DNA of 64,000 bases. It comes from Polytrichum commune (lineage: Eukaryota > Streptophyta > Polytrichopsida > Polytrichales > Polytrichaceae). The stretch is taken from contig OX485805.1 in the NCBI GenBank assembly GCA_950295325.1, positions 36,877,501 through 36,941,500 of the forward strand. Direction: 5' to 3'. The translations under genes and the position numbers were made by a program. The notes beneath the pieces were generated by a model that saw only the letters and a list, made by a program, of their open reading frames with translations, made no database searches and had not been told where the DNA came from. Within the stretch, counting starts at the first letter, position 1, and each line of letters opens with the position of its first letter. Positions 1 to 64,000 of the stretch are shown here, in pieces.

Positions 1-1600
1 TAAGGTACCTCCCGGATTTGAGCATGTTGACAACGTTGGATTTGCTTACTATGTCCTCCACACCCATTGAACAAATTGGTGGTCTACCTAAGAACCTTAG
101 AGTTTTTGATATGCACAACTGTGCACAGGTCAAAGAATTACCAAATCTAAGCCAACTTGGTTGCTTACAATACTTGGACATCTCTGGTTGCAAACAACTT
201 GGAGAAATCCATGGCGTTGACCAACTCCAAAACCTCAAGGACTTCTACTGCATGTGGACAAGCATAAAGTACCTCCCGGATTTAGGCATGTTGACAACGT
301 TGAATTGGCTTGATGTGTCCTCCACACTCATTGAACAAATTGGTGGTCTACCTGAGAACCTTATAGTTTTTGGTATTCACAACTGTGCACATGTCAAGGA
401 ATTACCAAATCTAAGCCAACTCTGTTGCTTACAAAAGTTGAACTTCTCTGGTTGCGAACAAGTTAAAGAAATCCATGGCGTTGACCAACTCCAAAAACTC
501 AAGGACCTCAACTACAGTGGGACAAGCATAAAGTACCTCCCGGATTTGAGCATGTTGACATCGTTGAATTGGCTTGATGTGTCCTCCACACTCATTAAAC
601 AAATTGGTGGTCTACCTCAGAACCTTAGAGTTTTTGGTATTCACAACTGTGCACAGGTCAAGGAATTACCAAATCTAAGCCGGCTTAGTTGCTTACAAGA
701 GTTGAACTTCTCTGGTTGCGAAAAACTTAAAGAAATCCATGGCGTTGACCAACTCCAAAACCTCAAGGACCTCAACTACAGTGGGACAAGCATAAAGTAC
801 CTCCCGGATTTGAGCATGTTGACAACGTTGAATTGGCTTGATGTGTCCTTCACACCCATTGAACAAATTGGTGGTCTACCTAAGAACCTCAAAGTTTTTG
901 TTATGCATCACTGTGCACAGGTCAAGGAATTACCAAATCTAAGCCAACTCAGTTGCTTAAAAGGATTGGACATCTCTGGTTGCGAACAACTTAAAGAAAT
1001 CCATGGCGTTGACCAACTCCAAAAACTCAAGGACCTCAACTACAGTGGGACAAGCATAAAGTACCTCCCGGATTTGAGCATGTTGACAACGTTGAATTGG
1101 CTTGATGTGGTGTCCTCCACACCCATTGAACAAATTGGTGGTCTACCCCTGAACCTCAATTTTTTTGTTATGCATCACTGTGCACAGGTCAAGGAATTAC
1201 CAAATCTAAGCCAACTTAGTTGCTTACAATATTTGGACATCTCTGGTTGCAAACAACTTAAAGAAATCCATGACGTTGACCAACTCCAAAACCTCAAGGA
1301 CCTCAACTACAGTGGGACAAGCATAAAGTACCTCCCGGATTTGAGCATGTTGACAACGTTGAATTGGCTTGATGTGTCCTCCACACCCATTGAACAAATT
1401 GGTGGTCTACCTAAGAACCTCAAATTTTTTGTTATGCATCACTGTGCACAGGTCAAGGAATTACCAAATCTAAGCCAACTCAGTTGCTTAAAAGGATTGG
1501 ACATCTCTGGTTGCAAACAACTTAAAGAAATCCATGGTGTTGACCAACTCCAAAACCTTGAGGGCCTCAATTGCAATGGGACAAGCATAAAGTACCTCCC
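1..1600 (+). repeat. 264-bp LRR-coding tandem repeat
   Basis: The DNA itself is repeated with high identity at a 264-bp period (one unit is 267 bp because of a single extra codon). The repeat therefore reflects recent unequal exchange and not just protein-level LRR periodicity. Confidence 0.9.
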
Positions 1601-1603
1601 GGA

Positions 1604-1608
1604 TTTGA
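1604..1608 (+). repeat. Target-site duplication, left copy (TTTGA)
   Basis: The five bases TTTGA directly precede the 5' LTR and recur immediately after the 3' LTR at 8446-8450. This is the 5-bp duplication expected for LTR-retrotransposon integration. Confidence 0.92.
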
Positions 1609-2581
1609 TGTCGCGCACCTCTCCATGAGGAGTGGCCGAAACACCATGGGCACAAGGGGGACCCCGGAGTGACACCCGGGACTTGTGGCGCCGTTGGTGA
1701 GAGGGCCCAAGTGATCCTAGTGTGGGTGAGGGCCCCGGGCGTTGGGAACGCCTCCCACCCACGGAGAATAGGAGGCACAAGGGTAAGGCCATGAGCTATG
1801 CGTAGCTCATGGCGTGGTGATTCTAGAATGCTCAAGAACACCTCAATCGGAGGTGTGAGCTAGGAGTTATGGCCATTTGAGTGGGGCGCTGTCCCGGGAC
1901 AGCGCCCTGGTACAGCAGTGCCTGGGAGGGATTCCCGGGACTGCCAAGGTTCAAACAGGCATAACTTCCCCAAGACTTGCTCGAATTGAGCAAGTGAGGA
2001 GTCCATCGGCATCTACGTGAAGCGTAGATGAGGATGGAGTGGTTGGTTGCTGGAATCAGACATCATACAAGGAAGTTATGATGGTCTGAAGCTGCTGGGG
2101 GCTTCTAGGCCCAGCGGCTAAGGGAAAATGTCCACTTGGCCCCAACTCTTGGTAGAGAGACAAGAGGTTGGTTGACGGTGCGGTAGGGGCCCCGCGTGAA
2201 GTCCTAGAGGCTTATATGGGTGAGGTGGTGTGGCCTCACCCACCCGAGGCCGAACGGCAAGGCCTCCATGGGCTTTGGCCTATTGTGAGGCCATAGTTGC
2301 CGAGTATGCTTCGGGTTGTTGTAGTGTTGCTCCGGCAACGCGATGATCAACATAGGATTGGACTTCCATGGATGGAAGTCCACATTGCGGAAATGGGTTA
2401 CCGATTAAGGGGTGAGTCCCGAAAGCAAAGTAGGAGGGTTGGTTCCCTCCTATGAACTATTGGTCCGGGGTAAGAGGAGCTATCCATTAGCATGGCGGAA
2501 TGCGAAGGGTTAGCGACTCGTAACCTTTGCTAGAATTGAAAATTGGCAAGATTATTAAGGGACCTAGCAAGGGTTGCGACA
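1609..2581 (+). repeat. 5' LTR of element I
   Basis: 973 bp, TGTCGC...GCGACA, matching 7473-8445 almost base for base. It contains several strong hairpins, including a stem at 1976-1994 that differs from the other LTR by a compensatory pair. Confidence 0.95.
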
Positions 2582-2583
2582 CG

Positions 2584-2595
2584 TGGTATCAGAGC
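2584..2595 (+). promoter_or_regulatory. Primer binding site (Met-initiator tRNA type)
   Basis: TGGTATCAGAGC lies two bases after the 5' LTR. This is the standard plant retrotransposon primer site complementary to the 3' end of initiator methionine tRNA. Confidence 0.9.
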
Positions 2596-2998
2596 AGGGT
2601 TCCAATATTTGAGCTAGCACTTTGAGGTAGACATGACCTTGGAGGGTACTAATGTTGGATTGAAATTTCAATTCGAGATGCTTCGAAGGTTCGGATGTTG
2701 AAATGAACTTGATGCTAATGAGGCACCCGGGGCCTCTTAAGGCCTATGTGCGCTATTCAAACGCACAAATGAAGGATACACCTAAAACGGACGAGCTTTC
2801 TAAGAAATGCATCCTTTTAGGTGGGGTTTTAAAAGCGGGTGGTGGATGCCTTGTTTAAGTCCCCAAGGCTTCTTGAGGACATGGTGGGGACCATCAAGTT
2901 TGCAAGAGCATTGAAGCCGATGGTCCCAAAGAGAAGTTTGGCGGCGCATCACCACAAGTGGCTTTAGCCAAAGTAGGTCCCAAAGAAATGAGTGCAAA

Positions 2999-3350
2999 TT
3001 GTTTGGTCCATTTTACTTAGGCAAAACATGTTGGTGCCGCGGACGGAATGTTGAAAGGTGGCTTTATGCTTCCAAAGCAAATCATACTTGTGCCGCAGAC
3101 GGAATGTTGGGAGGTGGGTTTGTCCTACCAAGGCAATTCATGTTCGTGCCGCGGACGGAGTGTGGGAAGGTGGCTTTGTGCTACCAAGGCAAAACATGTT
3201 TGTTTTGCGGACAAATTATTAGAAATTGGTTTTGTGGCACCAAACCAATTTGTCCCGCGGACGAAATGTTTAAAGTTGGCTTTGCGGACCAAGCCAAGCC
3301 AAGTTGCCGAGGACCAAATGTTGGACGATGGCTTTGTGGCCAAGGCTAGT
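2999..3350 (+). repeat. 57-bp tandem repeat in the gag region of element I
   Basis: Units centred on GCGGACGGAATGTT recur at about 3038, 3095, 3152, 3208 and 3256, then decay. The 57-bp step is 19 codons, so in one frame it gives a 19-residue repeat rich in aromatic, glycine and cysteine residues. No retroviral Gag zinc knuckle is visible here; the array seems to have grown inside the former gag region. Confidence 0.75.
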
Positions 3351-3474
3351 AGCCTTAAGCCGAGGCCAAGTATTTTGTACCTTGAGGCTCCAATGAATGG
3401 GAGGCTTGTCTCATGGGTTGGCAAAGAATTAAGGCATTCTTTCATGACCCCAAAGCTCACAAGGGAGCTGGGGT

Positions 3475-4140
3475 TTGCCGATTGGTAGAGTGGTGAAGCC
3501 CACCAAGGTGCGGTTTGGAAAGGGCGAACCGCATGAGACAAAGGAGGCCGCGATGCATGTAACCTTTCAATGTGGGACATTGGAATTTTATCAAAATTTC
3601 ACACCATGTGAAATAGATGAAATGCATGTCATTGTGAAGGCCGCCTTCTTTGAAACTCACATGATAGATGTGAGGTGGAAGCCGGTGTGCTTGCGGTGCA
3701 TTATGATGTGTCATAATGGCAAAGAATTGAAGTTCAAATTGACAAGGACTCCTATGGTAGGAGGACCTAAGTTGAATTTGGTCTTAATGGACCAAATGAA
3801 AAATACAAAGCATAATGGTCGTGGTTCAATTGGAGCAACTCCAAGGAACGTATGGGGAGGCTAGGAAAGATGGGCCTCCCCCAAACAACATTGGTGTGAT
3901 GTTGGTGAGATACAAGGATGTATTCACCAATATGTTGCCCAAAAAAATTGCCGCCAAGGAATGAAAAATAACTTTGCTCAACGAAAGATTGAGTTCTTGA
4001 GGTATGTGGTGACAAAGGAAGTTGGTGGACGAACATGAAGAATGTCAAGGCAATCCAAAAGGAGAATTGGCCCTTCATTCAAAAGGGCTTAGGTCATTTG
4101 TTGGCCTAGCCAATTAGTACCACAACTTCATTCGAGAGTT
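3475..4140 (+). pseudogene. Protease and reverse-transcriptase remnants of element I
   Basis: The reading from 3600 (containing PCEIDEMHVIV and VGGPKLNLVLMDQ) resembles the end of a Ty3/gypsy protease region. It is followed near 3900 by a piece reading LVRYKDVFTNMLPKK, which normally sits just before reverse transcriptase. The next recognisable piece, near 4090-4160, reads FVGLANYHNFIREFSK after frame correction, which is the end of the RT connection segment. The whole RT palm with its YxDD motif, several hundred codons in a normal element, is absent, so a large internal deletion is inferred. Assignments come from family resemblance only. Confidence 0.6.
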
Positions 4141-4164
4141 TTCTAAGGTTGCTAGGACCTTATT

Positions 4165-5170
4165 CAACTTATTGAGGAAAATGGCTATCTCAAGAGTGGG
4201 ATGAGCCTTGTCACCAAGCCTTTGGGGGCTCAAAAACAAGTTCTCTTCGCCGCCCGTGCTTAAGTCCGCGGACTTTAACAAACCTTTTGAGGTGCATATG
4301 GGGGCGAGTAATTTTACCATTGGCGGATGTTGATCCGAGATGGATGCCCATTGCATATGGGAGCATTAAGCTTAATAGTTGTCAAACCTAGTGCGATTTG
4401 TGAAAGAAAGGGCTATCCCAAGAGTGGGATGAGCCTCGTCCCCAAATTTTTGGGGAGCTTAATACAAAGTTGTCTTTGCCACCCGTGTTCAAGTTCGCGG
4501 AGCTTGACAAACCTTTTGAGGTGCATACGGGGGGGTGAGTGACTTTGCCATTGGCGGATGGTTAACGTAAGATGGATGGCCATTGCATATGAGAGCGTTA
4601 AGCTTGATGGTTATCCGACCTTATCCGACTTGTGGAAGAATTGGCTATCCCAAGAGTGGGAGGAGCCTTGCCACCAAGTCTTTGGGGAGCTTGAGAGCAA
4701 GTTCTCTTAGACGCCCGTGCTCAAGTTCGCGGAGCTTGACAAACCTTTTTAGGTGCATACGGGGGTGAATGACTTTGCCAATGGCGGATTGTTGATTTAA
4801 GATGGATGGCCATTGCATATGGGAGCATGAAGCTCGATGGTTGTCAAAGAAGACAACCAACTCATGCCAAACAACTTCTTTGCCGTAGTGCATTACTTGA
4901 AGATGTGGCGACATTATTTGGGGTCGCACAAAGCAAAGGTCTACATGGACAATGTGTCCTAAAAATATGTTAACATATACAAGCGCAAGTGAGTGCCAAG
5001 TCATTGCGGTGGCATGATAGTTTGGCGCTTATGAAGGTGGATTTGGTCCACAAACCGGACCATGGAAATGTGGTGCCGGATGTGCTAAGTAGACGGGAAG
5101 AGTTCCAAGCAATGAGAACCATCCAAACCTTGTGGCTAATGTGTGCCGGCGAAGGAAACTTGTGATGCAA
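4165..5170 (+). pseudogene. RNase H remnant of element I with an internal triplication
   Basis: The start of the Ty3/gypsy RNase H domain, readable as PPVLKFADF, NKPFEVH and ASDFAIGG-like strings, is present three times in a row at about 4172-4400, 4408-4640 and 4645-4850, at a period near 236 bp. Each copy is diverged and has stops. After the third copy the domain continues once (AVVHYLKMWRHYL at about 4880-4920) and ends with the usual RNase H tail, readable near 5046-5100 as HKPDHGNVVPDVLSRR. The triplication is a local tandem duplication inside a dead coding region. Confidence 0.7.
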
Positions 5171-5229
5171 GATACGGGAGGGGTAAATTAACTACCCCGA
5201 GGCACAAAAACCTTTAGGTGAGCTTCGCA

Positions 5230-6200
5230 AGAGCAAGGTGCTTAAAGAGGTTAAGTTGGTGGACGGATTGTTCAAGTGCAAGCAAAGTTGGGTGTATGTG
5301 CCACAAGGCAAGTTGAGGCTATCGGTTTTGAAGGAGGAATATGATAGTCCTATTGCCGGCCATAGAGGAGAAAAAGAAAACCACCATAGAATGGTGTCAA
5401 AGAGGTACCATTGGCGGTGCATAAAGTAGGATATAACCCACTTTGTGAAGGCGTGAATAAAGTGCCAAGTGAACCGAGCCTCTTACCAAAAGCAAGGCGG
5501 TTTCTTGCAACCGTTGCCTATCCCGTCGGCGCCATGGCATAGTATGTGCATGGACTTGATCACAAGTTTGCCGGAGTCACATGGATATGATGCCATCTTG
5601 TTGATGGTTGAGCGGTTTGCCAAGTTGGCACACATGGTGCCGATTGTGGGAACCGCCACCGCGTTGGAGACCGCATAGCCTTTTCTCAAAGGATGGTTGA
5701 GGCACCACGGGTTGCCAAGAGTGATTGTGTGGGATCAAGATCCAAAGTTCACAAGTGCATTTTCAATGCATTTCTCTAAGGAAGTCGGAATGAAACTAAG
5801 GTTTAGAACGACCTTGCATTCCCAAATGGATGGGAAAGCGGAGCGTGTGAATGGAGTCTTGAAGCAATACTTGAGGAACTTAGTGGGGGCGGACCAAGGA
5901 GATTGGGCGGACTATGTGGGTCGAGCGGAGTGTAATTGCAATGTAGCCACGCACTTGGCTACCAAGGGGTGGTCTTTCGTGGTGGCTTATGGAGTGGATG
6001 CGCTCCAACCTATTAACCTAGCTCTCGAGGGGGCACATTCAACACTAGAGTTCAACCAAGATGGTGAGGACTTGGCCAAGGATGGTAAACAAGTCTTGGA
6101 GATGACCAAGTTGTTGGTGGAGAAAGCCCGAAGGTGCTACGGAGTGCAAATCAATGCCGGAAGACGCGAAGTGGAGTATGAGGTGGGCCAATAAGGTGTT
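5230..6200 (+). pseudogene. Integrase remnant of element I
   Basis: The reading at 5300-5420 (KLRLSVLKEEYDSPIAGHRG) is the zinc-binding start of a Ty3/gypsy integrase. 5510-5680 holds the first catalytic segment (WHSMCMDLITSLPES), and 5697-6194 holds the second and third (VIVWDQDPKF, then HSQMDGKAERVNGVLKQYLR, with D and E in the expected places). At least two frameshifts or stops separate these parts, including a TAG directly after 5675. Integrase would insert element cDNA into the host genome; this copy is dead. Confidence 0.85.
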
Positions 6201-6429
6201 GTTGAATGTGGACAACTTCACCTTGCCCAAAGGCCTTACTCCAAAAGTTCATGTCCAAAATTGGAGCTTCGTTTTCCATTGTGGAACAAGTGTTCAAGGA
6301 CATGTATAAGTTGGAATTAATTACCGCCCGAGATCAAAGTGCATCCGACATTTCATGTCTCATTACGAAAGTCATTTTAGGACGACACCTTGTGGCCCGA
6401 TCACAAGCAAGTGATTAGACCACGTCCCG

Positions 6430-6640
6430 ACCTTGTGGAGGTCACTTGGAACATGAGGTAGGAGGGCATCCTCAAGTGTAGGAAGCCCAAGTGAAAATGA
6501 AAGAAAATGTACAAAGGAATACTTGGTGAAATGGTGAGGATACCATGAGAAAGAAACCGCTTGGGTGGCGGCAAGAGACATGGTGAACACCAATGAATTG
6601 GTGAAGCACTTTGAAGAAACTAAGGCTAAGGATTCCAATA
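6430..6640 (+). pseudogene. Chromodomain remnant at the integrase C-terminus of element I
   Basis: After frame correction, 6511-6620 reads EYLVKW, then GYHEKETAWVAARDM, NTNELVKHFEE. This is the typical chromodomain tail of chromovirus integrases, which steers insertion to particular chromatin. One TGA follows the KW. The motif places the element in the chromovirus branch. Confidence 0.7.
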
Positions 6641-7458
6641 AAATGAAGCGTAGGCATTGATGAGGACATCAATCTCCTTTAGTGGGGGAGAGACGCTAGT
6701 AGCACACTTAGCTTCGAGGTTAATTACTCCACAACATGAACTTGTTCTTTGGCTTGAGGGAATAAAGTCCAAACTTTAGTGGTGCAAAGAGAAAAGTATG
6801 AGATGAGGTCCTAGTCTTGTACTTGTGCTTGGTTAATGGAAGAGGGGGAATAGACATGCCAAACTAGGTTGGGTAAGCCGAGTAATTGGGGGCCATGGCT
6901 TGGAGGGGCCTTGGATAAAACCAAGAAACTTCTTAGTTGTGGGTTTGTCCGGGCGGGGACAAGGTGATGGCGCGTGCTCATAAAAGTGCTACCCGCGAGC
7001 TAACGAGAGTTGGCGCATGGGAGTCATGAACCCATGTCTCGAAAGAGCAAAGTGGGAACCGAGTCGGGCGGGACTTGGCATCACCCCCGTGCGATCGAGG
7101 CGTGGCTTAACAATGGAAAGCCATCTCGGAGTTGCAACCGAGACAACTTAGTGGAAGCGTTGAGGTCTCGCCTAGATGTGTCACGTTAGGCTAGTGGAGC
7201 CTAACGGGGGAGGCCCCAAAGGAGGGGCAACCCAAGTGAGTCCCAAAGTAGGTGGGTCTAGTATAGGTTAGGTCCTTGGAGGAGTTCCAAGGTCGCTAAC
7301 GGACCACCTAGTAACGACACCTTTGGGACTATGCCAAATTAGAAGATGCATTGTGGGGGTCGCGCCCTAAGGTAAACACAATGCCGCACCATAGAGGATG
7401 GCAACTTGAGAATTGGTGTGCCGACTACGAGTATAGTCGATGAGGGCATCGACTCCGT
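6640..7458 (+). other. Non-coding 3' region of element I
   Basis: No convincing coding sequence is seen between the chromodomain remnant and the polypurine tract. The stretch is moderately GC-rich and contains CGNG-rich hairpin-prone sequence typical of a retroelement 3' untranslated region. Confidence 0.6.
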
Positions 7459-7472
7459 TTGGTGGGGGTGAG
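7459..7472 (+). promoter_or_regulatory. Polypurine tract of element I
   Basis: TTGGTGGGGGTGAG abuts the 3' LTR. The run is purine-rich, as needed to prime plus-strand DNA synthesis. Confidence 0.7.
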
Positions 7473-8445
7473 TGTCGCGCACCTCTCCATGAGGAGTGGC
7501 CGAAACACCATGGGCACAAGGGGGACCCCGGAGTGACACCCGGGACTTGTGGCGCCGTTGGTGAGAGGGCCCAAGTGATCCTAGTGTGGGTGAGGGCCCC
7601 GGGCGTTGGGAACGCCTCCCACCCACGGAGAATAGGAGGCACAAGGGTAAGGCCATGAGCTATGCGTAGCTCATGGCGTGGTGATTCTAGAATGCTCAAG
7701 AACACCTCAATCGGAGGTGTGAGCTAGGAGTTATGGCCATTTGAGTGGGGCGCTGTCCCGGGACAGCGCCCTGGTACAGCAGTGCCTGGGAGTGATTCCC
7801 GGGACTGCCAAGGTTCAAACAGGCATAACTTCCTTAGCACTTGCCCGAATGGGGCAAGTGAGGAGTCCATCGGCATCTACGTGAAGCGTAGATGAAGATG
7901 GAGTGGTTGGTTGCTGGAATCAGACATCATACAAGGAAGTTATGATGGTCTGAAGCTGCTGGGGGCTTCTAGGCCCAGCGGCTAAGGGAAAATGTCCACT
8001 TGGCCCCAACTCTTGGTAGAGAGACAAGAGGTTGGTTGACGGTGCGGTAGGGGCCCCGCGTGAAGTCCTAGAGGCTTATATGGGTGAGGTGGTGTGGCCT
8101 CACCCACCCGAGGCCGAACGGCAAGGCCTCCATGGGCTTTGGCCTATTGTGAGGCCATAGTTGCCGAGTATGCTTCGGGTTGTTGTAGTGTTGCTCCGGC
8201 AACGCGATGATCAACATAGGATTGGACTTCCATGGATGGAAGTCCACATTGCGGAAATGGGTTACCGATTAAGGGGTGAGTCCCGAAAGCAAAGTAGGAG
8301 GGTTGGTTCCCTCCTATGAACTATTGGTCCGGGGTAAGAGGAGCTATCCATTAGCATGGCGGAATGCGAAGGGTTAGCGACTCGTAACCTTTGCTAGAAT
8401 TGAAAATTGGCAAGATTATTAAGGGACCTAGCAAGGGTTGCGACA
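7473..8445 (+). repeat. 3' LTR of element I
   Basis: 973 bp, TGTCGC...GCGACA, the same length as the 5' LTR. Differences cluster in a short stretch corresponding to 1966-1991. Confidence 0.95.
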
Positions 8446-8450
8446 TTTGA
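8446..8450 (+). repeat. Target-site duplication, right copy (TTTGA)
   Basis: Matches 1604-1608. The LRR sequence continues directly from here. Confidence 0.92.
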
Positions 8451-8640
8451 GCATGTTGACAACGTTGTATTCGCTTGATCTATCCTCCACACCTATTGTA
8501 CATATTGGTGGTCTACCTGAGAACTTAGAGTTTTTGATATCCACAACTGTGCACAGGTCAAGGAATTACCAAATGTAAGCCAACTCAGTTGCTAAAAGAC
8601 TTGGACATCTTTGGCTGCAAACAACTTTATCATTTTCTCT
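8446..8640 (+). pseudogene. Continuation of the interrupted LRR gene
   Basis: The sequence picks up the 264-bp LRR unit exactly where it stopped at 1608 (TTTGAGCATGTTGACAACG). It has lost bases relative to the upstream units, for instance in the stretches corresponding to PENLRVF (near 8521) and SCLQ (near 8590), so it is frameshifted. Similarity fades after about 8635, before any complete further unit. Confidence 0.85.
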
Positions 8641-9185
8641 TCTTTACTAACTTATGTTGAATTCCTGTATTAGTGCAAGTAGTCATACGTTTTAGAGTTA
8701 TCCTCGAAGTCTCTCAAAGAGGGTCGGAACCATGGGTTTATCCTTAGTTGAATTTTTTTTTATCAAGAGCTTGTTGGTTCGTAGTGTATTGGAGCCTACT
8801 TTGAAAGTTGGTTGAAACTTTGGGATCTTTTTTTTTGAGATCTCAAACCTCAAACTTTGAGAGATTTGTAAGATTTCAAGTAGGGTATGTGGATGGGACC
8901 GGTTGTCCTAAATCCCAGATCAACCTATACAAAGCTAGGTTGGCTCATTCATCTTGGTAGGACAAGCTAAAAATCCGGTTTGTAATAGCCCAACACCACT
9001 CTTTGAGTAAAGTAATTTAAGCATCAAGAAAATTTTGATGACTATGTTAATTCTCATTAACTCAATTAACACAAAACTGCCATAATTAGTGTCAACTTCG
9101 TTTATGTCAAAAATGAATCGAAGTTTGCCCAAAATAAGGTGACAATTTTTTAACTTTTGTTTCAATATTCGTATATAGGGTGGCT
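8641..9185. other. Non-coding, AT-rich stretch
   Basis: No coding frame, splice pattern or family repeat could be supported here. Short T-runs and a few purine-rich runs are all that stand out. Confidence 0.5.
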
Positions 9186-9300
9186 TAAACCCATGGCCTT
9201 CATCCGATCCATGCAAACTTTGAGGTTAAGCTGCCTAAGACCATAATGGTGCTCGGTTGGGTGACCTTCCCAACACTTGATTTCTAGTGCACCCAATCAT
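9186..9300 (+). repeat. 5S rRNA-like segment, probably a retroelement derived from 5S RNA
   Basis: The stretch 9222-9275 follows the internal control region of plant 5S rRNA: GAGGTTAAGC (box A-like), then TGGTGCTC, then GGTTGGGTGACC (box C-like), in the right order and nearly the right spacing. CATCCGATCC at 9201 matches the region upstream. The first part of a true 5S gene is poorly matched, so this is not a functional 5S gene. Short elements with 5S-derived promoters are known in plants (5S-type SINEs and Cassandra TRIMs); which one this is cannot be decided, and no second LTR was found. Confidence 0.55.
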
Positions 9301-10775
9301 AGTGGGAGTATCCAGGTGACCAAGATATTCTCAAACAACCATGTGGGAAGCTAGGGACTTGCCCGTGGAGGAGATAAATGCTAGTTGGTTTGTCCGTGTC
9401 CATTCAAAATGTTCACCTTCGAAAGGAGGCAGTAGCCAGCGGGGGCCCTCAAATTCCTGTAATCATGCTAGTTTTGAGATTACCTAGGAGTTAGACCACC
9501 TTGAAAATGATGCAACGCCGTACTTCACGATGGTGGCAACATCAAAAGGCGTCTTTCTTTTCTATCTTCTTCTTTTAGGCACATCCCTTGTTCACAAGAA
9601 GGATGCACATATATTTTCATTGAATCTAAAATATTGTTGTAAACAATTTTTTAACCTCCAAAATCAAGTTCAGTTTTTCTTGAATACACATGTAATATAT
9701 ATAGGGAAATAGCAGTATGGGAGGAGAACAAATTGAACCTGGAAATACTCTAGCAACACCACCACCTCTTTCAACAAGCGTTTGGCATCGGTGAGTCCAG
9801 CTATGTGCTCCACCGCACCCAGGGCTTGTTTCAAGAACGTCCCTCTCGAGAATGGTTGCTTATTCTCCATAAGGCCCCTCATATCTTCCTTTCCTATTCA
9901 GCACCCCTTTCGGCCCTTCCGGCTTGTCGGGCACGGCAAACTGCTCGCAAATATAACAAAGCCATTGTTCTTAATGATCATAGTAATTTGACCTCAAATT
10001 TGCAACGATCATCACATATAAACATGTTCGTCAAACCTTTGATTTAGAGTGTATCTCACACAATTTCATGCATAGAAGGAGATTGAATTTCAACACCAAT
10101 GAATTGTAAACTTCACCCTTGAAGGCCTGAGGGGTAAAGCATTTTCTGAAACTATACGTTACAAAGGGAACTTCAAAAAAAATAAAATTTAAACCAAACA
10201 AATAAAAAACTTTAACAATAACACAATTGAGAAGTTATGATGCACGCTGCACTATCAAAAAATGATGACATACGTACAGTTAGCACTACATGACTTATTT
10301 TTGTCCTCCCATTGTGATTGTACAAGTAGTTTTATTGAAACTTCACCACAAATCATCAAACATCATTGTTTTGACGAGAAACTTGATTTGATTGGCTAAA
10401 ATTCCAGACGTCATAGATTGGTGGAAAGTTGTGAGCACATTATGATCTTGTGGTGATCAATCTGTGATCACCACAAGATCTTGTGGCCTTCATTATAATC
10501 ACTTATAATGCATTTTAATCCAAGCTCAGGTGATACAATTTGTATTAAGATAGGAAATTCTTGTAGCCCTTCTACCAACGAATCCAAAAATGGAAAAGAA
10601 ATGAATATTCCTTGAAATATATAATTGCAGTAAAAATCTCATTATGTGAGTTTTTGAATACAAATATCATAGGCCAAACTATCCAACTTTTGGGGGTTTT
10701 GAATAAAATTTCAAGATGTTTTATTTTGAATAAAACATTGCCAATAACTTTTAATTTTAATTGGAGGCAACTACT
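9301..10775. other. Non-coding intergenic stretch
   Basis: Only short isolated frames are present. The minus-strand reading 9882-9670 looks slightly protein-like but has no homolog I recognise and no clear splice neighbours. The one clear structure is the hairpin at 10444-10480. Confidence 0.5.
10444..10480. repeat. Perfect 16-bp inverted repeat with 5-bp loop
   Basis: GATCTTGTGGTGATCA at 10444-10459 is the exact reverse complement of 10465-10480, separated by ATCTG. No element boundary is visible around it. Confidence 0.9.
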
Positions 10776-12160
10776 CATGCTGCATTGTTGTCTAGTTTTC
10801 TTTTATTTAGGATTAGGTAGGTGAGGTATTTAATGGCATTGTGGTGTAGGCCTTTCATGAGGGTTTTGATATTGGTTTTAGGGATTTTTAGTTTGGTCAA
10901 TTTCTCAATAGAATGTTCGTGTATAGCCCCTCTTACCCCGTTGTGATGGTAATGAGGAGGTTGGTTTTCCATCCATTGTTTTGTATAGCGTTAATTAATG
11001 GGTCATATTTGGTATGTTTTTGTGTGATGGCCTGTTATGGGAATCTGTCGTGGCAGTATGTGAATTCTATGAGTTGGACTATAGTCGTGGGAGACGGTGC
11101 CATAGGTGTTTGGGTATGTTTTGGGGCTCCGATTATGCATAGGATGTCTGGTGTAAGTTTGGCATGGCATTGACAAGGGGGTTGTGGGCATGTGCATTTA
11201 AGTAGCCAATCTGGGATTGTTTGGTCAGGGGGTTTGTTGTTGATTTTACTAGCGTTGGTTAGTGTGAAGAAATGGGTGTTCTCATTAGCTTGTAGTGTTT
11301 GTGTAGTGAGGTGCACCGCCTTGTCATGTCTGGAAACTCTTAGGCCTTTTAGGTAGGGATTTTCACCCATTGAGAGGAGGTGCGGCCATGTATCTCTATC
11401 ATTTTTATGACAAAGTGTGCAATTGGGGTTTTGGTGTGTGTGTGTGGCCAAAAGATGATTTTCCTATGGTTGCCCATGTATTGGGTGTATCTAAATTTTA
11501 AGGTTTGAGATATATGTGCGTCTGTTACCTTTTCATTCTTGCAAAAGTGGTTTGAGAGTTTGTGGTTTATTTGGTCGTTTGATAACCATTTGTCAACGTA
11601 TGGGAATTTGTTTTTGGCTAATGCCGCTTTGCGAGATCCGTGATCTTTTATTATAATCGTGCGGAGGTTACGGATTGCCCCATCGTGTGTGGTAGTTGGG
11701 CAGCTGGCTAACCAGTAGGGTGTAGGGTGGGCTATATGTATGTGTGGTGTATTATTTGGTTTATCTTTGAGAGTCCCTTCGTTGGCCAGTGTGTCGGCGA
11801 TTTTGTTACCGATAATGCCTGAGTGTGCACGTACTTTGTGTATATGAACTATGTATGGGGTACAGTAAATATGATGTACTATGGCTGCTATGAGTAGCTT
11901 GTATGGGTGGTAATGTTGTGATGTTGGATGTCTTATGTGGTTATTGATTAGGAATATATTGTTAAGGCCGTCTGTAAATATGTGAGTGTCTATTTGGGTG
12001 GTACGGATGGTTTTGATAGCGGTGAGTATTGCATGGAGCTCTGCTGTGAGGATGTTATGGTACCCTGGTAGTCATTCAGATATTTGGATGTTGTTGTTGG
12101 GGCTGAATATTCCAGATCCAGCAGTGTTTCCTTCTATTTGTGCATCTTGGTTCTTGGTTG
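10776..12160 (-). pseudogene. LINE (non-LTR retrotransposon) 3' half: RNase H and C-terminal region
   Basis: On the minus strand, 12150-11760 reads as an RNase H domain: GNTAGSGIFSPNNN, then AELHAILTAIKTI, then HIFTDGLNNIFLINNHIRH, then HKVRAHSGIIGNKIADTLA, with the E, D and final D of the active site in order. It continues at 11451-11035 with a CTLCHKNDRDTWPHLL zinc-finger-like string and KGLRVSRHDKAVH, and ends near 10778 with HNAIKYLTYLILNKRKLDN, a typical LINE C-terminus. Several stops and frameshifts are present, including a TGA inside the RNase H part. The first RNase H aspartate is lost at the junction with the DNA transposon at 12161; the matching 5' half lies at 22131-23715. Confidence 0.85.
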
Positions 12161-12164
12161 GGAA

Positions 12165-12196
12165 AAGCTATTTTGCGAGCAGTGAGCGGTGAGCGG
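12165..12196 (+). repeat. Left terminal inverted repeat of the 10-kb transposon
   Basis: AAGCTATTTTGCGAGC followed by AGTGAGCGGTGAGCGG. Pairs with 22095-22126. Confidence 0.8.
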
Positions 12197-12499
12197 CAAA
12201 TTTTCTAGAATATTGAAATTTTGTGTGGTGAAACATGCCCTATGACCGCGGTGTAGAGCTAACTTTTGAAATATTTATTGACAAATTTATTGACAAAAAG
12301 AACCTATAACCGTGGTTGAGGAACCTATACTGTATTTGCTTGCACCTTCTCTTATAAGGTTTGTAGGTTGGGAATGGGTCCCGGATGGTTACAGGTTGTC
12401 ATTTGAGGTGGACTAAGTCCCACTTGGAGAAGGCCTCGGATCCGAGGCCTCATGGCTGTGGTATCATTTCAGAATTAGAATTGAATGAAAACATAAACA

Positions 12500-13218
12500 A
12501 AACAAAGCTGTTGAGCAATATGGTACCTTAGAAATGAAGCTCTTTAACTCGTCATATAATGGACTCAAGCTGCCCGTGTCGCCACCAAGGACTTGCTCTA
12601 GTGAGAAGTTTTTAATCCACTCCCCAACTTGGCCATCATTCTCAACCGATGTGAAAACAGGGATTCCTTGGCTTAACTGCTCATAGGAGGAATCGCGTTT
12701 GGTTCCTCTAGACTGCATTGGAGCATGAGAACCAGAGTCATATGTAGGACTAGGTGCAGGTGGGCTCTTACATTCTGGCTCTGGAGGGGGGTTCATCTTC
12801 TTCTTCCCCCTCTTGTTAGTCTTCTCCAGAGAGTTGTGGAGTTTTGCCATCTCTTTCTGGGCCGCTTTCTCCTCAGCTTCCTTCACCTTAAGCGCTTTCT
12901 TCCTATCTTCTTCTAGACGTCGCGAGAGGGCCTTTGCCCTCTCGTGCTTGTCTTCGATGCCCTGTAAATCAACCATCTCAACACCAGACTCTCCAACTGC
13001 CTCCCTTGACTTCCTAAGTTCATTTTCAAAGGAAGGAGTGAAACTAAGAGCACAGTCGAGGTACCATCCACCTCCTGTAAGATGTGAGGTTGACCACGTC
13101 CACTGTTGATTTGCTGAGAACATGCACGTTGAGTTCGACCTGTCAAGCCATACAGAGAGAAATATGGGGAGATCTTCTTTTGTTATTGCTCCTTTTGCAA
13201 GGAGCTCGCTTGAAATAT
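12500..13218 (-). pseudogene. 3' exon of a second, uncharacterised transposon gene
   Basis: The minus strand is open from a good splice acceptor (CTTGCCTGCAG, complement ending at 13219) down to about 12534, where AAG|GTACCA could be a donor. The protein has the segment ISSELLAKGAITKEDLPIFL, a Trp-rich middle (QQWTWSTSHLTGGGWYLD), a charged coiled-coil-like stretch of about 60 residues rich in E, K and R, then a proline-rich and polar tail. I do not recognise a known domain. Its position suggests an accessory protein of the DNA transposon, transcribed divergently from the transposase. Joining to the exon at 14378-14941 is inferred from strand and order only. Confidence 0.55.
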
Positions 13219-13329
13219 CTGCAGGCAAGAAACAAGTCATCATTATATACATTGCAATCGAAATACATGTCATTTGGAAAACCAAATCATTATGCCAAAT
13301 ATAAGAACTGCAACTCATTTCAGTTTTAG

Positions 13330-14376
13330 TTGGCCTCATTTCAGGTTAGAATCTAAGTCTTTGAAAGTGGCCTATAGGCTTAGATATGAGGTTCTCACAT
13401 TATGTGGCTGTCCAATATATGGGTTTCGGGACCGAAACCTTCATTTTGAGGTCAACAGGGTCACATTTTGAAGCCTCGGCTTCAAGGTTCAAATTACAGG
13501 AGCTCACTTTATATATATGTAGTTGGCCTCATTTCAGGTTATAATCTAACAATTTGAAGCCTTTGCTCTAAGTTCATATATCGGGTGCTCACTTTATATA
13601 AGTCTAGTTGGCCACATTTCAGGTCAGAATCAACCAATTTGAAGCCTCGGCTCTAGGTTCAGATTTCAAGTGCTCATTTTATATATGTCTAGTTGGCCAC
13701 ATTTCAGGTTAGAATCAAACAATTCAAAACCTCGGCTCTAGGTTGAGATTTCGGGTGCTAACTTTATATATGTCTAGTTGGCCTCATTTCAGGTTAGAAT
13801 CTAACACTTTGAAGCCTCGGCTCTAGTTTGAGATTTCAAGTGCTCACTTTATATAAGTCTAGTTGGCCTCATTTCAGGTTAGAATCTAACAATTAGAGGC
13901 CTCGGCTCTAAGTTCAGATTTAAGGTGCTCACTTTATATAAGTCTAGTTGGCCTCATTTCAGGTTAGAATCTAAGTCTTTGAAAGTGGCCTATAGGCTTA
14001 GATATGAGGTTCTCACATTATGTGGCTGTCCAATATATGGGTTTCAGGACCGAAACCTTCATTTTGAGGTCAACAGGGTCACATTTTGAAGCCTCGGCTT
14101 CAAGGTTCAAATTACAGGAGCTCACTTTATATATATGTAGTTGGCCTCATTTCAGGTTATAATCTAACAATTTGAAGCCTCGGTTCTATGTTGAGGTTTC
14201 GGGTGCTCACTTTATATAAATCTAGTTGGCCTCATTTCAAGTTAGAATCTAACACTTTGAAGCCTCGGCTTCAAGGTTCAAATTACAGGTGCTCGCTTTA
14301 TATATATTTAGTTTGCCTCATTTTAGGTTATAATCTAACAATTTGAAGCCTCTGCTCTAAGTTCATATATTGGGTG
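13330..14376 (+). repeat. 85-bp tandem array, forward orientation
   Basis: Units contain GGCCTCATTTCAGGTTAGAA. The anchor GGCC(T/A)C falls at 13525, 13610, 13695, 13780, 13865 and 13950, each exactly 85 bp apart. Two longer 193-bp units (13332 to 13525 and 13950 to 14143) carry an extra 108 bp with CCAATATATGGGTTTC and the palindromic GGACCGAAACC. The array stops abruptly at the exon edge near 14376. Confidence 0.92.
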
Positions 14377-14377
14377 C

Positions 14378-14941
14378 CAAATCCTCATCAGTTCGGTGAA
14401 GTCTGTCAATGTGATTTAACCAAGTTTGACGCCTATGGTTGCCGTCGCACACAAAAAATATCAAATTTGTGAATGGAGCCAACGCTGGATCCGAGAGGAG
14501 AAATGAGTTGAAAATGGCGTTTTTGGCGTCCCAAATAGGATCCCAAGAAGCTTTATCAGCTTCTGTCACTTCATGGGTCTTTCTGTCTTCATTGGTGGTT
14601 GTAACATAAAAGACCGAAACGCCTTCCCTGTATCCGTGCACAAATTCTTGCTCGAGCTTAGCAAGATCGGATGCCAGAGTTGGCCGTACCATTGACATTG
14701 CCATCAATTTGCACAACGGAATATTAAATCGCGAGGAACTGTTTGGTTGAAATCTCAAGCTTGTGATCGTGGCCACAGAGTTAACTTTCTGCCTGGTCCG
14801 AATCTCATCCTCATTACCTAGAAAATGAGCATCATCTCCAAGAGACTCTTCTTCTATCTCATGCTCGTCCTCTAGTATATCCATATCTGGAAGCTTTCCC
14901 TCCGATACTTGTGTCGAAGGTGGCGAAGATATAGCATGCAC
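14378..14941 (-). pseudogene. Upstream exon of the second transposon gene
   Basis: The minus-strand frame from 14941 begins right after an acceptor-like TTTGGTAG. It encodes an acidic start (DEHEIEEESLGDDAHF), then a compact region with SWDPIWDAKNAIFNSFLL, FTNLIFFVCDGNHRRQTW and LNHIDRLHRTDED. The FFVCDGNHRRQTW region looks conserved-domain-like, and I have the impression of similar accessory proteins in other plant transposons, but I cannot name the family. The coding sequence runs straight into the 85-bp array at 14377 with no donor site, so the array may have replaced the end of the exon. Confidence 0.55.
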
Positions 14942-15029
14942 CTACCAAAGAGTCAACACATTGTAGGTCAAAGTAAGTATCATTTGACCCAAATTGATAA
15001 TGTTGCTTTGTAATTAACCTCTAACCATT

Positions 15030-17590
15030 AGAGCCATATAATGTGAGAACCTAAAATCTTAGCCTATAGCCCATCTTCAAGTACTAGATTCTAACCTGAA
15101 ATGAGGCCAACTACACATATATAAAGTGAGCACTTGAAATCTCAAAGTAGAGCCGAGGATTCAAAGTGTTAGTTTTTAAGTTGAAATGAGGCCACCTAGG
15201 GACCTCCAAAGGAAGGTTTCGGTCCTAAACCCCATATATTGGACAGCCATATAATATGAGAACCTGAAATCTAAGCCTAGAGCCCAATTCAAATTCTCCA
15301 TTTTCTAACTTGAAATGAGGCCAACTACACACATATAAAGTGAGCACGTGAAATCTCAAAGTAGAGCCGAGGCTTGAAAGTGTTAGTTTCTAAGCTGAAA
15401 TGAGGCCACCTAGGGACCTCCAAAGGAAGGTTTCGGTCCCAAACCCCATATATTGGACAGCCACATAATCTGAGAACCTGAAATCTAAGCCTAGAGCCCA
15501 CCTTCAAATTCTACATTCTAACTTGAAATGAGGCCAACTACACACATATAAAGTGAGCATTTGAAATCTCAAAGTAGAGCCGAGGCTTGAAAGTGTTAGT
15601 TTCTAAGTTGAAATGAGGACACCTAGGGACCTCCAAATGAAGGTTTCGGTCCCGAACCCCATATATTGGACAGCCTAGGGACCTCCCGATGAAGGTTTCA
15701 GTCCCGAACCCCATATATTGGACAGCCACATAATCTGAGAACCTGAAATCTAAGCCTAGAGCCCACCTTCAAATTCTACATTCTAACTTGAAATGAGGCC
15801 AACTACACACATATAAAGTGAGCATTTGAAATCTCAAAGTAGAGCTGAGGCTTGAAAGTGTTAGTTTCTAAGTTGAAATGAGGCCACCTAGGGACCTCCC
15901 AAGGAAGGTTTCGGTCCCGAACCCCATATATTGGGCAGCCACATAATCTGAGAACTTGAAATCTAAGCCTAGAGCCCAGCTTCAAATACTACATTCTAAC
16001 TTGAAATGAGGCCAACTACACATATATAAAGTGAGCACGTGAAATCTCAAAGTAGAGCCGAGGCTTCAAAGTGTTAGTTTCTAACTTGAAATGAGGCCAC
16101 CCAGGGACCTCCAAAGGAAGGTTTCGGTCCCGAACCCCTGATATTGGACAGCCACATAATGTGAGAACCTGAAATCTAAGCCTAGAGCCCACCTTCAAAT
16201 TCTACATTCTAACTTGAAATGAGGCCAACTACACATATATAATGTGAGCACTTGAAATCTCAAAGTAAAGCCGAGGCTTGAAAGTGTTAGTTTCTAAGTT
16301 GAAATGAGGCCATTTAGGGACCTCCAAAAAAGGTTTCTGTACCGAACCCCATATATTGGACAGCCACATAATGTGAGAACCTGAAATCTGAGCCTATAGC
16401 CCTCCTTCAAAGTGTTAGATTCCAACCTGAAATGAGGCCAACTAGACATATATAAAGTGAGCACCCGAAATCTCAAAGTAGAGCCGTGGCTTCAAAGTGT
16501 TAGATTCTAACCTGAAATGAGGCCAACTAGACTTATATAAAGTGAGCACCCGAAATCTCAAAGTAGAGCCGAGGCTTCAAAGTGTTAGATTCTAACCTGA
16601 AATGAGGCCAACTAAACATATATAAAGTGCGCACCCGAAATACCAAACTAGAGCCGAGGCTTGAAAGCTTTGGATTATAACCTGAAATGAGGCCAACTAG
16701 ATATATATAAAGTGAGCATCTGTAAATTGAACCTTGAAGCCGGGACTTCAGGGTGTGACCCTCTAGACCTCAAAAGGAAGGTTTCGGTCCCGAAACCCAT
16801 ATATTGGACATCCACATAAAGTGATAACCTGATATCTAAGCCTATATGCCACTTTCAAAAACTTAGATTCTAACCCGAAATGAGGCCAACTAAGACAACA
16901 TAGAGTGATCACCTAAAATCTGAACCTAGAGACGAGGCCTCTAATTGTAAGATTCCAACCTGAAATGAGGCCAACTAGACAAATATAAAGTGAGCACCCG
17001 AAATCTCAAAGTAGAGCCAAGGCTTCAAAGTGTTAGATTCTAACCTGAAATGAGGCCAACTAGACTTATATAAAGTGAGCACCCGAAATCTCAAAGTAGA
17101 GCCGAGGCTTCAAAGTGTTAGATTCTAACCTGAAATGAGGCCAACTAGACTTATATAAAGTGAGCACCCGAAATCTCAACCTAGAACCGAGGCTTCAAAT
17201 CGTTAGCATCTAACCTGAAATGAGGCCACTTAGGCACCTCCAAATGAAGGGTTCGGTCCCGAACCCCATATATTGGACAGCCACATAATGTGAGAACCTG
17301 AAATCTGAGCCTATAGCCCTCCTTCAAGGTGTTAGATTCTAACTTGAAATGAGGCCAACTAGACATATATAAAGTGAGCACCGGAAATCTCAAAGTAGAG
17401 CCGAGGCTTCAAAGTGTTAGATTCTAACCTGAAATGAGGCCAACTAGACTTATATAAAGTGAGCACCCGAAATCTCAACCTAGAACCGAGGCTTCAAATC
17501 GTTAGCTTCTAACCTGAAATGAGGCCACTCAGGCACCTCCAAATGAAGGGTTCGGTCCCGAACCCCATATAATGGACGGCCACATAATGT
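15030..17590 (-). repeat. 85-bp tandem array, reverse orientation, with 213-bp higher-order units
   Basis: The same unit as at 13330-14376 but inverted (TTCTAACCTGAAATGAGGCC). The left part alternates 85-bp and ~128-bp subunits, giving a 213-bp higher-order repeat; the anchor GAGGCC falls at 15102, 15188, 15317, 15402, 15530 and so on. The longer subunit carries TTCGGTCCCGAACCCCATAT. The right part has more simple 85-bp units. With the forward array it forms an inverted pair around 14378-15029. Confidence 0.92.
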
Positions 17591-18033
17591 CATAAACATG
17601 ACAGTGACAAAAATGGCAAAGGGCCCCATAAGCGTCTTCATCGTTAATCACAATGTAGCATTCTAATATTATTGCCGAGCTACTATCATGCTCTCCACAT
17701 TATTCTTGGCGGCCGTCATTCTTATGACCTTATTTGCCAATATATATTATAATCATCAATGTTTAGAATGTATGCCTGTTCTTGGATTATACTATTTGAT
17801 ATGGATGCATGTTATAGGATTCTACTATTCGGTTTCTTACCTATCTCGGACTTGCATTCAAAATTGGGTTTTCAGCCGTCTTTCAGCTTTCTCTGCATGA
17901 CTCTCTATTAACTTCTGAAATTCCGCTGCTTGTACATAAATTACCCGTTTGCACAGTAATTTCTTTCCTGTTATATATTCTCGCCATTTCAATGTTCAGA
18001 GTATTTGTTTTGTTTAGAGTTCAGTGGTTTACT
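17591..18033 (+). promoter_or_regulatory. Upstream region of the transposase gene
   Basis: About 440 bp between the satellite array and the first plausible start codon. It is AT-rich with TATA-like strings (AATATATATTATAA near 17740 and TTATATATTC near 17971) and a possible acceptor TTCAG ahead of the start. This is the likely promoter and leader; no transcript evidence exists here. Confidence 0.35.
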
Positions 18034-21000
18034 ATGGCCCTGCTTCGTGCTGAACCTCATTCTGTTCCGGTCCTCTTTCCATTAGGTGAAGACAGTCATG
18101 CTATAGTCACTTGTGCAACATTGTGTTTGAGGTTTCAGTATCGTGAGGTCACTATCTTTGTCGAAGAAGAAGTTTTTGACGATCATACCGGTCTAGTTTC
18201 ACATGCAATTCGTCAATCTAGGGTAGAGAATGACGTTGGTGCGTTCTGGTTGCTGAAGCCTGGAAAATATCGTGTATATGGAGTCTCAGAGTCTATGTAA
18301 GAGTGTTCGACTGAACTTCTAACACCTAAGGAGTCGTCCACTGTTAGCATTGAGAGACCGGTGCTGGCTAGGGTCAAAATTGAGCCCGGTCTAAATACAA
18401 TATATGAGTTGAGTGATGATTCCGACGGCGATGTTGAATTCCTAAAATCAGAGAGGAAAGTCCCAGCTTCGCTCTCTCCACAAGTAGTTCGCAAGGAAAC
18501 AACTCCTCCTGTTAGTCCAAATCGTAATCCTAGTTATGCCAATGTTGTGAGAAGTCATGTTGTCAGTATCATTCATTCATTGATTCGCCTTGGAGCTCGT
18601 AAGCAGTCCAAAAGTGTGTTATCTCGTATTAACTTTGATGCGATCAGACTCCAGCAGGTTGAATACCTTCCCCCTCGTTACGATGGGGACGTTATCTTCG
18701 AGTTTCCACCTTTAGGTGACCATGGCCAGAATACAAAGGCCAAGTTGCTTCGTGGAATGGATAGAAGGTACGATGGCCATGCTTGGTCTCGCACAATTAC
18801 AACCAATATTCAGAATGATCTCAAACTTTTGTTTCGTACATCTTCTTGTTTGGGGCACCTCCGTTGCGACAATCATGCTTGTGAGTATCTTCAGCGAGAC
18901 CACAGGACTTCCCAAGTGAATGAAACAGAGTGGGAAGGATTATCTGAGAAATTGTTTGAAGTAGGGTCCAAGCCTCCAACTGGTTCGACCGTTGTTTGCA
19001 AATCCTGTAACGTCCCTCCAACATGTGTTGTTGTGTGCACTGCCAAGATCTACTATGTTACTGGGACACCTCACATGACGAGGGCTTGTGTGCACTTGGG
19101 ATCTCACGACCATCCCGTCAAGTCAGGTGATCATCGGGACTTCATCGATTTGACAGACAGCTTGATTGGGGATCAAGTCGAACGCACCCCATCAGCCACT
19201 CGCTCTGCTATTGTGCTTGAAACTGCAAAGGAAGTACTGGGCCCACTCCTCCTTGCTAAAGAAGGTGAACCACAGAAGATCTTGGAGTTGGACGAGCTGC
19301 AAGTTATTTTCGATCGTTGTAAGCACCTCATCTCACCCAACATTCGTAACGCAGTCACCACGTTCAGGACTATGCGTCGTTTTGGAGTCATGGACAGTAT
19401 TACCAAGTTACGCGGTGCTAGCAATTGGAGGTTCGTGCAGCAGAATAGGTTTCCAGGGCAAGGAGCGGACATGGACAATGTCTTTATCTTCAAGATGTCT
19501 GAAGTTGGACCGGGCAGCGGAGTCGACCTTGTCAAACGAATGCAATCCGATGGGGATCTGGAGAACTCCTAGATAATGTTTGACCATGTCAAACGGGTTA
19601 GGTCGTGGACGACAATGGCTTGCCATGTGTACGATTCCACATATTGCCGTGTCATGACCATCACAGTATGCGACATGCAGTCTGAAGATGTTGCAACCCA
19701 GTCAGTCGTATGGAAGAACCTGAACGCTCTCATGGCTCAACATGGAGTGGACAAAGTAAATTTTAAAGGTTTCATGGCCGACAGTGCCTAAGCCAACTGG
19801 AATGCTGTTCGAATCATATACGGAAGTGGAGATGCGTCTGAGAATATGGTGGACAGAGAGAGGACTTGTCTTTTCCATTGGACGCAGTCCTTGGAGAAAC
19901 ATACCAAGGCCGATATCCGTCAAGACATGCAATATCAACATCGAATACTATGCCAACAATACAAGAATGCGAAATCGATGGCGGAGGCCGAGACAAAGTT
20001 TCTGGCAATTCGGGCATGGTGGATGTCATCCGGTGCAGCAACTGAACAAGCTCTATCTTGCCTGGAGCTCTGGCTGGCATTCTGGCATTTCCGTTACCGC
20101 CAATGGGGTGGATTTATGGAGTTGGTAAGTCTATACTTGCCAAACTTTTCCTGTATAGTTCACTCTTTATGGTTCAACTACATTGATTCCGCCCTTATTC
20201 TAATTCGGACTGTATGGGCATTGCAGGATCTAAGTGAAGCTGAACTAGCGGAAATGCCATCTTGTAACCTTGCTGAATCTATCCATAACAAGTGGAAGCA
20301 GCAATCTGGCGATCGAGGCAGCGACCTTTATGTGGCAACAGTCGATGACTTTGTGCGTGCTTTCATGCAGTGCTCAACATATTCCCAATTCCTAAAGGGA
20401 GACAACCCTGGAACTGGACCCTCGAAGGAGGAATTGAAGCTGAGGCGTGCTCTGAGGTCAGCCGCAAAAACAGGAATATCTAAACCTCTGCATGAGGCCA
20501 TCTTGAAGATGCCTGGCGGTGACGAGTGGTGCACCAGGACTCCCCACCTCGAAGGGGAAGAGGTATTTGTTTCTCTGAAGCGTAAACCAGACACTACTTT
20601 CGGTGACGAACGTGAATCCCACAGGCTAGACAAAATCAGTATATCCCGACCACGCGTCCAAACCAGATCTGCCCGACTTAACGATTCTCCTCCTCCTGTG
20701 ACAATTCCAGATTCTCCCACAATTCCAGATGAAGAGCAGCCGCAGCTTCCAACACACGACGCTCCGCAGCAGGTCGATCGGCACCACGTCACCGCGATTG
20801 AAGAGACATTAAGCAACCCTGCCCAGTGGCACATCACACGGCTGCCTAAGACATCTGCGAAGGCTTGCTTTGCTCTACAAGCAATCACCAAGAAGAAGTG
20901 CGTCGCTCGGATTGTACAAGACGGGAAGAGCACCGCTGCACCTACCTACTCGGGCCTCATGGATAACTATCGGAAGAAGAGATTGGACCCTCAAGACTTA

Positions 21001-21675
21001 TTTTTCTGCAATGACGACATTGAGAGATGCGTTAAGGGTACAAAAAGGAGATGGGTGGTCTTAGTCCCGAACGTTCCGGAGGTATGGCCGGTTAAGTTGG
21101 GGACCAACTTAACATGCAAAGAGATCCTCTCTTTAGAAAACGCAGGCTTTAGACTGCCCCAGCGGAAGGAGATGACACCTTCCAAAAATTTTCAGGACCA
21201 CCCCTTACCTTTGGACTTGGCAAGCTACACGACACCTGCATATCCCGATGAGTTTCCCACCCGGCGTTCAGAGAAGTTGATTAGGCGCAACAAGAAGGCC
21301 CCGTCAACAAAACACGCCAATAATTGTGCCTCAGCCCTATCACTGAAAGCCAAAGTCCACAATTTGTGCATGCTTCCAGCCCCTGCCTTAGGATGCATCG
21401 TCTCGTTGGATTCCGGCACGCCCCCAAAGGTTCAGCAATACTACTTGACGATTTCGCAGTTGCCAGCATGCACTTGTCCTAACTTCAAGGAGATGGCGAC
21501 TAAAGCAATTGGAAAAAGGGGTCAATGGGCCAACTATAAGCATTTGTACTATTTCTTTACTGTAGTGTGTGGTTTGGACTCAGATTCAAACACGTTCATT
21601 CATGCAACTAGTTTTAGCTTCAACGAAGTGAAGCGAGTTTTGGAGGTTGGGTTATTGAAGTACCTTGACTCTTAG
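18034..21675 (+). pseudogene. Transposase with SWIM-like zinc finger (Mutator-like), three in-frame stops
   Basis: A single reading frame runs 3.6 kb with only three stops (TAA 18298, TAG 19570, TAA 19789) and no frameshift. The start ATG at 18034 is the first M after a possible 3' splice site. Recognisable parts: RVMTITVCDMQSED (first catalytic Asp region), GFMADSA then ANWNAV (second Asp), ERTCLFHWTQSLE, WLAFWHFRYRQWGGFM, CNLAESIHNKW, and a C-terminal TISQLPACTCPNF string with KH further on, as in SWIM fingers, although the third cysteine is not seen. These fit transposases related to Mutator. A 102-bp stretch at 20125-20226 starts GTAAGT and ends TTGCAG and is probably an intron; its length keeps the frame either way. 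The protein would cut and join the TIRs; this copy is inactive unless the stops are bypassed. Confidence 0.75.
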
Positions 21676-22094
21676 AGTTTTCTGTTTCTTTAAAGAAACA
21701 TATGTATGCAAGATTTTTTATAATCATGATGTAGTGAGACTAAAAGGGCCACTACAAGACATTTGACGCACCACATGTATTTCTCTTTTCCAAAGTTGCG
21801 TGACCTTTTTGGAGTACCACTAATTCTCCTTGTACTGAAACAGTACGTGTTTGACTTGAGACAAACCCATATTTATTACTCATATTAGTTTCAAATGTTC
21901 AATTTAAGCCCCTACACCATATTTTTCACTGATACTATAACATTTTTTCCTATATCATAGCCCTTAATTGTCCACGGTCATAGGTCCCACTGTTCACTAA
22001 GTTAAGAAAAAAATTACTTAAAATACATTTAGTCCAAATATACCCTAAACTTACTGCTTAAAATAACATTTTAATCAAAATATCGCGGAAGTTA
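21676..22094. other. Right subterminal region of the DNA transposon
   Basis: AT-rich and non-coding after the transposase stop. It shares a CATAGGTCCC/CGGTCATAGG-type motif with the left subterminal region near 12240-12310 in inverted orientation, consistent with transposase-binding subterminal DNA. Confidence 0.45.
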
Positions 22095-22126
22095 CCGCTC
22101 ACCACTCACCGCTCGCAAAATAGCTT
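22095..22126 (-). repeat. Right terminal inverted repeat of the 10-kb transposon
   Basis: Complement of the left end; GCTCGCAAAATAGCTT at 22111-22126 is exact. Confidence 0.8.
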
Positions 22127-22130
22127 CGTC

Positions 22131-23715
22131 CGTATTTTGTGAGTAGAGGTGTTGTATTGGTGTTCATTTAAGCTTGTAGTGTCTTATTGTGGGTGTTATG
22201 GGATAGGTGTCTATGTGTGTGTTTAAGGTTCTTTTTAGAACATTTTGTAGTTCTTGCGGAGTTTGTAGGTTTGTTGTGGGGTGTGATTGGTTATGGATGC
22301 AAATTATTGATGTGAGTGTTGGTTATGTGTATTGGTAGTATTTTGGCCATTCCGGTGTGGGGTCATATTGTATAGTATGCGGTGGAATGGTTGCTATTGT
22401 GTGTATGTCTCCTTGCCTTGTGATGGGTAGTTGTTGTGAAGTCCAATCATTGTGGTTAACTATTAGAATGGTGATGGTTTGGTTATCCTCCTTGGCCGCC
22501 ATTCTAGCCCAATGTATGGCTTCTAGGGTCGAGTTATGGACTTTGGGGAATGCTAGTCATGTTCCCGACCACCGGGAGGACTTCGTGTGCCCCATGGAGC
22601 CAAATAGTATGTCTCTGTTGTGGGATGAGTTATATTGTGTGAGTTGGGTGGGGCATGTGAGGGGGGACGAGTAGTATGTGTGTGTGATTTTAAAGGATTC
22701 TATTAGTAGTTTGGTGATGTCTGGGTGTAGTGTGTGGTGTTGGTTGGTTGGTTGGTTGTATGTTTTTTGGTTTTTTCTTAGGGAGTATGCTTATGTATCT
22801 TTGAACTAGCCATAGTATTTCAGTTTCAAAGTCTTGTGGCGGGGGTTGTAGGAAGTTAGTTAGGTGTGGGAGGTTGTTATGGGAGAATTGGTTCCATAAC
22901 CATTGTAATCTTTCAGTATTGAGGGTGGCTATGTATTTTCCGTTTTGGTCATATATGTTGGACACCAAGTCTTATATTTGTATGCTTGGTTTGTTGGCAC
23001 GTATGTCTTTATCGGGGTTACGCTCTTGTGTGGATATCTTGAGGTTGGTGATTCTGAGGGGGGGGGGGTGAATTTGTTGTCTTTTGATTGGGAGTAGTTG
23101 GAGTAATCTTCGTATCTTTGAGGGATTTTTTGTTTCATTATTGTTCTATAGTATTGTATTATGAGTAGTAGGTTATGATCTAGTAGGATGTTGTCCGGGT
23201 GTAGAAGGTTTTCTTCCGTGCGCCATTATTGCGTTGTTTCATTTGGAGTGTGCTATTGGCATAGGTATGTTCTTTTGATGGGTTGTGCTTCCCATTTATC
23301 TTTTCTAGTGGTGGTTTTTTCTTTGATTATGGTGTGGATTGCGCGTCCAAGGGTGGGTTGTGTGGAGGAGGTTGGGTTGTGTGTGATATTGGTAGAGGTA
23401 TGTTGTGATGATTGGGGATGGTTTGTGTGGGGGTGTGAGTGGCGGTGGGGTAGGGAATAGTGTTTTAGCTTGTTGTAGTGTTGCTTTGATGGTTTTAGGT
23501 ATTTGTTTGTATATGTCCCGGAATTCTTCTGGGGTTAGTATGCCCATAGTATCTGGGTTTTGGAATTGTGCTATTGTCGTGATACAGTACATGTATAGTT
23601 TGTCCAAATGTTTTTGAGTTTTTGTATTGGAGGAATTTGAGAGGTTGGTGTATGTTGGATTGTTTTTCCATGCTTGCTCTAGTGGTGTGGTTTTAATGGG
23701 ATTCAAAAGCATATA
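22131..23715 (-). pseudogene. LINE 5' part, upstream of RNase H, split by the DNA transposon
   Basis: Read on the minus strand the stretch encodes, with frameshifts, TPLEQAWKNNPTYTNLSNS (from 23690), VSNIYDQNGKYIATLNTERL (22965), TEILWLVQRYISILPKK (about 22830), YYSSPLTCPTQLTQYNSSHN (about 22650) and LEAIHWARMAAKEDNQTITI (about 22510). It ends at 22131 with LYSQNTDG, which leads into the RNase H reading at 12150. No reverse-transcriptase motif is seen, so the element is 5'-truncated near 23715 or has another domain order. The short strings after SPLTCP look like a conserved domain whose function I do not know. High AC content on the minus strand is typical of this LINE on both sides. Confidence 0.65.
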
Positions 23716-24380
23716 CTAATTTTAAGTTTTGTGAAAAAATAATTCATAAACATCTACAAAGGATATTGATCTACAAAGCCAAGTATTCATGTTGACAAAA
23801 ACAATTTCAAAAGAAGTAGACATAGTTAAGACGGTGCAACTGGTGTGCAAGTAGGTGACATTGAAAAAACATTGTCTAAAGTTTGCCAAGAATATGATAA
23901 AAGTAAATTATACCGATTATTTTCCATAGTGCTTTTTGTTGATGCCCTTGAGTGTGTATTCTATTCAAGGAATATTAAGAAAATAAATTCAAAATATTTA
24001 AGGTCGTGAAATACATGTTCAAAACCATATTGTGCCATTGGCTTTTGAACACTACTTTTAATTTTAAGTTTTGAAGATCCCATCTTTGTATTCTATAATT
24101 GAGTATTTAACACAACATAAGAAGGCATTATGAAATAGTTTTTATAGTTTTTAACCAAAAAACTATGATTTTTGAAAATATGTTGAAACAACTTTTGGTT
24201 CCACTTTACCATGCTTGCCCTATATACCTCAAATTATATTATTATAAAAACTAAAAGATCACAACATATAAATGGGTGGACTTTGAAACACTCGGATTTT
24301 GACTGATTGTGCCCAAAAATCTCTTCGGCCACTAAGATTTGTGAGCGTTATGCAGTTAGTTTCCTTAATCGGACCCCTAG
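23716..24380. other. Non-coding AT-rich stretch
   Basis: No gene is seen. Near 24309-24340 the string TGTGCCCAAAAATCTC resembles one end of the hAT MITE family found at 55911 and 56872, so a decayed copy may lie here. Confidence 0.4.
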
Positions 24381-24709
24381 AACACTATATTCGTTAAATT
24401 GAGAGTTTCTCTAGTCTCAAATTAATATATGGATCAAACAACATTCCGTGTTCCGAAACTATATTGCGAACAATCTCAAATATATTGTATGTTTTAATAT
24501 CCCAAATCTATTATGTGTGGACATAAGCACATATGGTAGAGCACTCAACACCAACTTCATCAACAAAAACACTTTGGGTAGAGCACTCCAAACTAGTTTC
24601 ACCCAAGAAACATATAAAATGATTTCTATTATTAGCATGGTCAATAAAATATAGACATTGCAACATACAAAGTGCATGCAATAAATGCATTTTTCTTCAA
24701 TGGAAAATT
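24381..24709 (+). repeat. Dispersed 329-bp repeat, copy A
   Basis: Matches 63672-64000 over 329 bp with substitutions only and no indels that I could find. Copy B reaches the window edge, so the true unit is longer than 329 bp. The first ~25 bp (AACACTATATTCGTTAAATT) also appear inverted at about 55044-55070. Confidence 0.92.
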
Positions 24710-24916
24710 TAGTCCCAAACTTAATAAAAAAAATGAACTTCACAACTGTATTGAAATATAGTAAATGGATATTCATCCAACCCCAAACAATATAGCATTC
24801 GCAAGCTCTACCCAAACTTTGCCCCAAGTTTGAGGAGCACACATATGAGTAATATATATTTGTCGAATTACATATTACACTATAATCATGCTAACACAAT
24901 CCTACCAACTTCTCAT
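24710..24916. other. Non-coding spacer after dispersed repeat
   Basis: AT-rich spacer between the repeat and the 3' end of the DUF7869-like gene. It may hold the rest of the dispersed repeat, whose other copy runs out of the window. Confidence 0.4.
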
Positions 24917-26415
24917 TCAACGTGGGTTGCTTCTTCTGCGATCTGAGCAAGGTTGTCTTTTGCAAAAGTTATGTTCTTTTGCAAAAATTATGTACTTTTG
25001 AGGGATGGACATTGATCCACTATGATTTTTCCGTGGTTTCCACGCTATGAATATGGAATCTGTATCTACCCAAGATGGACCGTGCTCAGAATCCACCTTC
25101 CACCGAAAGTGTTGGTTTGTATCCCAGCCTGTATAATGCCGAACAACATCTTCATTCCGTGTTGTCGGTCGGTAGTACTCTACTTGTATTTGTCGAAAAT
25201 GAGGGCTGGAAGTTACAAAATTTGGTTTGGACAAAGCTCTTGCCACCCACACTGGCTTTGCATATGTCTCATCTCCAGGACGCAAAATGAGCATATAACC
25301 TTCATGACAATCCACTGCAATGCGGAAAGATGGTGGCGGACGACTACTAGCAGGCCCCACGTAATGGTCATCCACATCAAATTCCTCTCGAACCTCTCCA
25401 TTTCCCAAAAGACTAGCCTCCGAAGCTTGTACATTGACACGTGTTTGTGGCCAAAACCCATGCCTTAAAGTAAGGGGTGTATCTTAATGAAGGTTTGCCA
25501 AAGCGCCACGAACACGTGTCCAATATTGTATCCAACTTCCGTAACGAAGCCAACACGATCCACCAACATCCGCTACCCTCAAACTCTCCCAATATTGTAT
25601 GAAGCCTGATATGCCTTTACAAATGTCCTCCAAATTCTTCATGGGTATTGGTTTGCAAGGCTTAGGCTCTCCGTCAGGCAACATCGTCCTTCCCTCCCCA
25701 TCAACACGTCATACAAGGAGACCCTCCGGCGGGCTCCAGTATTGTGACGTGCACAACAACTTGTATTGCATGGCGGGGACACCATCGTCACGCACGTAGA
25801 ACCAAAATTGTTGTGCCTTCGTATGTCCGATCAATCGGTGAGCTCCGCTTCGAATATACGGTTCTATAAATGCCTTGAAGTCGGGAACCTCCTCGATCAT
25901 ATGGGGGATGACGGGAATGTTCTCCAAATCCATGTACGACTTCATCAACAATGGGATTGTTGGAAAATCCTCCTCGCGCAACTTCATGCTCCACCGCCCA
26001 AAAGATGCATCGATATCGTCGTGCGTGTGGCCTACCAATAGAAAGGACACAAAAACCTCCTTGAAAATGCCTTTCGCAACCAACAACGACTAATATGCAA
26101 AAACATATCTTTTATTGTCCTTTGTACAATTGTCCAATTGGACACGCAGAGTTGGGGGCAAATTCTTGGCAATCACATCTTCACTTGGTGGCTCCGGCAA
26201 AGAATGCACGCATACATCTCTTCCATCCAAGACCGCTTCATATAGAGGTGTTGATCCCGAGTTTTCAAATAACAATCTTGATGAATAGGACGACGGTTTC
26301 TCCAAATCACGTAAAAGCTTTGCAAATGACCCTATCGCGTGGTTTGAATCCGCCGGATACAAATCAAGAGCATAATGAGCATACTTGACATCACCATGTC
26401 CATGTGCAATCATCC

Positions 26416-26553
26416 CTGCAAAGCCAACCCAATGGTTTAATATTCAACTATAACACCAAAAAATTCACATGGTGTACATCTATGGCCCCAAGTACAAACC
26501 TAAAAGCACAAATTTGTGTTTAGGTAATGCAATGCAATTGTTATCAAAATCAC
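26416..26553 (-). other. Intron of the DUF7869-like gene (138 bp)
   Basis: On the minus strand the donor is ACAG|GTGATTTTG and the acceptor is GGCTTTGCAG|GGATG. Splicing joins VSVT to GMIAHGHGD without a break and uses phase 1. Confidence 0.8.
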
Positions 26554-27506
26554 CTGTAACCGATACAAGAAGCTTAAAAAGGCCGTCCGTGGCTTTAATT
26601 CGATTTGCAAAACATGGTGAGGCTATTTTGGCATGGTCCATTTTATCATGGATGATTGTAAGGACCTCCAAAGGCCTAGAGATGGACAAAGCTCTATTTG
26701 TGTAGTAATCATTAAGGTGTGTCTCTTGCATGTTCACATGCTTGAAATAGTTCATTTGATGTGCGGCATAGGACTCTGTCCCCATCGTGTGTGCATCTCG
26801 AAGGCGTTTCAACTTCTCGCATTTGGAACAACGGGCAAATTTGTCGCCTCGTCTTTTTGTGATGTATTCGCTAAAGTTCGATTTTTTGATTGCACTCAGT
26901 TTCGACAACGAAATAGGGTCCAACCCGGCCTTCTCGCCAACTGCGTTTACGTCCAACAATATGTCTTTCCATTTCGTGCCTGTAGGAAGAACCTTCTCCA
27001 CAACCTTTTCACCGGTTGAGAGTATGCGTGTTTTGTACGGCATTGCATCGGCAAGGGAGACAATGATGGTTGCCAGAGTCGCTGTTGTTTGTCTCGTTGC
27101 TTCCCTTGGTTTCTTTAAGCCCGTATTCCCATGGTGACGGGACCGGCGTCCTTCCTTGGCATACGCGGCTTGTCTATAAAATTCCGCTTTCGACACACCG
27201 TGAATGGTGTACCATGCCGTACAACACACGTCTATGCTCTCAAGGGTGATGACCTTGCGACCCGCTCCGTTCACATGTATCGCCCTATGGACATCAAGCT
27301 TTTTGGTGGATCTTAGACGGAAATCTCCAAGCCACATTTCCTCGCGAATGGCCTTCAATTTATCCCTTGGGAACAATTGGCAACAACGATGTACACAACA
27401 ATCCTTCGTGGCAACTTCTCTAATAGACTCCTCACAGAGCAACCTTTGACGTTTACACTCATTTGCAGACAGAGTAGGACGTGCCAATGTATCGTACTTC
27501 CGTAGG

Positions 27507-27511
27507 CCTTT
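27507..27511 (+). repeat. Target-site duplication of element II, left copy (CCTTT)
   Basis: CCTTT precedes the 5' LTR and recurs at 39050-39054 after the 3' LTR. Confidence 0.93.
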
Positions 27512-28204
27512 TGTGAGCCCAAAAGGGTGCCCACATTTAGTCTTAGACCCTTGAAACGTTAGTTGATGCACTTTGAAGTAGCATGTTACTTCACAAAAAT
27601 ATAAAAAGAGTGAAATGTTAGTCTTAGAAGTACCATGTTGTAAGAGGCTAGGATGTGAGTTGTTATTGTGTTTTTACCTTCGGAAGGATTTGAGTGAATG
27701 AGGATAGGTAAGGAGAACTTGGATTGAGTAGTTAGTGAGTAGGCTAGTACAAATGGATGGAGACAACCAAAGTGACTCAAGAGGCAAGTGCATTGGAATT
27801 GGGATGAATGGAGGATCACATGGAGCGCACAAGTGGACCACCTCATCATGGCCACTTAATGGGGAAGGCCCAAGGAAGAATGCAAGGTGGAGGATAAGCA
27901 AATTCTCAAAGCACCAATCAAATCACGAGTTAAGCATCGTGGTTTGAATTAAGTGGTGAGCGACGATTTGGGAAAGTAAGGGGAGAAAGTTATGGCGGCG
28001 GAAAGCGAAGGAGGCTAAGTTTGGGTTGAAGCATCCCAAGTTTGGTAAAGTGTGGTAGGTAGAAAGCCAAGGCTAGTTAAATGTTCGAATTAGGATCCTT
28101 GTTGATCATTTGAGGGAGGAATGCTTAGAAGATAGGATTGGCGCCTACTAAGTAGGAGGAAATCTCAAGGGCTTATCGTGAGCCTTGAGGGTGCTCACCC
28201 CCTC

Positions 28205-28225
28205 AAGCTTACTATATAATCCCTC
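28205..28225 (+). promoter_or_regulatory. Probable LTR promoter TATA box
   Basis: CTTACTATATAATCCCTC sits upstream of a pyrimidine-rich run of about 40 bp, a usual plant LTR promoter layout. The same sequence is in the 3' LTR near 37586. Confidence 0.6.
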
Positions 28226-28734
28226 ATTCTTCCCTCACTCATCCTCTCTTTCCTTTGTGCTCCAAGGCACCCCACGAGTTATAAGTGTGGGTGTGGGAAG
28301 CCATATTGGAGCACATGTGTGTGCTTAGTTTTTAGTTTGAGAGCCAAGGCTTGTTAGCCTTGAAGAGGGCTTGACCTCTTGGTAGAATTAGTGTTGACGT
28401 GAAGGATTTTAAAGTTAATTCATGATTCCAATTTGTGGTACTTAAAGTTCATGTTTTGAATACACGTGGTTGCAAGTTCCATGTTTAAGAGTTGAGCACT
28501 TGATGTTGTGATGAGTGCAAAAATATACTTGTGTGGATTAGTTAGTCTTAGTGAAGTTAGGAAATTCTCTCTCCCCCTCTCCTCTCTAGGATTTTAGGAT
28601 TTTAGGATTAGAGAAGAATTGTGTGATTAGAAAGGGGTTGTTAGTAGAATTAGGGAAATTAGGTAGGAAGATTAGTTAAGGGCTTGAATAATTAGTGAGG
28701 TAGTTGGGGATTACAACTACAAAGTTGTGGGTTC

Positions 28735-28990
28735 ATGAAGGAGCTGGGTTTATGAAGGAGCTGGGTTTGTTTAGTTAGAAAGTAAAGAGCTGGGTTTATG
28801 AAGGAGCTGGGTTTGTCTAGTTAGAAAGTAAAGAGCTGGGTTTATGAAGGACCTGAGTTTGTTTAGTTAGAAGCTAAGGAGCTGGGTTCATGAAGGAGCT
28901 GGGTTCATGAAGGAGCTGGGTTTATGAAGGAGCTAGGTTTATGTAATTAGAAAGTAAAGAGATGGGTTCATGAAGGAGCTTAGTAGATAG
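28735..28990 (+). repeat. Short tandem repeat inside the LTR of element II
   Basis: The 18-bp phrase GAGCTGGGTTTATGAAGG recurs about ten times with small changes (TTCATGAAGG, TTTGTTTAGTTAG). The same array is at 38108-38360 in the 3' LTR. Confidence 0.85.
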
Positions 28991-29259
28991 CCTACCTAAT
29001 TAGCTCATAGACAAGTAGTTAGTTACATTATGCTAGTTAGTGTTATGGTGGCTTTCACAAGTAAATGTATTTGAGATTGACTATAGAGAATAGTGTTTTT
29101 TTTAACACTTGCATCCTCTCTTTAAAAATAAACCACGTGCACAAATTAATGGAGAATGTGGAGCACTCTCGCGATGGCAAGACAAAGGAAGCAAAGACCA
29201 AAGGTGCGAGGGAGAGATTGACATAAGTCACATAAGTATTTCTTAATACTTAAAGGCTT

Positions 29260-29472
29260 ATGTACGGTATGGAGACACCAAGTGAGACCTCTTATAGTAG
29301 CGATACGGAATACACAAGTGATAGTTCAAGTGGTAGTATAGAGTCAACGGCACGGACTCCATTTAGGAGAGGGATATCCTTAAGGGCTTGTGTAGCTAAA
29401 GCGGCCGGATGGACGTTAGAAGCAAACAAAGACAAAATAGCACCCGAGCATAAGGAGGTTAAAATAACATAG
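29260..29472 (+). other. Small 70-codon open frame inside the LTR
   Basis: The frame begins MYGMETPSETSYSSDTEY and continues with a serine-rich and then basic segment (TPFRRGISLRACVAKAAGW). It is identical in both LTRs, but that follows from LTR identity and says nothing about selection. No homolog is recognised and it may be fortuitous. The other copy is at 38634-38846. Confidence 0.25.
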
Positions 29473-29675
29473 TTAACTTGTGCATTCTCCACATACGTAT
29501 TGAAATCGTACATTGAGTTGTTAAAAGTGAAATTCCAGTTAAATCCAATACCACTTGAAGGGTGAACCTTGCACTATGGACTCATCCAAGTCCAAATCCA
29601 ACACCGCGGAGGAATGTGAGCCCAAACCCACTACTCGGACTACGGACGCTTAAGGGTGGGGGGTTTGGCCTCACA

Positions 29676-30584
29676 TAATTGGTGCGTCCGCCGGGAGCGA
29701 AGCGGAAGGTAGTTACAAGACTTGGAGGCGACTAGGAGACTTGGAGGCAACTAGGAAAAATTGGAGACACAAACTTGAGAGAAGGGAAGGAGCACCCGAA
29801 ACTCGGTAAGTATTCTCTCTTTGGGTTACATTTGAATTCATTGTATTTCAACTATTCCTTGGAATGAATTGCATTGTCAATTACGCAAATTCATTTTTGA
29901 GGAAGGAGCGCGGCGAAGGTACGTCCTCAACCTTTTTGGGGATTTGCTAAGAACTTAAAAGGAACCTATAACCGAGTAGCTCATTAAAACATTAGAGGGT
30001 AAATTCACCTTAGGACATTGAACTTTGACACTCACCTCGGGGTGAGTCTCAAAGTTTTGGGAGTTGTCATTTCATGCTCTAGATTAAATTAATATTTCAC
30101 AAAGTTTATGGTGTTGTTACATTGAGTCACGATTGAGGGGAGTGCTAACTCACAGGGGGATGCGATTGCTCAAGGTATGTTTATTTCTTCAAAGTGAACT
30201 CATTAACTAATTAAGGAATGCCTTTTGTACTCGTGATTGTTGTTATCCGTTGTAGAGGGTAATTCCCGAATTGTGGATGGTGTGAGAAGTTGAAGGGTGA
30301 AGCCTCGACTTTTAACATAATCTACTCGGAAGGTCACCCCCTCACAATCGGTATTGTGGTGAGTGTTAATTTGCGGGAAGGTGCGGAGGTGATGCTCCGA
30401 CTTAACCAAAAAATTAACATGAACATGCCTATCCCCTATTGGGATTCTTTCACCTAAGTGGGCTTGCAGGTTCTTTTCCTCACCTCCTAAAAAAATTATA
30501 ACCACACCAAGACAAGTGAAAATATTAAGAGGGGAATTGCTAGGATTATGTGTGGTCAAGTGAGGGTCGATCGATTCTTATGGA
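29676..30584 (+). other. Untranslated leader of element II
   Basis: About 900 bp between the LTR and the gag-pol start. Donor-like sites (AAG|GTACGTCC at 29918, CGGTAAGTA at 29804) suggest leader splicing. A 118-codon minus-strand frame at 30559-30203 is not considered real. Confidence 0.5.
29680..29697 (+). promoter_or_regulatory. Primer binding site of element II
   Basis: TGGTGCGTCCGCCGGGAG starts four bases after the 5' LTR. The opening TGG fits pairing with a tRNA CCA end; the tRNA is not identified, though the sequence partly resembles the Asp-type primer sites of Athila/Tat elements. Confidence 0.6.
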
Positions 30585-33500
30585 ATGCAAGGTAGGACTC
30601 GCTCACAAAAACCAAGTTTGATAGTAGGACTAGAGAAATCTACTCGAAAGAGGCGGTCCTCTAAAATCAGTGATAGATTAGAACAAGATAATGTTAGAAT
30701 AGAGAGTTGTTTGAACGTCGAACCTAGGACTAGGTCAATTCTAGACACCTTAGAACTTGGAGCTCAACTTGAAGAGGAGATCACTCCCTCCAAATTGAGT
30801 GGTGAAACTTCTTCGGAAAATTACACACTTAGAGAAGAATTCCCGGTAGAAGTTGATAGGGGATTGTTGAATAGTTCACCGGTCACCATGGCCGAGGAAC
30901 GGGGGATGGATCCACCACCCATACCCCCAATTCCGCCCATACCTCCTATACCTCCAATAGACCCATTGGTTAGGCCAAGAGGCCTACCAATTGTGGTTCC
31001 ACAAAATTTAGCGGCGATGGATATGCCATCTCATCTCCCTAAATTTTATGGGACCAAGGATGAGGACCCCTCTCGGCACATGGAACGGTATATCGAACGG
31101 TTGGCTAGCTTCCTCATAACCGACCCGGGTTATTGGTTAGTGTGGTTTCCTACCACTCTAGAGGGGGAAGCCTATGAATGGTATCGGGATCATGCCGAGG
31201 GACATTTTAGGGGATGGGAACAATTACAAAGGGAGTTTCTTAACGAATTTAGGCCGGAAGTGGGTCAAAGTACCGCATTAAGGGCATTGTCGTCATTGAA
31301 GCAAGGAAGGGAGGAAGAAATTTCGGCTTACATTAGGAGGTTTGATTTAGTGTGCACTAGATTTGTGGGTACCATGCTCAACGACGACACGCTAAAGCAA
31401 TTTTTCATTCAAGGGTTTTTTAAGTCCGGAACTATTAGGGGTGTTCTAGAAAGGAATCCCTTGACCTTGGCGGATGCCAAGCGTGCGGCTAGAGATATTG
31501 AAAACTTGGATAAAGATCACGAAAGGCTATGGAGAAGGGAGGATGAATTGATCCCACAATTCATCCCCATACGCCCTAGGGTGGTAGCGGTAGAACCCGC
31601 TAAGTATGAGAACCAAATTCCATATGCCATTGTGGACACCGGTCCCCGACCTTTAGCGGTTAGGGAACCGGCACCTCTTTTGGCACTACCGGCCCCTAGA
31701 ACGGATCCACACTTGGAGGAGGTTGAGAGAAGACTAGGTGCTAGCCAACTAGGATTCCAAGAGGCTATGATAAAACAAATGCAAAGCCTCACGGATCAAA
31801 TGTCATTAATGATCCGGAGTCAACAACCGGGGCCTCCACCCCCGGTTGAGTCGGGTAGGCATTCTTCCGGATTATGGTGTGTCCAATGTGGCCAACCGGG
31901 CCACACGCGTCAATTTTGTAGAAGTGGACAAAACCGTGACCAAAGAGGAAACGGTAACCCACCTCAACAAAATCAACGAGGTCAAGCGCCACCTCACTAT
32001 GGAAATGGAAGCAATAGAGGACCACAACCTAGAGGGCAAGGTGGCCAAAATTTAGAGAAGAAGGAATTTTATCCCTTTTGTGGAAGGTGGCACGCTCAAG
32101 GACAATGTTGGTCCGAAGGTCAAGAGTTTAATTGTAGCAATTGTGGAGGAAGTCATCCCTCGGATACGTGTCGCCAACCGGACAAAATAATTAATGTCCC
32201 TTACCCGGTGGCTAATCCACAACAACAAGCAAGGGATAATATGCGAGGCGCTAGGCCACAAGGAGTACCGGCCAATGAACTTAGGCCACCTAACTTATAC
32301 TATGACCATAGTAATGCTAGGCAAACTTTTCATCCACCGGCGGGCTTGCAAACTACAACCGGTTACATTCCAATACAAAATAGACAAGGAGTTCCACCTA
32401 ATGGTAGTAACGGGAGACAAGCGCCTCCAACGGATCCGGGACCATCTAACTCCCAAGATGTTAGGTTCATGGATGGAGTGTTGGAGGCCACATGTGATGA
32501 CATGCTTCCTCTCCCAACGAGAATTGGAGAGGAGCAAAGTCAATGGCCTCCTCACACCAATGCTATTACATATGAGTTAGTGAAGGGTAAGGGTGTGGTT
32601 GAAGAAGCACCTGCACTAGCGGTAACTACTAGGGCTAGGAGAGGGGATGCCCCGTTGGAGGTAGGAATAGGAGAGCAAGGAAATTACTCTTCGGATGAAG
32701 AGATTAATCTCTCCGAGTTGGATAGGGTAGCTAGAAGAGCTACTAAGGATGTGGAGAGGGAAAATATAATTTTACAAGATAGGGAGAGGACTAATGCGGT
32801 ACATGACTTGGATAATAGCGATGTGGGTGAATGGGAAGGACCGGGGGTTCCCGTAGACGAATTCGACGTAGTGGGTAATTCTAAGGTGGAAAGATCTACC
32901 GGGTACGACTTGTGGGCGGACCTTAGTACACTCAAGGCGGATATTACTTTCGGCCAACTATTGGAAATTTCACCCACGGCAAGGAAAACATTAAAGGAGG
33001 GAATGCCGGTACACAAGAGGATGAGGAAGGTGAAAGCTAAAATAGCCGCTAGGATCCAATCACAAGGTGGAAGAGACGTGAAAGCTATAGAAATAGAAGT
33101 TGTTATAGTAGATAAGGTGGTTCCTAATGTGCTAGTCGACGGAGGGAGTAGTCTAAATATACTACCGGAGGATACTATGAAAAAATTGGGACTTGGACTC
33201 ACGGGGCCTTCACCTTTGGTCATAAATATGGCAAATCAAAGTTCGACTACGCCTTTGGGGATGATCAAGGATTGTAGAATGACTACGGGAGGTGAGGAGT
33301 ACTTGGTCACCTTCCATGTCATTAAAATGCACTCCAACAAGGACACCTTCCCCATTTTGCTAGGTAGGCCTTGGTTGCGGATGGCGAATGCTATGGTCAA
33401 TTGGGGTGGACCTAAACCATCCATCACTTATGGTCCGGAGGGTAATAGGGTCATAGTGTCCATTGGTTCATTAGAAGGATGGATGGAGAAGGAGATGTAT

Positions 33501-36500
33501 TTGCCATTGGAGAAGGAAATTGATGACTTAAACGAGAATGAGATTGGCAAGGCATTGGTGGGAGTCGTCCATCCCGAAGGTCAAAGGGTTGTTATAGATT
33601 CGGGCTCGGGAAGTCTAGGTCCTAATTTTTACAATTATGGGGATAATGGGGATTATGCCCAATGGCTAAGGGAGTACCCCGAGTCCGAGGTTGATGTAAT
33701 GGTTACATTTCACCAAGTAGGCTTAGGGAGTGAATTTCCTAGTGTTAGTTTAGGAGAGGGCTCATTGTTGGAGCCATGTGAGGTGCTCACCGAGGAAGAG
33801 TGGGTTAGCGGTGGGTTAACACCTTGGGTAGATGACGTGGAAGAGGGTGAGGTTAGTTTAATTCATGTAGATGGGACTCAAGAGGAGGATGTGATTATTG
33901 AGTCATCGAAATTGGAGGAGCCTTTACATTTCAAGACCACGTCTACGGGGATAGTTGTAGGTCAAGATGTGAAAGATTACCCCAATGTGCCTTCCGATTG
34001 GTATCGGAACAAAGAGGAACAAGCACATGTGTCGGAAGCGGATTGGCGGTACGTGGATGTGAAATTAAAGAATGGAAAAACCCGACAAATGAAGATGGGC
34101 TCCAAATTGGGGGAGAAAGAGGTTAGGGAGTATAGCAATTTGGTGGATGAGTTTAGTGATACTTTTGCATGGTCCTACGATGAGCTTAAGGGAATTCCTA
34201 GGGAAATGGTAGAGCACCGGATTCCTTTAATTCCGGGGGCGAGGCCAATTAGACAAAAGGAGAGGAGGATGAATCCTCAATTGCAATTGTTGGTGAAAGC
34301 GGAATTGGAAAGGTTATTGAAGGCCGGGTTTATCAAGCCGGTGGAAATCACGGATTGGGTTTCTCCTATGGTCTTAGTAAAGAAAAAAAATGGGAAATTA
34401 AGGGTTTGTGTCGACTATAGGAAATTGAATTCGTGCACACAAAAGGATCACTTCCCCTTACCTTTTATCACCTTGTTGCTTGAGGAGGTTGGAGGTCATT
34501 CGCGATATACCTTTATGGATGGGTATGCGGGTTATAATCAAATTTCCATAGCCCTCCAAGATATCCATAAAACGGCTTTTACTACACCTTGGGGTACTTT
34601 TGTGTGGGTAGTGATGCCATTTGGGTTATGTAATGCCCCGGCTACTTTCCAACGATTAGTAATGTATATCTTCACCGACTTGTTGTTCAAATCCATGACC
34701 GTCTTTGTGGACGATTTTAGCACACAAAGTAATGTGGATGATCACCTACATTGTGTTAGGGAGGCATTGGTTAGGTGTAGGAAGATGAGGTTAGCATTGA
34801 ACCCGGATAAGACATTTTTGGGAGTGAATAAGGGAGTGTTGTTGGGTTATGTTGTTAGTGAGAAAGGTAGAGAACCCGATCCGGATAAGATTGCGGCCAT
34901 AAGCGACTTGGCAACTCCAACCAATTCCAAGGGGATCTCTAAGTTGTTAGGACATGTGGGATGGTACCGGGAACTTATTCCTAATTTTTCAAAGATAGCG
35001 GTGCCCATTACCCATTTGCTCAAAAAGGATGTCAAATTCGAGTGGACGGATGCTTGTCAAAAAGCCTTTGAGGAATTGCGGGATAGGTTGAGCACCTATC
35101 CGGTGTTGATACCACCCAATTGGGGTAAACCTTTTCACGTCTATTGTGATGCTAGTAATGTGGCAATAGGGAGTGCGCTTTGTCAAGCAACGGGAGAAAA
35201 AGAGAAGGATCAACCTATAGCTTATGCGAGTAAGCAATTGACCCCCGCCGAAAGAAACTACTCTACAACGGAGAGGGAGTGCCTAGCCATGGTGTTTTCC
35301 GTTAAAAAGTTTAGGCATTACCTCATGTGCAACCCGGTTGTATTTTTTGTTGACCACATGGCTATCAAGTATCTAATTAACAAGGCGGAGTTAAGTGGTA
35401 GGTTAGCTAGGTGGGTTTTGTTATTAGAAGAATTCGACTACACGGTGGAATATAAACCGGGTCGTATGCATTTACAAGCGGACCACTTGTCTAGGTTGTC
35501 GGAGGAGATAGGAAAAAATCCGGTAAATGATATGTTAGTAGATGATAGCCTCTTTGTGGTCACTTCTACACCGGAGTGGTATGCGGGCATAGTGGAATTT
35601 CTAACAACCCACAAGTTGCCCAAAGAGTGGACAAAAGAAGAGAGAAGGAAGGTGAGGGTAAATAGTAGGCAATTTGTTGTAGTGGGCCATAGGTTGTTTA
35701 GAAGGGGGTCCGATGGTATTTTACGACGATGCGTGTCAAAAACGGAGGTTGAAGCGATTTTAATCGCTTGCCACGATAGCGCTTGCGGCGGTCACTTCTC
35801 GGGTCAACTCACCGGGCAAAAAATACTTAGAGCGGGCTACTTTTGGCCTACACTATTTAAGGACGCCCATGACTATGTAAGGAAATGCGACGCTTGCCAA
35901 CGGTATGCCCGAAACGACCTTAGAATGGAGATGCCTTTACATGTATCATTACCCTTAATTCCTTTCGAAAAATGGGGCATCGACTATGTGGGTGAGGTCC
36001 ATCTCCAATCTTCAAAAGGAATGAAATATATTGTGGTGGCAACCGAGTACCTCACCAAGTGGGCGGAAGCCAAAGCGGTGAAGACCGACACGGCGGAACA
36101 CGCGGCAACATTTATGTACGAAAACATAATTTCGCGGTTCGGGGTGCCGAAGATCCTAGTAAGCGATAGGGGTACTCACTTTTTGAATGACTTGATTCGA
36201 GAGATGACAGAGAAATTTAAAATTGATCACCGGAAGACTACTCCCTACCACCCACAAACCAATGGACAAACGGAAAGGGTTAACGGAATTTTGGTGAGTA
36301 TACTACGCAAGACGGTTATAGACTCGAAGCGGGATTGGGATACGAAACTAACGGCGGCACTCTGGGCATACCGTACAACCTATAAGGTAACTACGCGTGC
36401 TACACCATTTTCCTTAGTCTATGGTCTTGAAGCGACACTACCAATCGAATATGAAGTCGAGTCACTTAGGGTGGCCGTGAGTACGAGACTTACCGAAAGT

Positions 36501-36824
36501 CAATCCTTACGAAATCGACTAACCGATTTGGAAGCACTTGACGAAGGGAGGAGAATGGCGGCTCAACATATTGAGGCAACCCAAAGAAGGAGAAATATTA
36601 CTTTCGACAAACGACATAAGAGAAGGGCCCTAACACCGGGAATGATGGTCATGATTCAAGACGCACGAAAGCTTGAATTTCCGGCGAAATTCAATGCGGT
36701 ATGGTTAGGACCTTACCTTGTCTATGAGGTCTTTCCTAATAATTCAATTCAATTGGAAACGTTGAATGGTGAGCTCTTTCCTACCCGTACATCGGGAAGT
36801 AGATGTAAGGAGTACCGAGCTTGA
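30585..36824 (+). CDS. gag-pol: Gag-Pol polyprotein of element II
   Basis: A 2079-residue frame starting MQGRTRSQKPSL, with no stop or frameshift. Domains by approximate residue: Gag core 150-320; CCHC zinc knuckle at 431 (CVQCGQPGHTRQFC) and a second Cys-rich finger near 517 (CSNCGGSHPSDTC); aspartic protease at 850 (VLVDGGSSLNIL); reverse transcriptase 1230-1430 with VCVDYRKLN at 1273 and the catalytic FVDD at 1372 (F in place of the usual Y); RNase H from 1520 (CDAS, TTERE, VDHMAIKYL); integrase with an HHCC finger near 1729 and the D, D, E triad near 1798, 1859 and 1894. The polyprotein makes virus-like particles, copies the element RNA and integrates the DNA. Gag and Pol share one frame, so their ratio must be set after translation. 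Probably functional. Confidence 0.96.
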   Translation: MQGRTRSQKPSLIVGLEKSTRKRRSSKISDRLEQDNVRIESCLNVEPRTRSILDTLELGAQLEEEITPSKLSGETSSENYTLREEFPVEVDRGLLNSSPVTMAEERGMDPPPIPPIPPIPPIPPIDPLVRPRGLPIVVPQNLAAMDMPSHLPKFYGTKDEDPSRHMERYIERLASFLITDPGYWLVWFPTTLEGEAYEWYRDHAEGHFRGWEQLQREFLNEFRPEVGQSTALRALSSLKQGREEEISAYIRRFDLVCTRFVGTMLNDDTLKQFFIQGFFKSGTIRGVLERNPLTLADAKRAARDIENLDKDHERLWRREDELIPQFIPIRPRVVAVEPAKYENQIPYAIVDTGPRPLAVREPAPLLALPAPRTDPHLEEVERRLGASQLGFQEAMIKQMQSLTDQMSLMIRSQQPGPPPPVESGRHSSGLWCVQCGQPGHTRQFCRSGQNRDQRGNGNPPQQNQRGQAPPHYGNGSNRGPQPRGQGGQNLEKKEFYPFCGRWHAQGQCWSEGQEFNCSNCGGSHPSDTCRQPDKIINVPYPVANPQQQARDNMRGARPQGVPANELRPPNLYYDHSNARQTFHPPAGLQTTTGYIPIQNRQGVPPNGSNGRQAPPTDPGPSNSQDVRFMDGVLEATCDDMLPLPTRIGEEQSQWPPHTNAITYELVKGKGVVEEAPALAVTTRARRGDAPLEVGIGEQGNYSSDEEINLSELDRVARRATKDVERENIILQDRERTNAVHDLDNSDVGEWEGPGVPVDEFDVVGNSKVERSTGYDLWADLSTLKADITFGQLLEISPTARKTLKEGMPVHKRMRKVKAKIAARIQSQGGRDVKAIEIEVVIVDKVVPNVLVDGGSSLNILPEDTMKKLGLGLTGPSPLVINMANQSSTTPLGMIKDCRMTTGGEEYLVTFHVIKMHSNKDTFPILLGRPWLRMANAMVNWGGPKPSITYGPEGNRVIVSIGSLEGWMEKEMYLPLEKEIDDLNENEIGKALVGVVHPEGQRVVIDSGSGSLGPNFYNYGDNGDYAQWLREYPESEVDVMVTFHQVGLGSEFPSVSLGEGSLLEPCEVLTEEEWVSGGLTPWVDDVEEGEVSLIHVDGTQEEDVIIESSKLEEPLHFKTTSTGIVVGQDVKDYPNVPSDWYRNKEEQAHVSEADWRYVDVKLKNGKTRQMKMGSKLGEKEVREYSNLVDEFSDTFAWSYDELKGIPREMVEHRIPLIPGARPIRQKERRMNPQLQLLVKAELERLLKAGFIKPVEITDWVSPMVLVKKKNGKLRVCVDYRKLNSCTQKDHFPLPFITLLLEEVGGHSRYTFMDGYAGYNQISIALQDIHKTAFTTPWGTFVWVVMPFGLCNAPATFQRLVMYIFTDLLFKSMTVFVDDFSTQSNVDDHLHCVREALVRCRKMRLALNPDKTFLGVNKGVLLGYVVSEKGREPDPDKIAAISDLATPTNSKGISKLLGHVGWYRELIPNFSKIAVPITHLLKKDVKFEWTDACQKAFEELRDRLSTYPVLIPPNWGKPFHVYCDASNVAIGSALCQATGEKEKDQPIAYASKQLTPAERNYSTTERECLAMVFSVKKFRHYLMCNPVVFFVDHMAIKYLINKAELSGRLARWVLLLEEFDYTVEYKPGRMHLQADHLSRLSEEIGKNPVNDMLVDDSLFVVTSTPEWYAGIVEFLTTHKLPKEWTKEERRKVRVNSRQFVVVGHRLFRRGSDGILRRCVSKTEVEAILIACHDSACGGHFSGQLTGQKILRAGYFWPTLFKDAHDYVRKCDACQRYARNDLRMEMPLHVSLPLIPFEKWGIDYVGEVHLQSSKGMKYIVVATEYLTKWAEAKAVKTDTAEHAATFMYENIISRFGVPKILVSDRGTHFLNDLIREMTEKFKIDHRKTTPYHPQTNGQTERVNGILVSILRKTVIDSKRDWDTKLTAALWAYRTTYKVTTRATPFSLVYGLEATLPIEYEVESLRVAVSTRLTESQSLRNRLTDLEALDEGRRMAAQHIEATQRRRNITFDKRHKRRALTPGMMVMIQDARKLEFPAKFNAVWLGPYLVYEVFPNNSIQLETLNGELFPTRTSGSRCKEYRA

Positions 36825-36885
36825 CTAGGCAACTTACCCTTGGAGCAAGAGATGTTTGGATTCATCCCCCGATGGTCGCCAATTA
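36825..36885 (+). other. Short 3' region of element II before the 3' LTR
   Basis: Only 61 bp separate the gag-pol stop from the 3' LTR. A purine-rich GGAGCAAGAGATG at about 36842 could serve as polypurine tract, but the bases next to the LTR (CGCCAATTA) are not purine-rich, so the assignment is uncertain. Confidence 0.4.
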
Positions 36886-39049
36886 TGTGAGCCCAAAAGG
36901 GTGCCCACATTTAGTCTTAGACCCTTGAAACGTTAGTTGATGCACTTTGAAGTAGCATGTTACTTCACAAAAATATAAAAAGAGTGAAATGTTAGTCTTA
37001 GAAGTACCATGTTGTAAGAGGCTAGGATGTGAGTTGTTATTGTGTTTTTACCTTCGGAAGGATTTGAGTGAATGAGGATAGGTAAGGAGAACTTGGATTG
37101 AGTAGTTAGTGAGTAGGCTAGTACAAATGGATGGAGACAACCAAAGTGACTCAAGAGGCAAGTGCATTCGAATTGGGATGAATGGAGGATCACATGGAGC
37201 GCACAAGTGGACCACCTCATCATGGCCACTTAATGGGGAAGGCCCAAGGAAGAATGCAAGGTGGAGGATAAGCAAATTCTCAAAGCACCAATCAAATCAC
37301 GAGTTAAGCATCGTGGTTTGAATTAAGTGGTGAGCGACGATTTGGGAAAGTAAGGGGAGAAAGTTATGGCGGCGGAAAGCGAAGGAGGCTAAGTTTGGGT
37401 TGAAGCATCCCAAGTTTGGTAAAGTGTGGTAGGTAGAAAGCCAAGGCTAGTTAAATGTTCGAATTAGGATCCTTGTTGATCATTTGAGGGAGGAAGGCTT
37501 AGAAGATAGGATTGGCGCCTACTAAGTAGGAGGAAATCTCAAGGGCTTATCGTGAGCCTTGAGGGTGCTCACCCCCTCAAGCTTACTATATAATCCCTCA
37601 TTCTTCCCTCACTCATCCTCTCTTTCCTTTGTGCTCCAAGGCACCCCACGAGTTATAAGTGTGGGTGTGGGAAGCCATATTGGAGCACATGTGTGTGCTT
37701 AGTTTTTAGTTTGAGAGCCAAGGCTTGTTAGCCTTGAAGAGGGCTTGACCTCTTGGTAGAATTAGTGTTGACGTGAAGGATTTTAAAGTTAATTCATGAT
37801 TCCAATTTGTGGTACTTTAAGTTCATGTTTTGAGTACACGTGGTTGCAAGTTCCATGTTTAAGAGTTGAGCACTTGATGTTGTGATGAGTGCAAAAATAT
37901 ACTTGTGTGGATTAGTTAGTCTTAGTGAAGTTAGGAAATTCTCTCTCCCCCTCTCCTCTCTAGGATTTTAGGATTTTAGGATTAGAGAAGAATTGTGTGA
38001 TTAGAAAGGGGTTGTTAGTAGAATTAGGGAAATTAGGTAGGAAGATTAGTTAAGGGCTTGAATAATTAGTGAGGTAGTTGGGGATTACAACTACAAAGTT
38101 GTGGGTTCATGAAGGAGCTGGGTTTATGAAGGAGCTGGGTTTGTTTAGTTAGAAAGTAAAGAGCTGGGTTTATGAAGGAGCTGGGTTTGTCTAGTTAGAA
38201 AGTAAAGAGCTGGGTTTATGAAGGACCTGAGTTTGTTTAGTTAGAAGCTAAGGAGCTGGGTTCATGAAGGAGCTGGGTTCATGAAGGAGCTGGGTTTATG
38301 AAGGAGCTAGGTTTATGTAATTAGAAAGTAAAGAGATGGGTTCATGAAGGAGCTTAGTAGATAGCCTACCTAATTAGCTCATAGACAAGTAGTTAGTTAC
38401 ATTATGCTAGTTAGTGTTATGGTGGCTTTCACAAGTAAATGTATTTGAGATTGACTATAGAGAATAGTGTTTTTTTTAACACTTGCATCCTCTCTTTAAA
38501 AATAAACCACGTGCACAAATTAATGGAGAATGTGGAGCACTCTCGCGATGGCAAGACAAAGGAAGCAAAGACCAAAGGTGCGAGGGAGAGATTGACATAA
38601 GTCACATAAGTATTTCTTAATACTTAAAGGCTTATGTACGGTATGGAGACACCAAGTGAGACCTCTTATAGTAGCGATACGGAATACACAAGTGATAGTT
38701 CAAGTGGTAGTATAGAGTCAACGGCACGGACTCCATTTAGGAGAGGGATATCCTTAAGGGCTTGTGTAGCTAAAGCGGCCGGATGGACGTTAGAAGCAAA
38801 CAAAGACAAAATAGCACCCGAGCATAAGGAGGTTAAAATAACATAGTTAACTTGTGCATTCTCCACATACGTATTGAAATCGTACATTGAGTTGTTAAAA
38901 GTGAAATTCCAGTTAAATCCAATACCACTTGAAGGGTGAACCTTGCACTATGGACTCATCCAAGTCCAAATCCAATACCGCGGAGGAATGTGAGCCCAAA
39001 CCCACTACTCGGACTACGGACGCTTAAGGGTGGGGGGTTTGGCCTCACA
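36886..39049 (+). repeat. 3' LTR of element II
   Basis: 2164 bp, the same length as the 5' LTR, with a handful of single-base differences (for example near 37169, 37496 and 37817). Confidence 0.95.
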
Positions 39050-39054
39050 CCTTT
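39050..39054 (+). repeat. Target-site duplication of element II, right copy (CCTTT)
   Basis: Matches 27507-27511. Confidence 0.93.
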
Positions 39055-39540
39055 GCCTGGCCTAATGTGTGCTTGGAGCTCGTGTTGGATTTGGATATGT
39101 CGTCGCTCATGGTCATGCAAGCTAACCCCCTCAATTGTTACATTCCTCAACGGCCACCTTCGCAACGAGAACCTATGAGTTGGATTCACTTCGGAATGTA
39201 CGAGTGATTCCAATATAACAACTCCAACGTCCTCGGTGCCAAAGGGGTTTTCATCAATGCAATCTTGTGGATGTGTGTTACGACAAATACCCTCCGCCAC
39301 AGCAACTCCATTGTCATTAACAAGTACCACATCCAAATTCACCCATGAAGCTCGTGAAAGCCCCGCACATTCCACAATGGGGCAAAAAGGTGCAGATGTC
39401 GAAGGACTCCCCAAGTCATCTTCATCTGCACTGTCATCAAAACTATCCTCCCCGACAATGTCTAGCTCGTCCCTAGACGTAGATTGGGTGTTGTCCATGT
39501 CGTCAGAGAAGGAATCCCCTCTTCCACCAACTCCCTCCAT
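39050..39540 (-). pseudogene. N-terminal part of the DUF7869-like transposase gene
   Basis: The minus strand reads MEGVGGRGDSFSDDMD from 39540, through an acidic low-complexity stretch, then LSRASWVNLDVVLVNDNGV, NPTHRFSLRRWPLRNVTIEG and HELQAHIRPGK, and stops at the LTR boundary. A possible splice acceptor (GTGTATAG) lies just before the start codon. Length arithmetic supports the join: 491 bases here plus 953 bases at 27506-26554 leave remainder 1, which matches the phase-1 intron, and the full coding length with exon 2 is 2943 bases, exactly 981 codons. Confidence 0.75.
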
Positions 39541-39727
39541 TGCGCCTATACACATGCACATGAAACCTCAACACACATGGAAAGAATGTAAGGGTCCAAA
39601 AGAATCAAATATCGGAAAATGCAAGATACCATGATCAATGGGGACACCGAGTTCCAACACAACTACAATGTAAACTCCCAACACTATGCGCAAGTCCAAA
39701 ACAAGTTCCAGAAAATATTTTGGTGGG

Positions 39728-40062
39728 GGTTTGGGTCGACCGGCCCAAACCTCATAAGGGTCAGACTGAACCCCTAACACACTGGGGTAGGGGTTTGGGT
39801 CGGTCGATCCAAACCTGATAAGGGTCAAAAAAACCCTAACACACTGGGGTAGGAATTTGGGTCGACCGACCCAAACCTCACAAGGGTACATCCACCCACA
39901 CCAGGTAGGGGTTTGGGTCGGTCGACCCAAACCTGATAAGGGTCAGAAAAAACCCTAACACACTGGGGTAGGGGTTTGGGTCGACCGACTCAAACCTGTT
40001 AAGGGTCAGACTTAAACCCTAACACACTAGTGGACAGGTTTGGGTCGGTCGACCCAAACCTG
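39728..40062. repeat. Array of six 20-bp palindromes in 56-64-bp units
   Basis: The palindrome TTTGGGTCG-NN-CGACCCAAA starts at 39730, 39794, 39856, 39912, 39975 and 40039. The central pairs are AC, GT, AC, GT, AC, GT, and three copies have one arm mismatch. Spacers carry CTGATAAGGGTCAGA and ACACACTGGGGTAGG. The array lies upstream of the DUF7869-like gene start, possibly in its leader or a leader intron. Confidence 0.93.
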
Positions 40063-43000
40063 ATTAGGGTCAGACTTAAAACCCGCCAACACTAGTGGAA
40101 AGGTGAAGGTTCGCCCAAGTACACCACAAAATCCGGCGTATAATGCGGCGGATATTGCGTGGTGTGTTGAATTTGAGCTCATTGCAAAGTGCACGGTGGG
40201 CTTGCATGCTGTGGATAGGTGCTCATGAACTTGCATGCTATGGATAAGTGCTCATGAACGGCAGCATGCATGAACCTTGAAGTACAGCTCCTACTAAGAG
40301 TTCTCTCTACGACTTCGACAGTGGGAGAAGAGAAAAAAAGACCGACTTTTGGGGGGTGCGTGTGAACCCTTTGAGTGGTCCACCACTCTGCGGGATTACT
40401 TTTAGTTAGAATGTTAGCATTAAAAGTTAGAATTGATAGGGAATTTAGGAAAAATTAGTTCATTTAGCATTTAGCCTAGAAGAAGGAAGGTCAAAATGAA
40501 ACTAAGTAGTGCTAGAAGATAGCAAAGTAGAAAAAATGTGCTAGCTAGTAAAAACAACTAGCTAAGCAAATATTAGTAGACGCTAGTTATTAAGCAAATG
40601 TTAGTAGATGCTAGCTAAGCAAGTGTTAGTTTATTAGTTAGTGTGAGGCACACAAGACTATTGGAGGTGTTTTACGTAAGAAGATAAAATCGGCGTGAAG
40701 AATTTTGAAGACAAAAAAGAAAGAGAGCAAGGGGGATACTTGCCCACTTGCCCCCTTGCCAACTCGATGGCGGAAAAATTAGAAAGATTTCTAAAGGTTT
40801 TTTGTCGGAGCCACCTCGGCGAGAGGGTGGCAACCTCAACCGGGAAAACCCCCGAGCCAAAACTTCGGGAAAGGGTTTGAAAAATGGATCCGGTGGAGGA
40901 GGGGTCCAACCCTTTTGTGAGAGGGTTTAAAAACCCCTCCTTCCACCTTGTAGCTCTCTCTCTTTCTCTAGTTTTTGGGCGAAGCCCTGCTTCAATGTAA
41001 TTAGGAAAAAATCCTTTAGCATGTATTCTCAATGGTCTAAAAGAAAGGCTTGAGAACCTTCTCTACTCTCTCTCTCCTAGTTAGGTTGTGTGTTTATTAA
41101 CACACCAACAAAATTATTCCTTCTTTTGTAGAGGTAGGTTGGATGGTAGAGTTTTGAGTAGAGGCATTATAGACCTCATCTGCCAATGCCCTGAAGGCTT
41201 AGTTCAAAAGCTAGAACAAGATACTTATCATTTTTCTCTTAGAGAGATTTCATATAGCTATCCATAGCCGTTTCCCATTTGTGATTTGGTTGAGATGACA
41301 ATTAGTTATGGATTTTCAAAGATGGAGTAGAAAAACTGGGTGGTCTTGTGGGTAGCGGCTGCTGGATCAGACCTGCGAGCCCAATAGGAATTTTAATTCC
41401 AAGAAATTATATTTTTCCCAAGTAGAACTTTTGTGTAGCTTTCCAAAATGGCTTAGAACATTTGATTTGAGCATGATTTGAATTAGATATGAATTGTGCA
41501 AGATGGGACACATAGTTTGAGAACTTTTGGTTGACTGCTGCATTACAGAGGACCTGCTGGGTTCACTTCGGCTTACCTTTCTAATCACATATTTTTATCA
41601 AATACATCTTTTTAATATCTCTCCAGGGTCATATAGAACGTTTGATTTGACTAAGATTTGAATTAGATATGAATTGTTGAAGGCGAGATACATAGTTTAA
41701 GGCTTCTTGATTGACTGCTGTGTTACAAGGAGTCCGCTGAATTTCTATTAGCTTAACCTGCTGATGTCATAATTTTTTCTAATTAGAGCTTGTTCATAGC
41801 TTTCCAATGGTATAAGGAAAGCCTAGATCCAAGTAGTAAGGAATGTGCTATGAATTCTTGAAGTTAGAAGGTAGATAGGTGGGTTGGAAGGGTCGGTTGA
41901 ATCGACCTCACACTTCCAACCCTCATAACTTTTGCATTTCTTATCCGATTAGAGTGATTTTTAGATCATTGGAAAGATAATTTGGTGCACTAAGTATAAA
42001 AATTATGCTTAGGATTAAATTACAGGGCAGAATAACACTTTATATTTTAATTGTTAACTAAGGTACGCTTACTACCAAACTAGTTACAAAGAAGGAGGCA
42101 AGGTCGACGCTCGGAAAGTGGAGCAAGGAAGGAGGTAGCGGCTCGGCCTACATCAAGCCCAAATCAACCGAGGAAAATTGAGGTAAATTAACTAACCTTA
42201 AGCCTTCCATTTAGAATTGGAGGGAGCACGGCTAAGGTACGCATATCTAAACCCACTCACCTATCTCGTAAGGTCAAGTGGCTTGCCACTTGACCGCCAA
42301 GGGAGTACCCAATTCCATTGTTTTCGGGGCCCTTGGTATGTTTTGTGGTAGTAGCTTCATTTATTAGCAAGTTTCGTGTGTGGTAAGTCGGATTAATCAC
42401 CGACACGACCACTCTGAATGTTGTTGGTGGAAAGGTGGAGTTAATGACCCGCGAATCCACTATTATGTTGTTGGCCCCATAGATTGGGAGTAATGGCCCC
42501 AATTTATGAAGATTGCGCAACAGGTTGAACCTACAGGTCGCCCGACACCCTGGTCCCATTGAGTTGCATTTCGTGGTCTATCCAGTGTAAACACATTTAA
42601 CAATCAAAACATACCAAATAAATCGTAAACCCTTGTTGGCAAGAGACCCGAGGTAAGGGGTGATGCCTAATATGTTAATGTAGTAAGTTAGGACGTGCAA
42701 ACAAAAGTAAGTAATTAAGAAGGAATTTGTGTGAAAGGTGGGACTTAGGCCAAGTTCTCCCGCTTAGAAAACTAAATAGAACTAAATAAAGAAATATGAA
42801 GAATTGAATGGTCCATCAAATTGTCGTTATTCCGTTCGTTGAGTTAGGGTGGTATGAGTCACACCCGGTTGGGTGTATCAGAACCATCCCAATTCACAAA
42901 TTAGGATTGCCTTGGTTTTAAGGCTGGTGCGTCTGCGCGTAGAATAGGTTGTATGTTAAGGTTAGAACTAGATATGAAATTGGTTAGTGGAGTTTAAAGC

Positions 43001-43640
43001 CACACTAGTAAAAAACTAAGGCCTAACCTCCGGAGGTACTACGACGCATATTTAATCTCCCTTAAAAATCTGACTACTCACGTTATACACCTATCATCCG
43101 GGTTCGGCTTGGGCGCCTGCAAATGCAGGCCACCTTCACCGAAGGGCTTGTGTGATACTTTTAGGCTCCCTCGAAAGGGGGTGGCCCAAAAGTACCACAG
43201 TGCGCCCCTTTATACTATCCACCTCCGCTTCCCAGACTTAGTCATTGGATGCCTTCCCCGCCTTCTTCTCTTGCAGAGGTTATTTCAAACCTCCTGACAG
43301 AATTCCCCGTTTCCTGTTTATAGTAGAAAAATGCGCATCTATCAATGCCCCTCTGATACCCCAGCCGTCATATGACTTAGTCTATGATATTTAATCTATT
43401 TTTTTTTTTTTTGTGTGGATATGACATACGCCATTGGGAGGAAGGGTGGCGGCCACATTAATTTTTTCAAATATCATCAAGGTATATTTTAACCAATATG
43501 TAGACCCAAACACAACTCCATTCAATGCTTTCAAGTGTAAACCTATTTAGGTGGGGTTTGGGCCATTTGGAGGCTGCAATTATGAAAGAGTTTCCAAGGC
43601 TTGAGGCCATTGTCATGATGAATAGAATTATTTATTTGTC
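40063..43640. other. Non-coding region, possibly a decayed LTR-retroelement end and leader
   Basis: No coding frame is convincing. A TATA-like GGGTTTAAAAACCC at 40924, followed by a CT-rich stretch, looks like an LTR promoter. 42090-42250 resembles the leader of element II in layout (GGAGGGAGCACGGCTAAGGTACGC against GGAAGGAGCGCGGCGAAGGTACGT). This suggests a relic of a related element, but no LTR pair or TSD could be found. A T-run of about 14 lies near 43400. Confidence 0.35.
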
Positions 43641-43645
43641 TCCCC

Positions 43646-43663
43646 TAAACCCTAAACCCTAGA
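43646..43663 (+). repeat. Short interstitial telomere-type repeat
   Basis: CCCTAAACCCTAAACCCT, the plant telomere sequence in C-rich orientation, about 2.5 units. Confidence 0.85.
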
Positions 43664-43822
43664 ACCTTGCTCTATTATCTCGCATGCGAGAGTGGCAATG
43701 ACGAACGTATGTGGACGTTGTTAAGGGGATACTAACTACCAATGTCCATTTTTAGTTCAATATTTTAATGTTACTTGAATCCATCCTCAAATTCACTTCA
43801 AGTTTACTAATGTGTGAGAGCA

Positions 43823-44325
43823 AAACATCCAAGATTGGACCCTAAACCCTTATAACATCCACAACATGAAATACGCATTGACTAAATTCAAAACCAATTA
43901 GGATATCATGTTTAAACGTCCCATATAACATATTAACATGATCAAGATTGTATTTACTATGACCTTCCGATTAGACTCTTCTTCATATTATGCAAACAAT
44001 ATCTGTTATATCTTCCTCCATTATCTAATACACGTGGAGAGAACAATGAATAACAACATGATGTTGTGCTTCTCCGATTTACTTTTACATCACATTCCAT
44101 ATATTAAATACATCATGAACGATGGTTTATTAGCGACTAATATGTGATTCCCTAAAGTGGGCGAAACATCCAAAGTTGGACCCCTAGCCCCTATTAACAT
44201 CCACAATATTTCATGTTATTTGAATAAACACAAGACCAATCAATATATCGCGTTTAAACGTCTCAAATAACAAATTAACATAATCAAGATCGTCTTCACT
44301 ATAACCTTCCTACAAGACTCTTCTC
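43823..44325 (+). repeat. Diverged direct duplication (~160 bp, ~340 bp apart)
   Basis: 43823-43985 and 44165-44325 share ordered strings such as AAACATCCAA, TTGGACCC, AACATCCACAA, GTTTAAACGTC, ATTAACAT and ACTATRACCTTCC. The copies have many substitutions, so the duplication is old. Confidence 0.75.
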
Positions 44326-44379
44326 ACGAGTAAGACAATGTTATACATTGACATTGGATAGATTAATATGTTATAACCC

Positions 44380-44412
44380 TATCCCCTAAACCCTAAACCC
44401 TAAACCCTAAAC
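44380..44412 (+). repeat. Interstitial telomere-type repeat, four units
   Basis: CCCTA followed by TCCCCTAAA and three further CCCTAAA units. Together with 43646 and single copies at 43840 this gives a small cluster of telomere-like motifs in AT-rich DNA. Confidence 0.85.
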
Positions 44413-45650
44413 ACCAAAATTTAGTAGTGGTTCACTGATGCCCCCATATACAAACAACATCTATTTTAAACGTTCTTATTAAGTGTATCAAACACTAACT
44501 ATCATATTGAGTGTAATTATCATATTCATTGTAGTGACACTACAACACTTTCATTGACTAGATAAAACTAAATTGGATATATAGAGTTTGATACACTAAA
44601 TATGAATGCATACACTAATTACCAATATCCCTATGACAATATGTAAGATTATATCTAAGGGGTTTTACTCTACTTGGAGTCAAACATTGTGGTATAATTC
44701 AAACAATATATTGTCAAAAGAGGTGCCAATATTATAAAACCTCATATACTAAAAGTCACTAAATATAATAGTTAATGCAATTATTTAGACCCTCACATGA
44801 GGACTTATATTTTGAAAACAAGGAATTGATGCCATGACAAAGTTGAATAATTTGGCCAACTTTCAATTTGCGCTAATCAAAAGAACATATGTTGTTTGTA
44901 ATGTGTGCACACAACATTGCTCCATCCTCAAGCATGCAAGTGTGACATTAACCTACGTATGTGGAAGTCATTAATGGAACCATAAACCACAAATGACATA
45001 ATTTTGTGAGTTCATTCTTTCGTGAATTAGGTTGTTGTGATGACAATATACATTTGTATTGAAAACTACAAGCACCAAGGCCCTGTCATTTGACGTGTGT
45101 GCCATTCATTTATGGTTTGTGGTGTTTAGAGTTTAGGATTTAGGCATCATCGAACTTCAAACTGAATGTTTAAATGGCTTCATATGATATGTGAAGTCCA
45201 TGGGGTTGAAGTAGATACATTTGTTATCATTTTGTTTCTCCCATGTACTTCAAATTTGAGTTTCTAAGTACATATGTTAATGTTCACTCTAATGCTACTT
45301 GTTAGGGTATCCATTGTAGTCTAGAGCTTTGTCCTCTACCAACAACCATCATAGAAATTAGAATACATAACCCAATACCCTTAACCATGTGAACGGTTAC
45401 CATATTTATATTATTGCACCGTGTAATTGCCTTTGAAGATTGCAATATAATTATGAATTACTCCTCTTAGATTTTGTAACACTCTCATATGATTCCATAC
45501 GACTACATTATTGAAATACCAAAACAAATAATGGCTACGATGTTATCAATTCCAATGGGCGATCATTCAATTCAGCACCATTAAAATCAGAGTTGGCGAT
45601 GGTGTAAATATTGTGCAACACCTTAGTCTATGTAGCTTTTTGAATGTTTT
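44413..45650. other. AT-rich non-coding stretch
   Basis: No gene, element end or tandem repeat could be supported. Base composition changes sharply to GC-rich near 45660. Confidence 0.5.
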
Positions 45651-45756
45651 TGAATTGCCGGTAATGAATACCGGGGCCGGGCGGCCAAGAGAGGCACCGA
45701 CCCTCCTATGTCCCGCCCCAAGAGGCAAGGACAATGCCGAAGGCAATGTCCATAGG

Positions 45757-45852
45757 GTGCCAGGTGTCGACACCAGAAGCCTCGCGGGCAACCACCTCCA
45801 CCAAGGAGGTTTGGACACCTGGCAGGGTTTTGGCCCGTGAGGCTTCTGGGCC
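45757..45852. repeat. Crossed inverted repeats in GC-rich DNA
   Basis: CCAGGTGTC (45759) pairs with GACACCTGG (45815), and CCAGAAGCCTCGCGGGC (45774) pairs with GCCCGTGAGGCTTCTGG (45832). The order is arm 1, arm 2, arm 1', arm 2', so the two stems cross as in a pseudoknot. A third small hairpin (ACCTCC...GGAGGT) sits in the middle. Confidence 0.75.
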
Positions 45853-45889
45853 GTTGATGGGCCCGAGCAATCGCATGGCCAGGATTGTC

Positions 45890-46515
45890 TGAAGGGGAAC
45901 CCCTTCGGCTCTCTCCTTCTCTCCCCTCCTCTTTCTTTCTTTCTTTCTTTCTCGCTTTCCTCTCCCTCCGCGCGAAGCGCCGCCGCTTTCCATAGCGACT
46001 CGCCAAGCGATTGTCCGTTTCTCTTTTCGCATACCTTCTTGCGCTCATAGCTTTTCGCTTGGACGCGCCGCTTTCCTCATTCTCTTTCTCTTCACTTCTT
46101 CCTTCTCATTCTTCTTCTCCATCTCTCTGGTGTTTTTCCTCCTCTTCTCGGCTGATATGCTTACTCTCTCTTCTTGGTCCAGAGTGCACGCATTGAGTGA
46201 GTTCAGAGCGGATTAGTTGAGTGTCTTTCTTGTTGTAGAGTGGTAGCAGTGAATGACATCAGATTGTTGTTGTTGTTGTGGAGTGATTTGAGGTTGTTAT
46301 TAGAAGTGAGCACATTCGGGTGTGATAGAAAGGTAGATTTCTTTCAAATTAGGCCAGAATCAGGGTGTTTGTAAGAGGGTTTCAGAGTGCTTGTGAGATT
46401 CATAGTGTTTTTTAGGTGTTTCTGAGTGTTGATTTTTAGTGATATCATAGAGTTTCTGGGTTCTGGTTCTAAGAATCAGCTTGTAAGAGCAGCTTACAAG
46501 AGTTTCAAACACAAG
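45890..46515 (+). promoter_or_regulatory. Promoter and 5' leader of the palindrome-rich gene
   Basis: A pyrimidine-rich tract with (CTTT)n at about 45930-45955, typical of plant promoters and leaders, is followed by a leader ending at AACACAAG|GTATAT (46516). The first intron would run to TTACAG|ATGG at 47564. No clear TATA box was found. Confidence 0.45.
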
Positions 46516-46694
46516 GTATATCATTTCACTCTACACAATTTGCTTCAGTTCTTTTACGATCATGTTTCATACAATGCATTGTATATGATGTTTAAACATT
46601 AAACATGCCTCTGGAAACTGAGTAGTTTCGGGAGGCGACCCAAACCCCAATTTAAAATGTAATGAAACACTTAAAATCAGCTTGAAAATTGATT

Positions 46695-47186
46695 AAATGT
46701 TTGGGTCGATCGACCCAAACCCCAAAGCCTCATGTTTGGGTCGAGCGACCCAAACATTGCAGCCTCATGTTTGGGTCGCTCGACCCAAATCCTAATTTTA
46801 AATATAAAAAAACACTTGAAACCAGATTGAGAATTAATAAAATGTTTGGGTCGAGCGACCCAAATCACAGAGCCTCATGTTTGGGTCGATCGACCCAAAC
46901 CCCAGAGCCTCATGTTTGGGTCGTTCGACCCAAACCCCAGAGCCTCATGTTTGGGTCGATCGACCCAAACCCCAGAGCCTCATGTTTGGGTCGTTCGACC
47001 CAAACCCCAGAGCCTCATGTCCAGGTCGCTCGACCCAAACCCCAGAGCCTCATGTCCGGGTCACTCGACCCAAACCCCAATTTCAAATCTACTGAAACAC
47101 TTGAAATCAACTTTAAAATTAATGAAATGTTTGGGTCGCTCGACCCAAACACTGTAGCCTCATGTTTGGGTTGCTCGACCCAAATC
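46695..47186. repeat. 35-bp palindrome array with variable central dinucleotide
   Basis: Palindromes start at 46700, 46735, 46770, 46845, 46880, 46915, 46950, 46985, 47020, 47055, 47130 and 47165. The step is exactly 35 bp, except for two 75-bp steps where a ~40-bp AT-rich insert (AACACTTGAAAYCA...) is added. Spacers read CCCCAGAGCCTCATG with few changes. The central pairs in order are AT, AG, CT, AG, AT, TT, AT, TT, CT, CT, CT, CT; the copies at 47020 and 47055 have mismatches in the left arm. Confidence 0.95.
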
Positions 47187-47425
47187 AAACATGTTGATGA
47201 AACTATGAACCCAAACTAAATGATGCCCGCATTAAAAGAACCCAAATATAAAGACTGGTCCTCATTACTCCAATCAAAAATTTATATTTAATGATGGCCA
47301 TAATTGAAATTGATGGACTCATGTATATACAGATACATTATACCAATACAACCAAACTCTCTAAAGAGGAACCATCATAGGTCTATTTCAACATTTAAAG
47401 AATACGAGCCACCAAGTGGTCAAGG

Positions 47426-47536
47426 TTTCGGTCGATCGACCCAAACCTTGAATTCGGGATGGTCAATAAAATACATTTGTTCCATTCCATCAAATGTTAA
47501 ATGCATTGTCGACTACTTTAGGTCGATCGACCGAAA
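47426..47536. repeat. Two further palindromes in the leader intron
   Basis: TTTCGGTCG-AT-CGACCCAAA at 47426-47445 and TTTAGGTCG-AT-CGACCGAAA at 47517-47536. Both centres are AT. In the first one base of the left arm differs; in the second one base differs in each arm. Confidence 0.85.
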
Positions 47537-48899
47537 CTAATAGTTTCCATTTTTGGACTTACAGATGGCCCCAAAGAAGAGACCTGGAGAAAGGTTTTTT
47601 ATGCTCGCGCCAGACGTACTATGGCAGGAGTATGAAACTCCCCAGGACGACTCATACGTGCCCAAGGATGGGCTCGTTCTTGCGTGGTCAGTTCAGGTTG
47701 TCAAGGGCTCCCAGTTCAAGCTCATGTTCGTGGTAAAAGTAGGGACCCACGAGAACTACACTTGGACAACGTTGACAGGATGGGAGGTTGCGTCCGTCCA
47801 AGCCCTCGGGGATTACGTGGACGTCATTCTCTAGAACTCCGCTGTGCAGAACGCCCACATGTTCATGCACCAGTTCTCCGAGTCATTCGACACCATATAC
47901 GCCAAGGAGTCATGCGTGGAGCCTGAAACAATTAAACCGGAGACAATTTTCATAGATGGCAATGTAACCAACACGAAGGTTGCAAGTAGGTTTACAAAAT
48001 TGAAACAGGCTATCACGGTCCTCAACAAGGCGCTGCAAAGTAAAGCCAAAACGCAGCAGCCTGTGAGGCGTAAGGCAACGGCGGAAGAAGGCGCAGGGTC
48101 GTCCAGACCCCAAACTGTGAGGAAGCCGCGTCCGGTCCCTGCAGACTCCAGACGGACTAGCACTACAGGAACGCCGGCTGACAGCGAGACGCCCACACCG
48201 TCAGGAAGCCGGCAGACGACCCCGTCGAAGAGGGCGAGAGAGTCCTCCGTCATGACCACCGAGCCAATTTCCCCGGAGCTGCGGATGCCGAAACCTGGCC
48301 AAGAGGTGGATGCAGGCGAGATACAGAAAATCAATGATAACTTCAAGACGAAGTGCCTGCATTGCTTCTTCATGGGCAGGGACTTCAAGTTCGAGGTGAA
48401 CATTGCACAGTGCCACCTTGCGCCACCTGAGAAGTGTGTCCGAGCCAAGGAGGACGCCTACGTCGACTGGATGGTCGCTCAGATCTTGGGAGGGCAATTC
48501 AAATACGACAGGCAGACAATTGTTGTCATGCCCCAAGGGCTGAAGAGAATGCCGACGCCTGAAATGTGGCCGACAATATGCAAAGACGACTTCTGGCTGA
48601 TTGACGGCCAGCACAGTGTGGAGGCCTCTAAAAAAATTCAGCTGATGACTGAGTGGGACGACCCCAATAACCAAAAGGAGAAGCTAAAGGTGTGGAAGGC
48701 ATTGGTGGTTTGGTCTGACAACGAGACCGTACTAACCGACATCTCACGCTTCTTCAACATAGGGAACAAGAAGAGGGCGTACCAGGCATCCTGGATTTGG
48801 AACATCATGGCCTCGAGGGAGGTGTGGGAGTTTTACGGTAGGCCTCCCAAGGAAAGGGAGAATGCTAAAGACAAGAACCCAAAATGGGAGGTGAGTATG

Positions 48900-48976
48900 T
48901 TTAGGTCGATCGACCCAAACTCTTGCATTGTTTACTTTTTCTCGTCAGGTTTATAGTTTGGGTCGATCGACCCAAA
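48900..48976. repeat. Two palindromes in intron 48891-49023
   Basis: TTTAGGTCG-AT-CGACCCAAA at 48900-48919, nine bases after the donor GTGAGTATG, and a perfect copy with AT centre at 48957-48976. Confidence 0.92.
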
Positions 48977-50389
48977 GCTTGCATTCGCAGTTTTCTAACG
49001 TGTGTTATTTACTTCATGTGCAGGACTTCAAATACCAGATGATCAACAAATTCTCCTCGATTGAAAACGCTTCCCACAAGCAGAAGAAGTACAACGAGCT
49101 AAGAGGAGAAATTTATTTGATCACAGCGTCTGACTCCGTGTGGGGGAAATGGAAGAGTGTTTTCGAGAAACACGAGACGGGGGACCTCATGGATCCCGAC
49201 ACCGGCATGCTCTTCAACCAGACTGCGCGCTTCAAGCAAATGAAGCCTCTGGTGAAGGAGTTCTTCAGAGCTCTTCAAGGTCTCTCGGAGACAGAGATGG
49301 GAAAGGCGGCATCCCACATCCTCCACGTGCAGCCGACTGCGAAGAGATGCTGGATCCACCCGAAAATCGTCTTCATCAAGCCCAAAATCTTCGTCCCTTC
49401 ATGCTACACCATGAAGGAATGGACATAGAATAGGAAAAAGAAGACGACCATCGTCCAAGAGCTGCACAAGCTGGTGCCGGACAAGAAGCTCATAGTGGAT
49501 GGAGAGGTCGACGAGGCGCACTGGAGGGCATTCAAAGCCGACTACAAGTTCACCAGTGCGTCCATGGCGGCACTCATCAGGGAGGCGGGAGACGATTTCC
49601 TGAAGTCCAAGCTTGTGAAGGGGGGGAGGAACCGGGCGCTTCCCGAACACTCCACGCGTGCCTTCTCCAACTTTATAAAGGAGAAGAAGATCGTCAGCTT
49701 CGAGGGCGACGCCTACTTCAACTTGGTCACCCTCGAGCCTCTCAAGATCCAAGGCTGGCCGGGCTCTGATGCCAGGAAGGCTATCAGGACAAAAGCCGGG
49801 GACTGCTTCCCCTTCGGAATGATAGACTTCAGGAACATCCCTGGAGCCTCATTCGAGGGGACAATGAGCACCCTGTTCTACGAGCCGTTCTTCACGAAGT
49901 TTGTGGATTACGGCAGCCCCAAATTCAGGGAGGTCGACGTCTGGCTGTGGATTGTCGAGGACAGGAGGGCAGAGCATGTGTACGAGATCGTGTGGAAATT
50001 GCAGCCAGAGTACTCCGTCTCAAAATCTCACTACGTTGCTGCACCGGCGGAGGGGGCGTACAACACGCTGAAAGACAAGAAGACGAAGATCGTCAACGTG
50101 CTGTGCTTGTACTTCGTGTACAAAGCTGAGCTGTTTAAGGTGCCAAACCATCCCATAGCTAGGATGGAGAAGCTCTTCCAAGTCCAAGAAGGGTTGGGCT
50201 CCAGCAGAAGCTTGTACGACGAGGCGAAGTACGCTAACTACCCCGCGGATGAGCTGCGCATGGAGTTCTACCTGCGGATGATGAGGACCCTCACGAAGAG
50301 AGGGGACTGCATCTTCAACGTCTTCGGGGGCTCCAAACCGGTTTTTACAGCCATGGTAAGCAAATAACCTGAAGGAACTATATGGACGG

Positions 50390-50516
50390 TTTGGGTCGTG
50401 CGACCCAAACTAGGGGCACGGTCTGTTTGGATCGAGCGACCCAAACTAGGGCATGCATTGTTTGGGTCGAGCGACCCAAACTATGGGCATACCTAGTTTG
50501 GGTCGCTCGACCCAAA
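50390..50516. repeat. Four palindromes in intron 50356-50601
   Basis: Start at 50390, 50426, 50461 and 50497 (steps 36, 35, 36). Centres are TG, AG, AG and CT, and one copy has a single mismatch. Spacers contain CTAGGGGCACGG or CTATGGGCATACC and differ from the 46.7-kb spacers, yet the step is almost the same. Confidence 0.93.
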
Positions 50517-51725
50517 CTAACTATTCTTATTTTGTTTTGGATGTCATTTTCCATTATTTGTTCATTTGGTGATACTAATAGTATTGATTTTGATTGTGTA
50601 GATGTCTGGGTTGAACATCTACTCCTATGTGGAGGATGCCAATTTTCAATTCTACAAGACCCAGAAGGCGATGGCCAAGAGAATGGACATCCTCGACTGG
50701 ATACCCGGATCCTACGTTGAAGAGATCGTCGAGGGGGGCGAGAATCCTTTGGATATGGCGAGGCGAATCAACACGGGTGAATTCGCCATACGGGCCCCCG
50801 TTCAATTGCCAGAGCCGCTCATCGGGTTGCATCCGGGCAATCCGTCTATGGGAGCAGGTGGCGAGGTTGGGGAGGAGGGGGAGGAAGAGGAGGAGGAGGA
50901 GGAGGAAGCAGAGAAAGTGGAGGGGGAGGTGGAGGAAGGGGCAACAGGATTCACTCAAGAATCCGAGGCCCCTCAGCGGAAAAAGGCCATGCGGGCTGCC
51001 ACGCCGCAGAGCAAGCTAGTGCCCGTCCTAACGGTGGCCGATGCGAAGGACATGTATTCGAGGGATGCGACGGCCACCTTCAGGGAGCGTCGAATGTTGA
51101 AGGGCAAGAAGTTGTACGGGGACTATGCGGTGGAAGAGACGATCGCCATAAGCTCCGAAGACGAGGACGACATGGAGCTCGCGAAGAGGCTAAGGTCGGA
51201 TCCTGCCTCCCCCGGAGCGTTCGCCGGGAATGTGAAGGTGAAACCCAAGGTCCTCACCGTGGAGGAGGCCAACGCGAAGATGCTCCGGGACGAGGAGCAA
51301 CGCGTCCGATTGCAAAAGGCCGCCGCCGAGGAACCCTCGGTCCGCAACGAAGTCGCGGAGTTGAGGGCTCTCCTGTTGGAGCAGGAGCGGCAAAGGCCAT
51401 GGCCCAACCTCCGTCCCAAGCGGACCTGATCACGCAAGTGATCCAGGGCATGCTGGCGCAGGGATTGGTGATGGCTCCCCCGAGTTCATTCCCTCACTTG
51501 CCCGCAGGCTTTCCTCCACAGGATATCGGCCCGCGGCCCACGCCGCAGCAGTCCTTCAGCTTCGGGCATTTGCTGCAGCCTCACGCCCGCCCTTACGCGC
51601 CCGTCCAACAGGTGGACGACCCCAACCTTTGGCGCGTCCCCGGATCTTCCAGCTCGTTGGCACCCCCGCCGCTTCGGCCTGCCATCCTCTTGCCCCCACA
51701 CCACCAGCGGGACGACCCCCACATG

Positions 51726-51814
51726 TTTGGGTCGTCCGACCCAAACAGTGCCGACGTTGTAGCGTCCCAGAGCGGCCCTCGCCAAGCAGCAGGGTTTGGG
51801 TCGGCCGACCCAAA
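51726..51814. repeat. Two palindromes inside coding exon 4
   Basis: Perfect copies at 51726-51745 (centre TC) and 51795-51814 (centre GC). They are read in frame as FGSSDPN and FGSADPN and cause no frame break. Confidence 0.95.
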
Positions 51815-52076
51815 CCCCATCCTCGACCAGACCCCGGTGGACGAGCCCATGTTAGATGTTGAAGGCCCGCAAGGGCCTGGTGATACCTCTACTCCTAACC
51901 CAGTCGATGAACCAATGCATGATGCGCATGCGGAGGTTGGGTTGGGACAAAGGCCTGACAGTCAGCCTTTGCAGGAGCAGGTTGCGGCTGACGTCGTCGT
52001 CGGAGGCGGCGGTGACAGAGGTGGGGCAGCGCACGCGATGCCGGCATCAACGTCGTCAAGGCACGACCAAGGCGAG

Positions 52077-52588
52077 GTAATGCACTGACCCCACTCAGTT
52101 TGGGTCGGTCGACCCAAACTCCATGGGTCTTTGTCTTCTTGCTTTGGTCGTGTCCCCTAACTACCCTAAATTCACGCACACGTCGCCCCCCCGGCACTCG
52201 CGCCCTTCGCCACTTCCCCCCGACCATTCATTCGTCCACATACCCTCGACTTGCGACGAAGTCTTCATCACGGCGGCCCGTCTCTTCAATTTTTTCTAGA
52301 TGTAGAAGTAGGCTAGTTTGAACGCATCGTTCAACGCGGCTCCCCCCAATCAAGATGTACATAGAGCATTGTATACAATATAATCGCCATTTTTTACTCC
52401 TATATACTTGTATCTTGTGTTTGAATGTATGTTGTATGCTCTTGCCTATCTTGTATCCCTTGTTGCACCCCCTCCAAAATGAATAAAATGGTTTTGTGTT
52501 TGCACCGAGAACACTCGTTTCTTTAATGCTTCGTTTGGACATAGCATGACATAAGTCGCCCACCGTTTTCTCTTGATCGTATCTGCAG
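52077..52588 (+). other. Presumed intron or intergenic gap between the two gene halves
   Basis: Starts GAG|GTAATG and ends GTATCTGCAG. An AATAAA at 52492 and a 3'-UTR-like composition leave open the alternative that the first gene ends here and a second gene begins downstream. Phase 0 on both sides favours one gene. Confidence 0.45.
52099..52118. repeat. Palindrome just after the exon 4 donor
   Basis: Perfect TTTGGGTCG-GT-CGACCCAAA, 22 bases into the presumed intron 52077-52588. Confidence 0.95.
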
Positions 52589-54349
52589 GGCTCGGAGCAT
52601 AGCGTAGCGGCTCCCTGACGCTCTTCTCCAAGGAGCGGAGAGGGCAGCGCGGCGGCGCCCCCGATTTTACCCGCCCCGCCCCCGCGGCCGAAGAAACGAT
52701 TCCTGGTGTTAGACCTGAACGGGGTCCTCGTCCAATGCGTTCATTGCCTTAGGACCCCCACGGTGCCCTTTTGCAAGCCCGAGGACGCGAATTACGACGG
52801 GCCACCCACGTTCATAAAGAGCAAGCTAGTTCACCTCCGCCCGTGGCTTCGGACCTTCCTCCAAATCGCCCAACAACGATGGTGGGTGGTCGTGTGGAAC
52901 TCCATGAAGGCCGAGAACACCAATGCCGTCGTGGAGTTCATCTTCAAGGGCATCGAGCCCCCCTGCATGGTCCTAGCACAGGAAGCCTGTAGAATATTGT
53001 ACACACAGGACGGCAAAGTCGTCAAAAAACCAAATAACCCCGCTTCCCCCCAATATCTCAAGGTCTTGAAGCCCATTTTTTGGGACCAGCGACCGTCCTT
53101 GATAGGCGTCCCCTACGACGTCCGCCCCACCCGCGAGAACACGCTCATGGTGGACGACAGCGCCGCAAAGAACATGTTGAACCCGACGGCCAACCTCATA
53201 GTTTGCCCTACGTGGACGGTCGAGAAGGTCCGGGACCGATTTTTGTTAGACCTTGGTAAATACCTCCAGGCGCTCTGCGGAAGCGGACTGCCCGTAAACA
53301 ATTTTGTTAGGAATAATCCCATAGGCGAGAGATACTTGGATCCACGAGACCATTTGTACAGAGAGTTGTTATCTCACGCGAAATTTAACAAGCTCATTTG
53401 AGACACTACGTGTGTTTGTATGTGTATGTATGTATGTATGTGTGTGTGTGTGTGTGTGTGCGCGCGCGCCCGTTCATTTTGTGTAATATATGCTTCATAT
53501 GTATCTTGATTTTCACGCGCTCTATCAAACCCTCCTCCCTTGGGTTTTGTTTCGTTTCTTTTTTTGCGCCAGCGTTTGGAGCCCTCGATTGACATCGTCA
53601 GCGAGTCAGACTTGGGGAGCTTCTTCTACGAGACCGTTTACGACGCCGCGTCAACCATTGACTACTCCAAGGAGCCTCTTGACGCCGGCGTTGTCGATAG
53701 CCCCCCACCCAAGCAAATCTTCCGGCGATCTGCGTCCCCGTCGCCGCTCAAGGGCATAAATCGCAAATGCGTCCGGACATCCCCTCTCGGCCCGGCGGCA
53801 GTATTACACCTCAATGGCGACTGCGGATGGACGCTCGGCCAACGAAGAGTGGAACCCTTCCTATTCCTTTGCGGGACGCATTGCCCCTCCTCGCCAACTC
53901 CGACGGGAACGCCCCCGGTGACAAGGTGAACCCCCCCCCCCAAAACATGGTTAACCGCGCATTACAATCATCCCGCAGTTAAAAAATGAACGCGTGACAC
54001 GTTTGGGTCTTCCTCCCTAAACTAACACGTGTGTTCTTGCATTCACGCGTTGCAGGTTGCTCCCACCCGTAAACCTATGCGGGCTAGTATGTCCGTCGAG
54101 TTGGAGCGTTTCTACTCCATGACCAGAAATGCAAGACAGTCCACTTCATCGTATTCGAATTCTTCATCGTATAATTCGGGCGGCCGACGGAATCCAAAAT
54201 GTGTTATTGATGGTGGTCACCCCAAGAATGGCTATAGTCGCGGGGCGGAGATTTTCAGGAATGTTGAAGCAATGCGAGCAAAAGAAGCCGCAACAAAAGA
54301 AAAAGAGGCAAAAGCAAAAGAGATAGAGGCAGTCTCCGAGGCTAGATAG
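52589..54349 (+). pseudogene. Multi-exon gene, 3' part: FCP1/NIF-like HAD phosphatase region and basic C-terminal exons
   Basis: The exon from 52589 encodes a proline-rich linker, then PKKRFLVLDLNGVLVQCVH. This is a HAD motif I of the FCP1/small CTD phosphatase type (DxDGT, here DLNGV: the first Asp is kept and the second is Asn). It continues with HLRPWLRTFLQIAQQRWWVV and TLMVDDSAAKNMLNP (the third Asp region). The Asn in place of the second catalytic Asp suggests altered or lost phosphatase activity. TGA at 52616 interrupts the linker, and the HAD part stops at 53399. Exons 53573-53925 (353 bp, one base short, frame shifts near 53780) and 54056-54349 (ending GTAG at EAVSEAR) follow with good acceptors, and all are phase 0. 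They are Ser- and Lys-rich with an alanine/glutamate helix at the end. Confidence 0.62.
53408..53470 (+). repeat. (TATG)n(TG)n(CG)n microsatellite
   Basis: A pure TATG/TG run turns into alternating CG at 53460-53468. Alternating purine-pyrimidine DNA of this kind can adopt the Z form. Confidence 0.92.
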
Positions 54350-54479
54350 GCCATAGTAGGCGTAGGGTTTTGGACCATAGGCAACATGATTTTGGGTCGC
54401 ACTATCCAATGGATGTGTGGTGTTAGCATGCTATGCATTTTACGTGCCATACTTTGTATGTTTTTTTTTTTTGCAATAA

Positions 54480-54910
54480 TATAAGTGTCACATGATTTTG
54501 CCTTTAATATGGTCTAAGGTTTGGAGTGCCTTATTGTGTGCATTAATATGAATGTTTTAAGATTTCCCCTTCAATAAGATCTATGGTTTGGAGTGCCCTA
54601 CCTAAACCATATTCATACAAGCTCTCATATTTTGTGTGCATTAATATGAATGTTTTAAGATTTTCCCTTCAATAAGATCTATGGTTTGGATTGCCCTACC
54701 TAAACCATATTCATACAAGCTCTCATATTTTGTGTGCATTAATATGAATGTTTTAAGATTTTCCCTTCAATAAGATCTATGGTTTGGATTGCCCTACCTA
54801 AACCATATTCATACAAGCTCTCATATTTTGTGTGCATTAATATGAATGTTTTAAGATGTCCCCTTCAATTTGGTCTAAGGTTTCGATTGCCCACCCTATA
54901 CCATCACAAA
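54480..54910 (+). repeat. 98-bp tandem repeat, about four units
   Basis: GTGTGCATTAATATGAATG starts at 54536, 54634, 54732 and 54830, each exactly 98 bp apart. Each unit also carries AGATCTATGGTTTGG and ACCTAAACCATATTCATACA. The edge units are diverged. Confidence 0.93.
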
Positions 54911-55902
54911 TATGAGTTATTAATGGGGTTCTTGGTCTAAACACCCGCTTCAAAGTGTTCGCATCTTACAACTTTCACCAATATGTGTTCCATTTATCCT
55001 TGTTCTTATTTCTGTGAATGTCTCAAAATGCCCAAAAAGTCTCAATTTAACGAATATAGTGTTCTAGCTTTGATTGGTATGGCGTTCGGTGAGGATCAAA
55101 GACCTAACATCATAAAGACACATGTTTAAAAGAGATTGGACTACGTCTTCAAATCTTAATACCGAATCTACACTCAATAGTGAACACAATTGGAATGACC
55201 CATGTATTTAGTTAGGAAATCAACACTTGCACTTTTGATAACCATAACTAAAGCAAGGGAGGTCCAATTTTGGATCCGGTTTTTACATAAGATTCAGCAT
55301 GGATTTGGTAATGGAACACATAACATTATTCACATCCATAACAATGTTATGTGGGACTTGTAATATTCTATAGAATATTCCCACATTCAATCTGTTTGTG
55401 GTAAATATTCCGCAAAAAACTGTCAGCCCCACAGAGAATATGAGTACTCTTATGCACAAACTTTGTCGTGTAAATTACTTTGGTAGAAGCTGAAGAACAT
55501 GAGAAAGGAACCAAATAACACCCACATACTTTCCAGCCACTTTCTATCGGAGCCTTGGTGCTTATTATTTTAATGTCATGAGTTGAGTCCTCCATAGTCG
55601 GCACAAGTTGAGATAAGTTAGGCTGGAAACTGAGAAGGGAGGTGGAAGACCACACGTTTACAGACAAGTCTACCCAATGAAAGAGGGGCCAAGCTTCTAG
55701 AAGGAAGGCACATGTCAGGGCATCTCATTTTTATTCCAATAGCGACGTGTGTGGCCCTCCCAAGTCCCTGGTTGAGGCATAAAGCCGGCCAGGAATGGAG
55801 GGCAAACGAATCCGAGTCGTCCTCTTTCTACGCGTAGGATTCAAACCACATTTCCATTTTTTGGAGCGCCCGAACACTTGCCCGACTTGCTGCCCGATTG
55901 TA
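54911..55902. other. Non-coding stretch
   Basis: No gene is seen. Near 55044-55070 the start of the 329-bp dispersed repeat appears inverted (AATTTAACGAATATAGTGTT). Confidence 0.45.
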
Positions 55903-55910
55903 TATAAGAT

Positions 55911-56141
55911 CAATGATCGGGGAGATTTTTGGGCATAACCGGTTGAGATCTTAGTGTTTGCAAGTCGAAGGGGTGGCATGTTGACACCTTCTGGTTTTCT
56001 TTTCTTAAATTGGAGTATATTTTGTAAATCGGTAATTTGTAAAATGATCAGTAATTTCCTTGCAGTCTTGAGCTTCAACTGGTTATTTCTCAAATTCAAC
56101 CGGTTCATCTATAACTAACTGTTGGTTCTCCTCAATCATAG
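55911..56141 (+). mobile_element. hAT-type MITE, copy 1 (231 bp)
   Basis: Flanked by the 8-bp duplication TATAAGAT (55903-55910 and 56142-56149). The ends are CAATGATCGGGGAGA and a degenerate complement reading TCTCCTCAATCATAG. An 8-bp TSD and CA-starting short TIRs fit hAT elements. It contains paired AACCGGTTGAG-type motifs and no coding capacity. Confidence 0.85.
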
Positions 56142-56386
56142 TATAAGATGGGTATGTGGTCACACTAGGGGAACTTGCAGCTCCACAAGACAAGGTGGAC
56201 GGGTCTTAAATGGTTACTTCTTCTCCGACTAGTTCAATAGATGTCACCTAATCTCAATTGAATTATAATGTCTGGATGATCCATAAAGTTTCCTTTCATT
56301 GTGGTCAACTAAACCTTGATGATGCATTGTTGCTTGAGGTGTTTGCCGATGATTGTATTTTAACTTATTTGAAAGTGTGTCATATG

Positions 56387-56551
56387 AATATTTCTTTGTG
56401 TTGGTCTTTCAAATTCCTAATTTTAGGTTCATACAATTGTCCAAATTGAGGAATAGCCAAGGAGTTGGTCACGGGAGCAAATTTTGATGACTTACTTCGT
56501 AACACTAAGAACAAATTTCTAATATGATCAATCACAGTAATAAATTACATA
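56387..56551 (+). repeat. Direct duplication, copy 1 (uninterrupted)
   Basis: Similar to 56812-56871 plus 57098-57206, that is, to the same sequence interrupted by MITE copy 2. It shares TTTCTTTGTGTTGGTC and GTTCATA...GTCCAAAT, then GCAAATTTTGA and AATAAATTA. Confidence 0.8.
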
Positions 56552-56811
56552 TTCTGCTTCATTTTGGAGTACAGTATAATATACAAAAATGAATCTCTCA
56601 AAAGAATAAATGGAACATTGTCATAATGATCCTCCAAAATGGGAGGATCATCAAAGTTTTCATAAGGAAACTTTGTGCTCAAAATGCCAATCTCAAAATA
56701 AAGGTTGGGGGACAGAAAATCCATATCTTGAGTTCAAATAAACTCTTTGTCGATGCATTATTCCGTATGGTGTTGTCCAATCATGTAATTTCTCCCTGAA
56801 TTTTTCCATTG

Positions 56812-57206
56812 GAATATTTCTTTGTGTTGGTCCTTGAAATTCCTAACTTAGGTTCATAGATTCGTCCAAATCAATGATCGGGGAGAACCGGCAGTTAGTT
56901 ACAAATAAACCGGTTGAGTTTGAGAAATAACTGGTTGAAGTTCAAGTCTGCAGGAAAATTACCGATCATTTTAGAGGAAGTTATAGAATATACCCCAATT
57001 TAATAAAGGAAAACCGGAGGATGTCAACATGTAACCGATTAGTCTTGCAAACTCTAGGATCTCAACCGATTATGCCCAAAAATCTCCCCGATCACTGGTC
57101 CAAATTGAAAAGAACCAAACAATGGTATCAGGAGCAATTTTTGACGACCTACTTTGTAGCATTGAAAACAAATTGCTAATTTTATCACTGAAGATAATAA
57201 ATTAGC
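56812..57206 (+). repeat. Direct duplication, copy 2 (interrupted by a MITE)
   Basis: Second copy of 56387-56551 with 226 bp of MITE and an 8-bp TSD added inside. It shows the pre-insertion sequence of the target site. Confidence 0.8.
56872..57097 (-). mobile_element. hAT-type MITE, copy 2 (226 bp)
   Basis: Flanked by GTCCAAAT at 56864-56871 and 57098-57105. The ends are CAATGATCGGGGAGA and TCTCCCCGATCACTG. It is the same family as 55911-56141, inverted. The uninterrupted target is preserved at 56387-56551. Confidence 0.9.
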
Positions 57207-57309
57207 GCGGGGGAGGTAAGTTAATTGTTTCAATCAGTCGAGATTCCTGGTTGTAGGTAACAACTAGGACTCTTTTATTTTTTAATTGTTTTGGGCAAGG
57301 AGCGGAGAC

Positions 57310-57890
57310 CCGTGTCACTGAGGCGCTGTGAATGAGCCTCTTGATTTCGCGAGCATGGTGCATCCGAACCGTTGATCCACCAAGGCCCACCAAGGGCCTC
57401 AATGATCCTAGGTGGTGCTTGCCACCAAGGCGGGGTGGGGCCGTGGGCCTCATGTCTTTTTTCGGGGAGGCCGACTTTAGGGTGGTGTCGGGCCTAGTGG
57501 CTTGGCGGGCTCGGTGGGCTAGGCAGCTAGGTAGGCTAGGCCTACTTACTAAATAACTAGTTGGTTGGTTACCCTTACTCTACTTACTAAATAACTAGTT
57601 GGTTGGTTACCCTTACTCTACTTACTAAATAACTAGTTGGTTACCCTTATTTGCTAAGTGGCAAGGGACGGCTAAGGCGGGGTCACTTCTTTTACGTACT
57701 CACACATGAATTTACAACTGCAAAGCAATGTGGACACTTCCAACTCCCCCCAAACATTGTAAGGTTTAGGGTCTTAAACGGACATTTTCTTTTTTCACCC
57801 ACTTGTACTAAGATACTAGGATGCCAAACATGCAATTAGTGCGAGATGATTAGCACATCCAATTTGTGAACGTGCCCACTTTATTAACCA
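57310..57890 (+). repeat. Left long TIR of the Mutator-like element
   Basis: Reverse complement of 59019-59894 minus the MITE, with small differences. Includes three tandem copies of a ~48-bp ACTTACTAAATAACTAGTTGG unit at 57543-57640; the right arm has only two, so the arms have diverged in copy number. Confidence 0.9.
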
Positions 57891-58384
57891 TGCTAAATAG
57901 AACAAATTTAGGCCCAATTACAATTACCATGGAAGATGATATGACCCAACCTTCTACTACAACCGAGATAAGTATGCAAGGTTTACCAAGGCCAAAAAAT
58001 GCAAGGGAAAAACACCAACGACAAAATGTTGCCCAAAAACGAAAGCACGTACAATTTCCAAAGGTTTTCAAGCAAAAATGTCGTGTGTGCGGAGACTATA
58101 ATATCATTTTATCTAGTTACGATTCCACCTCATGTAGGAATTGTGCTTCGCAAGTGACTAGAGGTGAGTTAGAATTTGGAACAATTGGCATTGATGGGTC
58201 ATTGGTTGGAAAGTTGGTGGAGATTTTCAATGACGAAACAAACAAATGGTATATTGGTAGGCTATCATGTTACAACCATTGCAAGGAGGGAGACTATCCA
58301 CAATCATATAACATAGAATTACAACATAATGGTAATGTCATTAGAGGCATTACATTTCCAGATGAAAATATTCGATTTGCTTGA
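57866..58384 (+). CDS. 172-codon ORF with a zinc-ribbon-like motif, function unknown
   Basis: The frame starts MNVPTLLTMLNRTNLG; a later in-frame Met (EDDMTQ region) could also start it. The first third is polar and then basic (KHQRQNVAQKRKHVQF). The middle has CRVCGDYNIIL and then SCRNCASQ, a CxxC...CxxC pair spaced like a zinc ribbon. The last part reads VGKLVEIFNDETNKWYIGRL, which resembles a small SH3/Tudor-like barrel, and ends EDNIRFA-like. It lies between the arms of the Mutator-like element, the usual position of a captured gene fragment. There are no stops or visible decay, but no relative is identified. Confidence 0.45.
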   Translation: MNVPTLLTMLNRTNLGPITITMEDDMTQPSTTTEISMQGLPRPKNAREKHQRQNVAQKRKHVQFPKVFKQKCRVCGDYNIILSSYDSTSCRNCASQVTRGELEFGTIGIDGSLVGKLVEIFNDETNKWYIGRLSCYNHCKEGDYPQSYNIELQHNGNVIRGITFPDENIRFA

Positions 58385-59018
58385 TAATAGGCATAATACA
58401 TAGATTATGTAATGTAGGTGACACTAAGTATGATACAATTATTTACAAATGTATATGGGCCTTTTGTGGTCACTCTTCTTAATTGGACATGTATATTTGA
58501 GTGGTATATGTGCAAGTCTTGAAGTTAGGTATGGACACCAATAAGTGTTGAAATATAATAAGATTACACTATGTACTTCAAGTATAACATGATTATATTT
58601 AAGCCCATTTGGCACGATTGGGAGGGCTTACTTTATTTTATAAAGAGACAAGGAGTCGCCATTTAGGCCTATTATCACTTTTGTATTTGAAAACTTGAAA
58701 TGAAAATGCTCACAATAAATAAGTATAGGAAACCATTTCCAATCCAGTAGGGTAGATGTGCATAATTTGGTTTGTGATCTTAAACGAACACCTATGGTTG
58801 GATGAAGTATGGCTAGAGCTTGGGTGTCAATCTAAGAACGGACACCAAAATGCATGTCTTGAAAAGATAGAGGACATCGTGTTGAGAACTTATTAACCAT
58901 GCTAAATGGAACAAATCTCATAATTGGGGATGCCTAAATGGTAATTGTTTTAACTTGTGGAATGTTCATTTTGATAGTGAATAGAATATTCACATGAGCT
59001 CCTCAAATTATGAGGAAA

Positions 59019-59894
59019 GTGGGCACGGGCACAAATTGGATGTGCTAATCATCTCGCACTAATTGCATGTTTGGCATCCTAGTATCTTAGTACAAGTGGG
59101 TGAAAAAAAAATGTCCGTTTAAGACCCTAAACCTTACAATGTTGGGGGATGTTGGAAGTGCCCACATTGCTTTGAAGTTGTAAATTCATGTGTGAGTACG
59201 TAAAAAAAGTGACCCAGCCTTAGGGCCGATTCACACTATGGCCAAACTTCGAGAGGAGAAGCGTTTGGACCAATGAAAATGCAGAAATGTCCAAAGTCCG
59301 TCCTCTCGGCCTTCACACTAGAGGCCGAAGTCCAAAGGACGTCGCCTCCAAAAGAGCCTAGGTGGCAACACTTTTAAGAAGTTATGGCGCCAAGAGTTTG
59401 GCCTCTCAAGCAAAATTTTGCTCGACCCAAACTTCCGTGGAGAGGCCAAACTTTTTTTTCATTAAAATATTCAAAATCTGAATATAGCTTCTCCTCTCGA
59501 CATAGTTTGGTCATGAAAAGTGACGCTTCTCCTCTCGACTTGGGCATAGTGTGAACCGGCCCTTAGCCGTCCCTTGCCACTTAGTAAGTAAGGGTAACCA
59601 ACTAGTTATTTAGTAAGTAGAATAAGGGTAACCAACCAACTAGTTATTTAGTAAGTAGGCCTAGCCTACCTAGCTGCCTAGCCCACCGAGCCCGCCAAGC
59701 CACTAGGCCCGATACCACCCTAAAGCCGGCCTCCCCAAAAAAAGACATGAGGCCCACGACCCCACCCCACCTTGGTGGCAAGCACCACCCCACCCCCGCC
59801 ACCTAGGATGATTGAGGCCCTTGGTGGATCAACGGTTCGGATGCACCATGCTCGCGAAATGAAGAGGCTCATTCACAGCGCCTCAGTAACACGG
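59019..59894 (-). repeat. Right long TIR of the Mutator-like element
   Basis: Inverted copy of the left arm, interrupted at 59220-59565 by a MITE. Confidence 0.9.
59223..59562. mobile_element. Tourist-like (PIF/Harbinger) MITE nested in the right TIR, 340 bp
   Basis: The ends are GGGCCGATTCACACTATG and CATAGTGTGAACCGGCCC, nearly perfect inverted repeats, flanked by TTA at 59220-59222 and 59563-59565. A TTA duplication and GGGCC-type ends are the Tourist/PIF-Harbinger signature. The left arm preserves the empty site. It has subterminal pairs of CTTCGAGAGGAGAAGC and GCTTCTCCTCTCGAC and no coding sequence. Confidence 0.93.
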
Positions 59895-59924
59895 AGCGGA
59901 GACTGTTTCCAAAGCCAAATCCAA

Positions 59925-60085
59925 CCGGTTACACGCTGATTTCTGTCGGATTTTTCTCTATTAGCTTAAGGTATGTTCCACAGATTCCTCTATACTGATC
60001 AGCGATTTGCTTAAAGTCATGTACTTGAACCGGTGAAGTTCTTATTTCTCAAACTCAACCGGCCCATCTGTAACTAGCGAGATGG
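59925..60085. repeat. Diverged relative of the hAT MITE family
   Basis: Shares ordered strings with 55911-56141, such as TTATTTCTCAAACTCAACCGG, CATCTGTAACTA and AACCGGTTACA. The ends are not recognisable. Confidence 0.5.
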
Positions 60086-60590
60086 ATGGGCGATAGCTAG
60101 CGATCTGCCATTCTGGAAGCAGTGGTCGACATGCATGCATGAAATGGTCGAGCTTATGTAGGAAACTTCAGTTTGCGTCAGTAGTCAAGGTTTGGTTAGT
60201 TCATTCTTTCTTCCTCTCTATTCCTCTCGCCCTGGACAATTTATGCGGCTGCGATATGTGAGGTTTTGAAGTCTCTAGAAGGGTTGGGCGCGGTGTAATC
60301 TGTCTAACCCCGCTATCGACATCCACGCTATGCCCTGTGGGTGTCGGCGGCACGCACTCTTGAGTGTGTGCGTGAATCTGTATATGTGTGGAGGAGGAGC
60401 ATGCATCATGTGTTGGACAAACGTGTCGGATCTGAAATGGATGGGTTCGCCAACTTCTGAAGGGTTTGTGGGTCAAGCTTTCCTTTCCAGTAGCATCACG
60501 CAAGCTTGCTGCCACCGCTTTGCTCGTTGGCTCAAGTTTCATTTTTCGTAGAATTAGCCGCCTGTGCGAGTATTGGTCTACTTCACCTCT
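60086..60590. other. Non-coding stretch upstream of the tandem duplication
   Basis: Short frames exist on both strands but none has a recognisable product or splice context. Confidence 0.4.
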
Positions 60591-61085
60591 GTTCAAGTTG
60601 CTTGAACTTGGAGCTCAAGTCCCAGGAGCTCATCATTTTCTCTTAACAAGAGCGGATCTCAAAAGTCGAGACAGTGGTCTTCATGTAAAATGGGCTAGTA
60701 CAGGTTTGTTCTGAAGCTTCCCCTAGGAACTCAACTTTTGGGAACGTGTGGCATTTGATCATGCTTTTGAAGTTCAAGGTAGCTATTCAAGAGATTGGTA
60801 CTCTTCTTTTATTCTCTACTCCACGTCTCTTCAATATGCTTGAACTTGGAGTCCCAGTCCCTGGAGCTTCTCGCTCGCTCTTGACAAGAGCGGATCTCGA
60901 CAGTGGAGACAGTGGTGGCACTTATATGATATTTTTTCGCTTCATGTGAATTAAATGGAGTATTCCAGGTTATTCTGAAGCTTCCCCTAGAAATTGATCC
61001 TGAACTTTTGGAAACATGTGGCACTTGATCATGCTTTTGAAGTTGTAGGTCGCTATTCAAGAGATTGATACTCTTTTTGAATCTT
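60591..61085 (+). repeat. Tandem duplication of a ~250-bp unit
   Basis: 60595-60829 and 60835-61085 share TTGAACTTGGAG, ACAAGAGCGGATCTC, GAAGCTTCCCCTAG, TGATCATGCTTTTGAAGTT and GCTATTCAAGAGATTG in the same order, with moderate divergence. Confidence 0.85.
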
Positions 61086-61671
61086 CTGATGACCTCAGGG
61101 ACCGACAAATTTGTGGTGGGGTACCGCCAAAGTTCTGGTGGCTTGTCTTTCGTCCCAGATTTGGTTTGGACTTGGTCTTCTGAAAGACTTCTTGGAGCTC
61201 TTTGATCCCATATTCTAGTCTGCCTACTGGACTCTGTGCACAAATTTTGCGCCACATACATGGGAAATTTGAATTTGGTCACTTGCTGACGAGAATCTGA
61301 ACTTCTCGGATGCTCTTCTTTTCTTGTGGTTGCCCTTGGCTGCTTTTAACCGTGAACACTGAGGTAGCTGAATCCGGAACGGAGGGTAATGATGGCTAGT
61401 AACTTCCCATCAGAGAGGATACCATTGAGCCTGGTAAATGTTTTCGTAGACATTACACTTATCAGCATATCAAGCAAGTGCAAATAAGATTCTCCAGTCG
61501 TCAGGCTCTTTGAATGCGTAGTTCCACACCGGTGCAGCAGTATAAGGTGGATAACAGCACACAACAGCAGGTTTTTGGAGCACAGTTACAAAGCATTGAC
61601 GGGCTACACGTAAGAAAAAAAGGCAGAAAGAAAGAAAGAGAGGCACCCCACGTGTTCCTTTTATTGTCCAC
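61086..61671 (+). promoter_or_regulatory. Upstream region of the TIR-NB-ARC gene
   Basis: The last part is purine-rich (GGCAGAAAGAAAGAAAGAGAGG at 61622-61643), which could be leader sequence. No TATA box can be named with confidence. Confidence 0.3.
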
Positions 61672-63542
61672 ATGGCTTGCAGCTCTGGAGACCAAAATGA
61701 TGTGCAGCACAAGATCTTCCTTAGCCATGCTGGAATGGAGAAAGATTTTGTGGAGCAACTGCACAAAGATCTGGAAAACATTTATCCCGGGCGAGTTTTT
61801 TTCGACAAGGACTCATTGCCATACGGTGAGAATTTTCCAAATCATATCCTCCATGCTGCTCAGAACTGTGAGGTTGCTGTGATTGTGATGTCCGAGAGCT
61901 ACTTCAAACGCAAGTGGCCCATGATAGAGTTGGCAGCATTCGTTTCCTGTCAAAGCCAGTTTCGCAAGTTGAAGATTCTGCCATTGTTCTACAAGCTATT
62001 GGTGGAGGAGTTCAAACAACTAGAGAGGCAAAAGGAGTGGTTCAAAGAATGGGAGAACTTGAAAGATTCAAGAATTCATGAGGAAACGTTGAAAGCTTGG
62101 AAAGATGCACTGCGAAGTATTTATCCTCTGAATGGGATCCAGATGATTCTTGGAGAAGGTGAAGTATCCTACAGAAAGAGTATCGTCCGAGCTATATGTG
62201 ACATGGTGCCTCCAGTGATTGAATTTGACGTGTCGCATGTTGAAGGCAAAGAACGTAGTTGTACCTTCTTCCGAGAGGTAAGAATCCTTGGCGGCGATGC
62301 CGTTCCATACTTGTGTCGATCGTTTGTGATTCTCAATTAAATTAACAAAGGTGGGTAAGAGAGGTTAAAATTTAAGAGTGACATGCACCATGCTAGGATT
62401 ACGATTTGTTGTGAAGTGATTAATGCATGAATTTCATGGATGGACCAGAAATTGGAGCCGTTCGATAAAAATTGCTCTCCCTGCTTTTTTGGACTGTCTG
62501 CGATGGGGGGAATGGGAAAGACGACCATGAGCAGGGTGTTGTGTAACGAGTTTTCTTCAGAGTTCTTAACAAAAGTATGTCATGTGGAGTTGAACAATCA
62601 TGCTACTATCGATTTACGAAAGGCATTGTTGCGCACGCTTACGAAGTGGAACGAGATTGACATGAGCAAATTAACCGATGAATCCCAGGTTCACATTCTC
62701 TCCCCGGCATATGTGATTGTTGTTGCCTTTTCGTTTTGTGCCATGTTGAGCATTTCATCAAATTCATGTGGAATTGCAGTCAAAGTAATGAACAGGAGGG
62801 CCTCTGATTCTCTGATTACGTTTCAATTATGCTATCATGTCAACAAACATTGAATCCATTAACTTAGTTGGATGAGATGTATGTGCAGGTCCGTAATCTT
62901 CTCATTCAGCACGTCCCCAAGCATCGACTTTTCTTGGTTGTGGATAATGTATGGGATCAACAAAATTCAATACAAGAGGCCAAGTCATTTTTGTCGTTGC
63001 CGTTTGAGAAAGGCAGTGTGGTGTTGGTCACGGCACGCAACATTGAGATACTGAATCTCTTCAAGAACATAATACCATGGAAAGATTGTTTCTCGACTCC
63101 CTTCTTGGATACACATGCAGCAACAAACTTGTTTCTCAACTCTGCGGGTTCTAAGTCTTTGTCAGAGTTAGAGCCAAAACAGCAAGCTTTGACAAGAACC
63201 TTTGTTGGTTCTTGTTGCTTTCCACTGTCGGGTTCTTTGGATGGTCGAGAGTATCACCCATTGGCTCTAAGGGTGCTGGGAGGATACGTCGGACAATATC
63301 CGGGGCCTTGGGAAAATATAAAGATTGATTTCAAAAGTTTGGGTGAGAATGAGAAGATAGATCCGCTATTTTCCGTGTTGGAGATTGGTTGGGAAGCATT
63401 ATCCACGAATTGCAGGAGCTTGTTTTTGGATATTGTTCAATTCAAAAAACCTGAAAGAGGTTCTACAGGTACACTGCTGAGCCATTTTTTAAAATGGTAT
63501 TGCACAATATTTGATGAGGACGAAGAAAACGTTTGTGTTAAG
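61672..63542 (+). CDS. TIR-NB-ARC immune-receptor gene, 5' exons (partial)
   Basis: Three phase-0 exons are inferred: 61672-62277 (TIR), 62449-62688 and 62889-63542 (NB-ARC), with donors GAG|GTAAGA, CAG|GTTCAC and AAG|GTAAGC and acceptors GGACCAG and TGTGCAG. The TIR reads HKIFLSHAGMEKDFVEQLHK with the later SYFKRKWPMIELAAF, whose Glu matches the conserved NADase glutamate of plant TIRs. NB-ARC motifs follow: P-loop GGMGKTT at about 62506, kinase-2 LFLVVDNVWD at 62928, RNBS-B VVLVTARN, GLPL-like HPLALRVLGG near 63256, and RNBS-D-like LFLDIVQFK. The ARC2 MHD motif and LRRs are not seen before the window ends; instead a dispersed repeat starts at 63672, in an intron or in a truncation. Such proteins detect pathogens and start defence signalling through NAD+ breakdown. 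Confidence 0.85.
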
Positions 63543-63671
63543 GTAAGCCCATATATACCCTGGGATGTATTTTTTGTTTGTTTGTTTGGATTGCAGTCTA
63601 TCCATCATAATATGAACTCATGTGGCCTCTAGCATGTGAATCTTATCCTAATTAGTGAGAGTGGTACTAAT
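63543..63671 (+). other. Start of an intron or end of the truncated TIR-NB-ARC gene
   Basis: Follows the donor GTAAGC. Contains TTTGTTTGTTTG and no coding continuation. Confidence 0.4.
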
Positions 63672-64000
63672 AACACTATATTCGTTAAATTGAGACTTTC
63701 TCTAGTCTCAAATTAATATATGGATCAAACAACATTCCGTGTTCCGAAACTATATTGCGAACAATCTCAAATATATTATATGTTCTAATATCCCAAATCT
63801 ATTATGTGTGGACATAAGCACATATGGTAGAGCACTCAACACCAACTTCATCAACAAAAACACTTTGGGTAGAGCACTCCAAACTAGTTTCATCCAATAA
63901 ACATATAAAATGGTTTATATTATTAGCATGGTCAATAAAATATAGACATTGCAACATACAAAGTGCATGCAATAAATGCATTTTTCTTCAATGGAAAATT
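63672..64000 (+). repeat. Dispersed repeat, copy B (runs off the window)
   Basis: Colinear with 24381-24709 over its whole visible length, about 39 kb away, with only scattered substitutions (for example near 63695, 63775 and 63783). Confidence 0.92.

Follow-up and report, generated by a model that had tools for sequence, protein, structure and literature searches.

The palindrome TTTGGGTCG-NN-CGACCCAAA, which recurs in the 64,000-nucleotide stretch of Polytrichum commune DNA analysed here (the window), is best explained as a component that a large DNA transposon carries in many copies and as the likely binding site of a dimeric ParB-methyltransferase-fold protein that the transposon itself encodes. 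The probability of this reading is put at about 0.7. One subunit of the protein would bind each arm. With less certainty, the bound protein may mark the promoters and introns of its own element and keep host silencing off, by analogy with VANC and the VANDAL elements; alternatively, and again less certainly, it may regulate the element's own genes.

Palindrome copies and their conservation

With up to three mismatches allowed, the window contains 30 matches to the palindrome, 29 of them at 39730–52118 (shuffled mean 0.05). There are 19 exact copies, 26 with at most one mismatch and 27 with at most two. The earlier note on this DNA had described about 29 near-intact copies in six clusters, situated in arrays, in introns and inside an exon, and at least nine forms of the central dinucleotide. 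All of this was seen again, with two copies in the exon. The genome-wide count for which that note had called, with at most two mismatches, gave 13,499 places in 408 Mb, compared with one for a control in which the pattern was reversed.

The 20 bp palindrome described originally is real, but the motif extends to 22 bp: a G precedes it in 93 % and a C follows it in 89 % of 257 context-unique sites. Nor is the central dinucleotide free, as had been proposed. A pyrimidine-purine core is present in one of 387 sampled sites, and the 38 exact sites genome-wide that have such a core are all CA or TG, with TA and CG both at 0.

Judged from the sequences, the arms are under constraint, because 1 of 1548 arm positions has changed compared with 283 of 4816 spacer positions. 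The suggestion that the palindrome is a binding site for a dimeric protein gains support from the fixed 2 bp spacing, with arms that are kept while the flanks diverge; with at most two mismatches, the core has a length of 2 in 387 sites, of 1 in nine, and of 0 or 3–8 in none. The lack of any sign of compensatory arm changes also points to such a site. An RNA or cruciform hairpin was rejected, double arm changes being complementary in one case and non-complementary in 13.

The host transposon and its genes

All 29 copies in the window lie inside one transposon, TE1 (Table 1), which also encodes the likely binder; this had escaped the earlier note. The two genes of TE1 are divergent, with the ParB-methyltransferase-fold gene on the strand opposite the putative transposase gene. 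The transposase was called from its position and from a DUF7869 match (E 1.1e-42) of the homologous frame in another copy, B4. Target site duplications in the Sola1 superfamily are of 4 bp. TE1 is similar in having 4 bp duplications (CTAG, CATT, AAAT and CTAA) in four of five copies, B3 being without one, and the only match found for its putative transposase is to DUF7869. The nested LTR retrotransposon is outside the palindrome system.

Table 1. Features of TE1 in the window, with palindrome positions
Feature	Position	Strand	Remarks
Target site duplication CTAG	24377–24380 and 55064–55067		Flanks TE1
DNA transposon TE1, alpha lineage	24381–55063		Ends common to other copies; inverted termini; target site duplication; split by nested LTR retrotransposon
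Left terminal inverted repeat AACACTATATTCGTTAAATTGAGAGTTT	24381–24408	+	From comparison of copies
Putative transposase gene, part	25709–27499	-	Interrupted by retrotransposon; another part 38956–39567
Nested LTR retrotransposon (gag, protease, RT, RNase H, integrase)	27500–39049	+	Limits approximate
Palindrome array I, 6 copies	39730–40058		Upstream of putative transposase gene
Palindrome array II, 12 copies	46700–47184		Upstream of ParB-methyltransferase-fold gene
Two palindromes, 47426–47445 and 47517–47536	47426–47536		Directly before predicted start codon
Exon 1: predicted N-terminal domain, linker, ParB/Srx-fold domain	47565–48890	+	Predicted fold; in-frame TAG at 47832 here
Intron 1	48891–49023	+	Palindromes 48900–48919 and 48957–48976
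Exon 2: helical region and predicted beta-class/MT-A70-like methyltransferase fold	49024–50355	+	In-frame TAG at 49426 here
Intron 2	50356–50601	+	Four palindromes (50390–50516)
Exon 3 region, low-complexity C-terminal part	50602–52085	+	In-exon palindromes 51726–51745 and 51795–51814
Palindrome	52099–52118		Just past exon 3 reading frame
NLI-interacting-factor-like phosphatase (NIF) frame carried by TE1	52619–53401	+	Pfam NIF, 3.3e-14
Right terminal inverted repeat	55036–55063	-	From comparison of copies

Both divergent genes of TE1 have palindromes upstream of them; the remaining copies are in introns, except for two inside an exon and one just past it. In copy B4, array I lies upstream of the putative transposase frame and begins 110 bp from it; of the sites upstream of the ParB-methyltransferase-fold gene, the last starts 48 bp ahead of the start codon. 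These distances would suit operators, at which the protein would regulate the two divergent genes and leave host silencing unaffected, and the ParB-fold repressor KorB is among the fold matches. However, sites are also present in the introns and the exon, and the 39 palindromes of one element are many for this purpose; a role as operators and nothing else is considered rather unlikely.

The predicted ParB-methyltransferase-fold protein

The alpha gene is predicted to encode a ParB-fold domain and, in the same protein, a DNA amino-methyltransferase-like domain. The assignment was made by fold comparison, sequence searches having given nothing usable: no match to the exon proteins supporting either fold was found in Pfam, NCBIfam or PDB. 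The best E values of two Foldseek searches were 2.5e-3 and 4.1e-2, and neither reached E <= 0.001. Two helices of P0001 (168–178 and 182–192) lie outside every fold match, and are a candidate for a helix-turn-helix that would read the palindrome.

The CTP-binding motif of ParB is GERR, and the catalytic motif of amino-methyltransferases is DPPY or DPPW. In the exon-1 relatives listed, the GERR position, located by eye, holds DGQHS in six of seven and NGQHS in the remaining one. The DPPY position, also located by eye, holds DFR (D272, F273 and R274, at least 90 % in alignment A2). CTP clamping and methylation by the protein are doubtful, since (D/N)GQHS stands where GERR, and DFR where DPPY, would be expected. 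As a different but conserved motif apparently stands in place of the usual catalytic one, the methyltransferase fold may serve mainly in DNA recognition.

The bacterial sites parS, NBS and the KorB operators are palindromic targets. The TE1 protein is like bacterial ParB, Noc and KorB in its predicted ParB fold and its palindromic candidate target; unlike in bacterial ParB, the GERR motif was not seen in the seven exon-1 relatives listed. No relatives of the exon-1 protein were found in viral contigs, in which the alpha palindrome also had 0 matches; a search of 257 Gb of prokaryote genomes gave one exact match to the palindrome.

A second gene lineage and a second transposon type

A second lineage of the ParB-methyltransferase-fold gene, beta, is 38 % identical to alpha. 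In the parts of the beta lineage that were read, the alpha palindrome was not found. The beta palindrome is TTTACGAACG-NN-CGTTCGTAAA, also with a 2 bp core, and its sites precede the gene and occupy the introns that hold sites in alpha. Across these lineages, the only two on which the link between protein and motif is based, palindrome and protein can be seen from sequence comparison to change together, which fits a site and its binder. This matched change is the strongest of the results and a further indication of a site for a dimeric protein.

The same alpha palindrome is carried by a second transposon type, TE2, and the putative transposase frames of TE1 and TE2 showed no similarity in the one pair compared. 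This could be taken to mean that a host factor, for transcription or chromatin, binds the palindrome and is exploited by several transposon types. Such a factor would not predict that a related lineage swaps its palindrome, at corresponding places, for another of the same build, and the site clusters with flanks read are all in the two transposon types. Host factor sites are considered improbable.

Because TE2 carries it, the alpha palindrome is not tied to the ParB-fold protein alone. The candidate gene of TE2 and the ParB-fold protein have no more than a DGNHR motif in common, aligned by hhalign across 17 columns with an E value of 0.12; BLASTP gave no match between the two genes. Within the first 3.5 Mb of contig C1, the flanks of eight site clusters were read, and all eight were TE2-like. 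Three further clusters (at approximately 0.62, 1.18 and 2.12 Mb) were assigned to TE1 from the spacing of their sites alone, except that the first also has a gene match. This sample comprises the first sites of the contig and is small and non-random.

Position and turnover of the copies

Degenerate relatives of the palindrome are present near both TE1 ends (24573; 54534–54904), as might suit binding by the transposase for excision. Against this, copy B4 has no site (at most two mismatches) within 3.8 kb of its left end or 2.7 kb of its right end, and such a function is very unlikely. No recombinase was found among the searched genes of the transposon.

Differences in copy number correspond to whole repeat units, of 36 bp in intron 2, 57 bp in intron 1 and 78 bp in array I. 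A plain satellite is a poor fit to copies at matching places in the elements and to copy numbers that shift by whole units. The small mobile palindrome considered in the earlier note, MITE- or REPIN-like and inserted many times, would account for the high copy number and dispersal, but can be set aside with little hesitation, as diverged elements have their copies at matching positions, whole units including the spacer are gained or lost, and no cluster outside a transposon was seen in the small, non-random set of loci that were read.

Comparison with known systems

ParB-methyltransferase genes are already known in algal transposons (PMC12477816). In Sola1-1_Ec32 of Ectocarpus, a single gene, which runs on the other strand from the transposase, encodes a ParB-like domain and an N4C/N6A methyltransferase domain, and the algal proteins have been proposed to bind and modify their own element (PMC12477816). 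As far as that account goes, TE1 resembles Sola1-1_Ec32 as a large DNA transposon with the same predicted domain pair and with the gene opposite the putative transposase. It differs from the algal elements in its presence in a plant, in its two lineages with their own palindromes, and in a catalytic motif that seems altered. No mention of a target sequence for the algal proteins was found in the available text of PMC12477816, and no other description of such transposon genes was found in the literature searched. Matched palindromic targets for transposon proteins of this kind were not found in that literature either, a 2011 chapter and the 2025 Bostrychia genome paper being outside the search. 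What TE1 adds is candidate targets, in the form of palindromes that are under constraint and lie in noncoding parts of the element, together with a palindrome swap that has occurred naturally between the two protein lineages of a single genome. These make the proposed transposon self-recognition directly testable.

The VANDAL elements of Arabidopsis, which are MuDR-type (PMC12730594), carry short motifs in tandem repeats within noncoding regions, including introns and regions upstream of genes; the arrays are rapidly turned over, the motif differs between related elements, and the binder is element-encoded (PMC5735166; PMC10398659). TE1 is similar, as far as these descriptions extend, in that its motif arrays lie in noncoding regions and turn over between copies, the alpha and beta lineages each have their own motif, and the predicted binder is element-encoded. 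It differs in its protein, which is ParB-methyltransferase-like by predicted fold, and in its motif, a palindrome of 20–22 bp; the VANC21 motif has nine bases, YAGTATTAY, and 'palindrom' is absent from the paper in which it is reported (PMC5735166).

A tentative proposal, plausible but at somewhat less than even odds, is that plant transposons run a self-recognition code, in which a ParB-methyltransferase-fold protein, probably bacterial in origin, has evolved in parallel with its palindrome into separate pairs, alpha and beta each marking and shielding only their own copies from host silencing, and that the unrelated TE2 has acquired one of the codes. The anti-silencing strategy of VANDAL elements may have evolved repeatedly, using another protein in this case. 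The domain pair predicted in TE1 is also that of the phage and bacterial ParB-methyltransferase fusions, which are prokaryotic, and for which the accounts available report nicking and NTP binding (PMC12704722; PMC5512222).

Abundance and form of the alpha palindrome

At up to three mismatches, the alpha palindrome (two 9-bp arms and a 2-bp core) has 30 matches in the window, against a shuffle expectation of 0.05. Of these, 29 fall within 39730–52118, where the earlier note had located them; 19 sites are exact, 26 have at most one mismatch and 27 at most two. The genome-wide search proposed in that note, allowing two arm mismatches, finds 13,499 places in the 408-Mb genome (all contexts pooled, not a count for any one transposon) and one for the reversed pattern used as control. 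Prokaryote genomes (257 Gb) yielded one exact match, L047:5809–5828, on a Rikenella metagenome-assembled contig, and the palindrome was not found in viral contigs.

The motif as first described stands, but not its length of 20 bp or its free core. Among 257 context-unique sites, G precedes the motif in 93% and C follows in 89%. The core classes of 233 context-unique sites (two mismatches or fewer) are RY 108, RR 66, YY 58 and YR 1, although many sites are copies of each other, so that core counts are not independent events. Genome-wide, 38 exact sites have a YR core, all CA or TG; TA and CG are absent among exact sites. YR cores do occur in the beta-lineage palindromes described below. Core length is 2 bp in 387 sites (two mismatches or fewer), 1 bp in nine and 0 or 3–8 bp in none, in a sample of 324,533 bases from 40 stretches with seven overlapping loci excluded.

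The transposon TE1 and the placement of its sites

The 29 alpha palindromes at 39730–52118 lie in a copy of TE1, a large DNA transposon whose features are listed in the table.

Features of the window, with coordinates
Feature	Position	Remarks
TE2-like element	12432–22131	gene homologous to second gene of TE2
TE1, window copy	24381–55063	28-bp inverted ends, CTAG on each side; limits by comparison with other copies
Degenerate palindrome relative	24573–24592	near TE1 left end; TTTGGGTAGAGCACTCCAAA
Gypsy-type LTR retrotransposon	~27500–39049	nested in TE1; long open polyprotein frame; splits putative transposase gene
AACCCTA repeats	44375	
Three-exon gene	47565–48890, 49024–50355, 50602 onwards	plus strand, TE1 right half; in-frame stops at 47832 and 49426
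NIF phosphatase frame (NLI-interacting-factor-like)	52619–53401	plus strand, TE1 right half
Degenerate palindrome relatives	54534–54904	TE1 subterminal; TTTGGATTGCCCTACCTAAA in 98-bp repeats
TIR and NB-ARC reading frames	61600–63632	resemble plant disease-resistance gene; together with the AACCCTA repeats, suggestive of a plant genome
Second TE1 copy, left end	63672–64000	continues past window edge

Among the five copies whose two ends were available, a 4-bp target duplication flanks four (CTAG, CATT, AAAT and CTAA) and is lacking in B3. Of 1867 candidate copies the best 85 were scored; their identities of 96–100% suggest recent movement. Copy B4 is uninterrupted (16,573 bp). A minus-strand gene in its left half has a DUF7869 domain (E 1.1e-42) and is taken as the putative transposase gene. 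The three-exon gene encodes predicted ParB and DNA-methyltransferase-like folds. The NIF frame has a dN/dS of about 0.2 between TE1 and D1, a diverged relative.

B4 contains 39 alpha sites at up to two mismatches: 17 in array I, upstream of the putative transposase gene; 12 in array II, upstream of the ParB-methyltransferase-fold gene, and the stretch before its start codon; four in intron 1, three in intron 2, two in exon 3 and one just past it. Of the 39, 37 lie outside coding stretches, which were set by hand and cover 8,797 bases. The order of sites is identical in the window copy. None of eight 4.5-kb stretches that surround the putative transposase gene contains a palindrome site.

The element in B1 directly adjoins a reversed relative of about 75% identity, and beta palindromes are present in the DNA surrounding copies B1 and B6 (loci L017–L019 and L032–L034), outside the alpha elements. 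The transposons therefore seem to nest in one another.

Constraint on the arms

In 86 array I units of 78 bp from six near-identical copies, located via their palindromes and with 79-bp units excluded, changes affect 1 of 1548 arm positions, 34 of 172 core positions and 283 of 4816 spacer positions. The site lists of these arrays are without double-length gaps, so decayed units were not missed in the count. Gene conversion between units may add to arm uniformity, but it would not spare spacers. Units of the window's own array I are about 64 bp long; their spacer could not be aligned by eye with the 78-bp unit of the B copies, yet the palindrome is identical. In D1, which adjoins B1, six of seven window sites are present in the part compared, with identity at 106 of 108 arm positions, 3 of 12 core positions and 382 of 600 positions in 60-nt flanks, some of which overlap one another or neighbouring sites.

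Exact half-sites lie within palindromes in 712 of 727 cases. Single-arm changes number 132; where both arms changed at the same place, complementarity was kept once and broken 13 times. This pattern is as predicted for a protein dimer reading each half-site separately, not for base pairing.

A second lineage with its own palindrome

A genome search with a distant relative, P0123, recovered the beta lineage of the three-exon gene, with 88 of 1085 candidate matches scored. The exon-1 proteins of beta and of the window share 38% identity. In the 5.5-kb beta element L048 the alpha palindrome is absent even at four mismatches; the element has instead 13 copies of TTTACGAACG-NN-CGTTCGTAAA (three mismatches or fewer), all of them with a 2-bp core. 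Of these, eight precede the start codon, three follow the exon-2 donor, in the presumed intron 2, and two lie in intron 1, starting immediately past the splice donor as alpha sites do. Three further beta elements, from different match-list groups, have seven, nine and eight beta copies upstream and two each in intron 1, and no alpha palindrome in the stretches read (about 750–800 bases around the start codon and 250 at intron 1). Conversely, the seven alpha loci L010–L016 carry 8–23 alpha sites apiece and lack beta sites, and no beta palindrome lies inside the window copy or B1–B6. So the palindrome changed along with the protein, and architecture and placement were retained. This matched change is the result that specialists would want tested at once.

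Possible function and known systems

Placement, arm constraint, fixed spacing and matched change, all established by sequence comparison, point to a real, functional-looking candidate binding-site system within the transposon. We infer that the palindromes would be bound by TE1's own predicted ParB-methyltransferase-fold protein; the joint change of palindrome and protein is the main reason why this is the likely binder. The main rival account of the outcome is that the protein autoregulates the two divergent genes of the element. With less confidence than for binding itself, the outcome may be removal of silencing, by analogy with VANC. The short motifs bound by VANC form tandem repeats in the introns and upstream regions of VANDAL elements, and VANC strips silencing from its own family (PMC5735166, PMC10398659); the layout in TE1 closely matches the one described there.

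The kind of protein is not new, since ParB-methyltransferase genes have already been described in algal transposons (PMC12477816). No target sequence for such transposon proteins is named in the consulted part of that paper, and none was found in the literature searched. Excerpts of PMC12704722 report such fusions as frequent in phages.

A second transposon type with the palindrome

The alpha palindrome is also present in TE2, in arrays with a 32-bp unit (L001, L003, L006, L008 and L043–L046, assigned by shared DNA and reading frames). The putative TE2 transposase frame, picked by eye, has no Pfam match and no similarity to the one TE1 frame compared. A second TE2 gene has a nearly invariant DGNHR motif; profile comparison with the ParB-fold protein aligned 17 columns (E 0.12). 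TE2 may share the code through exchange, or may rely on TE1's protein.

The TE2-like element of the window carries eight copies of GGTTTCGG-NN-CCGAAACC or a close variant, with a 2-bp core, and three of TTGAAGCC-NN-GGCTTCAA; both kinds form tandem arrays that lie between its genes or next to them. All eight clusters whose flanks were read within the first 3.5 Mb of contig C1 were TE2-like.
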